A stretch of 64,000 nucleotides of DNA from Rhodococcus sp. 06-462-5. Lineage in GTDB: Bacteria; Actinomycetota; Actinomycetes; Mycobacteriales; Mycobacteriaceae. Positions 1 through 64,000 of this stretch are shown here, in pieces. The stretch is from NCBI RefSeq assembly GCF_002258315.1, contig NZ_NOYD01000013.1, positions 310,001-374,000 on the forward strand, given 5' to 3'. The notes below the pieces were generated by a model that saw nothing but the letters and a program-made list of their open reading frames with translations, was not told where the DNA came from and searched no databases. The position numbers and the translations under genes were made by a program. Each line of letters starts with the position of its first letter. The first letter of the stretch is position 1.

Positions 1-409
1 CTTCGGCCGCGGTGCTCCGCCACTTCGCGACACCCTTGGATGCCTTCGGGCCCTCCCACCGTGCGACGCATCGCGCGGACTGCCACGGCACGACGGCATC
101 GACGCCCGCTTCGGTGGCCAGCTCGACGGCGAGTTCCGATCGATCCGCCTTCGGCAATGCCTGCACCAGCGTCACCATCGGGGTGGGACGCGGCATCTCG
201 CTGCGCGCTTGCACGGTCAGTTCCAGTCGGTTCTTCTCGGCTGCGGCGACGACCGTGTCGGCCAGGCCGCCGGCTCCGTCACCGAGCAGCACCCGCTCGC
301 CGACGCGGATGCGTCGTACCGTCGCGGCATGGTGCCCTTCCTTGCCGTCCAGCACGGCGAGCTCCCCGACGTTCGGCAGGGGCGAGAGGTAGAAGACCGT
401 GGGGGCCAT
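1..409 (-). CDS. rsmE: 16S rRNA m3U1498 methyltransferase RsmE (partial, C-terminus off window)
   Basis: About 136 N-terminal residues are visible, beginning MAPTVFYLSPLPNVGE; the gene runs off the left edge. RsmE methylates N3 of U1498 in 16S rRNA using SAM. Visible support is the N-terminal PUA-like domain: the GKEGHHAATVRRIRVGERVL segment (about residues 22-41) followed by the start of the SPOUT domain (MVTLVQALPKADRSE, ELATEAGVDAVVP). The knot and SAM site lie outside the window. The ATG is 4 nt after the dnaJ2 stop, so it is the downstream member of a hrcA-dnaJ2-rsmE run, as in other Mycobacteriales. Confidence 0.9.
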   Translation of the reverse strand, partial: MAPTVFYLSPLPNVGELAVLDGKEGHHAATVRRIRVGERVLLGDGAGGLADTVVAAAEKNRLELTVQARSEMPRPTPMVTLVQALPKADRSELAVELATEAGVDAVVPWQSARCVARWEGPKASKGVAKWRSTAAE

Positions 410-412
410 CGA

Positions 413-1570
413 TCAGCGACCGCTGAAGGCTTCCCGCAACCGCGAGAACAGGCCGCCGCTGTGCGCCGAACCGGTGGTGACGACCTCCGCCGAGTCGCGG
501 TCGCGCATCGACCTGAGCTGTTCGAGCAGGTGGGTCTGCTTGCTGTCGAGCTTGGTCGGCACGATGACCTCGAGGTGGGCGTGCAGGTCGCCGCGAATGC
601 CGGACCGCAGCTTGGGCATGCCGTGACCGCGTAGCACCGTCGTCGAATTCGGTTGTGTGCCTTGCTCGATGGAGATCTCGGTTGGTCCGTCGATGATCGC
701 GTCGATGTTGACCGAGGTGCCGAGTGCCGCGTCGACCATCGGGACACGGACGGTGCAGTGCAGGTCGTCACCGTCGCGTACGAACACCTCGTGCTGCTGT
801 TCGACGATCTCCACGTACAGGTCTCCCGCGGGTCCGCCGCCCGGACCGACCTCACCCTGAGAGGCCAGTCGGATCCGCATGCCGTTGCTCACGCCGACCG
901 GCACCTTGACCGAGATGTCGCGACGCGACCGGACGCGACCGTCACCGCCGCACTTGCGGCAGGGGTCGGGGATGGTCTCGCCTGCGCCGCGGCAGGTGGG
1001 GCACGGGCGGCTGGTCATGACCTGGCCGAGGAACGAGCGCTGTACCGACTGCACTTCACCGGCACCGCCGCAGGTGTCGCAGCGGACCGGCTTCGAGTCA
1101 CCGTTGGTGCCCGAGCCCGTGCACAGGTCGCAGAGGATCGCCGTGTCGACGGTGATGTGCTTGGTCACGCCCGTGGCGCACTCGTCGAGGGTGAGCTTGG
1201 TCCGCAGCAGCGAGTCCGCTCCCGGCTGCACGCGGCCCTTGGGCCCGCGCTGGGATCCGCCCGCGCCGCCGCCGAAGAACGCCTCGAACACATCTCCCAG
1301 GCCACCGCCGAATCCGGCTCCACCGAATCCGCCACCGCCGCCTCCGCCGCCCTGCTGCAGCGGGTCGCCGCCGAGGTCGACGATGCGACGCTTCTCCGGA
1401 TCGGAGAGCACCTCGTATGCGGTGGAGATGTCCTTGAACCGAGCCTGCGCAGCCTCGTCCGGGTTGACGTCCGGGTGCAGTTCTCGCGCCAGCTTGCGGT
1501 AGGCGCGCTTGATCTCCTGGTCCGTCGCCTGCTGGCCGACGCCCAAAGTCCCGTAATAATCCCGTGCCAC
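413..1570 (-). CDS. dnaJ2: molecular chaperone DnaJ (DnaJ2)
   Basis: 385-residue type I Hsp40 co-chaperone that delivers substrates to DnaK and stimulates its ATPase. The J domain covers residues 1-66 with HPD at 32-34. A glycine/phenylalanine-rich stretch follows (about 73-108). A four-repeat CxxCxGxG zinc-binding region starts at CDLCTGSG (Cys147), and the C-terminal peptide-binding domain carries GDLYVEI and RGHGMP motifs. Starts at a GTG. It lies downstream of the repressor gene hrcA and 4 nt from rsmE. The hrcA pairing identifies it as dnaJ2 rather than the dnaJ1 of the dnaK operon. Confidence 0.95.
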
Positions 1571-1668
1571 GTCGTCTCTTTCGTCCTAGAAGATGAATCT
1601 CGTTCGATGAAGCTGTGTGCCGGCCGCCCGTGCCCCCGCTGCCGGCGTTCGATCGGTTCTCGCTCGTC

Positions 1669-2712
1669 TCAGCGCTCGGCCAGGACCTCGCCGATGTACC
1701 TGGCAACCGCGGCGACCGACGCAATTGTTCCTGGGTAGTCCATTCGGGTCGGCCCGAGAACACCCATTCCTCCGAGGACCATGCCAGCCGACCCGTACCC
1801 GGTGGAAATCACCGATGTTCCGCGCATCTCCTCGACCTGCGTCTCCTCGCCGATCCGCACCGTGACGGTGCGAGTGTCCTGCGTCACGGCGAGGAGCTTG
1901 AGGACGACCACTTGCTCTTCCAGCGCCTCGAGTACCGCCCTGAGCGATCCGGGAAACCCTGCGTCGCCTGCGAAATCCGCGGCGTTGCGCGTCAGGTTCG
2001 CCGTCCCGCCGAGTACCAGGCGTTCCTCGGGATGCTCGACGAGTGATTCCACCAGCACCGTTGCCGAACGAATCATCGCGTCGCGCAGCGCGGGTGGAGC
2101 GTTCTCGGCCAGTTCGGCCACCGCAGCCGACGCCGCCGCCAGCCGCTTGCCCTCCAGCGCACCACCGAGAAGACGCCGAAGCTGAGCCAGATTCTCGTCG
2201 TCGATCACGTCACCGAGTTCGACGATGCGCTGATCGACCCGCCCGGAGTCGGTGATGAGCACCAGCAGCAGCCGGGCCGGAGTGAGCGCCACCACTTCAA
2301 GGTGACGAACCGAGGACGCCGACAGCGTGGGGTACTGCACCACGGCTACCTGACGGGTCAGCTGAGCCAACAACCGGACACCGCGTCGCAACACGTCGTC
2401 CAGGTCGACGCCGTTCTCGAGGAACTCCAGGATGGCGCGACGTTCGGCCGCCGACAGCGGCTTGACGTCGGCTATCCGGTCGACGAACTGCCGGTAGCCC
2501 TTGTCGGTAGGCACCCGGCCGGAACTGGTGTGCGGCTGGGCGATGTAGCCCTCGGCCTCGAGCACGGCCATGTCGTTGCGCACCGTTGCACTGGACACTC
2601 CCAGGTTGTGGCGCTCGACCAGGGCACGTGAACCGACGGGTTCCTGGGTGGACACGTAGTCCGCCACGATCGCTCGTAGAACCTCGAACCGTCTGTCGTC
2701 GGTGCTCGACAT
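1669..2712 (-). CDS. hrcA: heat-inducible transcription repressor HrcA
   Basis: 347 residues, the usual length for HrcA, which represses groE genes through CIRCE operators. The N-terminal winged-helix domain starts [20 protein letters not shown] and includes the family motifs [10 protein letters not shown] and [10 protein letters not shown], followed by [12 protein letters not shown]. The C-terminal dimerisation/GAF-like part ends [17 protein letters not shown] then [18 protein letters not shown] found no CIRCE in its own upstream region, so its targets are probably elsewhere. It is followed after about 100 nt by dnaJ2. Confidence 0.95.
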
Positions 2713-2845
2713 CGGTGCCCACCTCCGTTCTCGTTTCCAATCGTCGCTCGAGTCTAGTAGCCGGCGAACGCATGCTCGTGCAAGGCCTTACTGTGGTCCG
2801 AGTGGAAACGTTCTTTCGATTCGGTCCAGCGGCTCGAGGCTAGCG

Positions 2846-3151
2846 ATGATCTTCAAAGGTGTTCGTGACGGAAAGCCGTACCCCGAGCACGGTCTGTCCA
2901 TCCGAGACTGGTCGAGGATCCCGCCGCGCCAGCTCCGCCTGGACGAGATCGTCACCACCACCAAGGTGCTCGAGTTGGACAGGTTGTTGTCCGAGGACTC
3001 CACCTTCTACGGCGATCTGTTTCCCCACGCGGTGCAGTTCCGCGGCGTCATCTATCTCGAGGACGGCTTGCACCGCGCTGTGCGTGCGGCACTGAGAAAT
3101 CGAACTGTGTTGCACGCCAGGGTGTTCGACTACGACGCCCTCGGAGCCTGA
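2846..3151 (+). CDS. small conserved protein, VapB-antitoxin-like (Rv2375 type)
   Basis: 101 residues from ATG 2846 (MIFKGVRDGKPYPEHG). The protein is nearly invariant in Mycobacteriales, always next to hrcA, and its counterpart in M. tuberculosis is Rv2375. Databases often class it with type II antitoxins of the VapB kind, but no toxin gene lies beside it here, so a true toxin-antitoxin role is doubtful. The conserved core is PPRQLRLDEIVTTTKVLELD and LFPHAVQFRGVIYLEDGLHR. It diverges from hrcA and converges on hemW, sharing a hairpin across the two stop codons. Upstream in-frame codons to 2702 overlap hrcA and do not resemble the family. Confidence 0.8.
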   Translation: MIFKGVRDGKPYPEHGLSIRDWSRIPPRQLRLDEIVTTTKVLELDRLLSEDSTFYGDLFPHAVQFRGVIYLEDGLHRAVRAALRNRTVLHARVFDYDALGA

Positions 3152-3167
3152 GCCAGGTTTCTCAGGC
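3146..3167. terminator. bidirectional hairpin between convergent genes
   Basis: Perfect 7-bp inverted repeat GCCTGAG...CTCAGGC with an 8-nt loop. It spans the stop codons of the VapB-like gene (+) and hemW (-). There is no clear T-tract, as is common for actinobacterial intrinsic terminators. Confidence 0.45.
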
Positions 3168-4373
3168 GGCTGCGATGGTGCGCACCACCGCGTCGGCCAG
3201 CAGTCTGCCTCGGTCGGTCAGCACGAGACGGTCACCCCGGGCCACCATCAACCCGTCCGCGACGGTTTGCTCGGCAGCGGCGCGCTCGGCAGGCCCCAGC
3301 AGAGTTTTCGGCACTCCCGAGCGGAGCCGCACGGTCAACATCAGCTCCTCCAGGTGTCGGTCCTCGGCGCTGAGCAGTTCGCTGCCCAGCACCGGTAGGT
3401 GACCTGCGGCGAGGCGATCGGCATACGCGGCCGGGTGCTTGACGTTCCAGAACCGCGTACCTCCGATGTGACTGTGTGCACCCGGTCCCGCGCCCCACCA
3501 GTCGCCGCCGTCCCAGTAGCCGATGTTGTGGCGGCACTGCGCTGCGGCGTCGGTGGCCCAGTTGGACACCTCGTACCAGGACAGGCCCGCAGCGTTCAAC
3601 GCCGTGTCGATGCGCTCGTAGCGGCTCGCCAGTACGTCGTCGTCGGGGGCAGGCAGCTCACCTCGGCGAACCTTACGGGCCATCGCGGTGCCGTCCTCGA
3701 CGATCAGTGCGTACGCCGAGACGTGGTCGACACCGGCGTCGAGCACCGCGGCGAGAGACTGATCCAGGTCACCGTCACGCTCACCCGGGGTGCCGTAGAT
3801 GAGATCCAGATTGACGTGCTCGAATCCCGCCGCACGTGCTTCCTTGGCCGCGGCGACCGCACGACCCGGCGTGTGCGTGCGATCGAGCACGGCGAGCACA
3901 TGTGGTGCGGCGGACTGCATTCCGAGCGAGATTCGAGTGAAACCCGAGCCGCGGAGCCGGTCGAAGAACTCCGGCGACGTCGATTCCGGGTTGGACTCCG
4001 TGGTCACCTCGCCACCGTCGGTCAGACCGAAACTGGACCGGACCGCATCCAGGACGTCGGCCAAACCGTCGCCCCCGAGCAATGACGGCGTGCCACCGCC
4101 GACGAAGACGGTGTCTGCCGTCGGAACGCGACCCGTGCCCGCCTGAATCAGCCCTGCAGCGGTGTCCAACTCCCGTCGCAGGCCCTCCAACCAGGACTGC
4201 GGCGATGCCGATGTGCCCAGTTCTCCCGCCGTGTAGGTGTTGAAGTCGCAGTACCCGCACCGCGTGGCGCAGAACGGCACGTGCACGTAGATGCCGAACG
4301 CGCGGTCCCCCACCCCGTCGAATGCCTCGACCGGCAGCTCGAAGGTGGACGGGACGGGTACGACGGTATTCAC
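3162..4373 (-). CDS. hemW: heme chaperone HemW (radical SAM, coproporphyrinogen-oxidase-like)
   Basis: HemW binds heme and a [4Fe-4S] cluster and is thought to insert heme into respiratory proteins; older annotation calls it oxygen-independent coproporphyrinogen III oxidase. From GTG 4373 the protein has 403 residues. The radical-SAM motif CATRCGYC is at about residues 35-42, preceded by FGIYVHVPF. Other family motifs are VFVGGGTPSLL, TTESNPEST, RISLGMQS, HVNLDLIYGTPGE and the C-terminal HNIGYWDGGDWWGAGPGAHS. The extra cysteine of true HemN proteins is absent, favouring HemW. The frame is open to GTG 4403, so a start 10 codons earlier is possible. Confidence 0.9.
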   Translation of the reverse strand: MNTVVPVPSTFELPVEAFDGVGDRAFGIYVHVPFCATRCGYCDFNTYTAGELGTSASPQSWLEGLRRELDTAAGLIQAGTGRVPTADTVFVGGGTPSLLGGDGLADVLDAVRSSFGLTDGGEVTTESNPESTSPEFFDRLRGSGFTRISLGMQSAAPHVLAVLDRTHTPGRAVAAAKEARAAGFEHVNLDLIYGTPGERDGDLDQSLAAVLDAGVDHVSAYALIVEDGTAMARKVRRGELPAPDDDVLASRYERIDTALNAAGLSWYEVSNWATDAAAQCRHNIGYWDGGDWWGAGPGAHSHIGGTRFWNVKHPAAYADRLAAGHLPVLGSELLSAEDRHLEELMLTVRLRSGVPKTLLGPAERAAAEQTVADGLMVARGDRLVLTDRGRLLADAVVRTIAAA

Positions 4374-4426
4374 GCCCTCCAGTCTCCCAGAGTTCAGGCC
4401 CACCCGATCCCACTCGTCCTGCCAGC

Positions 4427-4454
4427 CTATTTACCTCGAAATCGGGGTAAATAG
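4427..4454. promoter_or_regulatory. 28-bp near-perfect palindrome between hemW and the sulfur operon
   Basis: The left arm CTATTTACCTCGA and right arm TCGGGGTAAATAG flank a central AA, with 12 of 13 positions complementary. It is AT-rich for this genome. Its centre lies about 60 bp upstream of the predicted transcription start of the sulfite reductase operon and 36-67 bp upstream of the hemW starts. The geometry suggests an operator for a dimeric regulator of the sulfur operon, hemW or both. I do not recognise the regulator. Confidence 0.55.
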
Positions 4455-4487
4455 CCGCCGCGGTCGTCCGTCGCCGCGATGACGTGG

Positions 4488-4493
4488 CACAAT
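4488..4493 (+). promoter_or_regulatory. -10 element of the sulfur operon (leaderless start)
   Basis: CACAAT lies 7 nt upstream of GTG 4501, the spacing expected when the transcript begins at the start codon itself. No convincing -35 hexamer is visible, which fits activator-dependent transcription. Confidence 0.45.
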
Positions 4494-4500
4494 GGCTCCC

Positions 4501-4593
4501 GTGACCGACTCAGGAATTCGACTCGTGGCGCGCCGCCATGTCGATCTCGGCCGTGTCTGCAGCGCGTCGTGTCGACACACGACCGGCTGCTGA
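4501..4593 (+). CDS. cysteine-rich leader peptide (uORF, putative attenuator) upstream of sulfite reductase
   Basis: A 30-residue ORF from GTG 4501 to TGA 4591-4593. It starts MTDSGIRLVARRHVDLGR, matching the RLVxRRHVD signature of short leader peptides found before sulfur genes in actinobacteria. It ends VCSASCRHTTGC, with Cys codons at 20, 24 and at the last position. The GTG is 7 nt after a -10-like CACAAT, so the mRNA is probably leaderless. In mycobacteria, short leaderless Cys-rich uORFs act as cysteine-responsive attenuators; by analogy ribosome pausing at these Cys codons would control the downstream genes. The uORF ends 115 nt before sulfite reductase. Confidence 0.75.
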   Translation: MTDSGIRLVARRHVDLGRVCSASCRHTTGC

Positions 4594-4707
4594 CCAGCCC
4601 TCCTTCGAGCACGTCCATTCGATCCACCGGTTTCCCACTGTCGTAGACAGCGTGAATGTCTGCGCGACTTCCGGGTTCCGGCCAGCACAAAGATGCAGGA
4701 GCAATGC

Positions 4708-6426
4708 ATGTCGTCGACCAGCGACGCGACCACCGACGCTGCCCCCGTTGCACCACGGGAGCGCACGCCGCGGCCGACCAAGCGCCGAGCCGAGGGGCAG
4801 TGGGCACTGGGGTACCGGGAGCCACTGAACGCCAACGAGCAGTCCAAGAAGGACGACAACCCGCTCAACGTACGAGCCCGCATCGAGAACATCTACTCCA
4901 AGCAGGGTTTCGACAGCATCGACAAGGGCGATCTTCGTGGCCGTTTCCGCTGGTGGGGCCTTTACACCCAGCGCGAGCAGGGCTACGACGGCACCTTCAC
5001 CGGTGACGACAACATCGATCTGCTCGAGGCCAAGTACTTCATGATGCGCATCCGCTGCGACGCGGGAGCGTTGAATCTCGAGCAGCTACGCACTCTGGCG
5101 CAGATCTCCCAGGACTTCGGCCGCGACACCGCCGACCTCTCCGATCGGGAGAACGTGCAGTTCCACTGGATCGAGGTGGAGAACGTCCCGGAGATCTGGC
5201 GTCGGATCGAAGCAGTTGGCCTGAAGACCACCGAAGCGTGCGGCGATTGCCCCCGCGTGGTGCTCGGTTCCCCGCTCGCAGGCGAGGCCGTCGACGAGAT
5301 CCTCGACCCCACCTCCGCCATCGACGAGATCGTCGAGCGCTACATCGGCAAGCCCGAGTACTCGAACCTGCCGCGCAAGTTCAAGACGGCGATCTCGGGC
5401 CTGCAGGACGTGGTGCACGAGATCAACGACTGCGCCTTCGTCGGGGTGAACCATCCCGAGCACGGCCCCGGACTGGATCTGTGGGTCGGCGGCGGGCTGT
5501 CCACCAACCCCATGCTCGCGCAGCGCGTCGGCGTCTGGGTTCCGCTCGAGGACGTTCCCGACGTCTGGGAAGGTGTCGTCTCGATCTTCCGCGACTACGG
5601 CTACCGCCGGCTTCGCACCAAGGCGCGCCTGAAGTTCCTCATCAAGGACTGGGGTATCGAGAAGTTCCGCCAGGTCCTCGAGGACGAGTACCTGCACCGC
5701 AAGCTCATCGACGGCCCGGCTCCCGAGAAGCCCGCTCGGCCCCGTGATCACGTCGGGATCCAGAAACTCAAGAACGGCCTCAACGCCGTCGGCGTGGCAC
5801 CCATCGCGGGCCGCGTCTCGGGCACCGTCCTCGCCGCCGTCGCCGACGCCGCCGAGAAGGCCGGGTCGGATCGTGTGCGATTCACGCCGTACCAGAAGCT
5901 GATCGTCCTCGACGTTCCGGACGAGACGCTCGAACAGCTGATCTCCGATCTCGATGCGCTGGGCCTACCCGCCCGACCCTCGCACTGGCGCAAGAACCTG
6001 ATGGCGTGCAGCGGCATCGAGTTCTGCAAGCTCTCGTTCGCCGAAACCCGCAAGCGTTCACAGGTTCTCGTACCGGAGCTCGAAGAGCGCCTGTCCGACA
6101 TCAACAGTCGACTCGACGTTCCGATCACGATCAACATCAACGGCTGCCCCAACTCGTGCGCGCGGTCGCAGATCGCTGACATCGGTTTCAAGGGTCAGTT
6201 GGTCGACGACGGAGACGGGAATCAGATCGAAGGTTTCCAGGTTCATCTCGGAGGCAGCCTCGGTCTGGACAGTGCGTTCGGCCGAAAGTTGCGCCAGCAC
6301 AAGGTCAACAGCTCCGAGCTGGGAGATTACATCGACAGAGTGGTGCGCAATTTCGACAAGCACCGCGAGGACGGCGAACGGTTCGCTCAGTGGGCCGTGC
6401 GAGCAGACGAGGCGGATTTGCGATGA
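4708..6426 (+). CDS. sir: assimilatory ferredoxin-sulfite reductase (siroheme/[4Fe-4S], SirA/NirA type)
   Basis: Six-electron reduction of sulfite to sulfide with ferredoxin as donor, in the cytosol. The 572-residue protein has two ferrodoxin-reductase-like repeats. The siroheme/[4Fe-4S] ligands are CSGIEFC and NGCPNSC (C-x5-C and C-x3-C). An upstream ACGDCPR motif holds the cysteine that cross-links to a tyrosine in the M. tuberculosis NirA structure. ATG 4708 is preferred because GGAG lies 6 nt upstream; ATG 4693 would add five residues. It leads an operon with cysH, cysD, cysN and a chelatase, so sulfite rather than nitrite is the expected substrate. Confidence 0.93.
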   Translation: MSSTSDATTDAAPVAPRERTPRPTKRRAEGQWALGYREPLNANEQSKKDDNPLNVRARIENIYSKQGFDSIDKGDLRGRFRWWGLYTQREQGYDGTFTGDDNIDLLEAKYFMMRIRCDAGALNLEQLRTLAQISQDFGRDTADLSDRENVQFHWIEVENVPEIWRRIEAVGLKTTEACGDCPRVVLGSPLAGEAVDEILDPTSAIDEIVERYIGKPEYSNLPRKFKTAISGLQDVVHEINDCAFVGVNHPEHGPGLDLWVGGGLSTNPMLAQRVGVWVPLEDVPDVWEGVVSIFRDYGYRRLRTKARLKFLIKDWGIEKFRQVLEDEYLHRKLIDGPAPEKPARPRDHVGIQKLKNGLNAVGVAPIAGRVSGTVLAAVADAAEKAGSDRVRFTPYQKLIVLDVPDETLEQLISDLDALGLPARPSHWRKNLMACSGIEFCKLSFAETRKRSQVLVPELEERLSDINSRLDVPITININGCPNSCARSQIADIGFKGQLVDDGDGNQIEGFQVHLGGSLGLDSAFGRKLRQHKVNSSELGDYIDRVVRNFDKHREDGERFAQWAVRADEADLR

Positions 6427-7133
6427 GTACCAGGCTGAATTTGACGGTGGAGCAATTGAAGGACATCGCCGAGCGCGGTGCCCGCGAACTCGACGGGGCG
6501 AGCCCACTGGAGCTGTTGCAGTGGGCCGAGGACAACTTCGGTAACGACTTCATCGTTGCCTCCAACATGCAGGACGGGGTTCTCGTGCACCTCGCTGCAC
6601 AGGTCCATCCCGGTGTGGACGTGCTGTTCCTCGACACCGGCTACCACTTCGCCGAGACCATCGGAACGCGCGACGCCGTCGAGGCCGTCTACGGCGTGCA
6701 CGTGGTCAACGCCCGCGCCGAGAAGACCGTTGCCGAACAGGATTCGATCGAGGGCAAGGACCTGTTCGCCCGCGAGCCCAACCGGTGCTGCGCGATGCGC
6801 AAGGTCGCACCCTTGAAGAAGGAACTGGCGAACTACAGCGCCTGGGTCACCGGCATCCGGCGAGTCGAAGCACCCACCCGTGCCAACGCCCCGCTGATCT
6901 CGTTCGACGACGCCTTCGGCCTGGTCAAGATCAACCCGATCGCACCGTGGTCGGACGAGCAGATGCAGGCCTACATCGACGAACATTCGATTCTGGTCAA
7001 TCCCCTCGTCGACGAGGGCTATCCGTCCATCGGGTGCGCACCGTGCACCGTCAAACCTGCCCCCGGAGCCGACCCGCGTAGCGGTCGTTGGGCCGGCAAG
7101 GCCAAGACCGAATGTGGGTTGCACGCCTCATGA
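6423..7133 (+). CDS. cysH: adenylyl-sulfate (APS) reductase CysH
   Basis: Thioredoxin-dependent reduction of adenylyl-sulfate to sulfite and AMP. 236 residues with the PAPS-reductase fold: VASNMQDGVLVHLA replaces the SGGKDS loop, followed by LFLDTGYHF. The pairs RCCAMRKV and GCAPC provide the four [4Fe-4S] cysteines that mark the APS-using class, and the C-terminal KTECGLH holds the catalytic cysteine. The ATG overlaps the sulfite reductase stop (ATGA), as does the next gene, so translation is coupled. No APS kinase is present, matching direct use of APS. Confidence 0.95.
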   Translation: MSTRLNLTVEQLKDIAERGARELDGASPLELLQWAEDNFGNDFIVASNMQDGVLVHLAAQVHPGVDVLFLDTGYHFAETIGTRDAVEAVYGVHVVNARAEKTVAEQDSIEGKDLFAREPNRCCAMRKVAPLKKELANYSAWVTGIRRVEAPTRANAPLISFDDAFGLVKINPIAPWSDEQMQAYIDEHSILVNPLVDEGYPSIGCAPCTVKPAPGADPRSGRWAGKAKTECGLHAS

Positions 7134-8074
7134 CACTCGACCTCACCTCGGCCACCGTCGGTCGAACCCATCTCGACGCAGATCGGTTCGACACTCTCGA
7201 CGCACTCGAATCCGAGGCCATCCACATCTTCCGCGAGGTGGCGGGCGAGTTCGAGCGCCCCGTCATCCTGTTCTCCGGCGGCAAAGACTCGACCGTCCTG
7301 CTGCACCTGGCGATCAAGGCGTTCTGGCCCGCTCCCCTGCCGTTCGCACTGCTCCACGTCGACACCGGCCACAACCTGCAGGAGGTGCTGGACTTCCGCG
7401 ATCACGTGGTCGCCAAGTACAACCTGCGCCTGCACGTGGCCAGCGTCGAGGAGTACCTCGCCGACGGTCGTCTCACCGAGCGCCCCGACGGCATCCGCAA
7501 CCCGCTGCAGACCGTGCCCCTCCTCGACGCGATCTCCGAGAACCGGTTCGATGCCGTGTTCGGCGGTGCCCGACGCGACGAGGAACGCGCCCGCGCCAAG
7601 GAACGAATCTTCTCGCTGCGCAACGCATTCGGGCAGTGGGAGCCCAAGAAGCAGCGCCCCGAACTGTGGAACCTGTACAACGGCAAGCACTCTCCCGGCG
7701 AGCAGGTGCGAGTGTTCCCGCTCAGCAACTTCACCGAACTCGACATCTGGCGCTACATCGCCCGTGACGACGTGGAACTGGCCAGCATCTACTACGCCCA
7801 CCAGCGCCCTGTCTACCAGCGCGACGGCATGTGGATGACGCCCGGAGTGTGGGGCGGGCCGGCCGAGAACGAAGAGCTGCAGACTCTCTCGGTGCGCTAC
7901 CGCACCGTCGGCGACGGATCCACCACCGGTGCCGTGTTGTCCGAGGCCGCCGACAACCAGGCGATCCTCGCCGAGGTCGCAGCGTCACGACTGACCGAAC
8001 GCGGAGCCACCCGCGGCGACGACCGCGTCTCCGAGGCTGCCATGGAAGATCGCAAACGAGAAGGATACTTCTGA
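7130..8074 (+). CDS. cysD: sulfate adenylyltransferase subunit 2 CysD
   Basis: The ATP-pyrophosphatase subunit that adenylates sulfate to APS with the GTPase CysN. 314 residues from the ATG that overlaps the cysH stop (ATGA). The PP-loop is SGGKDSTVLLHLA; the family motifs LLHVDTGHN, FGGARRDEERARAKER and FPLSNFTELDIWRYI are intact. The C-terminus ends DRKREGYF, typical of CysD. In M. tuberculosis cysD sits elsewhere next to a fused cysNC; here it is inside the reductase operon. Confidence 0.96.
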   Translation: MTLDLTSATVGRTHLDADRFDTLDALESEAIHIFREVAGEFERPVILFSGGKDSTVLLHLAIKAFWPAPLPFALLHVDTGHNLQEVLDFRDHVVAKYNLRLHVASVEEYLADGRLTERPDGIRNPLQTVPLLDAISENRFDAVFGGARRDEERARAKERIFSLRNAFGQWEPKKQRPELWNLYNGKHSPGEQVRVFPLSNFTELDIWRYIARDDVELASIYYAHQRPVYQRDGMWMTPGVWGGPAENEELQTLSVRYRTVGDGSTTGAVLSEAADNQAILAEVAASRLTERGATRGDDRVSEAAMEDRKREGYF

Positions 8075-9378
8075 TGAGCAGCACAGGAACGCAACTTCTT
8101 CGCCTCGCCACCGCAGGTAGCGTCGACGACGGCAAGTCGACCCTCGTCGGACGGCTGTTGTACGACACAAAATCGGTTCTGGCAGACCAGATCGATGCCG
8201 TCACTCGGGCTTCGGTGGACAAGGGACTGGCCACACCGGACCTGTCGCTACTGGTCGACGGCCTGCGCGCCGAGCGTGAACAGGGCATCACCATCGACGT
8301 CGCATACCGCTACTTCGCGACGCCGCACCGCTCGTTCGTACTGGCCGATACCCCCGGCCACGTGCAGTACACCCGCAACACCGTCTCCGGCGCGTCGACG
8401 GCTCAGCTCGTCATCCTGCTGGTCGATGCACGCAAGGGTGTCATCACTCAGACTCGCAGGCACGCAGCGGTTCTCGCTCTGCTCGGCGTTCCGCGCCTGG
8501 TACTCGCGGTCAACAAGATCGATCTGGTCGAGGACCCGGCAACGGTGTTCGCCGAGATCTCCGCCGAGTTCAACTCGCTGACCTCCTCCCTCGGGTGGTC
8601 GAGCGAGGACGTCATCGAGATCCCGGTGTCCGCACTGCACGGTGACAACGTCGCAGTGAAGTCCGACAAGACCCCGTACTACGACGGACCCACCCTCATC
8701 GAGCACCTCGAGTCGGTTCCGGTCGACGCCGAACCGCACCGGGTCGGTCTGCGGTTCCCCGTGCAGTACGTGATCCGGCCTCGCACAGCGGAATTCCCGG
8801 ACTATCGAGGATATGCCGGCCAGGTCGCGGCGGGCTCCGTCGACGTCGGCGACGAGGTCGTCATCCTGCCCTCCGGCACCCGAACGACCGTCGAGCGCAT
8901 CGACACCGCCGACGGCGAATTGCGTACCGCTCATGCCGGACGCAGCGTCACCCTCGTCCTCGCCGACGACGTCGACGTCTCCCGCGGCGACACCATCGCA
9001 TCACCGCAGGACGCACCCGAGCCGATCGGTGACTTCGAGGCCACTGTGTGCTGGCTCGCCGAGAAGCCGCTTCGCCCGGGTGCTCGCCTGTTGCTCAAGC
9101 ACGGCACTCGCACCACCCAGGCCATCGTCGGGACACTGATCGAGCGGTTCGACGAGCAGGAGCTCACCGCACAGGAAGGCCCGGAGTCGTTGGAACTCAA
9201 CGAGATCGGCCGAATCTCCGTGCGCGTCGCCGAGCCCATCGTGGCCGACGACTACGCCGTCAACCGGCACACGGGCAGCTTCCTGCTGATCGATCCGGCC
9301 GGTGGCAACACGTTGGCTGCCGGGCTCGTGGGCAATGCTCTGGCTGCCGTCGAGCTGGGGTCGGCAGTTCCGGCGTGA
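8074..9378 (+). CDS. cysN: sulfate adenylyltransferase subunit 1 CysN (GTPase, no CysC domain)
   Basis: The translation-factor-like GTPase whose hydrolysis drives APS synthesis by CysD. 434 residues from the ATG overlapping the cysD stop. G1 is GSVDDGKST, G3 DTPGHVQY and G4 NKIDLV; the switch segment EREQGITIDVAYRYF is present. Domains II and III follow to residue about 430. The protein ends there, so the APS-kinase domain fused in mycobacterial CysNC is absent, consistent with an APS-reducing rather than PAPS-reducing route. Confidence 0.95.
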   Translation: MSSTGTQLLRLATAGSVDDGKSTLVGRLLYDTKSVLADQIDAVTRASVDKGLATPDLSLLVDGLRAEREQGITIDVAYRYFATPHRSFVLADTPGHVQYTRNTVSGASTAQLVILLVDARKGVITQTRRHAAVLALLGVPRLVLAVNKIDLVEDPATVFAEISAEFNSLTSSLGWSSEDVIEIPVSALHGDNVAVKSDKTPYYDGPTLIEHLESVPVDAEPHRVGLRFPVQYVIRPRTAEFPDYRGYAGQVAAGSVDVGDEVVILPSGTRTTVERIDTADGELRTAHAGRSVTLVLADDVDVSRGDTIASPQDAPEPIGDFEATVCWLAEKPLRPGARLLLKHGTRTTQAIVGTLIERFDEQELTAQEGPESLELNEIGRISVRVAEPIVADDYAVNRHTGSFLLIDPAGGNTLAAGLVGNALAAVELGSAVPA

Positions 9379-10145
9379 GCGCACTGATCGCGGTTGCCCA
9401 CGGCAGCCGTGACCCGCGCTCGAGCGCAGCGGTCCACCGCGCCGTCGACGTCCTGCGTCGGCGGCGACCGGACCTGGACGTGCGCGTCGCGTTTCTCGAT
9501 CTTTCCGAACCCCGCGTCGATCAGGTGGTCGACGACCTGGCCACTGCCGGACACGAAACCATCGTCGCCGTTCCGATGTTGCTGGGCAGAGCGTTCCACG
9601 CGAAAGTCGATCTGCCCGAGCTGTTGGACGCAGCGAGGACGCGACACCCGCTCGTATCGATCAGGCAGGCCGACGTTCTGGGAGACGACCGACTCCTCGT
9701 CGAGGCAGTCCGTGATCGGATCGCCGATACCGGTGTCACAGTCTCCGATTCGACGGTCGGCATCGCCCTGGCAGCCGTCGGTTCCTCGGTGGCACCGGCG
9801 AATCAACGCACCCGTTTGATCGCGCAGAAGCTGCTCGCCGGAACGCACTGGGCCGGAGCCGTGACCTGCTTCGCCACATCGGTCTCCCCGTCCGCCACCG
9901 ACGCGATCGAACAGCTGCGCGCACTGGGAGCCGACCGCATCGTCGTTGCACCCTGGTTCCTGGCCCCGGGACTGCTCACCGACAGGATCGAAGCGTCGGT
10001 GGCAGGCCTACCGAACGTGGTGCACGCCGAGGTCATCGGCGCGCACCCGGCCGTGGCCGAACTGGCCTCGCGGCGCTACGACTCCACCGTCGCACGCGAC
10101 TCGGTGGCGTCGGCGATCGTGGGCACGCGGGTCGCTCGTACGTAG
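9375..10145 (+). CDS. sirohydrochlorin ferrochelatase-like protein (CbiX/SirB family)
   Basis: 256 residues from GTG 9375, which overlaps the cysN stop by 4 nt. The duplicated CbiX fold is visible. The first half opens [14 protein letters not shown] with the catalytic histidine and continues [21 protein letters not shown]; the second half has [18 protein letters not shown]. The family inserts Fe2+ or Co2+ into sirohydrochlorin. In this operon the product would be siroheme, the cofactor of the first gene's sulfite reductase. The last 70 nt overlap the 3' end of cysA on the other strand. Confidence 0.85.
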
Positions 10146-11122
10146 ACGGTCTCACCCTCGCGCAGTCCGAGTGCCTCACTGTCGCCGCGAGTGATCTGCG
10201 CGGCGAACAGTTCCCCGGTGGCCGCACTCTTCAGCTCGACCTTCACCTCGAAGCCGAGGTGCACCACCCGCTCGACGACGGCACGCGTCACACCGGCCGA
10301 TTCGGCCGTCCCGCTGGCCTGGGCCTGCGCCAACGACGGATCGCGCCCGACGCGAATGTCGTGCGGCCGCACCAGAAGGCCGTTCAGCTTGGCGACCTGA
10401 CCCAGGAACGACATCACGAAGTTGTTGGCCGGGCGATCGTAGAGATCCTCCGGGCTGCCGACCTGTTCGATGCGGCCCTTGTTGAGCACCGCGATCCGGT
10501 CGGCGACGTCGAGCGCCTCCTCCTGATCGTGGGTCACCAGCACGGTGGTGACGTGGACCTCGTCGTGCAGTCGACGCAGCCACGTCCGCAGATCGGCACG
10601 CACCTTGGCGTCGAGCGCGCCGAATGGCTCGTCGAGCAGCAGCACCTGCGGGTCGACCGCGAGTGCGCGGGCCAACGCCATGCGCTGTCGCTGGCCACCG
10701 GACAGCTGCGCCGGGTAGCGACTCTGGAACCCGGCGAGACCGACGATCTCGAGCAACTCGTCGACCTTCTTGGCGATCTCGGCCTTGGGCCGCTTGCGAA
10801 TCTGCAGGCCGAAGGCGACGTTGTCTCGCACCGTGAGGTGCTTGAACGCGGCGTAGTGCTGGAAGACGAATCCGATTTCACGGCGCTGCGGACTCACCCA
10901 CGTCACATCCTCGCCGGCGAGAACCACCCGGCCGGAATCGAGTTGTTCGAGCCCGGCGATGGAGCGCAGCAGCGTGGACTTGCCCGATCCACTGGGCCCG
11001 AGCAGCGCCGTCAGCGATCCCTTGGGAATGTCGATGCTGACATCGTCGAGCGCTGCGAAGTCGCCGTAGTGCTTGTTGGCGCCGACGACGGAGATCTCGA
11101 TCTCGGGGGATGTCTCGGTCAT
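10076..11122 (-). CDS. cysA: sulfate/thiosulfate ABC transporter ATP-binding protein CysA
   Basis: ATPase of the sulfate importer. 348 residues from ATG 11122, which overlaps the cysW stop (ATGA). Walker A is GPSGSGKST, the signature LSGGQRQR, Walker [13 protein letters not shown], and the H-loop [13 protein letters not shown]-terminal TOBE-like domain (about 235-348) contains [12 protein letters not shown]. The frame is open upstream to 11398 but those codons overlap cysW. The 3' end overlaps the convergent chelatase gene by 70 nt. Confidence 0.95.
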
Positions 11123-11922
11123 TGTTTCGTCCTCTTCTTGTCGAGGGCCGTCATCAACAGCAGCACGACGACGGCAATCGCCATGAGCAGTGTGGACGCG
11201 GCGTACGCGCCCTGTTGGTTGAAGTCCTCGTACCGGGAATTGACCAGCAGCGTGAGTGTTTGGGAGATGCCGGGCAGATTGGTCGAGACCATGATCACCG
11301 CACCGAACTCGCCGAGCGAACGTGCGACGGTGAGTACGACGCCGTACGTCAGGCCCCACCGGATCGCCGGAAGAGTGATGCGCCAGAACGTCTGCCACGA
11401 CGATGCTCCGAGCGTCGAGGCGGCCTCCTCCTGCTCCTCACCGATTTCGTAGAGCACGGGTTCGACCTCGCGCACGACGAACGGAAGGGTGACGAAGATC
11501 GTCGCGATGACCATGCCGGGAAGCGCGAAGATGACCTTGAAGCCGAGGCTTTCGATTCCGCCGAACCATCCGTTGGCACCCCACAGCAGGATCAGCGCGA
11601 CGCCGGTGATGATGGGCGACACCGCGAACGGCAGATCGACGATCGCTTCCAGGACGCCCTTGCCTCGGAACCGTCCCCGCACGAGAGCCAGAGCGGTGAC
11701 CACACCGAACACGATATTGATCGGAACCACTATGGCGACGATCAACAACGACAGCTGCAGTGCCGACTGCGCGGCCGGGGTGGTGATCTGCTCCCAGAAC
11801 GTGACGACGCCGTCCTCGAACGTGCGAAACAGGATGGTGCCGAGCGGAAAGAGCACCAGAACGGCGAGGTACAGCAGAGCTACGGTGCGCAGCGTCAGCT
11901 TGATCGGCAGACCGATTTTCAC
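11119..11922 (-). CDS. cysW: sulfate ABC transporter permease CysW
   Basis: 267-residue inner-membrane permease with about six hydrophobic segments. The family's cytoplasmic EAA loop, which contacts CysA, reads [21 protein letters not shown] at about 163-183. The start overlaps the cysT stop by 4 nt and the stop overlaps the cysA start by 4 nt, so the three are translationally coupled. CysW pairs with CysT as a heterodimeric channel. Confidence 0.94.
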
Positions 11923-12812
11923 GAGATCTGCTCCTCACGTCGGGCCAGGCGATTGCCCACCACGCGAAGCACGAACAACACTGCGAACGCGATGGCCAGC
12001 AGCACCACGGAGATCGCCGCCGCGTCGGTGGGGCGGTCGTACTCGATGAGCTCACGGATGTACTGCGACGCCACCTGCGTGTCGTTGGGAATGTTGCCTC
12101 CGATGAGCACCACCGACCCGAATTCGCCGATGGCGCGCGCGAATGCGAGGCCTCCGCCGCTGAGGATCGCCGGCAGCAGTACCGGCAGGACGATGCGGCG
12201 GAAGATGGTCCAATTGTTCGCGCCGAGCGACGCTGCCGCCTCCTCGACATCCTTGTCGAGTTCGATCAGCACCGGTTGCACCGCTCGCACCACGAACGGC
12301 AACGTGACGAACAGCAGCGCGACGATCACCGCGGGCTTGGTGGCGTTGAACACCAACCCGATCGGACTCGCCGGCCCGTACAGCGACAGCAGAACCAGGC
12401 TGGCCACGATGGTGGGCAACGCGAACGGCAGATCGATCAGTGCGTTGACGAATCGCTTGCCGGGGAACTCGTCCCGCACCAGCACCCACGCGATGAGGGT
12501 GCCGAGAAACAGATTGACCACGGCCGCGGCCACCGACACCTGCAGCGTCACCTTGAAGGTGGCCAGGGCGCGTTGCTCGGTGACCGCGTTCCAGAAGCCG
12601 GTGAGACCGTCGTCGAAGGACTGAACCGTCAACGCCGCCAAGGGAAGCAGCACGATGACGCTGAGCCACAACACCGCGACGCCGAGGCCGAGCGGACCGA
12701 CCGATCCCGGGCCACGGAATTTCCGACCTTCCCGCCCAGCACGAAATCGAGGTGTCGTGCGGGGCGGGGCACCCGATTCCGACGGCGCTCGGTCACTGTT
12801 CGATACGGACAT
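11919..12812 (-). CDS. cysT: sulfate ABC transporter permease CysT
   Basis: 297-residue permease. A hydrophilic, basic N-terminus of about 45 residues (GREGRKFRGPGSVGP) precedes the first membrane segment LGLGVAVLWLSVIVLLPLAAL. The EAA loop is EEAAASLGANNWTIFRRIVLP. Its start lies 2 nt after the sbp stop and its stop overlaps cysW. The extended N-terminus is common in actinobacterial CysT. Confidence 0.94.
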   Translation of the reverse strand: MSVSNSDRAPSESGAPPRTTPRFRAGREGRKFRGPGSVGPLGLGVAVLWLSVIVLLPLAALTVQSFDDGLTGFWNAVTEQRALATFKVTLQVSVAAAVVNLFLGTLIAWVLVRDEFPGKRFVNALIDLPFALPTIVASLVLLSLYGPASPIGLVFNATKPAVIVALLFVTLPFVVRAVQPVLIELDKDVEEAAASLGANNWTIFRRIVLPVLLPAILSGGGLAFARAIGEFGSVVLIGGNIPNDTQVASQYIRELIEYDRPTDAAAISVVLLAIAFAVLFVLRVVGNRLARREEQIS

Positions 12813-12814
12813 CT

Positions 12815-13837
12815 CTACCGAGTGCTGTCTTGGTAGATCGTGGCGATGGCACCGTTGTCTCCGAACAGGTCTGCGTCCACCTGGGTCCAGCCACCGAGAT
12901 CACCGATCGTGTACAGCTTTTCGGGGGTGAAGAACTTCTCCGAGTACTCCGACGCGATGTCCGGGTTCGTCGGGCGGAAGCCGGCCTCCGCCCAGATCTT
13001 CTGGCCCTCGTCGGTGTAGACGAAGTCGTTCAGAGCATTGGCGCGATCGAGATTGGCGCTGTCGTTGATCACGGCAACGGGGTTGTCGATGCGGAACGTG
13101 ACGGGAACGTCCACGTGCTCCACGTTCTGCCCCTGCTCCTCGATCAGCAGCGCCTCGTTTTCGTAGCTGAGCAACGCATCACCCTGGCCCTGCAGGAAGG
13201 CTTCGGTTGCGGCGCGGCCGGATTCGGGCTGAACCGGGAAGTGATCGGCGACGAGGGTGCGAACGAAATCGAGTCCGGCCTGCCTGTCCTGGCCGCCGTT
13301 GCTCTTCGCCGCGTACGGGGCGAGCAGGTTCCACTTGGCCGAGCCCGAGCTGAGCGGGCTGGGGCTGATCACCTGAACGTCCGGCTTGATCAGATCGTCC
13401 CAGGTACGGATGTTCTTCGGGTTGCCCTCGCGCACGACGATGGTCACCACGGAGCCGAACGGCACTCCGCCGTAAGCATTCTGGTTCCAGTCTTCGTCGA
13501 CCTTGCCCGCCTGCACCAGACGGGTGATGTCGGGTTCTACCGAGAAGTTGACGATATCGGCTGGTGCGCCGTCGGCCACCTTGCGCGACTGATTACCCGA
13601 TGCGCCGTAATCGGCATTGATCGCCGTGCCCTCGCCGTCTTCGGTGGCTGCGAACGCCGGACCGATTGCGTCCCAACCGTTCTTGGGGACGGCGTAACCT
13701 ACGAGAGTCAATGCGGGACCGCTGGCGGTGTCCGGCTCACCGCCGACGACGTCACTCGATCCACCGCCGCATGCAGTGAGGAGAAGGGTTCCCACGGCCG
13801 CGAACGTGGTCAGTAGGTAGCGAGAGCTGTGCCTCAT
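12815..13837 (-). CDS. subI: sulfate-binding lipoprotein (Sbp/SubI)
   Basis: Extracytoplasmic sulfate-binding component feeding CysTWA. From ATG 13837 the protein is 340 residues with a lipoprotein signal: MRHSSRYLLT, hydrophobic core, then the lipobox LLTACGGGSS. Mature motifs typical of SBP family 1 include LTLVGYAVPKNGWD, NADYGASGNQSRKVADG, VINDSANLDRANALNDFVYT and GQKIWAEAGFRP. ATG 13837 is chosen because AAAGG lies 10 nt upstream; ATG 13855 would add MKGLLS and lacks a ribosome-binding site. It heads the importer operon, 203 nt downstream of a Cys-ending leader ORF. Confidence 0.93.
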   Translation of the reverse strand: MRHSSRYLLTTFAAVGTLLLTACGGGSSDVVGGEPDTASGPALTLVGYAVPKNGWDAIGPAFAATEDGEGTAINADYGASGNQSRKVADGAPADIVNFSVEPDITRLVQAGKVDEDWNQNAYGGVPFGSVVTIVVREGNPKNIRTWDDLIKPDVQVISPSPLSSGSAKWNLLAPYAAKSNGGQDRQAGLDFVRTLVADHFPVQPESGRAATEAFLQGQGDALLSYENEALLIEEQGQNVEHVDVPVTFRIDNPVAVINDSANLDRANALNDFVYTDEGQKIWAEAGFRPTNPDIASEYSEKFFTPEKLYTIGDLGGWTQVDADLFGDNGAIATIYQDSTR

Positions 13838-14040
13838 CGAGAGAAGGCCTTTCATGATGGTGTGCAGTGAGTACGAGCTGGGCAGGAGTCGATATTCCCC
13901 AAATCGAACCGGAGCACACCGCAGCGGAGTGTCAGCGCGGGATCACCGTGGACGGCAGAAAGTACGTCGTGAACCGCCCGACCGCGACAGGTACGCGAGT
14001 GGGCAACGGATCGACGGAACCGATTCGACGAAGGGAAGAA
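13838..14040 (-). promoter_or_regulatory. untranslated leader between the Cys-Cys uORF and sbp
   Basis: About 200 nt with no convincing coding content on either strand. It lies between the stop of the leader ORF (14041-14130) and the sbp start, so it would form the 5' mRNA leader in which attenuation would act. I did not identify a strong T-tracted terminator in it. Confidence 0.4.
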
Positions 14041-14130
14041 TCAACAACAGTCGATATCGGCGACTGCCAGCATGCCGACAGCAATCAACGCCAACTGATG
14101 GCGGACGCGGTACTCGGCGGCAGACGACAC
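14041..14130 (-). CDS. Cys-Cys-terminated leader peptide (uORF, putative attenuator) upstream of sbp
   Basis: A 29-residue ORF from GTG 14130 to TGA, beginning MSSAAEYRVRHQLAL and ending VADIDCC. The last two sense codons are both TGT. The GTG is exactly 7 nt downstream of a good -10 (TAGATT on the minus strand), so the mRNA is probably leaderless. Like the 4501-4593 uORF it precedes a sulfur-uptake operon and ends in cysteine codons, the arrangement of cysteine-responsive attenuators in mycobacteria. Its sequence is otherwise unrelated to the first uORF. Confidence 0.7.
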   Translation of the reverse strand: MSSAAEYRVRHQLALIAVGMLAVADIDCC

Positions 14131-14137
14131 GGTCAGA

Positions 14138-14143
14138 AATCTA
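14138..14143 (-). promoter_or_regulatory. -10 element for the sbp-cysTWA operon
   Basis: On the minus strand TAGATT lies 7 nt before GTG 14130, consistent with transcription starting at the uORF start codon. No clear -35 seen. Confidence 0.45.
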
Positions 14144-14171
14144 GCAGAGGTTCCGGACCGACTCTAATCGG

Positions 14172-14249
14172 CTATCGAGTCAGCAACCAGGCGATGACAA
14201 CCAGCACCAAGAGCGCGATGAGCGCCAACGTGACCCGAGACCGAGGCAT
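14172..14249 (-). CDS. 25-residue single-membrane-segment protein
   Basis: A very short ORF: MPRSRVTLALIALLV then LVVIAWLLTR. Apart from the basic ends it is one hydrophobic helix with an arginine-rich N-terminus and a final Arg. Its ATG overlaps the stop of the 77-residue membrane protein upstream (TAATG), the sign of translational coupling. No function is recognised. Tiny membrane proteins of this form often regulate or stabilise a partner, here plausibly the co-translated 77-residue protein; that is inference. Confidence 0.6.
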   Translation of the reverse strand: MPRSRVTLALIALLVLVVIAWLLTR

Positions 14250-14482
14250 TACTGTCCATCCTTCGTCGTAGTGGTGGCCGCACCCGTCAGCTCCGCGTCG
14301 CGAGCAGCCCGTGCATCACGCCCGAGCAGGTGCAGAACCACCGCGAGCACGCGATCGAACACACGCGCCAGCAGGAACGCGGTAGGCACGATGACCAGCA
14401 GCACGACTACCGACTGTGGCACGAACGGCAAACCCGTCACCCACAGTTCGACGCCGTCCCACCAGCGTGCGATCGATTCCAC
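14249..14482 (-). CDS. small membrane protein (Rv2401A-like)
   Basis: 77 residues. After an amphipathic start (MESIARWWDGVELWVTGLPF) a long hydrophobic segment VPQSVVVLLVIVPTAFLLA spans about residues 22-40, followed by a basic region and a polar tail GAATTTTKDGQ. A similar small membrane ORF occupies the same place in M. tuberculosis between the sulfate transporter and the trehalase, so I take it as its counterpart. Function unknown. Diverges from trehalase. Confidence 0.7.
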   Translation of the reverse strand: MESIARWWDGVELWVTGLPFVPQSVVVLLVIVPTAFLLARVFDRVLAVVLHLLGRDARAARDAELTGAATTTTKDGQ

Positions 14483-14575
14483 CCTCGCAGCTTAAACCAG
14501 CTCGTTCCGCTCCCACGCCACGCCGACCGACGACCAGCAGTGGACGCATGCCGTGGATCGGTCGATGATTACGCC

Positions 14576-16621
14576 ATGACGGCATACGAAGATGTTTCGC
14601 CAGTGCCCCCGGTGGCCGACGAGCCCGCCATGGGGTCGGGGCATCCAGGTCTGGGCGGGGTCGAGGTTCAGGGAGCGTTGGGCAGCACCGACGCACCGGT
14701 GTCCACCCTGACGTCCTATCGAAGTGCCTTTCCGCCGATCGACGACTACGCGTTCCTCTCGGACTGCGAGACGACCTGCCTGATCGCTCGCAACGGATCG
14801 GTCGAGTGGATGTGCGTGCCTCGCCCTGACTCCCCCAGTATCTTCGGCGCGGTCCTCGATCGCAGCGCGGGCCACTTCCGGGTCGGGCCGTACGGTCAAT
14901 CGGTGCCCGCAGCGCGGCGATACCTGCCGGGTGGCCTGATCGTCGAGACGACGTGGCAGACCGAAACCGGTTGGCTCGTGGTGCGCGATGCACTCGTCAT
15001 GGGACCGTGGCACAACACCGATCAACGCTCTCGTACTCACAAGCGCGCACCGAGCGACTGGGACGCCGAACACATCCTGCTGCGCACCATCAAGTGCGTC
15101 AGCGGAACGGTCGAACTCGAGATGAGCTGCGAGCCGGCCTTCGACTACCACCGCGCGCCGGCGAAGTGGGAGTACACCGGCAAGGTGTACGAGGAGACCA
15201 CCGCCACCTGCGAGGCCAGTGCGGGCGGTGATCAGCCCACGTTGAAGCTGACCACCAATCTCCGCATCGGCATCGAAGGACGCGAGGCCCGCGCCCGCAC
15301 CCGAATGACGGAGGGCGACAACGTCTTCGTTGCTCTGTCGTGGTCCGATCTGCCTGCGCCGCAGACGTTCGAGGAAGCCGCGGACAAGATGTGGCGCACG
15401 TCCGAATGCTGGCGGCAGTGGATCACGATCGGCCGATTCCCCGATCACCCGTGGCGGGGCTACCTGCAGCGCAGCGCCCTGACACTCAAGGGTCTGACCT
15501 ACGCCCCCACCGGTGCCCTGCTGGCTGCGTCGACCACATCGCTTCCGGAAACCCCCGGTGGAGAACGTAACTGGGACTACCGCTACACGTGGGTACGTGA
15601 TTCGACGTTCGCGCTGTGGGGCCTGTACACACTCGGACTCGACCGTGAGGCCAACGACTTCTTCGCCTTCATGTCGGATGTGGCGACAACGGCGGACGGC
15701 GAAGTCAATCCCCTCCAGGTCATGTACGGCATCGGCGGCGAGAAGACGCTCGACGAGAGCGAGCTGCCGCACCTGTCCGGATACGACGGCGCACGTCCGG
15801 TACGTATCGGCAACGGAGCCTACGACCAAGAGCAGCACGACATCTGGGGCACGATGCTCGATTCGGTGTACCTGCATGTCAAGTCGCGCGAGCACGTCCC
15901 CGAATTCCTGTGGCCCCTGCTCAAGCGCCAGGTGGAGGAGGCGATCGCCAACTGGCGCAAGCCCGATCGTGGCATCTGGGAGGTGCGCGGTGAACCGCAG
16001 CACTTCACCTCGTCGAAGCTCATGTGCTGGGTTGCGCTCGACCGAGGGGCCAAGCTCGCCGACATCCACGGCGAGACGGAGTACTCGGCCAAGTGGAACG
16101 AGATCGCCGACGAGATCAAGGCGGACATTCTCGAGAACGGCACCGATTCTCGTGGTGTCCTCACTCAGCGCTACGGTGACCCGTCGCTGGATGCGTCACT
16201 GCTGCTGGCACCGCTGCTTCGGTTCCTGCCCGCCGAGGACGAACGCATCCGTGCGACGGTGCTCGCCATCGCCGACGAGTTGACCGAGGACGGCCTGGTT
16301 CTGCGCTACCGAACCGACACCACCGACGACGGTCTGGCGGGCGAGGAGGGGACGTTCACGATCTGCTCCTTCTGGCTCGTATCCGCGCTCGTCGAGATCG
16401 GCGAGCTCCCTCGCGCCAAACACCTCTGCGAGCGTCTGCTGGGGTACGCGAGCCCACTCAAGCTCTACGCGGAGGAGATCGACCATCGCACCGGCCGTCA
16501 TCTCGGCAACTTCCCGCAGGCGTTCACCCACCTCGCACTGATCAATGCGGTGGTGCACGTCATCCGCGCCGAGGAAGCTCAGGTGGCAGGGCACTTCCAG
16601 CCCGCCCACTCCAACCCCTGA
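14576..16621 (+). CDS. trehalase, glycoside hydrolase family 15
   Basis: 681 residues from ATG 14576. The mycobacterial counterpart (Rv2402 position) is a GH15 trehalase that hydrolyses trehalose to two glucose. Family motifs are DYAFLSDCETTCLIARNGS near the N-terminus, WMCVPRPDSPSIFGAVLD, the (alpha/alpha)6-barrel segment ERNWDYRYTWVRDSTFALW, SLDASLLLAPLLRFLP, and EEGTFTICSFWLVSALVE, which carries the catalytic glutamates. The first 50 residues are poorly conserved low-complexity sequence, so a later start is possible. Glucoamylase specificity cannot be excluded from sequence alone. Confidence 0.85.
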   Translation: MTAYEDVSPVPPVADEPAMGSGHPGLGGVEVQGALGSTDAPVSTLTSYRSAFPPIDDYAFLSDCETTCLIARNGSVEWMCVPRPDSPSIFGAVLDRSAGHFRVGPYGQSVPAARRYLPGGLIVETTWQTETGWLVVRDALVMGPWHNTDQRSRTHKRAPSDWDAEHILLRTIKCVSGTVELEMSCEPAFDYHRAPAKWEYTGKVYEETTATCEASAGGDQPTLKLTTNLRIGIEGREARARTRMTEGDNVFVALSWSDLPAPQTFEEAADKMWRTSECWRQWITIGRFPDHPWRGYLQRSALTLKGLTYAPTGALLAASTTSLPETPGGERNWDYRYTWVRDSTFALWGLYTLGLDREANDFFAFMSDVATTADGEVNPLQVMYGIGGEKTLDESELPHLSGYDGARPVRIGNGAYDQEQHDIWGTMLDSVYLHVKSREHVPEFLWPLLKRQVEEAIANWRKPDRGIWEVRGEPQHFTSSKLMCWVALDRGAKLADIHGETEYSAKWNEIADEIKADILENGTDSRGVLTQRYGDPSLDASLLLAPLLRFLPAEDERIRATVLAIADELTEDGLVLRYRTDTTDDGLAGEEGTFTICSFWLVSALVEIGELPRAKHLCERLLGYASPLKLYAEEIDHRTGRHLGNFPQAFTHLALINAVVHVIRAEEAQVAGHFQPAHSNP

Positions 16622-16635
16622 GCGGGAGGGCTCAG
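16618..16635. terminator. hairpin across convergent stop codons
   Basis: CTGAGC and GCTCAG are perfect 6-bp arms around a 6-nt loop, between trehalase (+) and the nitronate monooxygenase gene (-). No T-tract. Confidence 0.3.
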
Positions 16636-17639
16636 CGGCCGAGTTGCCTCGCCCATTCGGCGATCAGCTCGGCCGCGGGCTTCGCCTTCGCACGGCGAAA
16701 ACCGGTGCCTGCCCACATCGACAGTCCCGACGGATCGCCCGCCGCCGCGGCCTTCGCACGCATCGGCGCGGTCAGATAGTGCAGATCGGGATACGCCAGT
16801 GGTGCCGCCTCGGAATTCTCGCGCATGAACTCGTTCACCAGCCCCCGCGCGGGGCGGCCGGAGAACGCCTTGGTCACCGCGGTGTCGGGAGCGACCGTCA
16901 GTTGCTCTCGGTGCACCGGCTTGGTGCCCGCCTCGGGTGTGTTCAGAAACGCGGTTCCGAGCTGAGCGGCATGCGCGGCACCCGAATCGAGCAGTGGCGC
17001 AATGTCGTTGCCATCCATCAGTCCGCCCGCAGCGATTCGCGGTAGATCGGAGATCTCCCGCACCGCGGTCAGCAGTTCGGTCAGCGGCTCGTCGGGGGCC
17101 GAGCCGTCGAATGTGCCTCGATGCCCGCCCGCTTCGGGTCCCTGCACCACCAGCGCATCGACGCCATTGGCGGTGGCCACCGAAGCGTCCGACGCGGTGG
17201 CGACGGTGGCCCACACCTCGGTCCCGACGGCGTGCAACTGGGCGACCTCGTCCGCGTCGAACGTCGCGAACGTACTCGACACCAGGGGTACCGGGTGCGC
17301 GAGCAGCCACGCGAACTTCTCGGAGTAGAAGTCGTCGCGTCGGACCAGCTCTCCCGGCTCCGCGTCGAAACGCTCGAACCAGGACGCCAGATGCTCGGCA
17401 TAGGACTCCACATCCGCACCCGATGGCTCCTCGGGCAGGAAGAGATTGACACCGAACAGCAGACCGCGCACCGAATCGATCTGCGCCGCAAAGGCTTCGG
17501 GCGTCAGCAACGCACCGGCGATCATGCCGAGCCCACCCGCCTCCGATACGGCGCGCGCGAGTTCGGGAGTACTCGGGCCGCCGGCCATCGGCGCACCGAC
17601 AACGGGAACACGCAACTGCTTCAGAATCGGCGTCGTCAC
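16632..17639 (-). CDS. nitronate monooxygenase (2-nitropropane dioxygenase family)
   Basis: FMN-dependent oxidoreductase that oxidises alkyl nitronates such as propionate-3-nitronate; the physiological role is usually detoxification. 335 residues from GTG 17639 (MTTPILKQLRVPVVGAPMAG). Visible features are the N-terminal VVGAPMAGGPS FMN strand, GGLGMIAGALLTPE, FGVNLFLP, the active-site QGPEAGGHRGTF histidine segment, and IAAGGLMDG and AAHAAQLGTAFL phosphate-binding segments. The frame extends to GTG 17669 but the family N-terminus fits 17639. Confidence 0.85.
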   Translation of the reverse strand: MTTPILKQLRVPVVGAPMAGGPSTPELARAVSEAGGLGMIAGALLTPEAFAAQIDSVRGLLFGVNLFLPEEPSGADVESYAEHLASWFERFDAEPGELVRRDDFYSEKFAWLLAHPVPLVSSTFATFDADEVAQLHAVGTEVWATVATASDASVATANGVDALVVQGPEAGGHRGTFDGSAPDEPLTELLTAVREISDLPRIAAGGLMDGNDIAPLLDSGAAHAAQLGTAFLNTPEAGTKPVHREQLTVAPDTAVTKAFSGRPARGLVNEFMRENSEAAPLAYPDLHYLTAPMRAKAAAAGDPSGLSMWAGTGFRRAKAKPAAELIAEWARQLGR

Positions 17640-17706
17640 AGGTTCGAAATGTACTCGCCCGCACTTCACGCCGGAGTTCGGTGGGGACCGCGCGCCCCTA
17701 CTGACA

Positions 17707-17746
17707 ACTGCGCACCCCTGCTTCGATACGAGCGGGGGCGCGCAGT
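17707..17746 (-). terminator. possible terminator hairpin after lepA
   Basis: ACTGCGC (17707-17713) pairs with GCGCAGT (17740-17746), with further C/G pairing inside. It lies between lepA and the nitronate monooxygenase gene, both on the minus strand. No T-tract follows, so confidence is low. Confidence 0.35.
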
Positions 17747-17789
17747 CGGCAGAAAGGGTGTGAGGTTGCTGCCGGCAACCAGGAGCTGC

Positions 17790-19631
17790 CTACTTCTTCG
17801 GCTTGTCCGAGGAAGATTCCGAGGACAGTGCGGCGACGAAGGCTTCCTGCGGCACCTCGACGCGACCGATCGTCTTCATCCGCTTCTTGCCTTCTTTCTG
17901 CTTCTCGAGCAGCTTGCGCTTACGGCTGATGTCGCCGCCGTAGCACTTGGCCAGCACGTCCTTGCGGATCGCGCGGATGTTCTCGCGGGCGATGATGCGA
18001 GAGCCGATGGCGGCCTGAATCGGCACCTCGAACTGCTGCCGCGGAATGAGTTCCTTGAGCTTGGTCGTCATCTTGTTGCCGTAGGCCGCGGCAGCGTCCT
18101 TGTGCACGATCGCCGAGAACGCGTCGACGGCCTCCCCCTGCAACAGGATGTCGACCTTGACCAGCGCACCGCTCTGTTCGCCGATCTCCTCGTAGTCGAG
18201 GCTGGCGTATCCACGCGTTCGGGACTTCAGGATGTCGAAGAAGTCGAAGATGATCTCGGCCATCGGGATGGTGTAGCGCAGCTCGACTCGGGTCTCGGAC
18301 AGGTAGTCCATGCCGCCGAGTTCTCCACGTCGTCCCTGGCACAGTTCCATGATGGAACCGATGAACTCGCTGGGCGAGATGATGGTGCACTTGACCATCG
18401 GCTCGAACACTTCCCGCGCCTTGCCCTCGGGCCAGTACGACGGGTTGGTGACGATGTGCTCGGCACCGTCTTCCATCTCGACGCGGTAGACCACGTTCGG
18501 CGAAGTCGAGATCAGGTCCAGGTTGAACTCTCGCTCGAGCCGTTCGCGGGTGATCTCCATGTGCAGCAGACCGAGGAAGCCGCAGCGGAAGCCGAAGCCG
18601 AGAGCAACCGAAGTTTCCGGCTCGTAGGTCAGGGCCGCGTCGTTGAGTTGCAGCTTCTCGAGAGCGTCACGCAGGTCGGGGTAGTCCGAGCCGTCGAGCG
18701 GGTAGAGGCCCGAGTACACCATCGGACGGGGTTCGCGGTAGCCGGTCAGCGGCTCGGTCGCACCCTTGCGGAAGGTCGTGACGGTATCGCCGACCTTGGA
18801 CTGGCGGACGTCCTTCACGCCGGTGATGAGGTAGCCCACTTCGCCGACGCCGAGGCCCTTGGTCGCCTTCGGATCGGGTGAGACGATGCCGACCTCGAGC
18901 AACTCGTGTGTCGAGCCGGTTGACATCATCGTGACCTTCTCGCGCGGATTGAGTGCACCGTCGACGACGCGGACGTAGGTGACGACGCCGCGGTAGGTGT
19001 CGTAGACCGAGTCGAAGATCATCGCGCGGGCAGGCCCGTCCGGGTTGCCGACCGGGGCCGGAACCAGCTTGACGACCTCGTTGAGCAACTCCTCGACACC
19101 GACGCCCGTCTTGCCCGACACGCGCAGCACGTCGTCCGCCTCGCACCCGATGATGTGGGCGATCTCGGCGGCATAGCGGTCCGGGTCGGCCGCGGGCAGG
19201 TCGATCTTGTTGAGGACCGGAATGATGGTGAGCTCTTTGTCGAGAGCGAGGTACAGGTTCGCGAGCGTCTGCGCCTCGATGCCCTGCGCCGCGTCGACGA
19301 GCAGCACCGCTCCCTCACAGGCCTCGAGCGCGCGCGACACCTCGTAGGTGAAGTCGACGTGGCCGGGCGTGTCGATGAGGTGCAGGACGAATTCTTCGCC
19401 GTCGACGACCCAGGGCAGCCGGACGTTCTGCGCCTTGATGGTGATGCCGCGCTCGCGCTCGATGTCCATCCGGTCCAGGTACTGCGCGCGCATCGACCGG
19501 TCGTCGACGACGCCCGTCAGCTGCAACATCCGGTCGGCCAGCGTCGACTTGCCGTGGTCGATGTGGGCGATGATGCAGAAGTTCCTGATCCTGGACGGAT
19601 CGGTGAACGTCGTGTCGGCGAAGCTGGGCAC
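17790..19631 (-). CDS. lepA: elongation factor 4 (LepA, ribosome back-translocase)
   Basis: 613-residue translational GTPase acting on stalled ribosomes and in 30S biogenesis. G1 is [10 protein letters not shown]2 [11 protein letters not shown]3 DTPGHVDF and G4 NKIDLP, all intact. Domains II and III follow, then the EF-G-like domain V and the LepA-specific C-terminal domain, whose signature reads [20 protein letters not shown] followed by a basic stretch. The tail ends SSDKPKK. It diverges from the PemK/MazF-like gene, 156 nt away. Confidence 0.97.
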
Positions 19632-19787
19632 TCGTATCCTTCGGCTGGCGTGTTCGAAATGAGCGAACGGGTTTCCCTATCGTCCCACGCCGAGAACGGT
19701 GCGCCGTCCCCGGCTGTCCGACTCGGGTGTTCACGTCCCCGCGGTTCGGGCGATGAGCAGCAGAGTCTGCATCGCTACACTCGCCGC

Positions 19788-20357
19788 ATGGCTGGCAACT
19801 GGAGCAGATTCGGCAGGGAACTGAGCAAGATCGCGATGCGCGAGGGCCCTCGGCTGCTGCGTCAACTGCAGAAGTCCGGTGCCCTGCAGAAGGGCAAGGA
19901 CGCGATCAGCGGAACGGCCACGCGCACGTCCGCGCCTGCACCTCGTCCGGGGCGTCCGGTGGCATCGCAGACCAGGCCAACGGCGCAACGCGCCCGCACC
20001 ATCGAGTACTCCCCCGACCTGGACGGCAAGGCCGACCCCGGTGAGATCGTCTGGACCTGGGTCACCTACGAGGAAGACGCGAGCCAGGGCAAGGACCGCC
20101 CGGTGTTGGTCATCGGACGCGAGGGCAACGATCTGCTCGGCCTGATGTTGTCGAGCCAGAGCAGCCGCGACGGAGACCGTGATTGGCAGTCGATCGGGTC
20201 CGGGTCCTGGGACGCCGAGGGCCGACCGAGCTGGATTCGTCTGGATCGAGTGCTCGACGTGCCCGAGGACGGTATTCGACGCGAGGGTGCGATTCTGAGC
20301 AAGCCCCAATTCGATTCCGTCGCAAACAGATTGCGACGTGACTTCGGCTGGAACTGA
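19788..20357 (+). CDS. PemK/MazF-like protein (Rv2405 type)
   Basis: 189 residues from ATG 19788, the same length I recall for M. tuberculosis Rv2405. The first 75 residues are basic and low in complexity (APAPRPGRPVASQTRPTAQR). The C-terminal half (about 75-185) is a MazF/PemK-like SH3 barrel: GEIVWTWVTYEE, KDRPVLVIGREGNDLLGLML, WIRLDRVLDV, and REGAILSKPQF. MazF toxins are ribosome-independent RNases. Here there is no antitoxin partner and the gene sits in conserved lepA context, so it is probably not an active toxin-antitoxin module. Confidence 0.8.
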   Translation: MAGNWSRFGRELSKIAMREGPRLLRQLQKSGALQKGKDAISGTATRTSAPAPRPGRPVASQTRPTAQRARTIEYSPDLDGKADPGEIVWTWVTYEEDASQGKDRPVLVIGREGNDLLGLMLSSQSSRDGDRDWQSIGSGSWDAEGRPSWIRLDRVLDVPEDGIRREGAILSKPQFDSVANRLRRDFGWN

Positions 20358-20361
20358 TGTG

Positions 20362-20396
20362 TGCGTTGTGCGCCCCGCGGAGGAACGCACAACGCA
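20362..20396. terminator. bidirectional hairpin between convergent genes
   Basis: Perfect 10-bp arms TGCGTTGTGC and GCACAACGCA around a 15-nt loop, immediately after the PemK/MazF-like stop and 7 nt before the transglutaminase stop. No T-tract; likely serves both strands. Confidence 0.55.
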
Positions 20397-20402
20397 CCGG
20401 GA

Positions 20403-21245
20403 TCACGCCAACCGGGTGATTTCCACGACCACGTCGAGAGCCGTCGAACCGCCGCCCGAGAAGATGCCCTTGAGCGGTGGCACGTCGGCGTAGTCGCGGC
20501 CGAGTCCGACCGAGACGTGCTGCTCGTTGACGGCGATGGCGTTGGTCGGGTCGTAGCCCCACCACGCACCGGTCCAGGCCTCGATCCACGCGTGGCTCTG
20601 GCCCTCCACCGTCGCACCGATCGCAGCCTGCTTCTTCGGGTGCAGGTACCCCGAGACGTACCGGCTCGGGATGCCGACGCTGCGCAGCATCAGCAACGTC
20701 AGGTGGGCGTAGTCCTGGCAGACGCCCTTCTTCTCCGACCACGCTTCGACGGCCGAGGTGTGCACGCCGGTGGTTCCCGGCACGTAGGACATCTCCTGGT
20801 TGACCCAGTTGGAGATCTCCACGACCGATTCCTGCGGCGGTAGCCCCTTGGACAGCTTCTTCGCCACCGACGCCAGTTGCCTGTTCTTCGGCACGTACTC
20901 GGTGTTGTCGAGGACCTCGTTGAAGCGGTCGATCACCTGGTCGCTCGCGAGTTCCTCCCATGAGGCGTTCTCGTCCGGGTAGACGAAGGGGTCGGTCTCG
21001 ACCACCGACGATCCGGTGACCTCGAGCTCGGTGTGCGGTGCGTGCAGGTCGAACGCGGTCACCGCGGTGCCCCAGTAGTCGGTGTAGCGGTAGGAACGCG
21101 TCACCGGGTTGGTCTCGACTCGGTTCAGAATCACGTTCTGCCGGTTGTCACTTCGCGGCGTCAACCGAGCCTCGTTGTACGACGACGTCACCGGTGCGTC
21201 GTACTGATAGCCCGTGGTGTGCACGACACGCATACGCCAGCTCAC
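20403..21245 (-). CDS. transglutaminase-like cysteine protease family protein
   Basis: 280 residues with an N-terminal beta domain (LRMRVVHTTGYQYDAPV type, about 1-100) and a transglutaminase-like core. The catalytic triad candidates are Cys in KKGVCQDYAHL, His in GQSHAWIEAW and Asp in WWGYDPTN. Last gene of a three-gene operon with the alpha-E and circularly permuted ATP-grasp genes (4-nt overlap). This trio is widespread and proposed from comparative genomics to make and cleave a peptide or amide-linked metabolite; its substrate is unknown. M. tuberculosis has the same order (Rv2409c-Rv2411c). Confidence 0.88.
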   Translation of the reverse strand: MSWRMRVVHTTGYQYDAPVTSSYNEARLTPRSDNRQNVILNRVETNPVTRSYRYTDYWGTAVTAFDLHAPHTELEVTGSSVVETDPFVYPDENASWEELASDQVIDRFNEVLDNTEYVPKNRQLASVAKKLSKGLPPQESVVEISNWVNQEMSYVPGTTGVHTSAVEAWSEKKGVCQDYAHLTLLMLRSVGIPSRYVSGYLHPKKQAAIGATVEGQSHAWIEAWTGAWWGYDPTNAIAVNEQHVSVGLGRDYADVPPLKGIFSGGGSTALDVVVEITRLA

Positions 21246-22216
21246 AGTTCACCTTCCAATTGATCTTCGAATGTTCCCGAGCCGGCGTCCGTCCACGCAA
21301 CCCACGGAGCAGCGTGGAAATACTGCTTGGAAATTGCGTCACCGAGTTCACGGCACGTTTCCTGCAGCGAGAGCAGGCGCTCCTGCAGATCGTCGAGAAT
21401 CTCACCGGGACGGAGGAATTCGAGTTCGCTGCGAGCGCGGCCGAGGAGGCGCTGCGCTTCGGCGCGCGCACCGACTCGACTGTTGGGTTGATGGTCGAGC
21501 TGATCGAGCGAACGTTCCGCCTCGTTGAGTGCGTAGAACACCGATCGCGGAAAGAGCCTGTCCAGCAACATGAATTCGAGAACTCGCTGGGCGTCGAGCG
21601 CGCCGCGGTACGTGCGCAAGTAGGTGTCGTGAGCACCGGCGGAGCGCAGCACGGTGACCCAAGCCGGCGACGACGGCCGGTCACCGGCTCGCGAGAGCAA
21701 CAACCGAACGATCATGTCGATGCGCTCGACCGAGCGACCGAGCAGGAGGAAGCGATAGCCGTCGTCGTGACTGAGGGTGGAGTCCGCGAGACCGGCGAAC
21801 ATCGCTGCGCGCTCCTCGATGTAGCTGAAGAACTCGGCCGGGCCGGTGCGCTTGGACGCCCTGATGCGCTCGTTGAGCCCGTTGTACGTGGTGTTGAGGC
21901 ACTCCCACATCTCGCTGGACGTGACTTCTCGTGCACCACGGGCGTTCTCACGCGCGCTCGACAGCGAGTCCACGATCGAACCCAATCCGTCGCGGCTGAA
22001 GGCGACGACCTCGGTGAGCGACCACACGTCGAGCGAGACGTCCGGCTCGTGCTTGAACCCGAGCACTCGCAACAACACTCGCGAAGTGTGGTCGGGATCG
22101 ACCGTGGCGTCCTCGAGAAGCTGGTGGACGGTGACGTCGAGAATGCGGGCCGTGTCGTCCGCTCTCTCGACGTACCGTCCGATCCAGTAGAGCGACTCTG
22201 CGTTGCGCGCGAGCAT
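21242..22216 (-). CDS. alpha-E domain-containing protein
   Basis: 324 residues, all alpha, starting MLARNAESLYWIGRYVERADD, the diagnostic alpha-E opening. No catalytic motif is evident; Glu/Arg pairs recur in the helices. The family occurs almost only beside a circularly permuted ATP-grasp ligase and a transglutaminase-like protease and may be a scaffold or carry out part of the ligation. The ATG directly follows the ATP-grasp stop and the gene overlaps the transglutaminase gene by 4 nt. Confidence 0.88.
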   Translation of the reverse strand: MLARNAESLYWIGRYVERADDTARILDVTVHQLLEDATVDPDHTSRVLLRVLGFKHEPDVSLDVWSLTEVVAFSRDGLGSIVDSLSSARENARGAREVTSSEMWECLNTTYNGLNERIRASKRTGPAEFFSYIEERAAMFAGLADSTLSHDDGYRFLLLGRSVERIDMIVRLLLSRAGDRPSSPAWVTVLRSAGAHDTYLRTYRGALDAQRVLEFMLLDRLFPRSVFYALNEAERSLDQLDHQPNSRVGARAEAQRLLGRARSELEFLRPGEILDDLQERLLSLQETCRELGDAISKQYFHAAPWVAWTDAGSGTFEDQLEGEL

Positions 22217-23920
22217 TTACTGTCCACCGCCGTTCGAGTCCGAGTTCGTTGCCTGCTGCTGTTGTTGCTGCTGTTGCTGATTCATCTGCTGGTCCATCGT
22301 CAGCTCCGGGCCCTGTTCGGCCATCGGCGACTCCGGGGGCACGCTGACGATCTCCTCGCCGGCAAGCTCCTGCTCCTCCTGAGAGGTTCGGGTGGCGAGC
22401 ACCCAGGTGTCCTTGCTGCCGCCGCCCTGGCTCGAGTTGACCACCAGAGATCCCTCCGGCAACGCGACTCGGGTCAGGCCGCCGGGCAGCACCCAGACGT
22501 CGTCGCCGTCGTTGACGGCGAACGGCCGCAGGTCGACGTGGCGGGGTACCAATCGATCGCCGATCTTGGTCGGCACCGTCGAGAGCTGCACGACGGGCTG
22601 GGCGATCCAACCGCGCGGATCTGCGCGGACCTTCTTGCTGATGGTCGCGAGTTCCTTCGGCGAGGCGTCGGGCCCGAAGACGATGCCGTAGCCGCCCGAG
22701 CCTTCCACCGGCTTGATGACCAGTTCGTCGATGCGGTCGAGGACTTCCTCGCACTCGTCGTCGAGCCAGCACCGGAACGTGTCGACGTTGGCCAACAGAG
22801 GTTTCTCACCCATGTAGTAATCGATGATCGTCGGTACGTAGGTGTAGACGAGCTTGTCGTCGCCGACGCCGTTTCCGACGGCACTCGAGATCACGACGTT
22901 GCCTGCGCGAGCGGCATTGACCAGTCCTGCCACTCCGAGCACGGAGTCGGGACGGAACTGCATGGGGTCGAGGTAGTCGTCGTCGATACGTCGATAGATG
23001 ACGTCGACCTGACGCTCGCCCTCGGTGGTGCGCATGTAGACGATGTTGTCTCGGCAGAACAGGTCGCGTCCTTCGACGAGCTCGACGCCCATGAGCCGGG
23101 CGAGCAACGAGTGCTCGAAGTACGCCGAGTTGGCGACGCCCGGAGTGAGAACCACCACGGTCGGGTCGGCCTCGTTGAGGGCAGCCGATGCGCGCAGTGC
23201 CCGCAGCAGATGCGAGGCGTAATCGCCGACGGCGCGGACGCGGTGGCTGGCGAACAGGTCGGGGAACACCCGGGCCATGGTGCGACGGTTCTCCATGACG
23301 TAGGACACGCCCGACGGTGACCGCAGATTGTCCTCGAGGACGCGGAACGTGCCCTGCGCGTCACGAATGAGGTCGATGCCCGCGACGTGGATACGCACAC
23401 CGTTGGGCGGCGTTATGCCGACCGCCTCCCGGTGGAAGTGCTCGCAGGAGGTCACCAGCCGCTTGGGTACCACTCCGTCGCGCAGGATCTCCTGGTCGCC
23501 GTAGATGTCGGCGAGAAACATCTCGAGCGCTTTGACGCGCTGCTTGATGCCGCGCTCGAGACGGGACCACTCCCCTGCGGCGATGACGCGGGGCACCTGA
23601 TCGAGCGGGAAGGGACGTTCCTGGCCGGACAGCGAGAACGTGATGCCCTGGTCGATGAAGGCTCGTCCCAACGCGTCGGATCTCGCGTCCAGGTCCACCG
23701 CGTTCGCCGGGGCGAGTGCGGTGTGGATGCCTTTGTACGGAGTTCGGGTGCGCCCGTCGGCGTCGAACATCTCGTCGAACGCGAGACTGTACTTTCCGAC
23801 GTCGGAATACCCGCCGAACACTCCGTCGGCTTCGGGTTCGTCACGATCCGCTGACTTGGTTTTGGTCGCTTTGGCCTTGGTGGTGGCATGCGTTGCCGAT
23901 CGCGGACTCATTCTGGCCAT
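22217..23920 (-). CDS. circularly permuted type 2 ATP-grasp protein with C-terminal polyglutamine tail
   Basis: 567 residues from ATG 23920; earlier in-frame codons to 24046 run into the rpsT promoter region. The permuted ATP-grasp core shows VRIHVAGIDLIRDAQG, LEDNLRSPSGVSYV, VVLTPGVANSAYFEH and DELVIKPVEGSGGYGIVFGP, where the lysine and glycine loop bind ATP. Such enzymes form carboxylate-amine bonds. The first 35 residues are basic and the last 60 are low complexity, including nine consecutive glutamines. It is the first gene of the ATP-grasp/alpha-E/transglutaminase operon. Confidence 0.87.
   Translation of the reverse strand: MARMSPRSATHATTKAKATKTKSADRDEPEADGVFGGYSDVGKYSLAFDEMFDADGRTRTPYKGIHTALAPANAVDLDARSDALGRAFIDQGITFSLSGQERPFPLDQVPRVIAAGEWSRLERGIKQRVKALEMFLADIYGDQEILRDGVVPKRLVTSCEHFHREAVGITPPNGVRIHVAGIDLIRDAQGTFRVLEDNLRSPSGVSYVMENRRTMARVFPDLFASHRVRAVGDYASHLLRALRASAALNEADPTVVVLTPGVANSAYFEHSLLARLMGVELVEGRDLFCRDNIVYMRTTEGERQVDVIYRRIDDDYLDPMQFRPDSVLGVAGLVNAARAGNVVISSAVGNGVGDDKLVYTYVPTIIDYYMGEKPLLANVDTFRCWLDDECEEVLDRIDELVIKPVEGSGGYGIVFGPDASPKELATISKKVRADPRGWIAQPVVQLSTVPTKIGDRLVPRHVDLRPFAVNDGDDVWVLPGGLTRVALPEGSLVVNSSQGGGSKDTWVLATRTSQEEQELAGEEIVSVPPESPMAEQGPELTMDQQMNQQQQQQQQQATNSDSNGGGQ
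22253..22279 (-). repeat. polyglutamine (CAG/CAA) tract in the ATP-grasp gene
   Basis: Nine consecutive Gln codons with mixed CAG and CAA use, encoding QQQQQQQQQ near the C-terminus, flanked by DQQMN and ATNSDSNGGGQ. A trinucleotide-like tract of this sort is prone to length variation. Confidence 0.9.
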
Positions 23921-23993
23921 GTTGCTACAGAGACAGGAGTTAGGCGCGGTAGAAGCGTTAATTTCTTGAAACGCATCGTCACCCCGGTCCGGA

Positions 23994-24023
23994 TTGGGTT
24001 CTGGCCGACCGTACTGGTATTCT
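23994..24023 (+). promoter_or_regulatory. possible rpsT promoter
   Basis: TTGGGT (23994-23999) and TATTCT (24018-24023) are separated by 18 bp, upstream of rpsT by about 100 nt. Match to sigma-70-type consensus is moderate. Confidence 0.4.
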
Positions 24024-24125
24024 CGATCTTCGGCGCAGGGCTCCAACGCTCAGCAGCAGACTTCGGGCATTCCAGCATGGATCGCCCTGACCGGAATACC
24101 GACGAAGACGACAAGGATTTTACGC

Positions 24126-24386
24126 GTGGCCAATATCAAGTCCCAGAAGAAGCGGATTCTCACCAACGAGCGTGCACGCCTGCGCAACCAGTCGGTGAAG
24201 TCCTCCCTTCGTACCGTCATCCGCTCGTTCCGCGAGGCACAGGCTGCGGGCGACAAGGACAAGGCTTCCGAGATTCTTCTCGATGCAGGCCGCAAGCTCG
24301 ACAAGGCCGCCAGCAAGGGCGTCATCCACAAGAACCAGGCAGCCAACAAGAAGTCGGCACTGGCTCTCGCAGTCAACAAGCTCTGA
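24126..24386 (+). CDS. rpsT: 30S ribosomal protein S20
   Basis: 86-residue, lysine/arginine-rich S20 that binds 16S rRNA in the 30S body. Starts at GTG 24126 ([18 protein letters not shown]) after AAGGA. The family pattern is [16 protein letters not shown] and [20 protein letters not shown]. Extending upstream to ATG 23994 adds unrelated sequence. Followed by a strong intrinsic terminator. Confidence 0.97.
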
Positions 24387-24407
24387 TACAACACTGAGCT
24401 CGATCGA

Positions 24408-24443
24408 GCCCGCTGCATCCGACCAGGATGCGGCGGGCTTTTT
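24408..24443 (+). terminator. rho-independent terminator of rpsT
   Basis: 13-bp stem (GCCCGCTGCATCC with GGATGCGGCGGGC, one mismatch) with a 5-nt loop, followed by TTTTT at 24439-24443. It is one of only two textbook T-tailed terminators I see in the window. Confidence 0.9.
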
Positions 24444-24500
24444 CGTGCGCTCGGCTTGTCGTGCGTTGGGTGTTTCGGTGCGCTCTGCGAGCTGTCGACG

Positions 24501-25475
24501 CTATCTGCCCAGTGAGGCGACCTCGGCCACCACCTTCTCCACCGCGTAGTCCGCGTCCGCTGCTTGACCTTTGACGTCGGCGTTCAGTTGCGCCACCACG
24601 CGCAGCGCCTGGGCGATGGATCGGCCGTTCCACCCACGCGCCTGGCCCTGCGCCTTCTTGATCTTCCACGGCGGCATACCCAACTCCCCTGCCATGCGGA
24701 ACGGGTCGCCGCGGCCGGCCGAACCCACCAGCGCAATGGTCCGGACGGCATCGGCCAACGCATCGGCGAGCAACACGTGCGCCACGCCCCGGTGCATCGC
24801 CCAGCGCAGAGCCTCGAGCGCGCCGGCTCGGTCTCCGATCACCGCTTTGTCCGCGACGTCGAATCCGGAGACCTCGGCCTTGCCGGAGTAGTACCGACGC
24901 ACCGCGGCGAGGTCGACCTTGCCCCCGGTATCGGAGACCAACTGCGAACAGGCCGATGCCAATTCGCGCAGTTCGTTGCCCACGGACTCGACAACCGCTT
25001 CGATCACGTCGCCGCTCACCCGGACGTCGGCGGTACGGAACTCTCCGCGCACGAAGTCGATGCGTTCGGCAGGCTTGGTGAGCTTGGCGCACTCGTGCAC
25101 CTGTGCGCCGCATTTCTGCAGCGCGCCGACCATCGCCTTGGCCCGGCCGCCGCCGGAGTGCATGACCACGACCACAGCGCCCTCGGGCGGATCGGTGGCG
25201 GCGTCGAGTACCAGCGCAGCAGCGTCCTTGCCTGCCTCGGCCGCGGCCTCGAGCACGAGAACACGGTCCTCGGCGAACAGCGACGGGCTCAGCAGTTCGG
25301 CGAGTTCCGGGGCACTGGCATCACCGGTGCGCAACCGTGTGACCGGCAGGTCCTCTCCCGGAATCGCAGCATTCGCACGCACCTGGGCCACGATCGCGGC
25401 TACCGCGCGATCCATCAGAAGTTCCTCGTCGCCGAGGACCAGATGCAGTGGAGCCACACTCGAAGTCACGACCAT
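24501..25475 (-). CDS. holA: DNA polymerase III subunit delta
   Basis: Clamp-loader subunit that opens the beta sliding clamp. 324 residues from ATG 25475 ([20 protein letters not shown]). The N-terminal AAA+-like domain lacks a working P-loop, as is normal for delta; [13 protein letters not shown] and the beta-binding [16 protein letters not shown] are visible. The C-terminal collar domain includes [17 protein letters not shown]. The frame is open to 25508. It lies downstream of comEA-comEC as in mycobacteria. Confidence 0.92.
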
Positions 25476-25527
25476 GATCGTGCCATGTGCGACCGACACT
25501 GCGAGCATCCGCTCGGGGTCCGAGCGG

Positions 25528-27120
25528 TCACCACAGAACGTGCGCCGTCCACATCGCGAGTGCAGCCATCGCCACCGCCGCGGCCAGCCACCGAAACACG
25601 GTGAAACGCAACGCCGTCAGCAGCGCGGCCGTCGAGAACGCTGCCAGTGCTGCGCCCACGACGCCGTCGGGGACCACGACGCCCGCAACCGGCACCGACG
25701 CAGCCTTCTCTGCCACCGCGATCAGCCACCACAGCGGCGCCGACACCAACTGCGCGATCAGCTCCGCGAGCGAGGTGCTGACGGTGGCGGTCACTGCCGT
25801 CAGAAAGCCCACCACGGTGATCGGAGCGACGACCGGTGCCACCAACACGTTCGCTGCCACTCCCACCACGCTGACCGTTCCCGCCATGGCCGCGACCACC
25901 GGTGCCGTCACCGCGTGCGCAGCCGCGGCGACCGCCACCACTTCCGCTGCCGCCCTGGGCCAGCCGCGAGCCCGAAGCCAGTCGACCCAGATCGGAGCGA
26001 CGAGTACCAGCCCGGCGGTGGCGAACACCGACAGCACGAATCCGACGTCCACCGCCAGCCTCGGCCACCACCCGAGCAGCCCCAACACCGCGCCGCACAG
26101 CGCCGGTACCGCCTGCCTCCGTCGGCCGGTGACCAACGCCACCAAGCCGATCGACCCCATCACTGCCGCGCGCAGCACACTCGGCGACGGCCGGGCCACG
26201 ATCACGAACGCCACGAGTACGACGAACGCCACCGCCACCGTTGCACGGGGCCCGATTCCGATACCTCGCAACACCAACAGAACAGCACCGATCAGAATCG
26301 AGAAGTTCGCTCCGGACACGGCCGTCAAGTGCGTGAGGCCGGCAGCCCGAAAATTGTCCGATACCGTCTCGTCCAGCCGCGACACATCGCCGACCACCAG
26401 ACCGGGTAGCAGACCCGCACGATCCGGTGGCATCGAATTCTGCGCCACCGCAGCCAAGTTCGACCGGAAGGTGCCGGCTGCCGCAGAGATCGTCCCTGGC
26501 TCGTTCACGGTGACGGGCGGACCCGACGTACGGATCACGGCCGCGGTCATGTCCGGCCGAATCGGCTCACCGAGCCTGCCCCGCACGGTGACCACCTGGC
26601 CCGGCAGCAATGCCGACCAACTCGACTCCGGTGCGATGATCGACACCCGTCCACCGACGTGCAATGCCTCGCCGCCCACGTCGACTCTCGTCATCTCTGC
26701 CTTCACCATCACCGTCGCGGGTCCGGGAGCCGTCAGCCGTCGTGGGTCTTCCTCCAGCTGCACCGACGCGGTGATCCAGGCTCGGTTCTCGGCCGCCGCA
26801 GCCACGGGATGATCGGCCAGCGAGCGCATCTGGAGCCAGATGGCTCCACCGAAACACAGCGCCAGCACGATCACCGCGGCCGCACCCGACCAACTCGGAC
26901 CCGGCCAGGCGCGCCGGATCGACAACCCGTGCAGTGCCACTGCGACGAGCAGCACCATCGAAACCGCCGACGCGGTAGCGGCCAGGGCAGCACCGGGGCC
27001 TCCGAGAATGCCGACCGCGGTGATCGACCAACACACCGCGGCGGCCGGAACCAGGCGCACATCGAACGGCAGGCGATCCTCGGTCTGCGGCGCGTCGGTG
27101 GACGCGGCACCGGTGGTCAT
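25528..27120 (-). CDS. comEC: ComEC/Rec2-family competence membrane protein
   Basis: 530-residue polytopic protein homologous to the DNA-uptake channel ComEC. Two N-terminal hydrophobic segments are followed by the soluble OB-like DUF4131 region (about 95-200) and the competence domain with the motif [16 protein letters not shown]. About eight further membrane segments run to the end. The C-terminal metallo-beta-lactamase nuclease domain of longer ComECs is absent. Start ATG 27120 overlaps the comEA stop by 4 nt. Natural competence is not established in this group, so the role is uncertain. Confidence 0.88.
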
Positions 27121-27998
27121 CCGACGTGCACCAGGTCGCGGATCTTTGCCAGTCTGCCGGGCCCGATCCCGTCCACCTCGGCCAACTGATCCACGGTTGC
27201 GAAGCGGCCGTTGGTCTCTCGCCAACTCACGATCGAGGTCGCGGTGACCGGCCCGACCCCGGGTAATGCGTCCAGTTCTGCGACGGTCGCGGCGTTGAGG
27301 TCCACAGTCCCGCCGGGCGTGGAACCTCCGACCCCGGCCGGTACGCCGCTACCGTCTGTCGATGCGCCGATCTCGGATGTCGTACTGCTGACCGGTGGAG
27401 CTGCCTCGGGCGGCACGACTCCGACGACGATCTGATCACCGTCGGCGACTCGCGCGGCCATGTTGAGCGCCAGCAGGTCGGCACCGTCGACTGCGCCGCC
27501 TGCCGCGGCCAGCGCGTCGGCGACTCGCGAACCCGGTTGCAGCCGAACCAATCCGGGCCGCGTCACGAGCCCGACGACACTCACCACGAGTTCGGCCTCG
27601 CCGCTCGGCACAGGATCGACCGCGTCACCGGCATCCACCGTGCCATCGGTATCCACCGTGTCGGTCGCGACCACAGCGAGCGGTGGTGCCGGTGCGGGCG
27701 TCGGTGCGTCTCGAACCACGGCGAATCCCGCGACCAGCACCACGAAAACCCCGGCCGCCGCCATGGCCAGCGCCCCCTGTTTCCCTGGGTTCACGCGGGC
27801 AGATCGCCACCGTGACGGCAGCAGGGCCGACCACGGGGTGTCTGCTCGTTGTGCCTGCGGCAGCAGCCAATCCGGTTCGATGGACCCGGTGTCGGGTCGC
27901 GGGTCCTCGGGCACGACGCGATCGCGGGCGGAATCGTGTTGTCTGCGCACGGAGTTCAATCGCGCCACCGTGTGCGCCCGATCGTCGTTGCCGCCCAT
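27117..27998 (-). CDS. comEA: ComEA-like helix-hairpin-helix DNA-binding protein
   Basis: 293 residues. A cytosolic N-terminus of about 75 residues precedes one membrane segment (AMAAAGVFVVLVAGFAVV), then a Pro/Asp-rich linker. A SLBB domain follows (VVSVVGLVTRPGLVRLQPG, about 140-200), then C-terminal tandem HhH motifs (VDLNAATVAELDALPGVGPV and EVDGIGPGRLAKI). ComEA binds incoming DNA outside the membrane and passes it to ComEC. Coupled to comEC by a 4-nt overlap. Confidence 0.9.
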   Translation of the reverse strand: MGGNDDRAHTVARLNSVRRQHDSARDRVVPEDPRPDTGSIEPDWLLPQAQRADTPWSALLPSRWRSARVNPGKQGALAMAAAGVFVVLVAGFAVVRDAPTPAPAPPLAVVATDTVDTDGTVDAGDAVDPVPSGEAELVVSVVGLVTRPGLVRLQPGSRVADALAAAGGAVDGADLLALNMAARVADGDQIVVGVVPPEAAPPVSSTTSEIGASTDGSGVPAGVGGSTPGGTVDLNAATVAELDALPGVGPVTATSIVSWRETNGRFATVDQLAEVDGIGPGRLAKIRDLVHVG

Positions 27999-28107
27999 AC
28001 GGGAGGACGCTAGTGGGCGCTATCGGGCTCGATCGTCGAAAGCCGCAGGCCACGAATTGCCCTGTGCAGAAACCCTGAGGCTGTGGATGAACCGGGGGCC
28101 CACCCGC

Positions 28108-28956
28108 CTATCGGCGTCCAGGAGCCACGACGACACCGACCGCGCCGGGGCCGACGTGGGCACCGAGGACGGCACCGAAGGGGTACACATCGATGCTGGT
28201 CGAGTGCGGAATTCGGGATGTCAGCATCGCGGCTACGTCCTCGGCTCGCTCCGGGCACTGCATGTGGTGCACTGCGAGCGCAACCCCCGATTCGTCACCG
28301 ATCTCGGCCGCGGCAGCGACGGCGGCATCGAACAGCTTGTTCAGCGCCTTGGACGAGGTCCGAGCCTTCTCCCGCAACACGAGCTTGCCGTCGCTGATGT
28401 GCAGTACCGGCTTCATGGCCAGCGCGGTGCCGAGCAGGGCAGCGGCGGCACCGATTCGGCCGCCACGTCGCAGGTGGTCGAGTCGATCGACGACGATGAA
28501 GCATCTCGAGGTCGTCGACGCAGCGACGGCGGCGTGATACACCTCGTCCAGTTCCGCTCCCCCCGCTGCCGTGGCGGCCGCAGCCAGCACCGCGAATCCC
28601 AACCCCATTCCGGCCGAGGCGGAATCGACGACTCGGATGGCCGACCCCACGTGATCCGCGGCCTGTCGCGCGGCTTCCCATGTGCTCGACAGTCCCCGCG
28701 AGATGTGCAGTGCCACCACACCGGCACCTCGACTGCGTTCGAGCGCCGCGGCATAGACCTCGGTCAGCTCACCCGGTGAGGCCCCCGCGGTGGTCACCGG
28801 CTTGCCCGAGGTGGACTGCTCGGGAATGTCGTCGATGCCCTCGCGGTGGTCGATTCCGTCGACCAGCACGTGCAGTGGTACCAGAGCGATGCCTCGCTCG
28901 GCGGCGAGTGCGGCCGGCAGGCAGGACGAGGAGTCGGTGACGACGGCTACGGTCAC
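28108..28956 (-). CDS. DegV family fatty-acid-binding protein
   Basis: 282 residues from GTG 28956 ([20 protein letters not shown]), which overlaps the octT stop. DegV proteins bind fatty acids; in some bacteria (FakB) they present them to a kinase. The TDSSS and [12 protein letters not shown] loops and [13 protein letters not shown] match the lipid-binding site. Sitting directly downstream of an octanoyltransferase suggests delivery or sequestration of an acyl chain, but this is inference; no fakA-like kinase is in the window. Confidence 0.9.
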
Positions 28957-29702
28957 GGCGATTCGGTCACCGATCGGGCGGCGACGGGTCGCAGCACCTC
29001 GAGCATCGCCTCGGCAACCGCGATGTGGGCGTCCCATCCCCAGTGGATGCCGTCGGGGTTCGCGTTCTCGGACTCGATGTTCGGTCGTACGGCGTCGGCG
29101 AGGTCGACCATGGGGACGTTCCTGTCCGCACTCCACGCACGCAGCGCGCGTACGGCCGGTTCACGACCCGAGTGCACCTTGCCGTAGGCATCGCAGCGGT
29201 GCACCGACGGATAGGTACCGATGACGGGAAGTTCGGGACGTACGTACGCCAGTGCCGCGCGGGCCTGTTCCAGATACTCGACGCTGAGCCGCGGCGGCAG
29301 CGCCACGGGCCACCCGAGATGCGACAGAACAGGTTGCACCGCTTGATATCCCGCGCGGACCACGCGCCGAAGGGCTGGCGGTCGGACGTATCTGATCTGC
29401 TCCCGGAGCGCAGTCGGCAACGGTGACGGAAGTGAATCCATGCCGCCGATTCCGAACACGACGGCACCGGCACGGGGAATCGCTGCCCACACTCGCGGAT
29501 CCTGGGTCAGAGCCCACCACGCGTCCCGACTCGTCCAGCCGATGCGCGCAACCAACTCCACCGTCCAACCCAGTTCCGCTGCAACGAGATTGGGCCACAG
29601 GCGCGGGTCGTCGACGGGCAGTCCACCCTCGGGTCCGTAGTAGCTCAACGAGTCCGCGAGCACGAGCAGCGCGGGCCGCGCCGCCGGCTCAGAGGACGTC
29701 AC
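28953..29702 (-). CDS. octT: diglucosylglycerate octanoyltransferase OctT (SGNH hydrolase fold)
   Basis: 249 residues from GTG 29702. An SGNH/GDSL-type fold with block [17 protein letters not shown] (nucleophile Ser), block [13 protein letters not shown] and a C-terminal [10 protein letters not shown] carrying the Asp-His pair. In mycobacteria the gene at this position (Rv2418c) octanoylates diglucosylglycerate in methylglucose lipopolysaccharide synthesis. The gene overlaps gpgP by 14 nt, whose product acts earlier in the same pathway, supporting the assignment. A general lipase/esterase is the alternative. Confidence 0.8.
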
Positions 29703-30342
29703 CGGCCACCTTCGCCGAGGCGTTCCACACGTCCAGTCGCCAGGACGGGTTCTCGCCCGGTCCGTGCGCACCGAGCTGAACCCAGCTGGTGTTCGCAAGG
29801 CCTCCGAGCACCGGCCAGCGATCGGTCGGCAGATCGAGCAGCGCGGCGGTCAGCGCCGCGATCAGACCGCCGTGTGCGACGAGGACGAGCGGTCGCTCGC
29901 TGCCGTCGGCACCCCATTCGGGAACACCTGCCGCGAGTTCACGAACCAGCGGCACGCTGCGTCGGGCGACGTCGATGCGGCTCTCGCCACCGGGTGGAGC
30001 GATGGTGGCGTCGGCGCGCCAGGCCGGTCGTGCACCGGGGGCGATGTCGTCGACCTCGGTGTGGGTGAGTCCCTGCCACTGACCGAGATGGGTCTCGCGC
30101 AGACGCTCGTCCACCGACACCGCCACACCGGCTGCGTCTCCGAGCGCGTTCGCGGTGTCCAGCGCGCGCCGCAGATCCGAGGAGACGATCTTGATCGGCT
30201 CACGTATCGCCAGCTCGGCGGCGGCCGTCTTCGCCTGGCTGCGGCCGAGCTCGGAGAGATCGGTGTCGAGCTGACCCTGCATGCGGTCGGTGGCGTTGTA
30301 TTCCGTCTGACCGTGCCGAAGCAGGATGAGCCGTCTGATCAT
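29689..30342 (-). CDS. gpgP: glucosyl-3-phosphoglycerate phosphatase (histidine phosphatase family)
   Basis: 217 residues from ATG 30342, overlapping the rsfS stop by 4 nt. The phosphoglycerate-mutase-like motif [12 protein letters not shown] (catalytic His) is at the N-terminus, with [20 protein letters not shown] and [12 protein letters not shown] completing the pocket. The M. tuberculosis gene at this position (Rv2419c) dephosphorylates glucosyl-3-phosphoglycerate to glucosylglycerate, the first committed part of methylglucose lipopolysaccharide synthesis. Substrate is assigned from context. Confidence 0.85.
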
Positions 30343-30728
30343 TGCTCCGATTCCGGAGCCGGATGCCGGCCGAGACCGGGAACCTCGATGGTCGGGCAGT
30401 CCTTCCACAACCGCTCGAGTGCGTAGAAGTTGCGCTCTTCGTTGTGCTGGACGTGCACCACGATGTCGGAGTAGTCCAGCAGCGCCCAACGGCCTTCTCT
30501 GGTGCCCTCGCGGCGAACCGGCTTGTGTCCGGCCTCACGCAGCTGATCCTCGATGTTCTCGACGATCGCGTTGACCTGACGCTCGTTGGGTGCGGAGGCG
30601 ATGACGAAGCAATCGGTGATGTAGAGCTGATCGGAGACGTCGAGAATCACCACGTCGCCGGCCAGTTTGTCGTCGGCTGCGAGCGCGGCGATCCGCGCCA
30701 TCTCGGCGGCTTCGGCTGTTGCAGTCAC
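30339..30728 (-). CDS. rsfS: ribosomal silencing factor RsfS
   Basis: 129 residues. RsfS binds L14 and blocks joining of ribosomal subunits under starvation. Family motifs are [34 protein letters not shown] and [14 protein letters not shown]. Overlaps nadD upstream and gpgP downstream by 4 nt each. The nadD-rsfS pairing is conserved across bacteria. Confidence 0.95.
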
Positions 30729-31501
30729 TTCGGTGTACTCCCACTCGTATGGCTCGGGTTCTCGGTCATTGCGCTGGTGACCGACCCTGCCGGTTGCTTC
30801 TTCTGGGGCGCTGGTTCCGACATGGTGACGGATCCGTCGAGACGCTGGGCGCCTCGTGGTCTGTAGAGATTCCTCTTCGAGATGTATTGCACGACGCCGT
30901 CCGGTACGAGGTACCAGACCGGCCGATTCTCACCGGCTCGAAGTCGACAGTCCGTCGACGATATCGCGAGTGCAGGGATTTCCATCAATGTGAGAGTGTC
31001 CGCGGGCAACGATCGAAGGTGGTTGGCGAGATGTTCGACGCCGAGCTCGAACCCGGGACGCGAGACACCGACGAACTTGGCGAGCTCGAACAGCTCCTCC
31101 CAGTTCTGCCACGTGAGGATCGACTCGAGCGCGTCCGCGCCGGTGATGAAGAACAGCTCGGCATTGGGATGCTGCGATCGCAGATCGCGCAGGGTGTCGA
31201 CGGTGTAGGTCGACTTCTCCCGATCGACGTCAACCCGGCTGACCGAGAATCGCGGATTGGACGCCGTCGCGATGACGGTCATCAGGTAGCGATCCTCTGC
31301 CGGGCTGACCGACTTGCCTTCCTTCTGCCACGGGTTCCCGGTGGGGACGAAGATGACCTCGTCGAGAGCGAATTTGTTCGCCACTTCGCTGGCTGCGACG
31401 AGGTGCCCGTGATGAATCGGGTCGAAGGTGCCGCCCATCACGCCCAAACGGCGGACGGACTGTCCACCGGTGTTCTCGCCGGGATCGGATTCGCGCTGCA
31501 C
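30725..31501 (-). CDS. nadD: nicotinate-nucleotide adenylyltransferase NadD
   Basis: Converts nicotinate mononucleotide and ATP to deamido-NAD. 258 residues if started at GTG 31501. The nucleotidyltransferase motif [17 protein letters not shown] sits about 22 residues in, followed by [18 protein letters not shown] and ISSTDCR (ISSTxxR motif). A 45-residue serine/proline-rich tail after the catalytic domain is unusual. GTG 31540 just after the VWA gene, or a start nearer the LGVMGGTF segment, are also possible. Confidence 0.9.
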
Positions 31502-31545
31502 AACCGTCGATTCTACGTCCGGCGTGCCGCTGGGCGTCACACGCC

Positions 31546-32961
31546 TCACACCGGCAGCAGACGCGAGACAACGGTGGCGAGCTGCTGGGCCGATCGACAC
31601 TCGTGCATCGCGATCACGTCGGAGTACACCTTGGCCGCCGAATCGCCGGAACCCCACTGCGATTTCGGTTCGGGATTGAGCCAGTACGCATGCTTGGCCA
31701 CCGACACGATGTGCGCCAACGCCGGTAGCTTCGGCTCGCGGTAGTTGGTACGAGCGTCACCGAGAATCAGCACCGAACTGCGACTGGTGACCGCGTGCGC
31801 GTACTTCTCGTCGAACGTCGTCAGTGCCTGGCCGTAGTCCGAGTGTCCGTCGTACGTCACGAGATCGGATTCGCGGATGATGCGGCTCATCGCGGCTCCG
31901 AGATCGGAACCGGAATCGAAGAATTGCGTCACCTCGTCGGTGGAGTCGATGAACGCAAAGATGCGCACGCGCGAGAACTGCTCTCGCAATGCATGCACCA
32001 ACAGCAGAGTGAAATTGCTGAATCCTGCCACCGATCCCGAGACATCGCACAGCACAACCAGTTCGGGGCGTGCTCGCCGGGGCTTGCGCTCGACCAGATC
32101 GATCGGGATGCCGCCGGTGGACATCGACTTGCGCAACGTGCGACGCAGATCGATGGAGCCGTGCCTGCTTCGACTGCGCCGCACAGCAAGTCGCGACGCC
32201 AACAACCGGGCAAGAGGGGTGACGTTGCGTCGCAGCGCCGCCATCTCGGTGTCCGAGGCCCGCAGGAAATCGACTTCCTCCGCGAGCTTGGGCACCCCGT
32301 AGCTCGCTACCCGCTCACGGCCGAGCTTTTCTGCCGACCGACGCCTCGTCTCACTCTCGACCATCTTGCGTAGGTCTGCGATACGTTGCGCTGCAGTGCG
32401 TTTGGCCACCTCGGACTCGTAGTCGTCGGTGGGCCGATCGGGTGCGTTTTCGCTGCGCCCGAGCAGACCGTCGAGGATCTTGCGGAGCAAAGTTTCCGGC
32501 GCAACGTCGCGCAGGGCTTGATACGCCGAGAACGAGGGCCCATTGGAGGACTTGTACTGTCCGAGTTCCTCGACCATCTGCGCCGCCAGCATCTGGGTCA
32601 ACTCCGCGGCCTCGGCCGAATCGTCCGAGAGCAGATCCACCAGCAGCTCGCGGAGGGCATCGATGTCGACGTCGCCGGCATCGGTTCGAGGCAACGCGGT
32701 ATCGATCTGCCCCGAGTCCCTGGTGCCCGATGCCACCGGAAACCACAGGTCGAACAGGGCGTCGAACACTCCGCGATGCGTCGGGCGACGCAGCAGTGCA
32801 CAGGCCAGTCCCTCGCGCACGGCCTCCCGATCGAGCAGGTCGAGAACCGACAGGACGCGTCCGGCATCGACCGTCTCCGACGGCCCGACCGAAATTCCAC
32901 GCCGACGCAACGCGTCGACGAAACCGACGAGGTGACCGGGAATTCCGTGTGGGGCCTGCAT
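31546..32961 (-). CDS. VWA domain-containing CoxE-like protein
   Basis: 471 residues from ATG 32961. The N-terminal two thirds is helical and charged. The C-terminal CoxE/von Willebrand A domain holds the metal-ion site [15 protein letters not shown] (DxSxS at about 325-330), later [12 protein letters not shown] and [10 protein letters not shown]. Proteins like this partner a MoxR-type AAA ATPase in metal insertion or complex maturation. The ATPase gene is directly upstream (1-nt gap). Client protein unknown; no CO dehydrogenase genes are nearby. Matches Rv2425c by position. Confidence 0.87.
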
Positions 32962-32962
32962 G

Positions 32963-33844
32963 TCAGTTGAGCCGCAGTTCGGCTGCCGCGCGGACCTGGT
33001 CCGACTGATGCTTGAGCACCACACCGAGAGTGGAGCGAACCGCATCGTCGTCGAGGGTGTCCATACCGAGCGCCAACAGAGTGCGTCCCCAGTCGATGGT
33101 CTCGGCCACCGAGGGCAACTTCTTGAGCTGCATCGCGCGCAGTACCCGCACGGTCTTGATCATCTGCTCGGCGATGGCCTCGGGCAGTTCGGGAACCCTG
33201 CTGGCGAGAATCCGACGCTCGAGGTCGGCATCGGGAAAATCGAGATGCAGGAACAAGCAGCGACGCTTCAGGGCCTCGGACAGTTCACGAGTGGCGTTGG
33301 AGGTGAGCACCACGAACGGCGTCCGCTCGGCCACGATCGTGCCGAGCTCGGGAATGGTGATCGCGAAGTCGCTGAGTACCTCGAGCAGCAGTCCTTCGAT
33401 CTCGACGTCGGCCTTGTCGGTCTCGTCGATGAGCAGAACCGTGGGATCGGTACGGCGAATCGCCTGCAGAAGCGGCCGCGCCAGCAGGAACTCCTCGGAG
33501 AAGACATCCAGCTTGGTCGAGTCCCAATCGGCAGCGGTACCGGACTGGATGCGCAGGATCTGCTTGGCGTGGTTCCACTCGTACAGCGCGCGGGCCTCGT
33601 CGACACCCTCGTAGCACTGCAGCCGCACCAGTTCGGCCCCGGTCGTCTGCGCGACGGCACGGGCCAGTTCGGTCTTGCCGACTCCGGCCGGACCTTCGAT
33701 CAGCAGCGGCTTGCCGAGGCGATCGGCGAGAAACACCGAGGTGGCGGTGGCCTTGTCGGCCAGATAGCCCGTCTCGGCCAGTCGCCTCTGGACGTCGTCC
33801 ACGCTGGCGAACAGCGGGGGTGTCGTCGGTAGGGCACGGTCCAT
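32963..33844 (-). CDS. MoxR-type AAA+ ATPase
   Basis: 293 residues. Walker A is EGPAGVGKTELA, Walker B LLIDETDKADVEIEG, sensor 1 VVLTSNATREL and the arginine-finger region ALKRRCLFLHLDFP. MoxR ATPases with a VWA partner act as chaperones for cofactor insertion or complex assembly. Cotranscribed with the CoxE-like gene and downstream of proA by 45 nt. Matches Rv2426c by position. Confidence 0.9.
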   Translation of the reverse strand: MDRALPTTPPLFASVDDVQRRLAETGYLADKATATSVFLADRLGKPLLIEGPAGVGKTELARAVAQTTGAELVRLQCYEGVDEARALYEWNHAKQILRIQSGTAADWDSTKLDVFSEEFLLARPLLQAIRRTDPTVLLIDETDKADVEIEGLLLEVLSDFAITIPELGTIVAERTPFVVLTSNATRELSEALKRRCLFLHLDFPDADLERRILASRVPELPEAIAEQMIKTVRVLRAMQLKKLPSVAETIDWGRTLLALGMDTLDDDAVRSTLGVVLKHQSDQVRAAAELRLN

Positions 33845-33889
33845 GTCACAGCTCCTGATGATCGGGTCTGGCCGGTACTGCGAGGGGTG

Positions 33890-35167
33890 TCAGTCTCGAA
33901 CGTGTCCGTCGCCCCACACGGTCCACTTGGTCGAGGTCAATTCGGGCAATCCCATGGGTCCACGTGCGTGCAGCTTCTGCGTCGAGATGCCGATCTCGGC
34001 TCCGAAGCCGAACTGCTCGCCATCGGTGAACGCCGTGGACGCGTTCACCATCACCGCGGACGCGTCGACCCGCTGGGTGAACTCGCGCGCGGCACCGATG
34101 TCGGCGGCGACGATAGCCTCGGTGTGGCCGGTGCCGTATCGGTCGATGTGTTCGATCGCCTCGTCGATACCGCCGACGACCTTCAGCGCGATGTCGAGGG
34201 AGAGGTACTCCTGCGACCAGTCCTCGTCGTGCGCAGGCACGAGCCCGGGCAGGTCCCCGTGCACCGTGACGCTGTGCATCTGAAACGCCTGCAGCAACCG
34301 CGGCACCATGGTCTCGGCGATCGCAGCGTCCACCAACACGGTCTCGGCGGCGTTGCAGACGCTGACTCGACGGGTCTTGGCGTTGAGCACGATCTTCTCG
34401 GCCGTGTCCGGATCGGCAGAGGCGTGGATGTACACGTGGCAGTTTCCGACGCCGGTCTCGATGGTCGGAACCGTGGCGTCGCGCACGACCGCAGCGATCA
34501 GCCCGGCTCCACCGCGCGGAATCACCACGTCCACCAGACCACGCGCCTGAATGAGGTGGGTGACCGTGGCACGGTCGGCACTTCCCAGAAGTTGCACCGC
34601 AGCCTCGGGCAGACCGTGGCCGCGCAACGCTCCCTGCAGTGCCTCCACCAATGCCGCGTTGGACTGTGCCGCCGACGACGAACCGCGGAGCAGCACCGCG
34701 TTGCCGGACTTGAACGCGAGACCGAACGCGTCGACGGTGACGTTGGGCCGAGCCTCGTAGACCATGCCCACCACGCCGAGCGGAACTCGCAGTTGCCGAA
34801 TCTCGAGCCCGTTGGGCAGCGTCGAACCGCGGATCACCTCACCGATCGGATCGGGCAACCCGGCCACCTGCCGCAGCCCTGCCGCGATGCCGTCGATGCG
34901 CGACGCCGTCAGTCGCAGACGGTCCAGCAGCCCGTCGTCGGTACCGGCCGCTCGCGCGTTCTCGATGTCCACTGCATTCGCGGCGAGTACCGAGTTTGCC
35001 GCAGCAACGACCGCGTCGGCCGCGGCATGCAGCACCGCATCCTTCTCCGCAGTCGTCAGCAGTGCGAGCGCGCGTGATGCGCCGCGCGCCCGGCGCGCTG
35101 CGGCGTGCACGTTCTCTCGCTCGTCGGCAGTCGTGGTCACCGGTTCGGCCGAGACGGAAGCTGTCAT
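33890..35167 (-). CDS. proA: gamma-glutamyl phosphate reductase
   Basis: 425 residues; NADPH-dependent reduction of gamma-glutamyl phosphate to glutamate semialdehyde in proline synthesis. ALDH-superfamily fold with [28 protein letters not shown], the catalytic cysteine in [16 protein letters not shown], and C-terminal [21 protein letters not shown]-type signature. Its partner proB is 22 kb away on the same strand, beyond the accessory block. Confidence 0.96.
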
Positions 35168-35280
35168 GAACTACACACTAATAGGGGCCGGGAATGAAGC
35201 TGCATCGCCGCGTCGTTGCAGCACAGCGTGAAGATCGTCGACTCACCGTCGGCGCTGCCCGAAGACCGGAGGAACCACCT

Positions 35281-36399
35281 GTGAGTGCCTTGTTCGAGCC
35301 ACTGACCCTGCGTGACGTCACCTTTCCCAACCGGGTATGGATGGCACCGATGTGCCAGTACTCGGCCGACGAGGTGGGCGACGACGTCGGCGTCGCGGGC
35401 GACTGGCATCGCACCCACCTGGTGAGCCGCGCGGTCGGCGGGGCAGGCCTGATCATCACCGAGGCCACCGCAGTCAGCCCGGAGGGTCGCATCAGCCCGT
35501 CGGACCTGGGGATCTGGAACGACACCCAGGCAGATGCATTGGCGAAGATCGTCGCCGAGATCTCGTCCTTCGGAAGCGTTCCTGGCATCCAGCTGGCACA
35601 CGCGGGCCGCAAGGGTTCCACAGCTGCTCCCTGGCTCGGCGGCAAGTCGCTGCCCGCCAACGATCCCCGTAGCTGGGAGACCGTCGGTCCGAGCGCGCTC
35701 GCCTTCGGTGACTACGCGACGCCCCGCGAGGCAACAGCTGCCGACATCGCGAAAATCGTCGACGACTTTCGCTCTGCGGCACAGCGCGCACTGAAGGCCG
35801 GATTCCAGGTAGCCGAAATCCACGGTGCGCACGGATACCTGTTGCACCAGTTCCTGTCGCCTGCGAGCAACACCCGCACCGACGCCTACGGCGGAGACTT
35901 CGCGGGCCGTATCCGGCTACTGCTCGAGGTGGTCGACGCGGTCCGTGAGGTGTGGCCCGCCGAGCTTCCTGTGTTCGTCCGTCTGTCGGCGACGGACTGG
36001 CTCGACGAGCCCGAGAACAACGAGGGTGCGGCCGACGTGGAGGCCCCGAGCTGGACCTCTGATCAGACTGTCGCGTTGTCGCAGATCCTCACCGAACACG
36101 GGGTGGATCTGGTCGATACCTCCACCGGAGGAAACGTGCACGCCAAGATTCCGGTCGGTCCCGGCTACCAGGTTCCGTTCGCACGGCGAATTCAGAACGA
36201 GACCACGATGCCCGCTGCCGCGGTCGGCATGATCACCGAACCCAAGCAGGCGGAGGACATCGTCTCGCTGGGCGAGGCGACGGCAGTGCTGCTGGCGCGC
36301 GAGCTACTGCGTGATCCGTACTGGCCACGGCGCGCTGCCCGCGAACTCGGTGTGGAGATGACTCCGGCCGTGGCACCGCAGTACGAGCGGGCCTACTGA
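35281..36399 (+). CDS. NADH:flavin oxidoreductase, Old Yellow Enzyme (YqjM-like)
   Basis: FMN ene-reductase reducing activated C=C bonds with NAD(P)H. 372 residues from GTG 35281 with GGAGG 8 nt upstream. The YqjM-class cysteine is in MAPMCQYSAD, the FMN/substrate segment is IQLAHAGRKGST, the catalytic pair HGAHGYLLHQFLSP, and the C-terminal LARELLRDPYWP phosphate region is intact. It marks the left edge of the accessory block, divergent from proA. Physiological substrate unknown. Confidence 0.9.
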   Translation: MSALFEPLTLRDVTFPNRVWMAPMCQYSADEVGDDVGVAGDWHRTHLVSRAVGGAGLIITEATAVSPEGRISPSDLGIWNDTQADALAKIVAEISSFGSVPGIQLAHAGRKGSTAAPWLGGKSLPANDPRSWETVGPSALAFGDYATPREATAADIAKIVDDFRSAAQRALKAGFQVAEIHGAHGYLLHQFLSPASNTRTDAYGGDFAGRIRLLLEVVDAVREVWPAELPVFVRLSATDWLDEPENNEGAADVEAPSWTSDQTVALSQILTEHGVDLVDTSTGGNVHAKIPVGPGYQVPFARRIQNETTMPAAAVGMITEPKQAEDIVSLGEATAVLLARELLRDPYWPRRAARELGVEMTPAVAPQYERAY

Positions 36400-36403
36400 G
36401 GTC

Positions 36404-37360
36404 TCACACCACAAAGCCGAGCTTCTTGTCCACGACATTGAGCAGGGGTTCGGCCCGGAAGTATCGACCTGCGTTGTCGGCGAACACCTCTGCGAGTCGC
36501 TGCTTCCACCCCGATGCGTCGCCGCTCATGTGCGGAGTGAGAATCACGTTCTCGGCCGTCCACAACGGATGGTCGGCCGAGAGCGGCTCGGTCTCGAACA
36601 CGTCCAGCGCGGCACCCGTGATGTGTCCGCTGCCGAGATGCATCAGCAGTGCCTCGGTATCGAGCAACTCACCGCGGCCCACGTTGATCACCCGCGCGCC
36701 GGACTTCATCGCGGCCAACACGGAATCGTCGACCAGACCCCTCGTCTGTTCGGTCAGCGGGGCAACCAGAACCAGGTAGTCGGCCCGCCCTACTTCGTCC
36801 ACCAGATCATCACTGGCGTACACGGTGCCGAAGTCTCCGTCGCCGTCTCGCGCTGTTCGACCCACGCCGGAGACCGACATTCCCACAGCACTCAGCAGAG
36901 TCGCGATGGCACGACCGATCGCTCCGGTGCCCACGATCATCGCGTGGGCACCGTCGATACGTTCGGTCTCACGGTGTTGCCAGATCTTCGAATGCTGCAA
37001 TGCACGTGAACGTTCGGAGTCCTTGGCGAACGCGAGGATCTGAGCCAGCACGAACTCCGCGATCGGTCGATCGAAGACGCCACGCGAATTGGTCACGACC
37101 ACATCGGATTCCACCAACTCGTCGAACATCAACGAGTCCACGCCGGCAGCGGCGATATGGATCCACTTCAGCGAACCGCAGCGCGGCCACGCGGATTCGA
37201 CTGCAGGCGAGAAGAAATCCCACAGCAGCAACGCGTCGGCACCGTCGACCGCATCCGCCAGGGTGTCGGCCGTGGCGTATCTGACGTCGGCGGCCTCCGC
37301 GACGGACTCGAGTCCGTCGGGAAGATCGCCGGCGTGCAGAACGACGAGAACCGGTGCCAC
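36404..37360 (-). CDS. D-2-hydroxyacid dehydrogenase (NAD-dependent)
   Basis: 318 residues from a GTG. The Rossmann motif is IVGTGAIGRAIATLLSAVG, followed by the R in INVGRGELLDTEALL, the E in ALDVFETEPL and the catalytic H in VILTPHMSGD. These are the features of the family that interconverts 2-oxoacids and D-2-hydroxyacids. It lies 2 nt downstream of the MFS transporter gene and is probably part of the catabolic regulon; a D-2-hydroxyacid product could be used by the FAD/Fe-S dehydrogenase at 44960-47872. Confidence 0.87.
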   Translation of the reverse strand: MAPVLVVLHAGDLPDGLESVAEAADVRYATADTLADAVDGADALLLWDFFSPAVESAWPRCGSLKWIHIAAAGVDSLMFDELVESDVVVTNSRGVFDRPIAEFVLAQILAFAKDSERSRALQHSKIWQHRETERIDGAHAMIVGTGAIGRAIATLLSAVGMSVSGVGRTARDGDGDFGTVYASDDLVDEVGRADYLVLVAPLTEQTRGLVDDSVLAAMKSGARVINVGRGELLDTEALLMHLGSGHITGAALDVFETEPLSADHPLWTAENVILTPHMSGDASGWKQRLAEVFADNAGRYFRAEPLLNVVDKKLGFVV

Positions 37361-37362
37361 TT

Positions 37363-38790
37363 CTACTTCTTGTAGCCGACGAGCTCGACGCCGGACGCAG
37401 CGACCTCGTCGTCGTTGTCACCGGGGCACTGGGTTCCGCGCAGTGATCGCCCTGCCGTCTCGGGCATCAACAGGATCGGCACGAACGCGATCGCAGCAGC
37501 GATCATCATGTACCAACCCGGAATCAGGTTGGAACCCGTTCGGTCGATCAGGAACGTCAGAATCAGCGGTGCTGTACCACCGAAGAGCGCCGTCGAGACG
37601 TTGTATCCGATGGCGAACGCTCCGTAGCGCACCTGGGTGGGGAACAGTGCGGGCAGTGTCGACGACACGCAGGAGCACATGATGACCAGCAATACTCCGA
37701 GGCCGAGGAGGCCAATGCTCTGGCCGATCAGTCCGGTGTTGATGATCAGCAGGAACAGCGGAACGCTGAGCACGAAGTACCCGACGCAGGCGGCCAGCAG
37801 CAACGGCTTTCGGCCCACCCGGTCGGACAGAGCGCCGATCGGGTTGATGATCAACATCATGATGATCATGATCGCCACGAGGGTGAAGTTGGACTGAGTC
37901 GTGCTGTGCCCCAACGTGTCGCTCAGGTACGAGGGCAAGAACGTCAGCACCGTGTAGTACGCGATATTGAGTAGCAGCACGAACCCCATCAGAATCAGAA
38001 TCCGCTGCCAGTACGTCATGGTGGCCTTGAGCGAGGTGACGGCACCGCCTGCACCCTCTTCGACCGTGCCGCCGTCTTCTTTCGCTTCGGCGAACACCGG
38101 TGAATCCTCGAGCCGGGTCCGCAACCACAGCGCAACGATGCCCAACGGGAGCGTCACCAGGAACGGGATTCTCCAGCCCCAGGCCTCCATGGTCTCGTCG
38201 CCGAGCCCGACGTTGAGCAGGGTGCACAGGGTGGCACCGCCCACCGTGCCTGCGAGGGTGCCGAATTCGAGGAACGATCCGAAGAATCCGCGCCGCTTGT
38301 CGGGCGCGTACTCGGCCATGAACACAGCTGCACCACCGTACTCACCACCGGTGGAGAAGCCCTGCACCAAACGGCAGACGAGCAGCAGCAACGGTGCGGC
38401 GATGCCGATGGTGTCGAATGTCGGCAGCACACCGATCGCCGCCGTGGCCAACGTCATCATCGAGACGGTCAGTACGAGGACCTTCTGACGACCGATGCGA
38501 TCGCCGAGTGGGCCGAGCACGATGCCACCGATGGGACGAATGATGAACGACGCGGCCAGCACGGCGAAGGTGGAGAGCAGGCTCGCTCCCCCGTCCTCGG
38601 ACGGGAAGAAATTGGCGGCGATGTAGACGGCGAGATAGCCGTACACCGCGTAGTCGAACCACTCGACTGCGTTGCCGAGTGCCGATCCACCGATGGCGCG
38701 GTGGAGAATCTTGGTCTCGTCCGGGCTCAGGATATCGGTACTGGGGGGATATCCGGTCGGCGATGCTGCCGACCCTGATTTTTCGGTCAC
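37363..38790 (-). CDS. MFS transporter, metabolite:H+ symporter (MHS) type
   Basis: 475 residues from GTG 38790, with GAGAGG upstream. Twelve membrane segments are predicted by eye. The MHS/ProP signature is clear: GNAVEWFDYAVYGYLAVYIA in helix 1, GPLGDRIGRQKVL in loop 2-3, and GFSTGGEYGGAAVFMAEYAP in helix 4-5. ProP-type members carry ectoine, proline and betaine, so import of ectoine in this catabolic context is plausible but not shown by sequence. A TTTGTGGACAAA palindrome lies 20 bp before the start. Confidence 0.88.
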   Translation of the reverse strand: MTEKSGSAASPTGYPPSTDILSPDETKILHRAIGGSALGNAVEWFDYAVYGYLAVYIAANFFPSEDGGASLLSTFAVLAASFIIRPIGGIVLGPLGDRIGRQKVLVLTVSMMTLATAAIGVLPTFDTIGIAAPLLLLVCRLVQGFSTGGEYGGAAVFMAEYAPDKRRGFFGSFLEFGTLAGTVGGATLCTLLNVGLGDETMEAWGWRIPFLVTLPLGIVALWLRTRLEDSPVFAEAKEDGGTVEEGAGGAVTSLKATMTYWQRILILMGFVLLLNIAYYTVLTFLPSYLSDTLGHSTTQSNFTLVAIMIIMMLIINPIGALSDRVGRKPLLLAACVGYFVLSVPLFLLIINTGLIGQSIGLLGLGVLLVIMCSCVSSTLPALFPTQVRYGAFAIGYNVSTALFGGTAPLILTFLIDRTGSNLIPGWYMMIAAAIAFVPILLMPETAGRSLRGTQCPGDNDDEVAASGVELVGYKK

Positions 38791-38809
38791 GGTCGAAATA
38801 CCTCTCGCT

Positions 38810-38821
38810 TTTGTGGACAAA
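38810..38821. promoter_or_regulatory. weaker GntR-type operator before the MFS gene
   Basis: TTTGTGGACAAA is an inverted repeat of TTTGT around GG. It shares the TTGT-N2-ACAA core with the two perfect operators at 42681 and 49162. Confidence 0.45.
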
Positions 38822-38904
38822 GTGGAGCGTCGGTGTGGTACTTCGCAGCGTTCGACATTACGGCGATGCCGAACAAACGTTTCGGCCAACCCCCTCGTGC
38901 AGCG

Positions 38905-40101
38905 CTAAAGTCCTGGTAGTGCAGCAATTCTGGTGGCGATCAACGCGTACGCCCTTGCGCTGTCGGTCAATTGCCGCACGGCAACGGACTCGTCCGGCCG
39001 ATGTGCTTGCTTTTCGATCTCCCCCGGACCGAGCACGACGGTGGGTATTCCCATCTGCTGTGCCACAAAACCACCATCGCACGATGCGGTCCAGATGTCA
39101 GTGGAACGGCCAAATCCGTTGTCGATAACCGATTGCACTGCGGTAGTGACCAATCCGTTGTTCACGCTGGTCAGAAAGCCCGGCATCTCCATTGCGATAC
39201 CGATCTCGACATCGATACCGGACCCGGTGAGTTCCGCAGATTCGATGCGGGATCGCAGATCTCCTACGACTCCGGCGGCGCTCTCGCCCGGTAACAGACG
39301 GCGGTCGACGGTGACGACACACCGGTCGGCGACCATCGAGGTGCCCGTACCTCCCGCTATCGTCCCCACATTCCAGGTGGCCGGCCCCAGTTCGGGGTCG
39401 GGGTTCGCGTCCAGTTCGGCCTGGGAGCCCTCGATGATCCCGATGATGCGTGCTGCAGCAGAGATGGCGTTGGCTCCGTTGCGCGGCTGCCCCGCATGCG
39501 CGGAACGGCCCCGAACCTCGATCTCCAGGTTCGCCGCTCCTCTGCAGCCGTAGATGGTGACCAGATCCGTAGGCTCCGCCACCACGCAACAGCTGTACGT
39601 GCGGTGCTGCGGTTCGGCGACGAAAGCTCGGATACCGAGTCCGGTGTCCTCCTCGTCGACCAGGCACGCCAACGTCATGGGGTGCTCGTCCGCGAGACCG
39701 GAACGCAGGACAGCGGCCATGGCCGCCACCACCGCGGCCAGGCCGCCTTTCATGTCGCAGGACCCGCGGCCGACGATGCGACCGTCCTGAACCACGGCGG
39801 AAAAGGGATCGGTGGTCCAGCCCGTACCAGCGGGGACCACATCGGAGTGGCCCACGAACAACACCCCTGGCCGCTCGTCGGATCCGATGGACACGATGAC
39901 GTTGGGCCGACCCGGAGCCACCTCGACGGTACGAACGTCGAATCCCACTGCGCGACAGTGCTCGGCGAGCACTTTCGCAGTCTTCTCCTCCGTGTCGCCG
40001 GGGTTCTCGCCGCCGGCGTCGATCAATGCTGCCGTCAGCGAGACGATCTCGTGCTCGTCGATCGAATCGAGCAGAGCGCGTTCGGTATTCGAGACGGTCA
40101 T
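38905..40101 (-). CDS. M20 family deacylase (ArgE/DapE-like)
   Basis: 398 residues from ATG 40101, overlapping the aminotransferase stop by 4 nt. Two-zinc amidohydrolase: ligand motifs LFVGHSDVVPAG, GRGSCDMKGG, VDEEDTGLG and VAEPTD; a dimerisation domain begins RGRSAHAGQP. Related enzymes remove N-acyl groups from amino acids. Next to an ectoine hydrolase it could deacetylate N-acetyl-diaminobutyrate, replacing DoeB, which belongs to the unrelated AstE/AspA family. That substrate is inferred from context only. Confidence 0.85.
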   Translation of the reverse strand: MTVSNTERALLDSIDEHEIVSLTAALIDAGGENPGDTEEKTAKVLAEHCRAVGFDVRTVEVAPGRPNVIVSIGSDERPGVLFVGHSDVVPAGTGWTTDPFSAVVQDGRIVGRGSCDMKGGLAAVVAAMAAVLRSGLADEHPMTLACLVDEEDTGLGIRAFVAEPQHRTYSCCVVAEPTDLVTIYGCRGAANLEIEVRGRSAHAGQPRNGANAISAAARIIGIIEGSQAELDANPDPELGPATWNVGTIAGGTGTSMVADRCVVTVDRRLLPGESAAGVVGDLRSRIESAELTGSGIDVEIGIAMEMPGFLTSVNNGLVTTAVQSVIDNGFGRSTDIWTASCDGGFVAQQMGIPTVVLGPGEIEKQAHRPDESVAVRQLTDSARAYALIATRIAALPGL

Positions 40102-41357
40102 CGGGTGGGGTCGGAGGCGAGCAGGTGCTTGGACTTCTCCACTGCGACGGCAAGCCTTCTGATTCCCTCCTCGATGCGTTCGGGTGTCGACGAGGCGAAG
40201 CACAACCGCAACGAATCGTGGAACTTTCCGCCCACCGACAACGCCGGCCCCGGTATGTAGGCCACGCCCTCGGCCAGTGCCGTCTCGAACAGGTCCTGCG
40301 TAGAGAAGTCGACATCGTTGCCGCGCAACGTCGCCCAGAGAAAGAAACCCCCCTCGGGATCCGTGGTCGACATCGAGTCGCCGAAGTGCTGGGCGATACT
40401 GTTCTGCATCGCAATCTTGCGGGGGAGGTACACCGAGGCCAACGATCGGAGATGCTCGTCGAGCAGGCCGCGCCGGATGTACTCGGCCACCATCCGCTGG
40501 CCGGGCAGGTTGGTGCACGTGTCCATGGCCTGTTTGGCGTTGACGATCAGCTGCCGAGCCTCGGGGGCGGCGTCCACCCACCCCACTCGCAGGCCGGGAG
40601 CGATCATCTTGGAGAAGGTCCGTACCGAGAAGATCAACGGGTCGTTCGGACTGAGCGTGCCGAAACTGGGAATCGGATCACCCGAGAAGCGGAGCAGGCC
40701 ATAGGGATCGTCGTCGAGAATCACCGAACCCCAGCGATGTGCCAGTTCGATCAACAGCTTTCGGCGTTCGAGCGACATGGTCACGCCGGACGGGTTCTGG
40801 AAGTTGGGGATCACGTAGATCATCTTGGGCAGGCGACCCGCGCGCTCGACGAGCTCGGGCAAGGCCTCGACGATGAGACCGTCACTGTCCATCGGGGCCT
40901 CGAGGATGTCCCCCCCGTAGCTGAGCACGGTGGCGGTTCCGTTGGTGTACGTGGGACTTTCGACGATCACCAGGTCGCCCGGATCGACGAACAACTTGCA
41001 GGCGATGTCGAGACCCTGCATTCCGCCTGAGGTGATCACCACCCGGTCCTCGGACGTGGGTTCGCCCACCGAGTCGAGGTAGGAGAGCAACGCGTCGAGC
41101 AGGCCCGGATCACCCTCGGTGGCACCGTAATCGAACGCGTCCGCGGTGAGGACGCTGCCGGCGATCTCGGTGAACGCAGCGGCCGGAACCGTCTCGGCTG
41201 CAGGCGATCCCATGGCGAATCGAACGATGTCGTGCTTCTGTGCAGCGAGAAGTGATGTCGACGAGTCGATCACCGATCCCACCAGCTTGTCGGTCCGTAG
41301 CGCCCAGGGAATGGCGGGAGTGAAGCCTGCGGAACGACCTCGAGTAGATGCGGTCAT
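40098..41357 (-). CDS. PLP-dependent aminotransferase, class I/II (LysN-like)
   Basis: 419 residues from ATG 41357, 2 nt after the ectoine hydrolase stop. Fold-type I features are ITSGGMQGLD, YVIPNFQNPSGVTMS, ILDDDPYGLLRF and the PLP lysine in SVRTFSKMIAPGLRVGW. It resembles 2-aminoadipate/valine-type aminotransferases and the catalytic part of MocR regulators, but has no DNA-binding domain. Cotranscribed with the hydrolase and M20 genes. A role on diaminobutyrate or its keto acid is possible; the substrate is unknown. Confidence 0.85.
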   Translation of the reverse strand: MTASTRGRSAGFTPAIPWALRTDKLVGSVIDSSTSLLAAQKHDIVRFAMGSPAAETVPAAAFTEIAGSVLTADAFDYGATEGDPGLLDALLSYLDSVGEPTSEDRVVITSGGMQGLDIACKLFVDPGDLVIVESPTYTNGTATVLSYGGDILEAPMDSDGLIVEALPELVERAGRLPKMIYVIPNFQNPSGVTMSLERRKLLIELAHRWGSVILDDDPYGLLRFSGDPIPSFGTLSPNDPLIFSVRTFSKMIAPGLRVGWVDAAPEARQLIVNAKQAMDTCTNLPGQRMVAEYIRRGLLDEHLRSLASVYLPRKIAMQNSIAQHFGDSMSTTDPEGGFFLWATLRGNDVDFSTQDLFETALAEGVAYIPGPALSVGGKFHDSLRLCFASSTPERIEEGIRRLAVAVEKSKHLLASDPTR

Positions 41358-41359
41358 GC

Positions 41360-42649
41360 TCACTCCTTCGTCAGTAGTTCTCGGGGGTATGCGGTGAAGG
41401 TTTCGAGTCCGTTCTCGGTGACCCGAACGGCCTCGGATACCTCGTATCCGTAGTCGTCCATCCACATTCCGCCGATGATGTGGAACGTCATGTTCTCGGC
41501 GAGTACCGTGTCGTCGTCGGTCCGCAGACTCACGGTGCGCTCCCCCCAGTCGGGTGCGTAGGCGATGCCGATCGAGTAGCCGATGCGCGACGGCTTGTGC
41601 AGTCCGTGCTTGGCCAGGCTCGCGTTCCATACCTGTGCGAGGTCGGTGGCGGTGACGCCTGCCCGCACGGTCGCGAGCACGTCGTTCAGTGCTTCTCCGG
41701 TGGACTTGGCGAGGTAATCCATACGCTTGCTTGGTTTTCCGAGCACGATCGTCCGAGCCATCGGGATGTGGTAGCGCCGAAACACTCCGGCCAGTTCGAC
41801 GACGGTGGTCTCGCCGCGGACGAAGGGTTGATGCGACCAGGTCAGATGAGGGGTGTCGGCTCCGGCCCCGGTGGGCAGCATCGGCACGATGGCTGGATGA
41901 TCGCCGCCGAAGTCCGCAGTGCCCCGCACCTGTGCGTTCATGATGGCCGCGGCCGCGTCGCATTGCCGCTCACCCACCGAGATTGCCTGGTAGGCAGCCG
42001 ACATCGCCGATTCACACACCTGTGCAGCACCGCGCATCAGGGCAATCTCCGCGGGCGACTTGACCACTCGCACCCAGTTGATGAGCTCGTAGGAGTCGGT
42101 GAATCGGTATTCGGGCAGCGACTTCACCAGTGCCTCGAATGCCTTGGGACTGAAGTAGTACGAGTCCATCTCCAGACCCACCTGGCCGTGCTCGAAGTTG
42201 TTCACCAGCCCCAGTTCGCGCAGTTTCGCGGCGACCCAGACGAATGGGTGAGTGTCCTTGCGCTGCACGAACGTTTCCGGGTAGCCGAACGTCCGATCCT
42301 GCGGCAGCCACGACGTGCGAAACGCGCCGTTGGCGTCCATTTCGCGGGCGAAGAAATACATGTCGCCCTCGAGCGGGACGTACAGCATCTGCGGAGTGTA
42401 GAACGAGAGCGCGTTGTAGCCGAGCAGGTAGTAGAGGTTCGCGGGATCGGTGACGATGAGCGCCGTGAGGTTCTGCGCTGCCATCCGCTCTCGGACGGCA
42501 GCGAGCCGGGCGGCGTATTCCTCGTCCGTGAAGGTGATCGGCGTGCTGTTCGGAACATCGGGGTACCGAGCCAGGCCGGGAGCGGCCCGTCCTGCGGTTT
42601 CGTTGGGTCCGAGTGCGGTGACGTAGGCGGCGTCGGGTGAGTCGTTCAC
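41360..42649 (-). CDS. doeA: ectoine hydrolase, M24 peptidase family (DoeA/EutD-like)
   Basis: 429 residues from GTG 42649, with AAGGGGG 5 nt upstream; the frame opens at TTG 42664. M24 (pita-bread) fold with a creatinase N-domain (ALIVTDPANLYYLLGYN). Segments GGDHPAIVPMLPTGA, TPHLTWSHQPF, FRRYHIPMARTIVLG and YAPDWGERTVSLR match what I know of DoeA/EutD, which opens the ectoine ring to N-acetyl-diaminobutyrate. Canonical M24 metal ligands are largely replaced (for example E for D in VVELAG, S for H in RIGYSIG, H for E in MTFHIIGG), as in metal-free EutD. First gene of its operon, behind a GntR-type operator. Confidence 0.85.
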   Translation of the reverse strand: MNDSPDAAYVTALGPNETAGRAAPGLARYPDVPNSTPITFTDEEYAARLAAVRERMAAQNLTALIVTDPANLYYLLGYNALSFYTPQMLYVPLEGDMYFFAREMDANGAFRTSWLPQDRTFGYPETFVQRKDTHPFVWVAAKLRELGLVNNFEHGQVGLEMDSYYFSPKAFEALVKSLPEYRFTDSYELINWVRVVKSPAEIALMRGAAQVCESAMSAAYQAISVGERQCDAAAAIMNAQVRGTADFGGDHPAIVPMLPTGAGADTPHLTWSHQPFVRGETTVVELAGVFRRYHIPMARTIVLGKPSKRMDYLAKSTGEALNDVLATVRAGVTATDLAQVWNASLAKHGLHKPSRIGYSIGIAYAPDWGERTVSLRTDDDTVLAENMTFHIIGGMWMDDYGYEVSEAVRVTENGLETFTAYPRELLTKE

Positions 42650-42680
42650 GGGCACCCCCTTCAAAGAAGTCGATTTAGTA

Positions 42681-42694
42681 GATTGTTGACAATC
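42681..42694. promoter_or_regulatory. GntR/FCD-type operator at the doeA promoter
   Basis: GATTGTTGACAATC: perfect 6-bp arms GATTGT and ACAATC around TG. On the minus strand it directly follows a -10-like TAGCCT (42695-42700) with TTGCGA 18 bp further upstream, so a bound repressor would cover the transcription start. The same 14-mer recurs at 49162-49175, and the GntR gene starts upstream on the same strand. Confidence 0.75.
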
Positions 42695-42761
42695 AGGCTA
42701 AGCGCTGGTGTGAGAGGTTCGCAAGACTTCGGATGTAAATGCTGTGTTGCGCGTCCGGCGA

Positions 42762-43475
42762 CTATCCGGGAGTGGCCAGCGCCGAGTGTTCGGCCTGCTC
42801 CTCGACCATGGCGCGGGTCAGGTCGTGGATAGCCGTGTCCATGTGCTCGTGTACGCCCTTTTCCAGTGCGTCCCAGTCCGAACCGAGCAACAAGTCGACG
42901 ATCAGCTGGTGTTCCTCCACCAACGCCTCGGGTCGGTAGTACGCAGTTTCGAGGTTGGCCATGCAGATTCGCGCCTCCGCGGCGAGCGTGGCGTACATCC
43001 GCGACATCCGGCTGTTACGCGTCGCCGCGACCAGGGCGGTGTGAAACGCCAGATCTCGTTCGGCGAGACCTCGCCAGTCCGCCCGATCGATGAACGGCTG
43101 CATCTGCATCACGATGGCCGAGAGCTCGTCGGCAGCAGTGACCAATCGTGCGCGATCCCCGTGCACCAGGGTCCACGCGGCACCGACCTCGATCGCCGCG
43201 CGGGATTCGTAGATCTCGGTGACATCCTCACTGCTCAGTTCGACGACGAACACGCCTCGATTCCGGTAGCTGACGAGCAGCCCCTCCTGATTGAGGCGCT
43301 GCAGCGCCTCTCGCACCGGTCCCCGCGAGATCTCCAGTTCTGCGGCGACGTTGGCCTCGTTGATCTGTTCCCCGGGGGCGTACGACCCGTCGATGATGCG
43401 GTCGCGAATCTGGTCGGCAATGACCATCGACGTGTTGCGTGCGTCGATGGGCGTCAGTCGTCTCGAACTGGGCAT
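42762..43475 (-). CDS. GntR family transcriptional regulator, FCD (FadR) subfamily
   Basis: 237 residues. The winged-helix DNA-binding domain (about 15-80) has the GntR signature QINEANVAAELEISRGPVRE, LQRLNQEGLL and RNRGVFV. The all-helical FCD effector domain (about 90-225) has conserved D/H ligand positions in ERDLAFHTALVAATRNSRM and EEHQLIVDLLLG. FCD regulators bind organic acids and typically TTGT-N2-ACAA-like operators, matching the palindromes before doeA and before the aminotransferase gene. Known ectoine-utilisation regulators are MocR-type (EnuR) or Lrp-type (DoeX), so an FCD regulator here is unusual. Confidence 0.92.
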   Translation of the reverse strand: MPSSRRLTPIDARNTSMVIADQIRDRIIDGSYAPGEQINEANVAAELEISRGPVREALQRLNQEGLLVSYRNRGVFVVELSSEDVTEIYESRAAIEVGAAWTLVHGDRARLVTAADELSAIVMQMQPFIDRADWRGLAERDLAFHTALVAATRNSRMSRMYATLAAEARICMANLETAYYRPEALVEEHQLIVDLLLGSDWDALEKGVHEHMDTAIHDLTRAMVEEQAEHSALATPG

Positions 43476-43490
43476 GATCGAAAACCTCTC

Positions 43491-44963
43491 TCAGCCTCGG
43501 GGAATGGCGAAGTATTTGTACTCCAGAAACTCGTCTATGCCGACCTTTCCGCCCTCGCGGCCGAGTCCGGACTGTTTGACGCCACCGAACGGCGCAGCCG
43601 GATTGGACACCAGACCCGTGTTGAGGCCGACCATGCCCACCTCGAGGCGTTCCCCCATCCGCAGAGCCCGGTCGATGTCCTGGGTGAAGACGTATCCGAC
43701 GAGTCCCCACTCGGTGTCGTTCGCGAGTGCGATCACCTCGTCCTCGGTGTCGAACGGGACGATTGCTGCCACCGGTCCGAAGATTTCCTGTGACATCAGA
43801 TCCGACGCCGCATCGACGTCCGTGAGAACGGTCGGTGGGTAGAAGTAGCCGGGTCCGTCCGGAGCCGCTCCCCCGACGATCGCACGTGCGCCGCGCCCGA
43901 GGGCGTCGTCGACGAGTGTCTGCACCTTGGTGCGGCCCGCGCCGTCGATCAGCGGACCCACCTCGGTTCCGGGCGCACTACCGGCCCCCACCGACAATGC
44001 ACCCATGCGCTCGGCGAGCTTGTCCGCGAACTGCGCTGTGACACTGCGATGTACGAAGAATCGGTTGGCGGCGGTGCATGCCTCACCCATGTTGCGCATC
44101 TTGGCGACCATGGCACCGTCCACGGCACGTGCGAGATCTGCGTCGTCCATGACGATGAAGGGTGCGTTGCCGCCGAGCTCCATCGAGGTACGCATCACCG
44201 TCGACGCAGCTTGTTCGAGCAGAATCTTGCCCACCGCAGTCGATCCGGTGAAGCTGATCTTGCGGGCCGCACCGCTGCTCATCCACGAGCCCACGACTCC
44301 CGACGCGTCGGTGGTGGTCACGACGTTGACCACTCCCGCCGGAACGCCCGCGTCGTGCAGGATTCCGGCCAGAGCCAGCGCTGTCAGCGGAGTTTGCTCC
44401 GCCGGCTTGAACACCACGGTGCATCCTGCCGCCAGCGCCGGGCCGATCTTGCGAGTTCCCATGGCCAACGGGAAGTTCCACGGAGTGACGAGAATGCACG
44501 GTCCCACCGGTGCGCGGGTGACCACGATGCGGTTCTTACCGTCTCCGGTGAGGGTGTGATCGCCCGAGATGCGCACCGCCTCCTCGGAGAACCAGCGAAA
44601 GAACTCGGCTCCGTACGCCACCTCACCCCGCGCATCGGCCAGTGGTTTTCCCATTTCCGCGGTGATGATCGCAGCGAGCTCCTCCGAGCGCGCCATGATC
44701 AATTCGTACGCTCTGCGGAGGATTTCGCTGCGTGCGCGCGGCGGCGTCGCGGCCCAGTCGGCGGCGGCGTCGACCGCTGCGGCCATGGCGTTCTCGGCAT
44801 CGTCGATGCTGCCGTCGGCGACTTTGGCGATGACCTCGCCGCTCGCGGGATCGACGACATCGAACCGAGCATCGGACGCTGCGGCCGTCCACGCGCCTGC
44901 GATGAACAGTTCGGTCGGAGCCGTGATGGTGGGCCGAGTGAGGCTGGTCGAACTGGCGGTCAT
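43491..44963 (-). CDS. aldehyde dehydrogenase (succinate/aspartate-semialdehyde type, DoeC candidate)
   Basis: 490 residues, NAD(P)-dependent. Motifs: VTPWNFPLAMGTRKIGPAL, TVVFKPAEQTPLTAL, FTGSTAVGKIL, the catalytic glutamate in MELGGNAPFIV, the catalytic cysteine in GEACTAANRF and EIFGPVAAIVPF. It is closest in style to GabD-like semialdehyde dehydrogenases. In ectoine breakdown DoeC oxidises aspartate semialdehyde to aspartate, which fits the operon. Overlaps the FAD/Fe-S gene by 4 nt. Confidence 0.88.
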   Translation of the reverse strand: MTASSTSLTRPTITAPTELFIAGAWTAAASDARFDVVDPASGEVIAKVADGSIDDAENAMAAAVDAAADWAATPPRARSEILRRAYELIMARSEELAAIITAEMGKPLADARGEVAYGAEFFRWFSEEAVRISGDHTLTGDGKNRIVVTRAPVGPCILVTPWNFPLAMGTRKIGPALAAGCTVVFKPAEQTPLTALALAGILHDAGVPAGVVNVVTTTDASGVVGSWMSSGAARKISFTGSTAVGKILLEQAASTVMRTSMELGGNAPFIVMDDADLARAVDGAMVAKMRNMGEACTAANRFFVHRSVTAQFADKLAERMGALSVGAGSAPGTEVGPLIDGAGRTKVQTLVDDALGRGARAIVGGAAPDGPGYFYPPTVLTDVDAASDLMSQEIFGPVAAIVPFDTEDEVIALANDTEWGLVGYVFTQDIDRALRMGERLEVGMVGLNTGLVSNPAAPFGGVKQSGLGREGGKVGIDEFLEYKYFAIPRG

Positions 44964-47872
44964 GGCCGCGGTCCTTTCGTAGAACGTGGATCGAGTATCT
45001 GCGCCAGGTGTACGGACGCGTCACTCGTCAGATCACCGGTGAGTTGACGCACCTGCATGTGGCAGGAGAATCCGTCGGTCAGAATCGGGGTGTCCGGCTC
45101 GGCGTCACGCAGTGCCGGCGCGAGGGCCTGCTCGGCCACCGCCATGCTCAGCTCGTAGTGCCGAGACTCGAAGCCGAAATTGCCTGCCACACCGCAACAT
45201 CCGGTGGCCTCCCGTACTGCGTCGATACCGATGGCGGCCAACGCCGTGCGCTGGGTGGCGTTGCCGAACACCGCGTATTCGTGGCAATGGGTCTGTACGG
45301 TCACCGAAGCGGGAACCTCGGCCGCAGGCACCCACCCGGCGGCGGCCTGATCGATCACCGCTCCCGCGAAACTCTGCACTCGCGCCGCGACCCGTCTCGC
45401 GGCCGCGGTGGGAACCAGCTCCGGCATGTCCTTGCGGAATGCCGCCGCGCAGCTCGGTTCGGTGACGACGATGGGTCGGTCGGTGCCGTCGTCCAGTGCT
45501 GCAACGGCTTTCGTGAGGTGCGTGCGGGCGGCCTTCAGCTGACCCGTCGAAATCCAGGTCAGACCACAGCACACGTCGGTCCGGCATTCGGTGCTGCGAC
45601 CCGAGTCCTCGAGCACGCGCTGCGCCGCACCCGCGACCTCGGGGCGAAAGCCCTGGGTGAACGTGTCGACGACCAACACGACGTCCGCGTCGCGGCCGCC
45701 GCCGATACGGACCTCTCGCGCCAGTTCTTTCGCCGATGCGAAGCGAGGCAACGGCCGCTCGGTGGTCAGCCCACCGAGCCGAGCCGCCAGTGCCGCGATG
45801 CGCGGGGTGAGCAGACGGTTGAGCAGCGGTGCCGTTCGCTGCGTCACCTTCAGCCAGCGGGGCAACCAACCCAACGAATAGTGCGAGAGCGGCCGCAGTC
45901 GCCCCGCGTAGTGATGATCGAGAAACTCGGACTTGTACGTCGCCATGTCCACTCCGACCGGACAATCCGACGAACAGGCCTTGCAGGACAGACACAGATC
46001 GAGCGATTCGGCCACGTCCTTCGAGGCCCACCCGTCGGCAACGGTCGGCGAACTGCGCACCATCTCCTGCAGCACTCGTGCCCGACCCCGCGTCGAATCC
46101 TTCTCGTCGCCCGTGGCGCGGAAACTGGGGCACATGACGCCTCCCGACGCGGTGCGACACTTACCGACGCCGACACACGACTGGGTTGCGTGCACGAACG
46201 GATCCAGATCTGCCCGCGTCCCGATCTGGTGCAGATCGAACGTCGTCTTCCACTCTCGCTGCGGGATGCCCTGCAGCATCAGGTTGTCCATCATCGGCTC
46301 CGGATCGGTTATCGATCCCGGGTTGAGAATGCCGCTGGGGTCCCAGATGCGCTTGAATCGCGCGAACGCGTCGAGCATGCGGGGCGAGTACATCACCGGC
46401 AGCAGTTCCGACCGAGCCCTGCCGTCGCCGTGCTCGCCGGACAGGCTGCCGCCGTGCTTGACGACCACCCGAGCAGCAGCGCGCAGGAAGTCGTACATCA
46501 CCCGTCGTCCGGCGTCGGTGCGCTGATCGAATGTGATGCGCACGTGCATGCAGCCGGCACCGAAGTGTCCGTACATCACGCCGGTCAGATCGTGTTCGGC
46601 CAGAAGCACGTTGAGGTCGGCGAGATAGGCGGACAGGTTCTCGGGTGCGACGGCGGCGTCCTCCCAGCCACCCCAGGACTCGGCTCCGCTGGCCAGGCGG
46701 GTCGCCAGACCGGCGCCGTCCTCACGTACTCGCCACAGCGCTGTTCGATCGGCCGGGTCGGTGACGATGCGGCCCTCCTTGACGCGGCCGAGTAGACCGA
46801 GAGCCTCGACCAGACGGGCGGCCTTGTTCTCCACCTCGGCGGTATCGGCTCCGTCGAGGTCGACGTAGAGCCAGGCGTTTCCCGCAGGCAGACCGCGGAC
46901 GGAGTCCGGTCCGCGCCGGTACTCCATGGTCTGGGCGATGTTGTCGTCGATACCCTCCACCGCGGCAGGCGAGAACTCGAGAATGGCCATCACGTCCGCT
47001 GCAGCAGCCACCACGTCGTCGTAGCCGAGGCAGAGCAACAGTGCGGCCTGCGGTACGGGCACGACGGCGACGGTGACCGAGACGATCACCGCGCACGTGC
47101 CCTCGCTTCCGACGAGTGCACGAGCGACGTCGAATCCGTTCTCGGGCAGCAGATGCGACAGGTGAAATCCGGAAACCTGTCTCGGTATGCGACCCAGCTC
47201 GACTCTGAAGAGCGCGAGGTTGTCGGCCGCCAGCGACTGCAGCTCGCGCGAGATACGTTGGGCCTCATCGGTTGCCGCCGCATCCTCCGAATGCACTGCC
47301 GCCACACCGCTACGGGTCACCCGGAGTAGGTGCCCGCCGGCAGTCACCACGTCCATGGCCACCGTGTGGTCCGCTGTTCGACCGTAGCGAACCGAGTGGT
47401 TACCGCACGCGTCGTTGCCGACCGCCCCGCCGACCGTCGCGCGTGTCTTGCTGGACGGGTCGGGTGCGAACGTGAATGCTCCAGCAGTGCGTGCCACCAG
47501 CTCTCGCTGCAACTCCGAGATCACGATTCCCGGTTCCACCACCGCCGTTCGCGAGTCGGTGTCCACCGAGATCACGCGATTCATGTGGCGAGAGAAATCG
47601 AGCACGATTCCGCGGCCGATCGCGTTGCCCGCCATGGACGTTCCGCCGCCGCGGCCGATGACTGCGATTCCGGCAGCGGCGCACAGCGACACCACGGTGG
47701 ACACGTCGTCGGCGCTGCGCGGAAAGACCACAGCGGCAGGCGGAATTCGGTAGTTCGAGGCGTCGTAGGAATACTCGGCGAGCCGCCGATCCGAGTCGTC
47801 GATCTCAATACCCAGTTCGCGCACTTCCTGCACGAGTGCGGAAACCGGGGATCGAACGGAAGCAGCCGTCAC
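44960..47872 (-). CDS. FAD-linked oxidase/Fe-S dehydrogenase fusion (YdiJ/D-2-hydroxyacid dehydrogenase-like)
   Basis: 970 residues. The N-terminal PCMH-type FAD domain (about 1-260) has VVFPRSADDVSTVV and GRGGGTSMAGNAIG. A FAD-oxidase C-domain follows with HFGAGCMHVRI and GGSLSGEHGDGRARSELL. A ferredoxin-like Fe-S region contains CVGVGKC and the 4Fe-4S pattern CLSCKACSSDCPVG. The end is a GlpC-like CCG domain with CCGLTW and CCGVAGNFGF. E. coli YdiJ of this layout oxidises D-2-hydroxyglutarate; glycolate or D-lactate are alternatives. Overlaps genes on both sides by 4 nt. Its role beside ectoine genes is unexplained. Confidence 0.88.
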   Translation of the reverse strand: MTAASVRSPVSALVQEVRELGIEIDDSDRRLAEYSYDASNYRIPPAAVVFPRSADDVSTVVSLCAAAGIAVIGRGGGTSMAGNAIGRGIVLDFSRHMNRVISVDTDSRTAVVEPGIVISELQRELVARTAGAFTFAPDPSSKTRATVGGAVGNDACGNHSVRYGRTADHTVAMDVVTAGGHLLRVTRSGVAAVHSEDAAATDEAQRISRELQSLAADNLALFRVELGRIPRQVSGFHLSHLLPENGFDVARALVGSEGTCAVIVSVTVAVVPVPQAALLLCLGYDDVVAAAADVMAILEFSPAAVEGIDDNIAQTMEYRRGPDSVRGLPAGNAWLYVDLDGADTAEVENKAARLVEALGLLGRVKEGRIVTDPADRTALWRVREDGAGLATRLASGAESWGGWEDAAVAPENLSAYLADLNVLLAEHDLTGVMYGHFGAGCMHVRITFDQRTDAGRRVMYDFLRAAARVVVKHGGSLSGEHGDGRARSELLPVMYSPRMLDAFARFKRIWDPSGILNPGSITDPEPMMDNLMLQGIPQREWKTTFDLHQIGTRADLDPFVHATQSCVGVGKCRTASGGVMCPSFRATGDEKDSTRGRARVLQEMVRSSPTVADGWASKDVAESLDLCLSCKACSSDCPVGVDMATYKSEFLDHHYAGRLRPLSHYSLGWLPRWLKVTQRTAPLLNRLLTPRIAALAARLGGLTTERPLPRFASAKELAREVRIGGGRDADVVLVVDTFTQGFRPEVAGAAQRVLEDSGRSTECRTDVCCGLTWISTGQLKAARTHLTKAVAALDDGTDRPIVVTEPSCAAAFRKDMPELVPTAAARRVAARVQSFAGAVIDQAAAGWVPAAEVPASVTVQTHCHEYAVFGNATQRTALAAIGIDAVREATGCCGVAGNFGFESRHYELSMAVAEQALAPALRDAEPDTPILTDGFSCHMQVRQLTGDLTSDASVHLAQILDPRSTKGPRP

Positions 47873-49143
47873 AGCACGTTCTTCAGCGTGCGCGACAACG
47901 CGTCGAGGCCCTGCCGCATCTCGTCGTCGCTCACGATCAGCGCCGGGATGATCCGAACCACGTTGCCGAGCGCGCCACAGGTGAGCAGCAACAACCCCTC
48001 GTCGATCGCACCCTGTTGCACGCGCAGGGCGGCCCCAGCATCGGGATTGCCTGCACTGTCGACGAATTCGAGTGCCTGCATCAAGCCGAGTCCACGTGCA
48101 TCACCGATGGCAGAGTGCTCGGACTTCAGTGCGAGCAGGCCGTCGAGCAGAACTCGGCCCTGCGCGGCAGCGTTGGCGACCAGACCTTCCTCACGCACGA
48201 CGTCGAGCGTCGCAACACCCGCCGCAGCGGCGACGGCATTGCCGCCGTACGTGCCGCCCTGCGAACCGGGCCATGCCTTGCCCATCAACTCGGTCGATGC
48301 CGCGATCGCCGAGATGGGAAATCCACTGGCCAGACCTTTTGCGGTGATGACGATGTCGGGCGTGATCGTCGAATGCTGGTGGCCCCAGAACTTTCCGGTG
48401 CGTCCCACGCCCGCTTGCACCTCGTCGACGATGAGGACGATCCCGTGGGTGTCCGCGCGTTCGCGGAGTCCCTCGAGGAACTCCGGAGGCGTGGGCAGAT
48501 AACCACCGTCACCGAGTACCGGCTCGATGATGAACGCAGCGGTGTCGGCGGGGCTCGACATCGTCATCAGCAGGTAGTCGAGTTCCTTCAACGCGAAGGC
48601 GACGGCGGTGTCCATGTCCCAGCCGTATCGGAACGCGTACGGGAACGGCGCGATGTGCACACCGCCCATGATCGGTGAGAATCCGGACCGAAACTTGGTG
48701 CCCGCGGTGGTCAACGACGCGGCCGCCACCGTGCGTCCGTGGAACCCTCCGTGGAACGCGATGATGTTGGGCCGTCCGGTCGCCATGCGCGCCAACCGAA
48801 TCGATGCCTCGACGGCCTCGGAGCCGGAGTTGGCGTAGAAGACGCTGTCGAGACCGGGCGGTAGCACCTCGCCGAGCTTGTCGGTCAGCGCCAGCAGCGG
48901 CTGATGCATGACTGTCGTGTACTGAGCGTGGATGATCTTGCCCACCTGCTCGCGGGCGGCCTCGACCACGCGGGGATGGCAGTGCCCGGTGCTGGTGACG
49001 CCGATACCGGTGGTGAAGTCGAGGTACTTGCGCCCGTCCGTGCCGATGATCCAGCTGCCCTTTCCGTGATCGACGACGATCGGGGTCGCCTGCTTGAGTG
49101 CCGGGCTGAGGTGGGTGCGAATCGACGCTGTCATGGCTGCCAT
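47869..49143 (-). CDS. class III aminotransferase (GABA/diaminobutyrate type, DoeD candidate)
   Basis: 424 residues from ATG 49143 (MAAMTASIRTHLSPALK), with GGTGGG 5 nt upstream; ATG 49134 also works. The longer frame to 49173 would run through the operator. Family motifs: YLDFTTGIGVTSTGHCHPRV, YANSGSEAVEASIRLAR, FHGGFHGRT, VLIVDEVQAGVGRTGKFW, and the PLP lysine in VITAKGLASGFP. DoeD-type enzymes convert diaminobutyrate to aspartate semialdehyde; GABA aminotransferase is the main alternative. Leads the operon aminotransferase - FAD/Fe-S - ALDH - GntR. Confidence 0.88.
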   Translation of the reverse strand: MAAMTASIRTHLSPALKQATPIVVDHGKGSWIIGTDGRKYLDFTTGIGVTSTGHCHPRVVEAAREQVGKIIHAQYTTVMHQPLLALTDKLGEVLPPGLDSVFYANSGSEAVEASIRLARMATGRPNIIAFHGGFHGRTVAAASLTTAGTKFRSGFSPIMGGVHIAPFPYAFRYGWDMDTAVAFALKELDYLLMTMSSPADTAAFIIEPVLGDGGYLPTPPEFLEGLRERADTHGIVLIVDEVQAGVGRTGKFWGHQHSTITPDIVITAKGLASGFPISAIAASTELMGKAWPGSQGGTYGGNAVAAAAGVATLDVVREEGLVANAAAQGRVLLDGLLALKSEHSAIGDARGLGLMQALEFVDSAGNPDAGAALRVQQGAIDEGLLLLTCGALGNVVRIIPALIVSDDEMRQGLDALSRTLKNVL

Positions 49144-49161
49144 CGTCACCCACCGAATTAG

Positions 49162-49175
49162 GATTGTCAACAATC
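49162..49175. promoter_or_regulatory. GntR/FCD-type operator in the aminotransferase/ribokinase divergent region
   Basis: GATTGTCAACAATC, the exact reverse complement of the operator at 42681-42694. It lies 19 bp upstream of the aminotransferase ATG and 54 bp upstream of the ribokinase GTG, so one site may control both directions. Confidence 0.75.
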
Positions 49176-49216
49176 TGCAATTGGCAGTTCAGGGACGGGT
49201 GCATCCGCCCGAGCGA

Positions 49217-49222
49217 TACAGT
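49217..49222 (+). promoter_or_regulatory. -10 element for leaderless ribokinase gene
   Basis: TACAGT lies 6 nt upstream of GTG 49229 and there is no Shine-Dalgarno sequence between, consistent with a leaderless transcript. Confidence 0.4.
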
Positions 49223-49228
49223 TCGTCG

Positions 49229-50101
49229 GTGCCCGCTTCGAACCCTCGCATCGCCGTGCTCGGCAGCATCAACATGGATCTGATCACCCGGGCACCGTCC
49301 CTGCCCGAACCCGGCGAAACCGTGCTGGGCACATCGTTCACCACCTCGCCGGGCGGCAAGGGCTCCAATCAGGCCATCGCCGCCGCCAAAGCCGGCGTTC
49401 CTGTGTCGTTCATCGGAGCGGTCGGAGACGACGAGTTCGGGGAGACACTGCGCCGGACCCTGTCGAGCGCGGGAGTCGACGACCGCGCGCTGCGCACCAC
49501 AGCAGGTTCGAGCGGCATCGCCGCCATCACCGTCGACGATCACGCCGAGAACAACATCGTCGTGGTTCCCGGGGCCAACGAACGCGTTCGCGACCTCACC
49601 GACGACGACCTGACCGTCATCTCCGACGCCGACATTCTCCTGTGTCAGTTGGAGATTCCCCTCGCCACCGTGGTGACCGCATTCGAGTACGCACGCTCTC
49701 GCGGTGTGGTGACGATGCTGAACCCGTCACCGGTTCAGGATCTGCCCGACGCGCTGGTGGCGGCCACCGACGTGCTCGTGGTCAACGAAGCCGAGGAAAG
49801 CCGACTCGGAAACCGGCTGAACGAGGTGACGCACGTGATCACCACACTCGGTGCCCGAGGCGCTCGGTACCGCGGCTCGGAATCGTTCGAGGTCCCTGCT
49901 CCGCGCGTCGACGCCGTCGACACCACCGGGGCCGGCGACGCATTCGCCGGAGCACTGGCTGCGTCCTGGTTCGACGGCCCGCGCAAGGCAGTCGAATGGG
50001 CCTGCGTTGCAGGATCTTTCGCCGCGACGAGGCCGGGTGCGAGCACGTCCTCGGGTACTCGCGAGGACATCGACGCAATGCGAGATGCGGCCACTGGATG
50101 A
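49229..50101 (+). CDS. rbsK: ribokinase-like PfkB sugar kinase
   Basis: 290 residues from GTG 49229. PfkB signatures are ITRAPSLPEPGETVLGTSF with SPGGKGSNQAIAAAKAG near the N-terminus and VDAVDTTGAGDAFAGAL near the C-terminus, which carries the anion-hole and catalytic Asp. The GGKGxNQ form is the one found in ribokinases. No ribose transporter is nearby. It is divergent from the aminotransferase operon and may share its operator; it overlaps the AraC gene by 4 nt. Confidence 0.87.
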   Translation: MPASNPRIAVLGSINMDLITRAPSLPEPGETVLGTSFTTSPGGKGSNQAIAAAKAGVPVSFIGAVGDDEFGETLRRTLSSAGVDDRALRTTAGSSGIAAITVDDHAENNIVVVPGANERVRDLTDDDLTVISDADILLCQLEIPLATVVTAFEYARSRGVVTMLNPSPVQDLPDALVAATDVLVVNEAEESRLGNRLNEVTHVITTLGARGARYRGSESFEVPAPRVDAVDTTGAGDAFAGALAASWFDGPRKAVEWACVAGSFAATRPGASTSSGTREDIDAMRDAATG

Positions 50102-50556
50102 ACACCCCCGACCTCGACGAACTCCGACGTCTGCGCCGCGCGCGCGACCGAATGGATCGCGAATTCGCCGAGCCACTCGACGTCCCCACTCTGGCCCGCA
50201 CGGCACTGATGTCCACCGCCCATTTCAGCCGCCGCTTCCGCGAGGCCTACGGCGAGACGCCCTACGCACATCTGATGACTCGCCGGATCGAACGCGCCAA
50301 GGCCCTGCTGCGGCGCGGCGATGTGACCGTCACCGAGGCATGCTTCGCAGTGGGCTGTACCAGTCTCGGATCGTTCAGTTCGCGGTTCACCGAGATCGTC
50401 GGCGAGACACCGAGCGCGTACCGCGCCCGCGACCACCGTGACAGCCAGGCGGTGCCCACGTGCACGGCCATGATTCTGGGTCGGCCGATGCGGGGTGCCG
50501 TTGCCGTCACCGAACCGAGCAGAATCGAAGAAGCATCGACGGCCGGTGCGTCCTAG
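50098..50556 (+). CDS. AraC family transcriptional regulator, DNA-binding domain only
   Basis: 152 residues from ATG 50098, overlapping the ribokinase stop. The two helix-turn-helix motifs cover about residues 10-110: VPTLARTALMSTAHFSRRFR and VTEACFAVGCTSLGSFSSRF, ending GETPSAYR. There is no N-terminal sensor domain. Short AraC proteins next to VOC genes are a common actinobacterial pairing, and the VOC gene starts 10 nt downstream. Confidence 0.88.
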   Translation: MNTPDLDELRRLRRARDRMDREFAEPLDVPTLARTALMSTAHFSRRFREAYGETPYAHLMTRRIERAKALLRRGDVTVTEACFAVGCTSLGSFSSRFTEIVGETPSAYRARDHRDSQAVPTCTAMILGRPMRGAVAVTEPSRIEEASTAGAS

Positions 50557-50565
50557 CCTTTCCCC

Positions 50566-50970
50566 ATGACACTTTCACTGAGCCATGTACACGTCTACAC
50601 CGACGACCCCGATGCCTCTCTGACGTTCTACCGCGACGCTCTGGGACTCGAGGTCAAGAGCGAAGTCGAGGGCGACGGCTACCGCTGGATCACGCTGTCC
50701 CCCAACGATCAACCCGAGATCGAGATCGTGTTGTCGCAGCCCCACGCGGGCCGCTCGCAGGAACTCGGCGATCAGATCGCGGGCCTGCTCGCCAAGGGTG
50801 AGCTGCCGGGCCTGCTGTTTCGTGCCACCGACCTCGACGCGGCCTTCGAGAGAATTCGCACGGCAGGCACCGTCGAGATTCTGCAGGAACCGACAAGTCA
50901 GCCGTGGGGTGTGCGCGACGCGGCATTCCGTGATCCCGCCGGAAACATGGTGCGCGTCAGTCAGGCGTGA
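50566..50970 (+). CDS. VOC family protein (glyoxalase/bleomycin-resistance fold)
   Basis: 134 residues with two beta-alpha-beta-beta-beta modules. Starts MTLSLSHVHVYTDDPDASLTFY, has VKSEVEGDGYRWITLSP in the first module and VRDAAFRDPAGNMVRVSQA at the end. Metal-ligand positions (His in SHVHVY, Glu in PEIEIV) are partly kept. Substrate unknown. Cotranscribed with the short AraC regulator. Confidence 0.87.
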   Translation: MTLSLSHVHVYTDDPDASLTFYRDALGLEVKSEVEGDGYRWITLSPNDQPEIEIVLSQPHAGRSQELGDQIAGLLAKGELPGLLFRATDLDAAFERIRTAGTVEILQEPTSQPWGVRDAAFRDPAGNMVRVSQA

Positions 50971-50975
50971 GTGGA

Positions 50976-51003
50976 GCCCGCGGAACGAACCATCATGGTT
51001 TCC
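50976..51003. terminator. hairpin between convergent VOC and fluC genes
   Basis: AACCAT and ATGGTT form a perfect 6-bp inverted repeat around one base, with outer CGGAA/TTCCG able to pair alternatively. It lies in the 37-bp gap between convergent genes. No T-tract. Confidence 0.3.
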
Positions 51004-51007
51004 GACC

Positions 51008-51379
51008 TCACATCGACGCGAGAGCCAGACCACCGCCGCATGCCAGTACGGACGCCAGCAGCGAGACGATCGCGTTGACGGCGGCATCCCGGCGACGCCC
51101 TTGCTGTAGCAACCGCACGGTCTCGACACTCGCAGTGCTGAACGTGGTGTACCCGCCGCAGAACCCGGTGCCGATGACGGCTTGGATGTCGGTCGAGCCG
51201 GCTCGGAACATCACCCATCCGGCCAGCACCCCCAGCAGGAACGACCCGGACACATTGATGCCTACTGTCGCCCAGGGAAAGCTCGTCCGCGCCGCGAGAC
51301 GTGACTTCACTTCCGCATCGACGACGAAGCGAACGACTGCCCCCAGCCCGCCTGCCGCCGCAATCCACAGCGCGATCAT
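51008..51379 (-). CDS. crcB2: fluoride efflux channel FluC/CrcB, second copy
   Basis: 123 residues, four membrane segments. CrcB signatures: GGLGAVVRFVVD, PWATVGINVSGSFLLGVLAG, and GFCGGYTTFSTASVET, which holds the central Na+-binding/phenylalanine-box region. FluC acts as a dual-topology dimer; paired genes form heterodimers of fixed opposite orientation. Its ATG overlaps the stop of the first copy. Confidence 0.93.
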   Translation of the reverse strand: MIALWIAAAGGLGAVVRFVVDAEVKSRLAARTSFPWATVGINVSGSFLLGVLAGWVMFRAGSTDIQAVIGTGFCGGYTTFSTASVETVRLLQQGRRRDAAVNAIVSLLASVLACGGGLALASM

Positions 51380-51819
51380 CGAACCACTCTGCCTGCCAGT
51401 GCGATTCCGGCCCAGGCGGCAAGTATGCCGAGAATCACGCTGACCACTGCGTAAGCGACGGCCAGCCCGGTGAAGCCACTCCGGAACCCTTCCACCGTCT
51501 CGAGGGCGAAGGTGCTGTACGTGGTGAACGCGCCGCAGAACCCGGTACCTCCCAGCAACCTCAGCCTGCGTCGAACTCCCGCATCGGGTCCACCGCGAAC
51601 CAGCGACTCGAGCAGAAGGCCGAGCACGAATGCACCGGCGATGTTGATCCCGAAGGTTGCTGTCGGCCACTGCGATGCCGAATGCGGGAGCTGCTCCTCG
51701 AGCACGTAGCGCACTGCTGTGCCCGCCGTTCCGCCGACGAACACCACTGCCAGTGCCCACAGGTGACGGTGCACGGGTCCCTGGTCGGCCGGCATCGAAT
51801 CGGAATCGGGGTCGACCAC
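51376..51819 (-). CDS. crcB1: fluoride efflux channel FluC/CrcB, first copy
   Basis: 147 residues from GTG 51819. Signatures are VGGTAGTAVRYVLEE, WPTATFGINIAGAFVLGLLL and GFCGAFTTYSTFALETVE. It has a longer polar N-terminus (about 20 residues) than the second copy. The two genes overlap by 4 nt and probably give a heterodimeric channel. I looked for a fluoride riboswitch in the 80 bp upstream and did not find one. Confidence 0.93.
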   Translation of the reverse strand: MVDPDSDSMPADQGPVHRHLWALAVVFVGGTAGTAVRYVLEEQLPHSASQWPTATFGINIAGAFVLGLLLESLVRGGPDAGVRRRLRLLGGTGFCGAFTTYSTFALETVEGFRSGFTGLAVAYAVVSVILGILAAWAGIALAGRVVR

Positions 51820-51902
51820 CGCTGATCCTTTCGGGCTGAACGGTCCGACCGTTTCCGACCGGCCCGCGCTTGATGTCGGATGCCTACTGCACGATGGAGC
51901 CT

Positions 51903-54020
51903 ATGACAACGACCACGGAGCCCACGACCGGGAACTTGCGCGAGAGCGCCGAGGAATTGTTGCGCGAGCTCGCCGGCCCCGATGCGGTGCTGCGCGAAGA
52001 CCAGTGGACGGCCATCGAGGCCCTCGTCGTACATCGGCGGCGGGCGCTGGTGGTGCAACGGACCGGTTGGGGCAAGTCGGCGGTCTACTTCATCGCAGCG
52101 AAGCTGCTGCGCGCGCAGGGCCTGGGTCCGACGGTCATCGTCTCTCCTTTGTTGGCGCTGATGCGCAACCAGGTTGCCTCCGCGGAGCGGGCGGGCGTCC
52201 GCGCCGCCACCATCAACTCCGGCAACATGACCGAATGGGACGACATTCATCAGCAGGTCAACTCCGGTGAACTCGACGTGCTGCTGGTCAGTCCGGAGCG
52301 ATTGAACAATCCCGATTTCCGCGATCAGGTACTGCCGTCCCTGGCCGGGGACGCGGGCCTCGTCGTGGTCGACGAAGCTCACTGCGTCTCCGATTGGGGC
52401 CACGATTTTCGACCCGACTACCGACGAATCAGAACTCTGATCGCCGAGTTGCGCGACGGTATCCCTGTGCTCGCGACCACGGCCACGGCGAACGACCGCG
52501 TGGTGGACGACGTCGCGGCGCAGTTGGGTGTAGGCGGCGGAGACACACTCGTCCTGCGCGGCGGGCTCGCGCGCGACTCTCTGCGCATGGCCGTGGTGAA
52601 GATCGACAACGCGACCGAACGGGCGGCGTGGCTCGGCGATCACCTGAAGACGCTGCCCGGTTCGGGAATCATCTACACCCTGACGGTGTCGGCGGCCAAG
52701 GACCTGGCGGCGCTGCTGACCGATCAGGGGCATGTCGTGGCGTCGTACACCGGTCAGACGGACCCGACCGAACGCGAGTCGCTCGAAGGTGACCTGCTGG
52801 CGAACCGAGTCAAGGCCCTGGTCGCCACGTCCGCGCTCGGTATGGGCTTCGACAAGCCCGACCTCGGTTTCGTCGTGCACATGGGGGCACCGTCGTCTCC
52901 GATCTCGTACTACCAGCAGGTCGGGCGTGCCGGTCGCGCCACGGAACGAGCCGATGTGGTGCTGCTTCCCGGCCACGAAGATCGGCAGATCTGGAGCTAC
53001 TTCGCCTCGGTCGCCTTCCCCCGCGAACATCTGGTGCGGCAGGTCATAGAGGCTTTGAACACCGAGAAGGCTCAGTCGACGCAGGCACTGGAGCCGTTGG
53101 TCGAGCTGAACCGCAGCAGGCTCGAGATGGTCCTCAAGGTCCTCGATGTCGACGGCGCGGTCAGACGCGTTCGTGGCGGCTGGATGGCGACCGGGGAGCA
53201 ATGGACGTACGACGCGTCCCGCTACGAGCGTCTCGAACAGGCCAGGGACCGCGAACAGCAAGCCATGATCGACTACCAGAACACCGACGGCTGCCGGATG
53301 GAGTTCCTGCGGAGACAGCTCGACGACCCGGACCTGGGCGCACCCGGTAGCGAGTCCGACCGATGCGGGCGGTGCGACAACTGCACGGGTGAGCACCTGT
53401 CGGCATCGGTGGATGCGGCCTCGGTCGACTCGGCGAGGGCACGTCTGGATCGGCCGGGCATCGACCTGCAGCCGAGAAAGCAGTGGCCAAGCGGTATGAA
53501 GAAGCTCGGTGTCTCGCTCTCGGGCAAGATCGCCGACCCACACGAACCCGGGCGCGTACTGGGCCGGCTCACCGATCTGGGCTGGGGCAGCCGACTACGT
53601 GCCCTGCTCGATGCGCCAGACGCTCCGGCCACCGATGCACTGGAGAAGGCGTGCATCACCGTGCTCGCCAACTGGGATTGGAAGCAGCGGCCCACCGCCG
53701 TTCTGGCTCTCGACTCCCCTACCCACCCGCTCCTGGTGCGGTCGATCGCCGCGCGATTGGCATCGGTCGGAAAATTGCAGGATCTCGGGGTGATGCAGGT
53801 CAGGGCCGGTCATCCACCCGTGTCGGCTGCCAATTCGGCGTTTCGGGTCGCCGGGCTGGTGGACTCGTGGGACGTTCCGGACGTATCGTCCGTGACAGGG
53901 CCGATTCTGTTGATCGATCTCGTCACCGACACGGGGTGGACGTTCACCTGTGCGGCGTCGGCTTTGGTGGCAGCGGGCGCTTCGGCGGTGTTGCCGTTCG
54001 CCCTTGCGACACCGAAATAA
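51903..54020 (+). CDS. RecQ-like ATP-dependent DNA helicase
   Basis: 705 residues from ATG 51903 (GGAG 3 nt before); ATG 51894 and 51870 are alternatives. Helicase core: motif I VVQRTGWGKSAVYFIAA, motif II VVDEAHCVSDWGHDFRPDY (DEAH plus RecQ aromatic loop), motif III ATTATAN, motif V ATSALGMGFDKPDLGFVVH and motif VI QQVGRAGR. The RecQ zinc cysteines follow at CRMEFL and RCGRCDNC. The C-terminal 200 residues are not an HRDC domain I recognise; a PRTase-like layout is possible. Sometimes annotated RecG/RecQ. Confidence 0.88.
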   Translation: MTTTTEPTTGNLRESAEELLRELAGPDAVLREDQWTAIEALVVHRRRALVVQRTGWGKSAVYFIAAKLLRAQGLGPTVIVSPLLALMRNQVASAERAGVRAATINSGNMTEWDDIHQQVNSGELDVLLVSPERLNNPDFRDQVLPSLAGDAGLVVVDEAHCVSDWGHDFRPDYRRIRTLIAELRDGIPVLATTATANDRVVDDVAAQLGVGGGDTLVLRGGLARDSLRMAVVKIDNATERAAWLGDHLKTLPGSGIIYTLTVSAAKDLAALLTDQGHVVASYTGQTDPTERESLEGDLLANRVKALVATSALGMGFDKPDLGFVVHMGAPSSPISYYQQVGRAGRATERADVVLLPGHEDRQIWSYFASVAFPREHLVRQVIEALNTEKAQSTQALEPLVELNRSRLEMVLKVLDVDGAVRRVRGGWMATGEQWTYDASRYERLEQARDREQQAMIDYQNTDGCRMEFLRRQLDDPDLGAPGSESDRCGRCDNCTGEHLSASVDAASVDSARARLDRPGIDLQPRKQWPSGMKKLGVSLSGKIADPHEPGRVLGRLTDLGWGSRLRALLDAPDAPATDALEKACITVLANWDWKQRPTAVLALDSPTHPLLVRSIAARLASVGKLQDLGVMQVRAGHPPVSAANSAFRVAGLVDSWDVPDVSSVTGPILLIDLVTDTGWTFTCAASALVAAGASAVLPFALATPK

Positions 54021-54085
54021 CGACCGATCGAAATTGCATGGTTTGAATTCTGCGGTGCTGGGTACAGCCAGCTGGGTCAGGAATG

Positions 54086-54101
54086 TGTGACCACCATCAC
54101 A
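54086..54101. promoter_or_regulatory. CRP/GlxR-type binding site upstream of ectAB
   Basis: TGTGACCACCATCACA is an exact match to TGTGA-N6-TCACA, the consensus for CRP and its actinobacterial relative GlxR. It lies about 95 bp before ATG 54197 and 24 bp before ATG 54125. Confidence 0.65.
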
Positions 54102-54196
54102 ATCGGCGGTTAACCTGGGGAAGCATGTCCGTTTCGGGGGTCGATCTGCGGACTCACTCGATAAGCCTCGGCGACCTTGTTACGTTTGTATTTCCC

Positions 54197-56023
54197 ATGA
54201 AGCCCGCATTGCTGAGAAGTACCCCAGTCACTGCGCCGGACGCAGTGAAGTTTCGTAAGCCACAGATCTCCGACGGAGTCCGGCTCTGGGAGATCGCAAG
54301 AGATTCGCGAGTTCTGGATCTCAATTCCAGCTACTCGTACGTGTTGTGGTGCCGTGATTTCGCGGCCACCACCGTCGTATCCGACATCGACGGCCGCGCA
54401 GTCGGTTTCGTCACCGGATACATCCGCCAGGACGCCCCCCGCACACTGTTCGTGTGGCAGGTCGCCGTGGATGCGGACCAGCGTGGCAAGGGACTTGCCG
54501 GTCGCATGCTGATGGAGCTGCTCGACCGCCTCGAGCCACAGGGCATCACGCATCTCGAAACAACGATCAGCCCGGACAACGAAGCGTCCATCGCAACCTT
54601 CACGAGCCTCGCACGTAAGCGAGGCACCGACATCGTCAGGTCGGATTTGTTCGCGCCCAACGATTTCCCTGATAGCCACGAAGCCGAGGAGCTCTACACC
54701 GTAGGCCCCGACGCATCGCGGAATTACGAGAGGAACAAGCAGAACATGACCGAAAAGAACACCGTCACAACAGAGAAGCCCGATGTTTTCGAGACCGTCG
54801 AGTCCGGCGTGCGGAGCTACAGCCGCCAGTGGCCCGCCGTGTTCTCCACCGCGAAGAACTCGGTGATCACCGACGAGGACGGCAACGACTACCTCGACTT
54901 CTTCGGTGGCGCAGGCGCACTCAACTACGGCCACAACAACGACATGATCAAGAGCGCGTTGGTGGACTACATCACCAGCGACGGCATCACGCACGGACTC
55001 GACATGTCCACCGTTGCCAAGCGCGAGTTCCTCGAGTCGTTCAAGAAGAACATCCTCGATCCCCGCGGCCTGGACTACAAGGTTCAGTTCCCCGGACCGA
55101 CGGGCACCAACACCGTCGAGGCGGCACTGAAGTTGGCCCGCAAGGTCACCGGCCGCGAGGCGATCATCAACTTCACCAACGCATTCCACGGCATGACACT
55201 CGGCGCGCTGTCGGTCACCGGCAACTCGATGAAGCGAGCTGGCGCCGGAATTCCGTTGGTGCACACCACTCCGATGCCGTACGACAACTACTTCGGCGGC
55301 GTCACCGAGGACTTCCAGTGGTTCGAGCGCGTGCTCGACGACTCGGGCAGCGGGTTCAACCGCCCGGCCGCAGTGATCGTGGAAACCATCCAGGGTGAGG
55401 GCGGCATCAACGTCGCGCGCCCCGAGTGGCTGCGCGCGTTGGCAGAACTGTGCTCGCGACGCGAGATCCTGCTGATCGTCGACGACGTCCAGATGGGCTG
55501 CGGTCGCACCGGTCAGTTCTTCTCGTTCGAGGAAGCCGGCATCACCCCGGACATCGTCACGCTGTCCAAGTCCATCGGCGGCTACGGCATGCCGTTGGCA
55601 CTGACCCTGTTCAAGCCCGAACTGGACGTGTGGTCGCCGGGCGAGCACAACGGCACTTTCCGCGGCTTCAATCCGTCGTTCGTCACGGCGAAGGCAGCCA
55701 TCGACCACTACTGGGCCGATGACACCTTCGAGAAGGAGATCCTCGCCAAGGGCGAGCACATCCAGGATCGCTTCATCAAGCTCTGCGCAAAGTTCGACGG
55801 CATCTCCACTCGCGGCCGCGGCATGGTCCAGGCTCTGGTGTTCGACGACGCCGAGTTGGCCGGCAAGGTGTCGCAGCTGTGCTACGACGAGCATCTGCTC
55901 GTCGAGACGGCAGGACCGAAGGACGAGGTCGTCAAGCTGCTCCCACCGTTGACCACGACGATGGACGAGCTGGACCGCGGTCTGGACGTCATCGAGAGCG
56001 CCGTCGCCAAGGTGCTTTCCTGA
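54197..56023 (+). CDS. ectA: continuous ectA-ectB reading frame: diaminobutyrate acetyltransferase followed in frame by EctB
   Basis: From ATG 54197 the frame encodes EctA (about 175 residues) and continues without a stop through a 15-residue linker into EctB, giving a possible 608-residue fusion. EctA is a GNAT enzyme acetylating L-2,4-diaminobutyrate. Visible motifs are RKPQISDGVRLWEIARDS, VLDLNSSYSYVLWCRDFA, FVTGYIRQD and the acetyl-CoA loop VDADQRGKGLAGRM. EctA normally ends near HEAEELYTVG; here PDASRNYERNKQN follows before the EctB Met. The upstream ATG 54125 has GGGGA before it and would add 24 residues. It may be a real fusion or stop-codon loss by mutation or error. Confidence 0.8.
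   Translation: MKPALLRSTPVTAPDAVKFRKPQISDGVRLWEIARDSRVLDLNSSYSYVLWCRDFAATTVVSDIDGRAVGFVTGYIRQDAPRTLFVWQVAVDADQRGKGLAGRMLMELLDRLEPQGITHLETTISPDNEASIATFTSLARKRGTDIVRSDLFAPNDFPDSHEAEELYTVGPDASRNYERNKQNMTEKNTVTTEKPDVFETVESGVRSYSRQWPAVFSTAKNSVITDEDGNDYLDFFGGAGALNYGHNNDMIKSALVDYITSDGITHGLDMSTVAKREFLESFKKNILDPRGLDYKVQFPGPTGTNTVEAALKLARKVTGREAIINFTNAFHGMTLGALSVTGNSMKRAGAGIPLVHTTPMPYDNYFGGVTEDFQWFERVLDDSGSGFNRPAAVIVETIQGEGGINVARPEWLRALAELCSRREILLIVDDVQMGCGRTGQFFSFEEAGITPDIVTLSKSIGGYGMPLALTLFKPELDVWSPGEHNGTFRGFNPSFVTAKAAIDHYWADDTFEKEILAKGEHIQDRFIKLCAKFDGISTRGRGMVQALVFDDAELAGKVSQLCYDEHLLVETAGPKDEVVKLLPPLTTTMDELDRGLDVIESAVAKVLS
54746..56023 (+). CDS. ectB: diaminobutyrate--2-oxoglutarate transaminase EctB
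   Basis: 425 residues from the internal ATG 54746, in frame with ectA. First step of ectoine synthesis: aspartate semialdehyde plus glutamate to diaminobutyrate. Motifs: FETVESGVRSYSRQWPAVF (EctB N-terminus), FFGGAGALNYGHNN, FPGPTGTNTVEAALKLARK, FTNAFHGMTLGALS, LIVDDVQMGCGRTG and the PLP lysine in VTLSKSIGGYGMPLAL. An AGAGGA sequence lies 11 nt before the ATG, long for a Shine-Dalgarno, so independent initiation is possible but may be weak. Confidence 0.92.
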   Translation: MTEKNTVTTEKPDVFETVESGVRSYSRQWPAVFSTAKNSVITDEDGNDYLDFFGGAGALNYGHNNDMIKSALVDYITSDGITHGLDMSTVAKREFLESFKKNILDPRGLDYKVQFPGPTGTNTVEAALKLARKVTGREAIINFTNAFHGMTLGALSVTGNSMKRAGAGIPLVHTTPMPYDNYFGGVTEDFQWFERVLDDSGSGFNRPAAVIVETIQGEGGINVARPEWLRALAELCSRREILLIVDDVQMGCGRTGQFFSFEEAGITPDIVTLSKSIGGYGMPLALTLFKPELDVWSPGEHNGTFRGFNPSFVTAKAAIDHYWADDTFEKEILAKGEHIQDRFIKLCAKFDGISTRGRGMVQALVFDDAELAGKVSQLCYDEHLLVETAGPKDEVVKLLPPLTTTMDELDRGLDVIESAVAKVLS

Positions 56024-56064
56024 CCGTCAGTCCCGCAAGAACCGACATCGAAGGAGGACATCGC

Positions 56065-56463
56065 ATGATCGTTCGCACCACCCAGGAGATCACCGGAACC
56101 GATCGCGACATCGAGAGCGAAGACGGCAACTGGCGCAGCAAGAGGATCATCCTCGGCGGCGACAAGGTCGGATTCTCGTTCCACGAGACCACGATTCAGG
56201 CCGGCACGGTGAACAACTTCCATTACGCCAACCACGTCGAGGCCGTCTGGCTCATCGAGGGCGAGGGAACGCTCACCGACCGCGAGACCGGAGAAACCTA
56301 CGAGCTCGCAGCGGGGTCGATGTACCTGCTCAACGGGCACGAGCGCCACACCGTCGAGCCGCGCACCCAGATGCGCATGCTGTGCGTGTTCAATCCCCCG
56401 GTCGTCGGCAACGAGACACACGACGAGAACGGCGTGTACCCCCTCGTCGAGGTGCCCGCGTAA
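56065..56463 (+). CDS. ectC: L-ectoine synthase EctC
   Basis: 132-residue cupin that cyclises N-acetyl-diaminobutyrate to ectoine. Starts MIVRTTQEITGTDRDI after a strong AAGGAGG. EctC signatures are WRSKRIILGGDKVGFSFHETT, NNFHYANHVEAVWLIEGEG (metal-site Glu) and LLNGHERHTVEP. The last gene of the ect operon; no ectD hydroxylase follows, so 5-hydroxyectoine is probably not made from this locus. Confidence 0.96.
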   Translation: MIVRTTQEITGTDRDIESEDGNWRSKRIILGGDKVGFSFHETTIQAGTVNNFHYANHVEAVWLIEGEGTLTDRETGETYELAAGSMYLLNGHERHTVEPRTQMRMLCVFNPPVVGNETHDENGVYPLVEVPA

Positions 56464-56479
56464 CACCCGCACGTTCCTC

Positions 56480-56517
56480 ACGGCCCGCACCGATGCCTCC
56501 GCGTCGGTGCGGGCCGT
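56480..56517 (+). terminator. terminator hairpin after ectC
   Basis: Perfect 14-bp arms ACGGCCCGCACCGA and TCGGTGCGGGCCGT around a 10-nt loop, 17 nt after the ectC stop. No T-tract follows. Confidence 0.6.
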
Positions 56518-56553
56518 CGGCGTCGGTACGGTGCTCATCCGGCGACGGATCGC

Positions 56554-56559
56554 TATCCT
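56554..56559 (+). promoter_or_regulatory. -10 element for leaderless sirtuin gene
   Basis: TATCCT lies 7 nt upstream of GTG 56567, immediately after the ectC terminator hairpin. Suggests an independent leaderless transcript. Confidence 0.4.
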
Positions 56560-56566
56560 GGACGAA

Positions 56567-57433
56567 GTGAAGACATCCCCTGTGTCCGCGGCACTGTACG
56601 AGCAGCTGACGTCTCTGCTCGACGGCAGGACGGTCACCGTCGTCAGCGGCGCAGGCATGTCCACCGATTCCGGTATTCCCGATTACCGCGGTCCTCAGTC
56701 ACCGCCGCGCAACCCGATGACGTTCCAACAGTTCATCGGTGACGCCGAATTTCGTCGGCACTACTGGGCCCGCAACCACGTCGGGTGGCGACACATGGAC
56801 GCCGCGGTGCCCAACGACGGCCACCGAGCACTCGCCCGACTCGAACGGGCAGGCGTCGTCACCGGCATCATCACCCAGAACGTCGACATGCTGCACACCA
56901 AGGCTGGCAGCCGCAACGTCATCGACCTGCACGGCGTCTATGCCCGAGTTCGCTGCCTGAACTGCGAGCGATTGATCTCGCGTTTCGAGCTGGCCCGGCG
57001 ACTCGATCGTGCCAATCCCGGCTTTCTCGAATCGGTTGCACCCGCGGACGGAGTCGAGATCGCCCCCGATGCCGATGCGATCATCTCCTCGACCGCACAC
57101 TTCAGAATGGTCGACTGCGAATCATGTTCCGGCATACTCAAACCCGACATCGTCTACTTCGGTGAGAGCGTCCCCAAACCGCGCGTCGCCGAGGCATACG
57201 ATCTGGTCGACCGAAGCGACGCGCTGTTGGTGCTCGGATCCTCGCTGACCGTGATGTCGGGCCTGCGGTTCGTCAGGCACGCGTCCAAGACTTCCAAGCC
57301 CATCGTCATCGTCAACCGCGGTACCACCCGCGGCGACGAATTCGCTTCTCTCACAGTGCATGCCGGTTGCTCGGAGGTAGCGACCGCGCTGGCCGACGAC
57401 GTCGATCAGGCGGGAACCAGATCGTCGGCATGA
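56567..57433 (+). CDS. Sir2-family NAD-dependent protein deacylase
   Basis: 288 residues from GTG 56567. Sirtuin motifs: [19 protein letters not shown] (NAD loop), [13 protein letters not shown], catalytic His in [13 protein letters not shown], and [10 protein letters not shown] zinc site is formed by CLNC and CESC, separated by an unusually long insert of about 55 residues. Removes acetyl or other acyl groups from lysines, releasing nicotinamide. Its 3' end overlaps the convergent proB by 28 nt. Confidence 0.92.
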
Positions 57434-58545
57434 ACCACCGGGCGCTGTAGCTCCGCAGCCAACTCCCCTGTCGACCGCCCGAGCATCCCGACCAGCTCCC
57501 CCGAGTCGTACGCGACGACCCCGCGTGCCACCAGGACGCCGCCCTGGTCGACCAACGAGACCACGTCGCCGCCGTGGAAAGATCCCGTCACCGACGTGAT
57601 ACCAGCGGACAACAACGACCGTCGCCGCTCCACCACCGCACGCACGGCCCCCGCGTCGAGGTGCAATTCTCCTGCAGCATCGGCGGCGTGACGGACCCAG
57701 AACTTGCGAGCCGACAGCCGCGTCGGCCGAGCAGCGAAGGCGGTGCCCACCTCGGACGTCGTCAGTGCGTGTGCGGCATCGGATGCCGCAGCCAGCAGCA
57801 CCGGAACACCGGCATCGGCCGCGAGACGCGCAGCGGACAGCTTGGACGCCATTCCGCCGGTGCCCAGCGCTCCGCCCGAACCGGCGACGACGCCGTCGAG
57901 ATCCTCGGGGCTGGTCACCTCCGGGATCAGTGTGGCCTTGCCCTTGCGGGGATCACCGTCGTACAACCCGTCCACGTCCGAGAGCAGGAACAATGCGTCC
58001 GCTCCGACGAGGTGGGCGACCAGAGCAGCCAGGCGATCGTTGTCGCCGAACCTGATCTCCGCGGTGGCGACCGTGTCGTTCTCGTTGACGATGGCCACAG
58101 CACCGAGTGAGCGCAGTCGATCCAGGGTGCGCTGAGCATTGCGATGGTTGGTTCGCCGCGCGATGTCCTCGGCAGTGAGCAGAACCTGCCCCACCGTGCG
58201 CCCGTACCGGTGGAACGACGAGCTCCACGCATTGACCAGAGCGAGCTGACCGACGCTCGCAGCAGCCTGTTTGGTCGCCAAATCTCGCGGACGCTTGGTC
58301 AGGCCCAGCGGTGCCATCCCTGCGCCGATCGCGCCGGAGGACACGACCACCACGTCCGTCCCGCTGCGCATCCGAGATTCGATGGCGTCGGCGAGCAGAT
58401 CGAGTCGGCCCAGATCGAGACCGGTATCGAGGCTCGTGAGAGCCGAGGAACCGATCTTGACCACGATGCGCTTGGCATCGGCGATCGTGCGACGGGTATC
58501 GGTGAGAGCCTCTGCGAGCGAATCGGATTCACGCACCGCCACCAC
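57406..58545 (-). CDS. proB: glutamate 5-kinase
   Basis: 379 residues from GTG 58545 (AGGAG 5 nt upstream); the next codon is also GTG. Phosphorylates glutamate for proline synthesis. The kinase domain has [46 protein letters not shown] and [14 protein letters not shown]-terminal PUA domain (about 290-370) begins [19 protein letters not shown]. It follows obg directly, the normal order in Mycobacteriales. Confidence 0.96.
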
Positions 58546-58547
58546 GG

Positions 58548-59999
58548 CTACTCCTGTTCGGTATCGAGCCCGCGACGTACCTGGCGGGCATGCTTGCGTT
58601 CGGATGCGCCGATGCGCTCGACCTGATCGAGACGGGCATCGGTGCCACGGCCCGTCATCGTGATCTCGACACCGGCCGGGGTCTGCGGCTCCCAGTCGAA
58701 CGACACGTCGCCGATGGTCACCGAAGCACCGGGCTGAGCGCCGGCCTTGATGAGGGCGTCCTCGACGCCGAGCCGCGCGAGACGGTCGGCGAGGTAGCCG
58801 ACGGCCTCGTCGTTGGTGAACTGCGTCTGGCGCACCCACCGCTCCGGTCGGGTACCGCGAACGATGAAGCCGTCCGGGATATCCGGATCCTTGACGACCT
58901 TGAAGCTGTCGTCGTTGCGAGCGACCGGGCGGAGCACCTGACGCCGCGGCTCGGGAGCCGGATGCGCGGTGCGGTACTCCTCGACGAGCTTCGCCAACGC
59001 GAACGTCAGCGGCTTGAGACCGGCACGAGTGACCGCGGAGATGGTGTACACGGGCCAACCACGGGACTCGAACTCGGCAGTGACCATCTCGGCGAGCTCG
59101 GCACCCTCCGGAATGTCGGCCTTGTTCAACACCACGATGCGGGGCCGATCGGCCAGATCGCCGAGGCTGGCATCTCCGGACAGAGCCGGCTTGTACGCGG
59201 CCAATTCGGCTTCGAGGGCGTCGACATCGGAGATCGGATCGCGGCCGGGATCCAGTGTGGCGCAGTCGACGACGTGTGCGAGAACGGCACAGCGTTCGAG
59301 GTGACGCAGGAAGTCGAGACCGAGACCTCGGCCCTGACTCGCTCCGGGGATCAACCCGGGAACGTCGGCGACGGTGAAGGTGGTGTCGCCGCTGGAGACC
59401 ACACCGAGGTTGGGCACCAGTGTGGTGAAGGGGTAATCGGCGATCTTCGGCTTCGCTGCGGACAGCACCGAGACCAGCGACGACTTACCGGCCGACGGAA
59501 AACCGACGAGGCCCACATCGGCGACGGACTTGAGTTCGAGAACGAGCTCGCGTTCGATGCCCTCTTCGCCGAGCAGTGCGAATCCGGGTGCCCGACGAGC
59601 CTTCGAAGCGAGAGCTGCGTTGCCGAGACCACCGCGGCCGCCCGGAGCGGCGTCGAAACGTGTTCCCTCGCCGATCATGTCGGCGAGCACGTTGCCCTTC
59701 TTGTCGAGCACGACGGTGCCGTCGGGGACCTTGAGAATCAAGTCCTCGCCGTTGGCACCCTCGCGGTTGCCACCCATGCCCTGAGTTCCGTTGCCTGCCT
59801 TGGCATGGCTCGAGAAGTGGAAGTCGAGCAGAGTGTGGACGTTGCTGTCGACGACGAAAACGACTCCGCCGCCCTGTCCTCCGTTACCACCGTCGGGGCC
59901 ACCGAGGGGCTTGAACTTCTCGCGGTGAACCGAAGAGCAGCCGTTGCCACCTTTGCCGGCGCTGACGTGCAGCACCACGCGGTCGATGAATCGTGACAT
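58548..59999 (-). CDS. obg: GTPase Obg (CgtA)
   Basis: 483-residue GTPase of 50S ribosome assembly and stress control. The glycine-rich Obg fold starts [20 protein letters not shown] with [12 protein letters not shown]. The G domain has [28 protein letters not shown] and [10 protein letters not shown]-terminal OCT domain (about 350-440) and a basic tail complete it. Start ATG 59999; earlier in-frame codons lie in the terminator region. Downstream of the rplU-rpmA pair but separated by a strong terminator. Confidence 0.96.
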
Positions 60000-60037
60000 A
60001 GCTGTCTTCGATCCTTTCGTGAAAGAAAAAGCGGGAG

Positions 60038-60087
60038 AAAAAAGCGATAGGGGCGGACCGGTCTCATGACCCTGGTCCGCCCCTATC
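60038..60087 (-). terminator. rho-independent terminator between rpmA and obg
   Basis: Perfect 14-bp stem (GATAGGGGCGGACC with GGTCCGCCCCTATC) and a 14-nt loop, followed on the minus strand by six T residues. It separates rplU-rpmA from obg-proB, so obg would depend on readthrough or its own promoter in the 38 bp before ATG 59999. Confidence 0.85.
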
Positions 60088-60174
60088 GGGAGCTGTGAAC
60101 GTACGCCGTGGATGGTCGACTCGGGTAGTTGCCCGGTCGCGTCGGCCATCGTGGGCGCGAGCGCTGCAGAAGGA

Positions 60175-60438
60175 CTAGGCCTCTACAGCGACCGGAACGA
60201 TGTTCACGGTCTTGCGACCGCGCTTGGCACCGAATTCGACTGCGCCCGGGGCGAGTGCGAACAGGGTGTCGTCGCCGCCACGGCCGACGTTGACGCCGGG
60301 GTGGAAGTGCGTGCCGCGCTGACGAACCAGGATCTCGCCTGCGCCTACGGTCTGGCCGCCGAAACGCTTGACGCCGAGGCGCTGAGCGTTCGAGTCGCGA
60401 CCGTTACGGGAGCTTGATGCACCCTTCTTATGTGCCAT
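60175..60438 (-). CDS. rpmA: 50S ribosomal protein L27
   Basis: 87 residues, starting [20 protein letters not shown] with the flexible N-terminus that reaches the peptidyl-transferase centre. Conserved core [20 protein letters not shown] and [20 protein letters not shown]. No cleavable N-terminal extension. Follows rplU by 59 nt. Confidence 0.98.
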
Positions 60439-60497
60439 GTTGCATACCCTCCTCGGGGTGAATCAGCTTGGGAGAACGCGGGTCCGGTGAGACCTGG

Positions 60498-60809
60498 TTA
60501 CTTGATGCCGGTGACCTTGAGGACAGTGAGCTTCTGCCTGTGTCCCTGACGCTTGTGGTATCCGGTCTTGTTCTTGAACTTGTGGATGCGGATCTTCGGG
60601 CCCTTGGTGTGCTCGACGATCTCACCGGCGACCGAGATCTTCGCCAGCTTGTCTGCATCTGTGGTCAGGTCGGATCCGTCTACGACGAGGACCGGAGCAA
60701 GCGAGACAGCAGTGCCGGGCGCTCCCTCGATCTTCTCGACCTTGACGAGGTCACCAACAGCGACCTTGTACTGCTTTCCGCCGGTCTTGACGATCGCGTA
60801 CGTTGCCAT
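60498..60809 (-). CDS. rplU: 50S ribosomal protein L21
   Basis: 103 residues from ATG 60809 ([20 protein letters not shown]). The family C-terminus [20 protein letters not shown] is present. The frame is open to 60854 but the family start is 60809. First gene of the rplU-rpmA operon. Confidence 0.98.
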
Positions 60810-61044
60810 CGGAGGGCTACCCCTTGCTTCTTCGAACTTGCTCGCGTTGCGCATGGCAACACGACTGGTCTGGTAAAACGTGTTTGCTTGCTCCCTATCG
60901 GCCGGTCGGGATGATGATCATCTCGGCCCGCTCGAGAACCGTTGTTTCCTACAGGGCCACAACGGCACAGCAGAACGGTGTCACCGGGAGCGACTTATCA
61001 AGGTTACGGCAGGGAGACGGCCAGGGTCAAACTGCCCTGTTCTG
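60810..61044 (-). promoter_or_regulatory. intergenic leader between rne and rplU
   Basis: About 235 bp without a supported gene. It must hold the rplU-rpmA promoter and leader. I see no textbook -35/-10 pair and no known L21 leader structure I could support. Confidence 0.35.
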
Positions 61045-64000
61045 CTAGGCATCGATGTCCACCGGAGGACCTGCAGGCCGCGCTGCTGCGCGCCGTCTGC
61101 GAGGACGTGCCGCAGGGACCTCCACCGGCTCCACGGGCTGTTCGGCCGCAGCTGTGAGCGGTGCCGACGGCTCGTCGGGTGTCGTCCCGGCCTGGTCGGA
61201 AGACGTGGCGTCCTCCGCGTCGTCCGTGGCGGGTACGACGATGACCATGCCCGCGTCGGGCGCTGTGCCGGTCGGCGCTGCTGCCTTGCGGGCCACCCGC
61301 CGTCCGCGTCGAGCCTTCGGTGCCGCCGGAGCGGACGGCTCGTCGGCCGGAGTCTCGGCGGGCGAGTCCGCTGCCGTGACGTCGGTCTCCGCGTCGGCGA
61401 CCGCAGCGGCCGCAGCGTCCACGTCGTCGGCGGAGACCACGGTCACCACGGCGTCGCCGCTGGGAGCTTCGGCCGGTGCCGGTGTCTCGACATCGGCGGG
61501 GCTGACGTCGGCCACCACGTCGTCGTGATGCGCCGCCATGGCCAGTGCCACCGGATGCGCCCGCTTGATCGACGGATCGACCACGGGGTGCTCGTGACCG
61601 TCTGCCTGCGCGTTCGAGGAAGCCCGGTCGTTGCCGTCCGACCGATCGTTGCCGTCGGCCTTGTTGTCCTTGCCGCGTCGACGCCTGCTGCTCGTTCCCG
61701 AGTTGCCGGCTTCGGACCGCGACGAGTTGGACCGACCGCCGTCGTTGTCCGGCTTGGCGTCGATGGGGAACGGGTGCACGACGATGCCGCGGCCCTGGCA
61801 GTGCTCGCACGTGGTGGAGAACGCCTCGACGAGCCCGGTACCGAGCTTCTTGCGGGTCATCTGCACCAGTCCGAGCGAGGTCACCTCGGAGACCTGATGG
61901 CGAGTCCGGTCGCGTCCGAGGGACTCGGTCAGGCGCCGCAGCACGAGATCGCGATTGGACTCGAGCACCATGTCGATGAAGTCGACGACGATCATGCCGC
62001 CGATGTCGCGCAGACGCATCTGGCGAACGACTTCCTCGGCGGCCTCGATGTTGTTGCGGGTGACCGTCTCCTCGAGGTTGCCGCCGGAGCCGGTGAACTT
62101 GCCGGTGTTGACGTCGACGACAGTCATCGCCTCGGTGCGATCGATCACCAGGGTGCCGCCGGAAGGCAGCCAGACCTTGCGATCGAGGGCCTTGGCCAGC
62201 TGCTCGTCGATGCGGTGCGCGGCGAAGACGTCGACCGAACTGCCGTCGGCCTCGTATCGGTGCAGCCGCTCCATCATGTCCGGGGCCACGGTCTCGACGT
62301 AGTTGGACGTCGTCGTCCATGCCTTGTCGCCCTCGATGACGAGCTTGGAGAAGTCCTCGTTGAACAGGTCTCGGATGACCTTGACCAGCATGTCGGGCTC
62401 TTCGTACAGCGTCTGCGGTTGCACGCCCTTGCCGGTTTCGGCGTTGGCCGAGCGTTCTTCGATGCTGGCCCACTGCGCCTGCAGGCGAGTCACGTCCCGT
62501 GCGAGTTCTTCTTCGCTGACGCCCTCCGCTGCGGTGCGGATGATGACGCCTGCCTCGGGAGGCACGATGTCGCGGAGGATCTCCTTGAGCCGCTTGCGCT
62601 CGGTATCGGGCAGCTTGCGGCTGATGCCGGTGGAGCTTCCACCGGGCACGTAGACGAGGAAGCGACCGGCGAGCGAGAGCTGTGTCGTCAGGCGAGCACC
62701 CTTGTGTCCCACCGGGTCCTTGCTGACCTGCACGAGAACCTGATCGCCCGGCTTGAGGGCCTGCTCGATCTTGCGCGCGCTTCCGCCGAGACCGGCAGCG
62801 TCCCAGTTGACCTCGCCTGCGTACAGCACACCGTTGCGGCCACGGCCGATGTCGATGAAGGCTGCTTCCATGCTGGGCAGCACGTTCTGAACGCGGCCCA
62901 GGTAGACGTTGCCGACCATCGACGCGGTGGCACTGCTGGTGACGAAGTGCTCGACGAGCACGCCGTCTTCGAGCACGGCAACCTGTGTGGTCAGCGGGTG
63001 ATCCGGTGTCGCCTTCTCCCGCACGACCATGACGCGGTCGACGGATTCACGGCGCGCCAGGAACTCGGACTCGGTGAGGATCGGCGGACGACGACGGCCG
63101 GCATCGCGCCCGTCGCGGCGGCGCTGACGCTTGGCCTCGAGCCGCGTCGAACCCGTGATTCCCTGAACCTCGTCCCGGGGTGCCCGACTCTTGTTGCGCG
63201 GCTCACGCTCGTGCACGACCGTGTTGGGCGGATCGTCCTCGGACGACGCGCCTTCGGCAGCGGCCTCGGCTCCGGTCTTGCGCCTGCGACGGCGGCGGCG
63301 ACGACGGCTGGAGCCGTCTCCGTCCGAACCGCCGTTGTCGGAGTCGTCGTAGTTGTCCTGGGCACCCGAATCGGACTCGTCGTCGCTGTCCTCGGCCGAG
63401 GAGTCCGCGGTACGCGTGTCGTCGGAGGAGTCGGTCGAATCGGAGTTCTGTCGGTCGGAGGAACGGCTGCGAGTACGTGACCGACGTGAGCGCCGTCCCG
63501 AGTTCGACTGCTGCCCGTCACTTGCCGAGGACTCGTCCGAGTCGGCGTCGTCGGTCGACTCCGCGTCGGTCGAATCGGCGGTCTCGGTGTCGCCGTCGGA
63601 ATCGTCGTCCGAGTTCTCGTCGGTCGACTCGTCCGAGGACTGCTCGCCGCGACCACGTCCGCGACCACGACGGCCGCGCCGACGGCGTCGAGGCTGAGAC
63701 TGATCGTCGTCGCCGTCACCGTCGGTCGAGCTCTCGGCGGCGGCCGACTCGTCGGCCTCGGACGACGAGGACCCCTCGGTCGAGACGGCAGAGATCTCGG
63801 GTGTGCCGGTCTCCGGCGTCACCGCGGACTCGCTGCTGTCGGTGTCAGCGGTGCTGTCGGTGTCAGCGGTGCTGTCGGTGTTCGGAGCCTCGTCCTTGGG
63901 CGCGGCCTTGCGGCTGCGGCGACGACGAGCCGGGGGCTCGGCCGGTGACTCCGTCGATTCCGTCGCTGGGGCATCGACGGCGGCGGGCTGCAGAAACAGA
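61045..64000 (-). CDS. rne: ribonuclease E/G family protein (partial, N-terminus off window)
   Basis: At least 984 residues are visible; the frame stays open to the right edge. Endoribonuclease of rRNA processing and mRNA decay. The long N-terminal part is acidic, Asp/Ser/Thr-rich with basic RRRRRR blocks (disordered). The catalytic core begins around MVVREKATPDHPLTTQVAVL, with the S1 domain segment GNVYLGRVQNVLPSMEAAFIDIG, the Mg2+-binding Asp pair in VDVNTGKFTG and FIDMV, and the Zn-link CEHCQGRG. A C-terminal Ala/Pro/Val-rich tail of about 200 residues ends RAAARPAGPPVDIDA. This arrangement, with disordered arms on both sides, is typical of actinobacterial RNase E. Confidence 0.94.
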   Translation of the reverse strand, partial: LFLQPAAVDAPATESTESPAEPPARRRRSRKAAPKDEAPNTDSTADTDSTADTDSSESAVTPETGTPEISAVSTEGSSSSEADESAAAESSTDGDGDDDQSQPRRRRRGRRGRGRGRGEQSSDESTDENSDDDSDGDTETADSTDAESTDDADSDESSASDGQQSNSGRRSRRSRTRSRSSDRQNSDSTDSSDDTRTADSSAEDSDDESDSGAQDNYDDSDNGGSDGDGSSRRRRRRRRRKTGAEAAAEGASSEDDPPNTVVHEREPRNKSRAPRDEVQGITGSTRLEAKRQRRRDGRDAGRRRPPILTESEFLARRESVDRVMVVREKATPDHPLTTQVAVLEDGVLVEHFVTSSATASMVGNVYLGRVQNVLPSMEAAFIDIGRGRNGVLYAGEVNWDAAGLGGSARKIEQALKPGDQVLVQVSKDPVGHKGARLTTQLSLAGRFLVYVPGGSSTGISRKLPDTERKRLKEILRDIVPPEAGVIIRTAAEGVSEEELARDVTRLQAQWASIEERSANAETGKGVQPQTLYEEPDMLVKVIRDLFNEDFSKLVIEGDKAWTTTSNYVETVAPDMMERLHRYEADGSSVDVFAAHRIDEQLAKALDRKVWLPSGGTLVIDRTEAMTVVDVNTGKFTGSGGNLEETVTRNNIEAAEEVVRQMRLRDIGGMIVVDFIDMVLESNRDLVLRRLTESLGRDRTRHQVSEVTSLGLVQMTRKKLGTGLVEAFSTTCEHCQGRGIVVHPFPIDAKPDNDGGRSNSSRSEAGNSGTSSRRRRGKDNKADGNDRSDGNDRASSNAQADGHEHPVVDPSIKRAHPVALAMAAHHDDVVADVSPADVETPAPAEAPSGDAVVTVVSADDVDAAAAAVADAETDVTAADSPAETPADEPSAPAAPKARRGRRVARKAAAPTGTAPDAGMVIVVPATDDAEDATSSDQAGTTPDEPSAPLTAAAEQPVEPVEVPAARPRRRRAAARPAGPPVDIDA
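63835..63881 (-). repeat. 18-bp tandem repeat in rne
   Basis: GCTGTCGGTGTCAGCGGT is repeated exactly twice (63835-63852, 63853-63870) plus 11 nt of a third copy. It encodes a Thr-Asp-Ser-Thr-Ala-Asp repeat in the disordered N-terminal arm of RNase E. Confidence 0.9.

Follow-up and report, generated by a model that had tools for sequence, protein, structure and literature searches.

The DoeABCD/EutDE systems of Halomonas elongata, Ruegeria, and Sinorhizobium comprise a DoeA-family M24 enzyme, a deacylase, a class III aminotransferase, and a succinate-semialdehyde-dehydrogenase-like (SSADH-like) dehydrogenase. In a 2011 Halomonas elongata paper, most of the ectoine producers compared had doeA-like genes alone or no doe genes, and the authors concluded that ectoine is not metabolised in those producers or that other degradation routes must exist (PMC3187862). 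A 2026 survey describes Gram-positive EutD clusters (pucR-eutBCD-atf and abgB-thrA-adh), which it terms tentative; an M24 gene with an abgB-type hydrolase and without EutE is already known from these, and the survey's account of them mentions neither Rhodococcus, nor a D-2-hydroxyacid dehydrogenase (HADH), nor D-malate (PMC13188858). We take the abgB hydrolase to be an M20 gene because a cluster of that kind on a Priestia plasmid has an M20 gene at the same place.

Here we analysed a 64,000-nucleotide stretch of Rhodococcus sp. 06-462-5 DNA (the window), in which nine genes include counterparts of all four DoeABCD/EutDE components. Unlike those systems, the cluster adds a class I aminotransferase (ATI), HADH, an FAD/Fe-S dehydrogenase, and an FCD regulator, and its M24 enzyme falls outside the canonical clade. 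A reading made from the sequence alone had stated that the usual AstE/AspA-type DoeB/EutE and the EnuR or DoeX regulators are absent. Consistent with this, PF04952 (the one Pfam model used) gave 0 matches in the whole genome with a positive E. coli control, and no MocR/EnuR or Lrp/DoeX gene occurs among the nine genes. The features are as follows:

36404..37360, minus strand: HADH, D-2-hydroxyacid dehydrogenase (conserved residues; operator-linked in relatives)
37363..38889, minus strand: ProP-like MFS solute/H+ symporter, alternative start 38790 (NF007927, 428.6 bits, below the cut-off of 544)
38905..40101, minus strand: M20 ArgE/DapE-family deacylase (TIGR01910, 235.5 bits, above the cut-off of 217.6)
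40098..41357, minus strand: ATI, class I (2-aminoadipate/KAT II-like) aminotransferase (profile and domain matches; M24 immediately upstream in 38/41 ATI loci)
41360..42649, minus strand: M24, putative DoeA-type ring hydrolase, start codon uncertain (TIGR02993, 428.7 bits, cut-off 613; best PDB match DoeA 6twj/6twk)
42681..42694, no strand: palindromic operator GATTGTTGACAATC, 32-45 nt upstream of the M24 start
42762..43475, minus strand: GntR/FCD regulator (PF00392 and PF07729)
43491..44963, minus strand: SSADH-like aldehyde dehydrogenase, ALDH (TIGR01780, 576.6 bits, below the cut-off of 646.35)
44960..47872, minus strand: FAD/Fe-S D-2-hydroxyacid dehydrogenase, YdiJ/GlcD-like (NF049975, 446.7 bits, below the cut-off of 1350)
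47869..49143, minus strand: ATIII, class III (GABA-aminotransferase-like) omega-aminotransferase (sequence matches)
49162..49175, no strand: palindromic operator GATTGTCAACAATC, 19-32 nt upstream of the ATIII start
54197..56023, plus strand: EctA-EctB fusion, context outside the operator-defined regulon (TIGR02406, 179.5, cut-off 120.6; TIGR02407, 641.8, cut-off 552.2)
56065..56463, plus strand: EctC ectoine synthase, context (NF009806, 190.6, cut-off 128)

All nine genes lie on the minus strand, and their coordinates match those proposed in the sequence-only reading exactly or to within a few codons. Operon A (42649-36404) runs M24, ATI, M20, ProP-like transporter, HADH, with a 2-base gap between M24 and ATI and a 4-base overlap (ATGA) between ATI and M20; the transporter and then HADH follow on the same strand. 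Operon B (49143-42762) runs ATIII, FAD/Fe-S dehydrogenase, ALDH, FCD regulator, with 4-base overlaps at its first two junctions. This layout points to cotranscription within each operon, and the genes that the sequence-only reading had assigned to two operons are all present. The transporter and HADH in operon A had gone unmentioned there, as had a palindrome common to both operons and the ectoine biosynthesis genes in the same window (54197-56463). No description of an EctA-EctB fusion was found in the literature searched, which included sections of PMC6915088, PMC7824335, and PMC13342039.

Neighborhoods were compared at 41 ATI loci (39 of 52 ATI places plus those of genomes G081 and G129), with gene calls from a custom script rather than a standard caller and labels from BLAST clustering. 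Because these regions span at most about 20 kb, local absence of a gene counts for less than absence from a genome. M20 lies directly downstream of ATI in 37 of the 41 loci and does not adjoin it in 4. The arrangement exceeds chance: of 23 named relatives, 21 have the nine genes in the same order, and M24-ATI-M20 is found as a core in a second family of actinobacteria. At E 1e-80 no plasmid-borne ATI copies were detected, and no RNA family reached the Rfam gathering score between 34000 and 58000.

The cluster shares M24, an M20-type hydrolase, an aldehyde dehydrogenase, and a ProP transporter with the Gram-positive EutD clusters, including the one on the Priestia plasmid. In contrast, the Priestia cluster has EutB, a cyclodeaminase, a cystathionine-synthase-like gene, a homoserine dehydrogenase, and PucR, all of them missing from the nine genes here, as is EutC. 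Seven M24-M20 clusters elsewhere in the phylum (L052-L058) also have M24 followed by M20 (7/7); however, their M20 proteins are 30.6-33.7% identical to that of the window and they lack ATI. In most of them, ABC-transporter and EutB- and EutC-like genes, identified by eye, lie nearby.

Shared operator and FCD regulator

In the 5.76-Mb genome the palindrome GATTGTNNACAATC has two sites and no more, one ahead of each operon (2/2), whereas its backward control has 0 sites genome-wide; ATTGTNNACAAT was found twice in the window versus 0.00 expected. Among relatives, the 12-base palindrome core occurs at 66 sites across 32 of the 41 ATI loci. All but one (65/66) lie near a gene start, most commonly that of M24 (23), HADH (19), or ATIII (18), and in 8 cases the operator is near the FCD gene start. 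At five loci (L050, L051, L090, L092, and L115) the site ahead of HADH is not also that of ATIII. No operator sites were detected in the seven loci without ATI (L052-L058).

Because the core precedes M24, HADH, and ATIII in 32/41 loci, the "extra redox genes" of the sequence-only reading do belong to the regulon. That HADH and the FAD/Fe-S enzyme are bystanders was judged unlikely, given an operator ahead of both in relatives. The FCD protein probably binds the palindrome and probably controls both operons from this common operator with only two genomic sites; we infer both the binding and the direction of regulation. In some relatives, a DUF3830, amidase, and Amdase module lies under the same operator.

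Enzyme families, conserved residues, and co-inheritance

The sequence-only reading had called the M24 enzyme a DoeA-like ectoine hydrolase. It belongs to the DoeA family, its best PDB match (3.7e-106) scoring more than 270 bits above any prolidase, with the first 37 residues outside the match. It is not a canonical DoeA: the score is 184 bits below the TIGR02993 (DoeA equivalog) cut-off, which no protein in its own genome exceeds. In a quick tree without bootstrap, ATI-linked M24 enzymes form a separate 38-row clade (SH-aLRT 100), outside the canonical clade, whose DoeA/EutD members are encoded with doeB or ehu/eut genes; their neighbors in the tree are a Shinella and a Roseateles-labelled enzyme in which residues are altered. 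Classing M24 as DoeA was considered and dropped on both score and tree. A GYDGW motif is systematically changed to GY(N/D)A(W/L).

Invariant columns were defined from 11 canonical-clade sequences, 76 in the catalytic part and 149 over the full length. Of the 76, the window M24 keeps 56, the ATI clade a median of 57.5, the EutB-linked Priestia enzyme 56, and haloarchaeal enzymes 54, versus 39-46 for M24 enzymes from other contexts (Shinella, Roseateles-labelled, and two Rhizobium). Over the full length the counts are 102 for the window, 102 for the clade median, 114 for Priestia, 105-112 for haloarchaeal, and 78-98 for the other contexts, with Shinella and the Roseateles-labelled enzyme at 98; judged by the whole protein, M24 resembles DoeA less than the catalytic part would suggest. 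We relied on these unselected counts. The window M24 also retains every one of 26 motif residues, but these were picked after clade conservation had been seen. Given its place apart from canonical DoeA in the tree and a score short of the NCBIfam threshold, M24 has ectoine as a likely rather than an established substrate. In Rhodococcoides the genes for EctAB and EctC are found close to M24, a linkage that may be no more than stable gene order.

Catalytic residues are conserved in ATI, M20, HADH, and the FAD/Fe-S enzyme. In M20, a TIGR01910 (ArgE/DapE) member, H85, D116, E150, E151, E176, and H367, which we take from M20 motifs to be the metal ligands, are kept in 38/38 sequences. ATI, which has no HTH/GntR domain, keeps K250 (presumably, by motif, the PLP lysine), N188, D216, D217, Y219, and R384 in at least 41 of 42. 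HADH keeps R229, E258, and H277, which we take to be the Arg/Glu/His catalytic triad, in 22/22; R168 suggests NADP(H) as cofactor. The FAD/Fe-S enzyme keeps H423, H430, E467, and H468 in 23/23 and falls far below the YdiJ model cut-off. The D-2-hydroxyglutarate dehydrogenase of P. stutzeri oxidises both D-malate and D-2-hydroxyglutarate (PMC9504171); the window enzyme, a long FAD plus Fe-S form, may likewise have D-malate as a substrate. According to the same source, D-malate is not a substrate of YdiJ from E. coli or Pantoea, whereas several other D-2-hydroxyglutarate dehydrogenases do accept it.

HADH is present in 44 of 54 ATI genomes. A close FAD/Fe-S orthologue (identity of at least 60%, a threshold of this analysis) occurs in 41/44 of these versus 0/10 of those without HADH; against giving this much weight, the joint loss maps to a single event on the ATI tree. 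In ATI-negative genomes (no ATI match at E 1e-110), HADH occurs in 7/26 and the close FAD/Fe-S orthologue in 3/26. Some lineages do without the FAD/Fe-S enzyme, since G160 yields no match to it and the G932 locus does not contain it. The three HADH genomes lacking a close orthologue (G129, G160, and G887) all have a TIGR02089 tartrate dehydrogenase above cut-off, a weak co-occurrence because the enzyme is common anyway (17/41 genomes with both HADH and FAD/Fe-S; controls G656-G658 left out, G932, G933, and G955 taken in). In G129 this tartrate/D-malate dehydrogenase lies after HADH within an HADH-led, same-strand run behind the operator, and in G634 it adjoins HADH. HADH, the FAD/Fe-S enzyme, and ATI are thus conserved, operator-linked members that the canonical DoeA-B-D-C route does not explain.

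Candidate D-malate route and its alternatives

We propose a two-operon regulon, probably FCD controlled, through which ectoine, or a ring compound very similar to it, would serve as a nutrient and be converted via D-malate to oxaloacetate, a reading whose chances we put slightly short of even. The ProP-like symporter would take up ectoine, and M24 would open the ring to give N-acetyl-diaminobutyrate. M20 would remove the acetate and ATI the alpha-amino group to leave 4-amino-2-oxobutyrate, free or acetylated, and the first of the two to act may be ATI, with the N-gamma-acetyl isomer as its substrate. HADH would then reduce the 2-oxo group to a D-2-hydroxyl, ATIII would produce D-malate semialdehyde by taking off the omega-amino group, ALDH would convert this to D-malate, and the FAD/Fe-S dehydrogenase would oxidise D-malate to oxaloacetate, with the tartrate/D-malate dehydrogenase possibly standing in for it in some relatives. 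Such temporary reduction would sidestep the unstable 2-oxo-succinic semialdehyde. No description of the route was found in literature searched at the title and abstract level on ectoine, the pathway intermediates, Rhodococcus fascians, Arthrobacter, and M20/EutD.

The sequence-only reading had envisaged a variant pathway with recruited parts. The DoeA-family enzyme, M20 where DoeB is expected, and an FCD protein probably controlling both operons agree with it. The corresponding aspartate route with swapped parts is harder to sustain: M24, M20, ATIII, and ALDH would serve as DoeA, DoeB, DoeD, and DoeC, ATI would convert aspartate to oxaloacetate, and HADH and the FAD/Fe-S enzyme would be side genes. 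The class III aminotransferase and SSADH-like dehydrogenase are as expected for DoeD and DoeC (PMC5924519), an ArgE-like M20 could accept N-alpha-acetyl-diaminobutyrate, and some carriers of the cluster do without the FAD/Fe-S enzyme. However, HADH and the FAD/Fe-S enzyme are operator-linked in relatives and largely co-inherited with the cluster, ATI directly behind M24 would be an odd place for a duplicate aspartate aminotransferase, and the dehydrogenase in the G129 HADH run would go unexplained. We regard this route as unlikely.

Slightly less doubtful, although still improbable, is a regulon that keeps the D-2-hydroxyacid logic and acts on another cyclic amidine or amide, or on an N-acylated diamino acid. 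The separate M24 clade beside the altered-residue pair, the changed GYDGW motif, full-length conservation barely above that pair, the lack of EutBC among the nine genes, and the DUF3830/amidase/Amdase module all fit such a substrate; catalytic-part conservation equal to that of the EutB-linked Priestia M24, the transporter in operon A, and the Rhodococcoides EctAB/EctC linkage, perhaps stable gene order alone, argue for ectoine. An Xaa-Pro peptidase in a peptide degradation operon would share the Pfam M24 and Creatinase_N domains, but the PDB match to DoeA and a TIGR02993 score of 428.7 bits versus 79.6 for PepQ led us to reject it on scores, leaving it a negligible chance.

More broadly, the proposed D-malate route may represent hydroxyacid-protected ectoine catabolism, FCD controlled and found in at least two actinobacterial orders, that proceeds via D-4-amino-2-hydroxybutyrate and D-malate to oxaloacetate or pyruvate and bypasses aspartate; this generalization is tentative and clearly short of an even chance. 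By stereochemical reasoning, 5-hydroxyectoine would yield (2R,3R)-tartrate, a substrate of tartrate dehydrogenases. A sister variant possibly has an SDR in place of the D-specific reductase and FAD/Fe-S oxidase, giving L-malate directly.

Together, these results suggest that a soil and plant bacterium has a regulon that apparently degrades ectoine, a protectant against salt stress, or a compound closely related to it, probably ending in D-malate rather than aspartate. The window thereby provides, for Actinomycetota, a specific candidate route delimited by an operator, in which the enzymes are named and D-malate is the predicted end product. If true, it would clearly exemplify how a catabolic pathway can protect an intermediate by reducing it and reoxidising it later.

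Conserved gene set and its shared operator

The nine genes lie within a 5.76-Mb genome as two minus-strand runs in which adjacent genes overlap or are closely spaced:

Operon A, minus strand: DoeA-type M24 hydrolase (M24), class I aminotransferase (ATI), ArgE/DapE-family deacylase (M20), ProP-like MFS transporter, D-2-hydroxyacid dehydrogenase (HADH)
Operon B, minus strand: class III omega-aminotransferase (ATIII), YdiJ/GlcD-like FAD/Fe-S dehydrogenase (FAD/Fe-S), SSADH-like aldehyde dehydrogenase (ALDH), GntR/FCD regulator (FCD)

The nearest named carriers are Rhodococcus and Rhodococcoides strains, including R. fascians and R. kyotonense (M24 identity up to 97%), and the full nine-gene order is kept in 21 of 23 such loci (tblastn). 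The exceptions are L026, a short contig, and L035, which lacks the FAD/Fe-S gene; L035 is identical in gene set to the locus of genome G160 and is probably from the same genome.

A palindrome of two 6-base halves around a 2-base centre was detected in the stretches preceding M24 and ATIII. Two ATTGTNNACAAT sites were found in the window (0.00 expected), and GATTGTNNACAATC occurs exactly twice in the entire genome, before these same two genes (backward control, 0). Two ATTGTNNACAAT sites are likewise present in 21 of the 23 loci, with one each in L022 and the truncated L026.

Outside the genus, a search for ATI orthologues (E up to 1e-110) was positive in 50 of 295 genomes sampled from a second family of the class and in 1 of 17 from the family of G129. 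We examined 41 ATI neighborhoods excluding the window, namely 39 of the 52 places from the other-family search plus G081 and G129. M24 lies directly upstream of ATI on the same strand in 38 and M20 directly downstream in 37. No adjacent M20 was found at L101, L113, or L127, and ATI has neither neighbor at L117; at L120 it sits at a contig end, and at L110 the upstream gene is called as a 733-residue frame. L049, from the window's own family, carries a single run of ATIII-FAD/Fe-S-ALDH-M24-ATI-M20, with HADH on the opposite strand.

Across these 41 loci, 66 palindrome sites were spread over 32, and 65 lay between −60 and 300 bases from a gene start, with divergent sites scored for both flanking genes and some sites at 200 to 300 bases possibly incidental. 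The commonest nearest genes were M24 (23), HADH (19), ATIII (18), amidase (9), FCD (8), and an Amdase-family gene (6). HADH has a site separate from that of ATIII at five loci (L050, L051, L090, L092, L115), and in the last three this HADH site falls in the stretch separating HADH from the FAD/Fe-S gene. Seven loci without ATI (L052 to L058) contained 0 sites. All nine ATI loci without a site (L116 and L118 to L125) carry an SDR gene, c2, and eight have a LysR-like gene recognized by eye, the ninth being a short contig. We conclude that the gene set is real, conserved, and operator defined, and we infer that the FCD protein binds the palindrome.

Eight loci (L116, L118, L119, L121 to L125) hold a variant cluster, M24-ATI-M20-MFS-SDR, together with a class III aminotransferase (c8) distinct from ATIII, an aldehyde dehydrogenase, a LysR-like gene, and, in seven, alanine dehydrogenase; the stretches read contained no HADH, FAD/Fe-S, or palindrome. 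Parts of a DUF3830/amidase/Amdase-EutA-like/amino-acid ABC transporter module lie near the same palindrome at L050, L051, L093, L095, L099, L107, and L127, and this module perhaps serves a second, related substrate.

Co-inheritance of HADH and FAD/Fe-S

Eighty genomes were searched genome-wide (54 with ATI, 26 ATI-negative controls), with HADH called at E up to 1e-60 and a close FAD/Fe-S orthologue at 60% identity or more, a threshold that we set. HADH was present in 44 of the 54 ATI genomes, and a close FAD/Fe-S orthologue was found in 41 of these 44 versus 0 of the 10 without HADH, one of which (G796) has a 45% paralogue. The other HADH genomes have a 40% match (G129), a partial 46% match (G887), or no match genome-wide (G160). 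Among the controls, HADH occurred in seven and close FAD/Fe-S in three, where two of the matches contain an in-frame stop. Nine HADH-less rows form a single clade in the ATI tree, so absence of the pair counts as one joint change; both genes are present in the sister row, G634. FAD/Fe-S was not found at the G932 locus.

Tartrate dehydrogenase (TIGR02089) exceeded its cut-off in 28 of the 80 genomes: all 3 HADH genomes without close FAD/Fe-S (G129, G160, G887), 17 of 41 with both genes, 3 of 10 without HADH, 2 of 23 other controls, and G932, G933, and G955. These counts are suggestive of a link to the missing FAD/Fe-S, not strong. Gene position is the stronger point: in G129, a site 28 bases before HADH precedes a one-strand run of HADH, amidase, DUF3830, tartrate dehydrogenase, and one more gene, and in G634 tartrate dehydrogenase adjoins HADH.

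In a single archaeal case, a Halopiger plasmid (L144, 9876-14064), FAD/Fe-S (33%) adjoins a D-2-hydroxyacid dehydrogenase (36%), with M24 (44%) less than 2 kb away on the opposite strand.

M24 and the neighboring ectoine genes

The best M24 relative of solved structure is by far DoeA (358.6 bits versus 81.9 for the best prolidase). Two results count against a DoeA assignment: M24 scores under the cut-off of the DoeA family model, and ATI-linked M24 enzymes formed a separate clade in a quick tree, with L050 on a long branch. We compared columns invariant in 11 canonical-clade sequences:

Canonical columns kept, catalytic part (of 76) and full length (of 149)
ATI-linked clade: median 57.5 (53-60); median 102 (95-111)
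Priestia (EutB-linked): 56; 114
Haloarchaeal: 54; 105-112
Shinella and Roseateles-labelled: 46; 98
Two Rhizobium: 43 and 39; 93 and 78

Likeness to DoeA is weaker over the full length than in the catalytic part. The catalytic part thus appears as DoeA-like as that of enzymes with ectoine neighbors, but the N-terminal part has diverged. The Shinella and Roseateles-labelled plasmids (L005, L009) carry M24-M20 pairs adjoining a DUF1989 or EutA gene; their M24 keeps fewer canonical DoeA residues, and these pairs possibly act on a different substrate.

Ectoine biosynthesis genes also lie in the window:

54197-56023, plus strand: EctA-EctB fusion, one 608-residue protein, both halves over NCBIfam cut-offs

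Within the genus, 32 of 37 genomes give a fusion-length match; the remaining five match over the length of EctB alone, and it is these same five that have no M24 match. Of the 32 genomes with M24, 31 have the fusion and EctC ~9 to 15 kb from it (the genome search covers EctAB; distances were taken by hand); the exception is G938, where M24 and the ectoine genes lie on separate contigs. The biosynthesis genes have no operator copy in the window, so their proximity to M24 may reflect nothing more than stable gene order. The next gene past EctC (56507-57433, plus strand) encodes a Sir2-family deacetylase, not EctD. In L138, whose genome belongs to the genus but gives no M24 match, HADH relatives lie at 8873-9787 and 16595-17533: one is flanked by EctC and a Sir2-like gene, and the other, close by, is 61% identical to the window HADH.

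A predicted route to D-malate

Catalytic residues are well kept: the HADH R/E/H triad in 22 of 22 aligned members, the M20 metal ligands in 38 of 38, and the FAD/Fe-S motifs GHFGAGC.H and GEHGDG in 23 of 23, with roles assigned by motif. HADH also retains an Arg where its second strand ends, which suggests a preference for NADP(H). The ATI PLP lysine and partner residues are kept in at least 41 of 42, so ATI looks like a competent enzyme rather than a sensor domain; among solved structures, its closest relatives (archaeal multi-substrate, 2-aminoadipate, and kynurenine aminotransferases) are alpha-aminotransferases. FAD/Fe-S scores 446.7 bits against a YdiJ cut-off of 1350, and its substrate therefore cannot be read from that name. 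Several D-2-hydroxyglutarate dehydrogenases are described as oxidizing D-malate, which YdiJ of E. coli or Pantoea does not (PMC9504171).

The required chemistry would be removal of two amino groups and oxidation of one aldehyde. The canonical ectoine route through aspartate (PMC5924519, PMC3187862) leaves some enzymes of the two operons unused. DoeA of H. elongata is reported to yield N-alpha- and N-gamma-acetyl-diaminobutyrate at 2:1, the gamma isomer apparently being no DoeB substrate (PMC5924519); in that isomer the alpha-amino group is free, as ATI requires. Were the alpha-amino group removed first, the later aldehyde would be the reactive 2-oxo-succinic semialdehyde, which reduction by HADH followed by terminal reoxidation would sidestep; the M20 and ATI steps could come in either order. 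This reduce-then-reoxidize route employs every enzyme of both operons.

Gram-positive EutD clusters with abgB-thrA-adh have already been published (PMC13188858), in a main text where the string "Rhodococc" is absent. The best reading of the cluster is a new variant of ectoine-type catabolism. It makes a specific prediction that can be tested, a D-malate end point.
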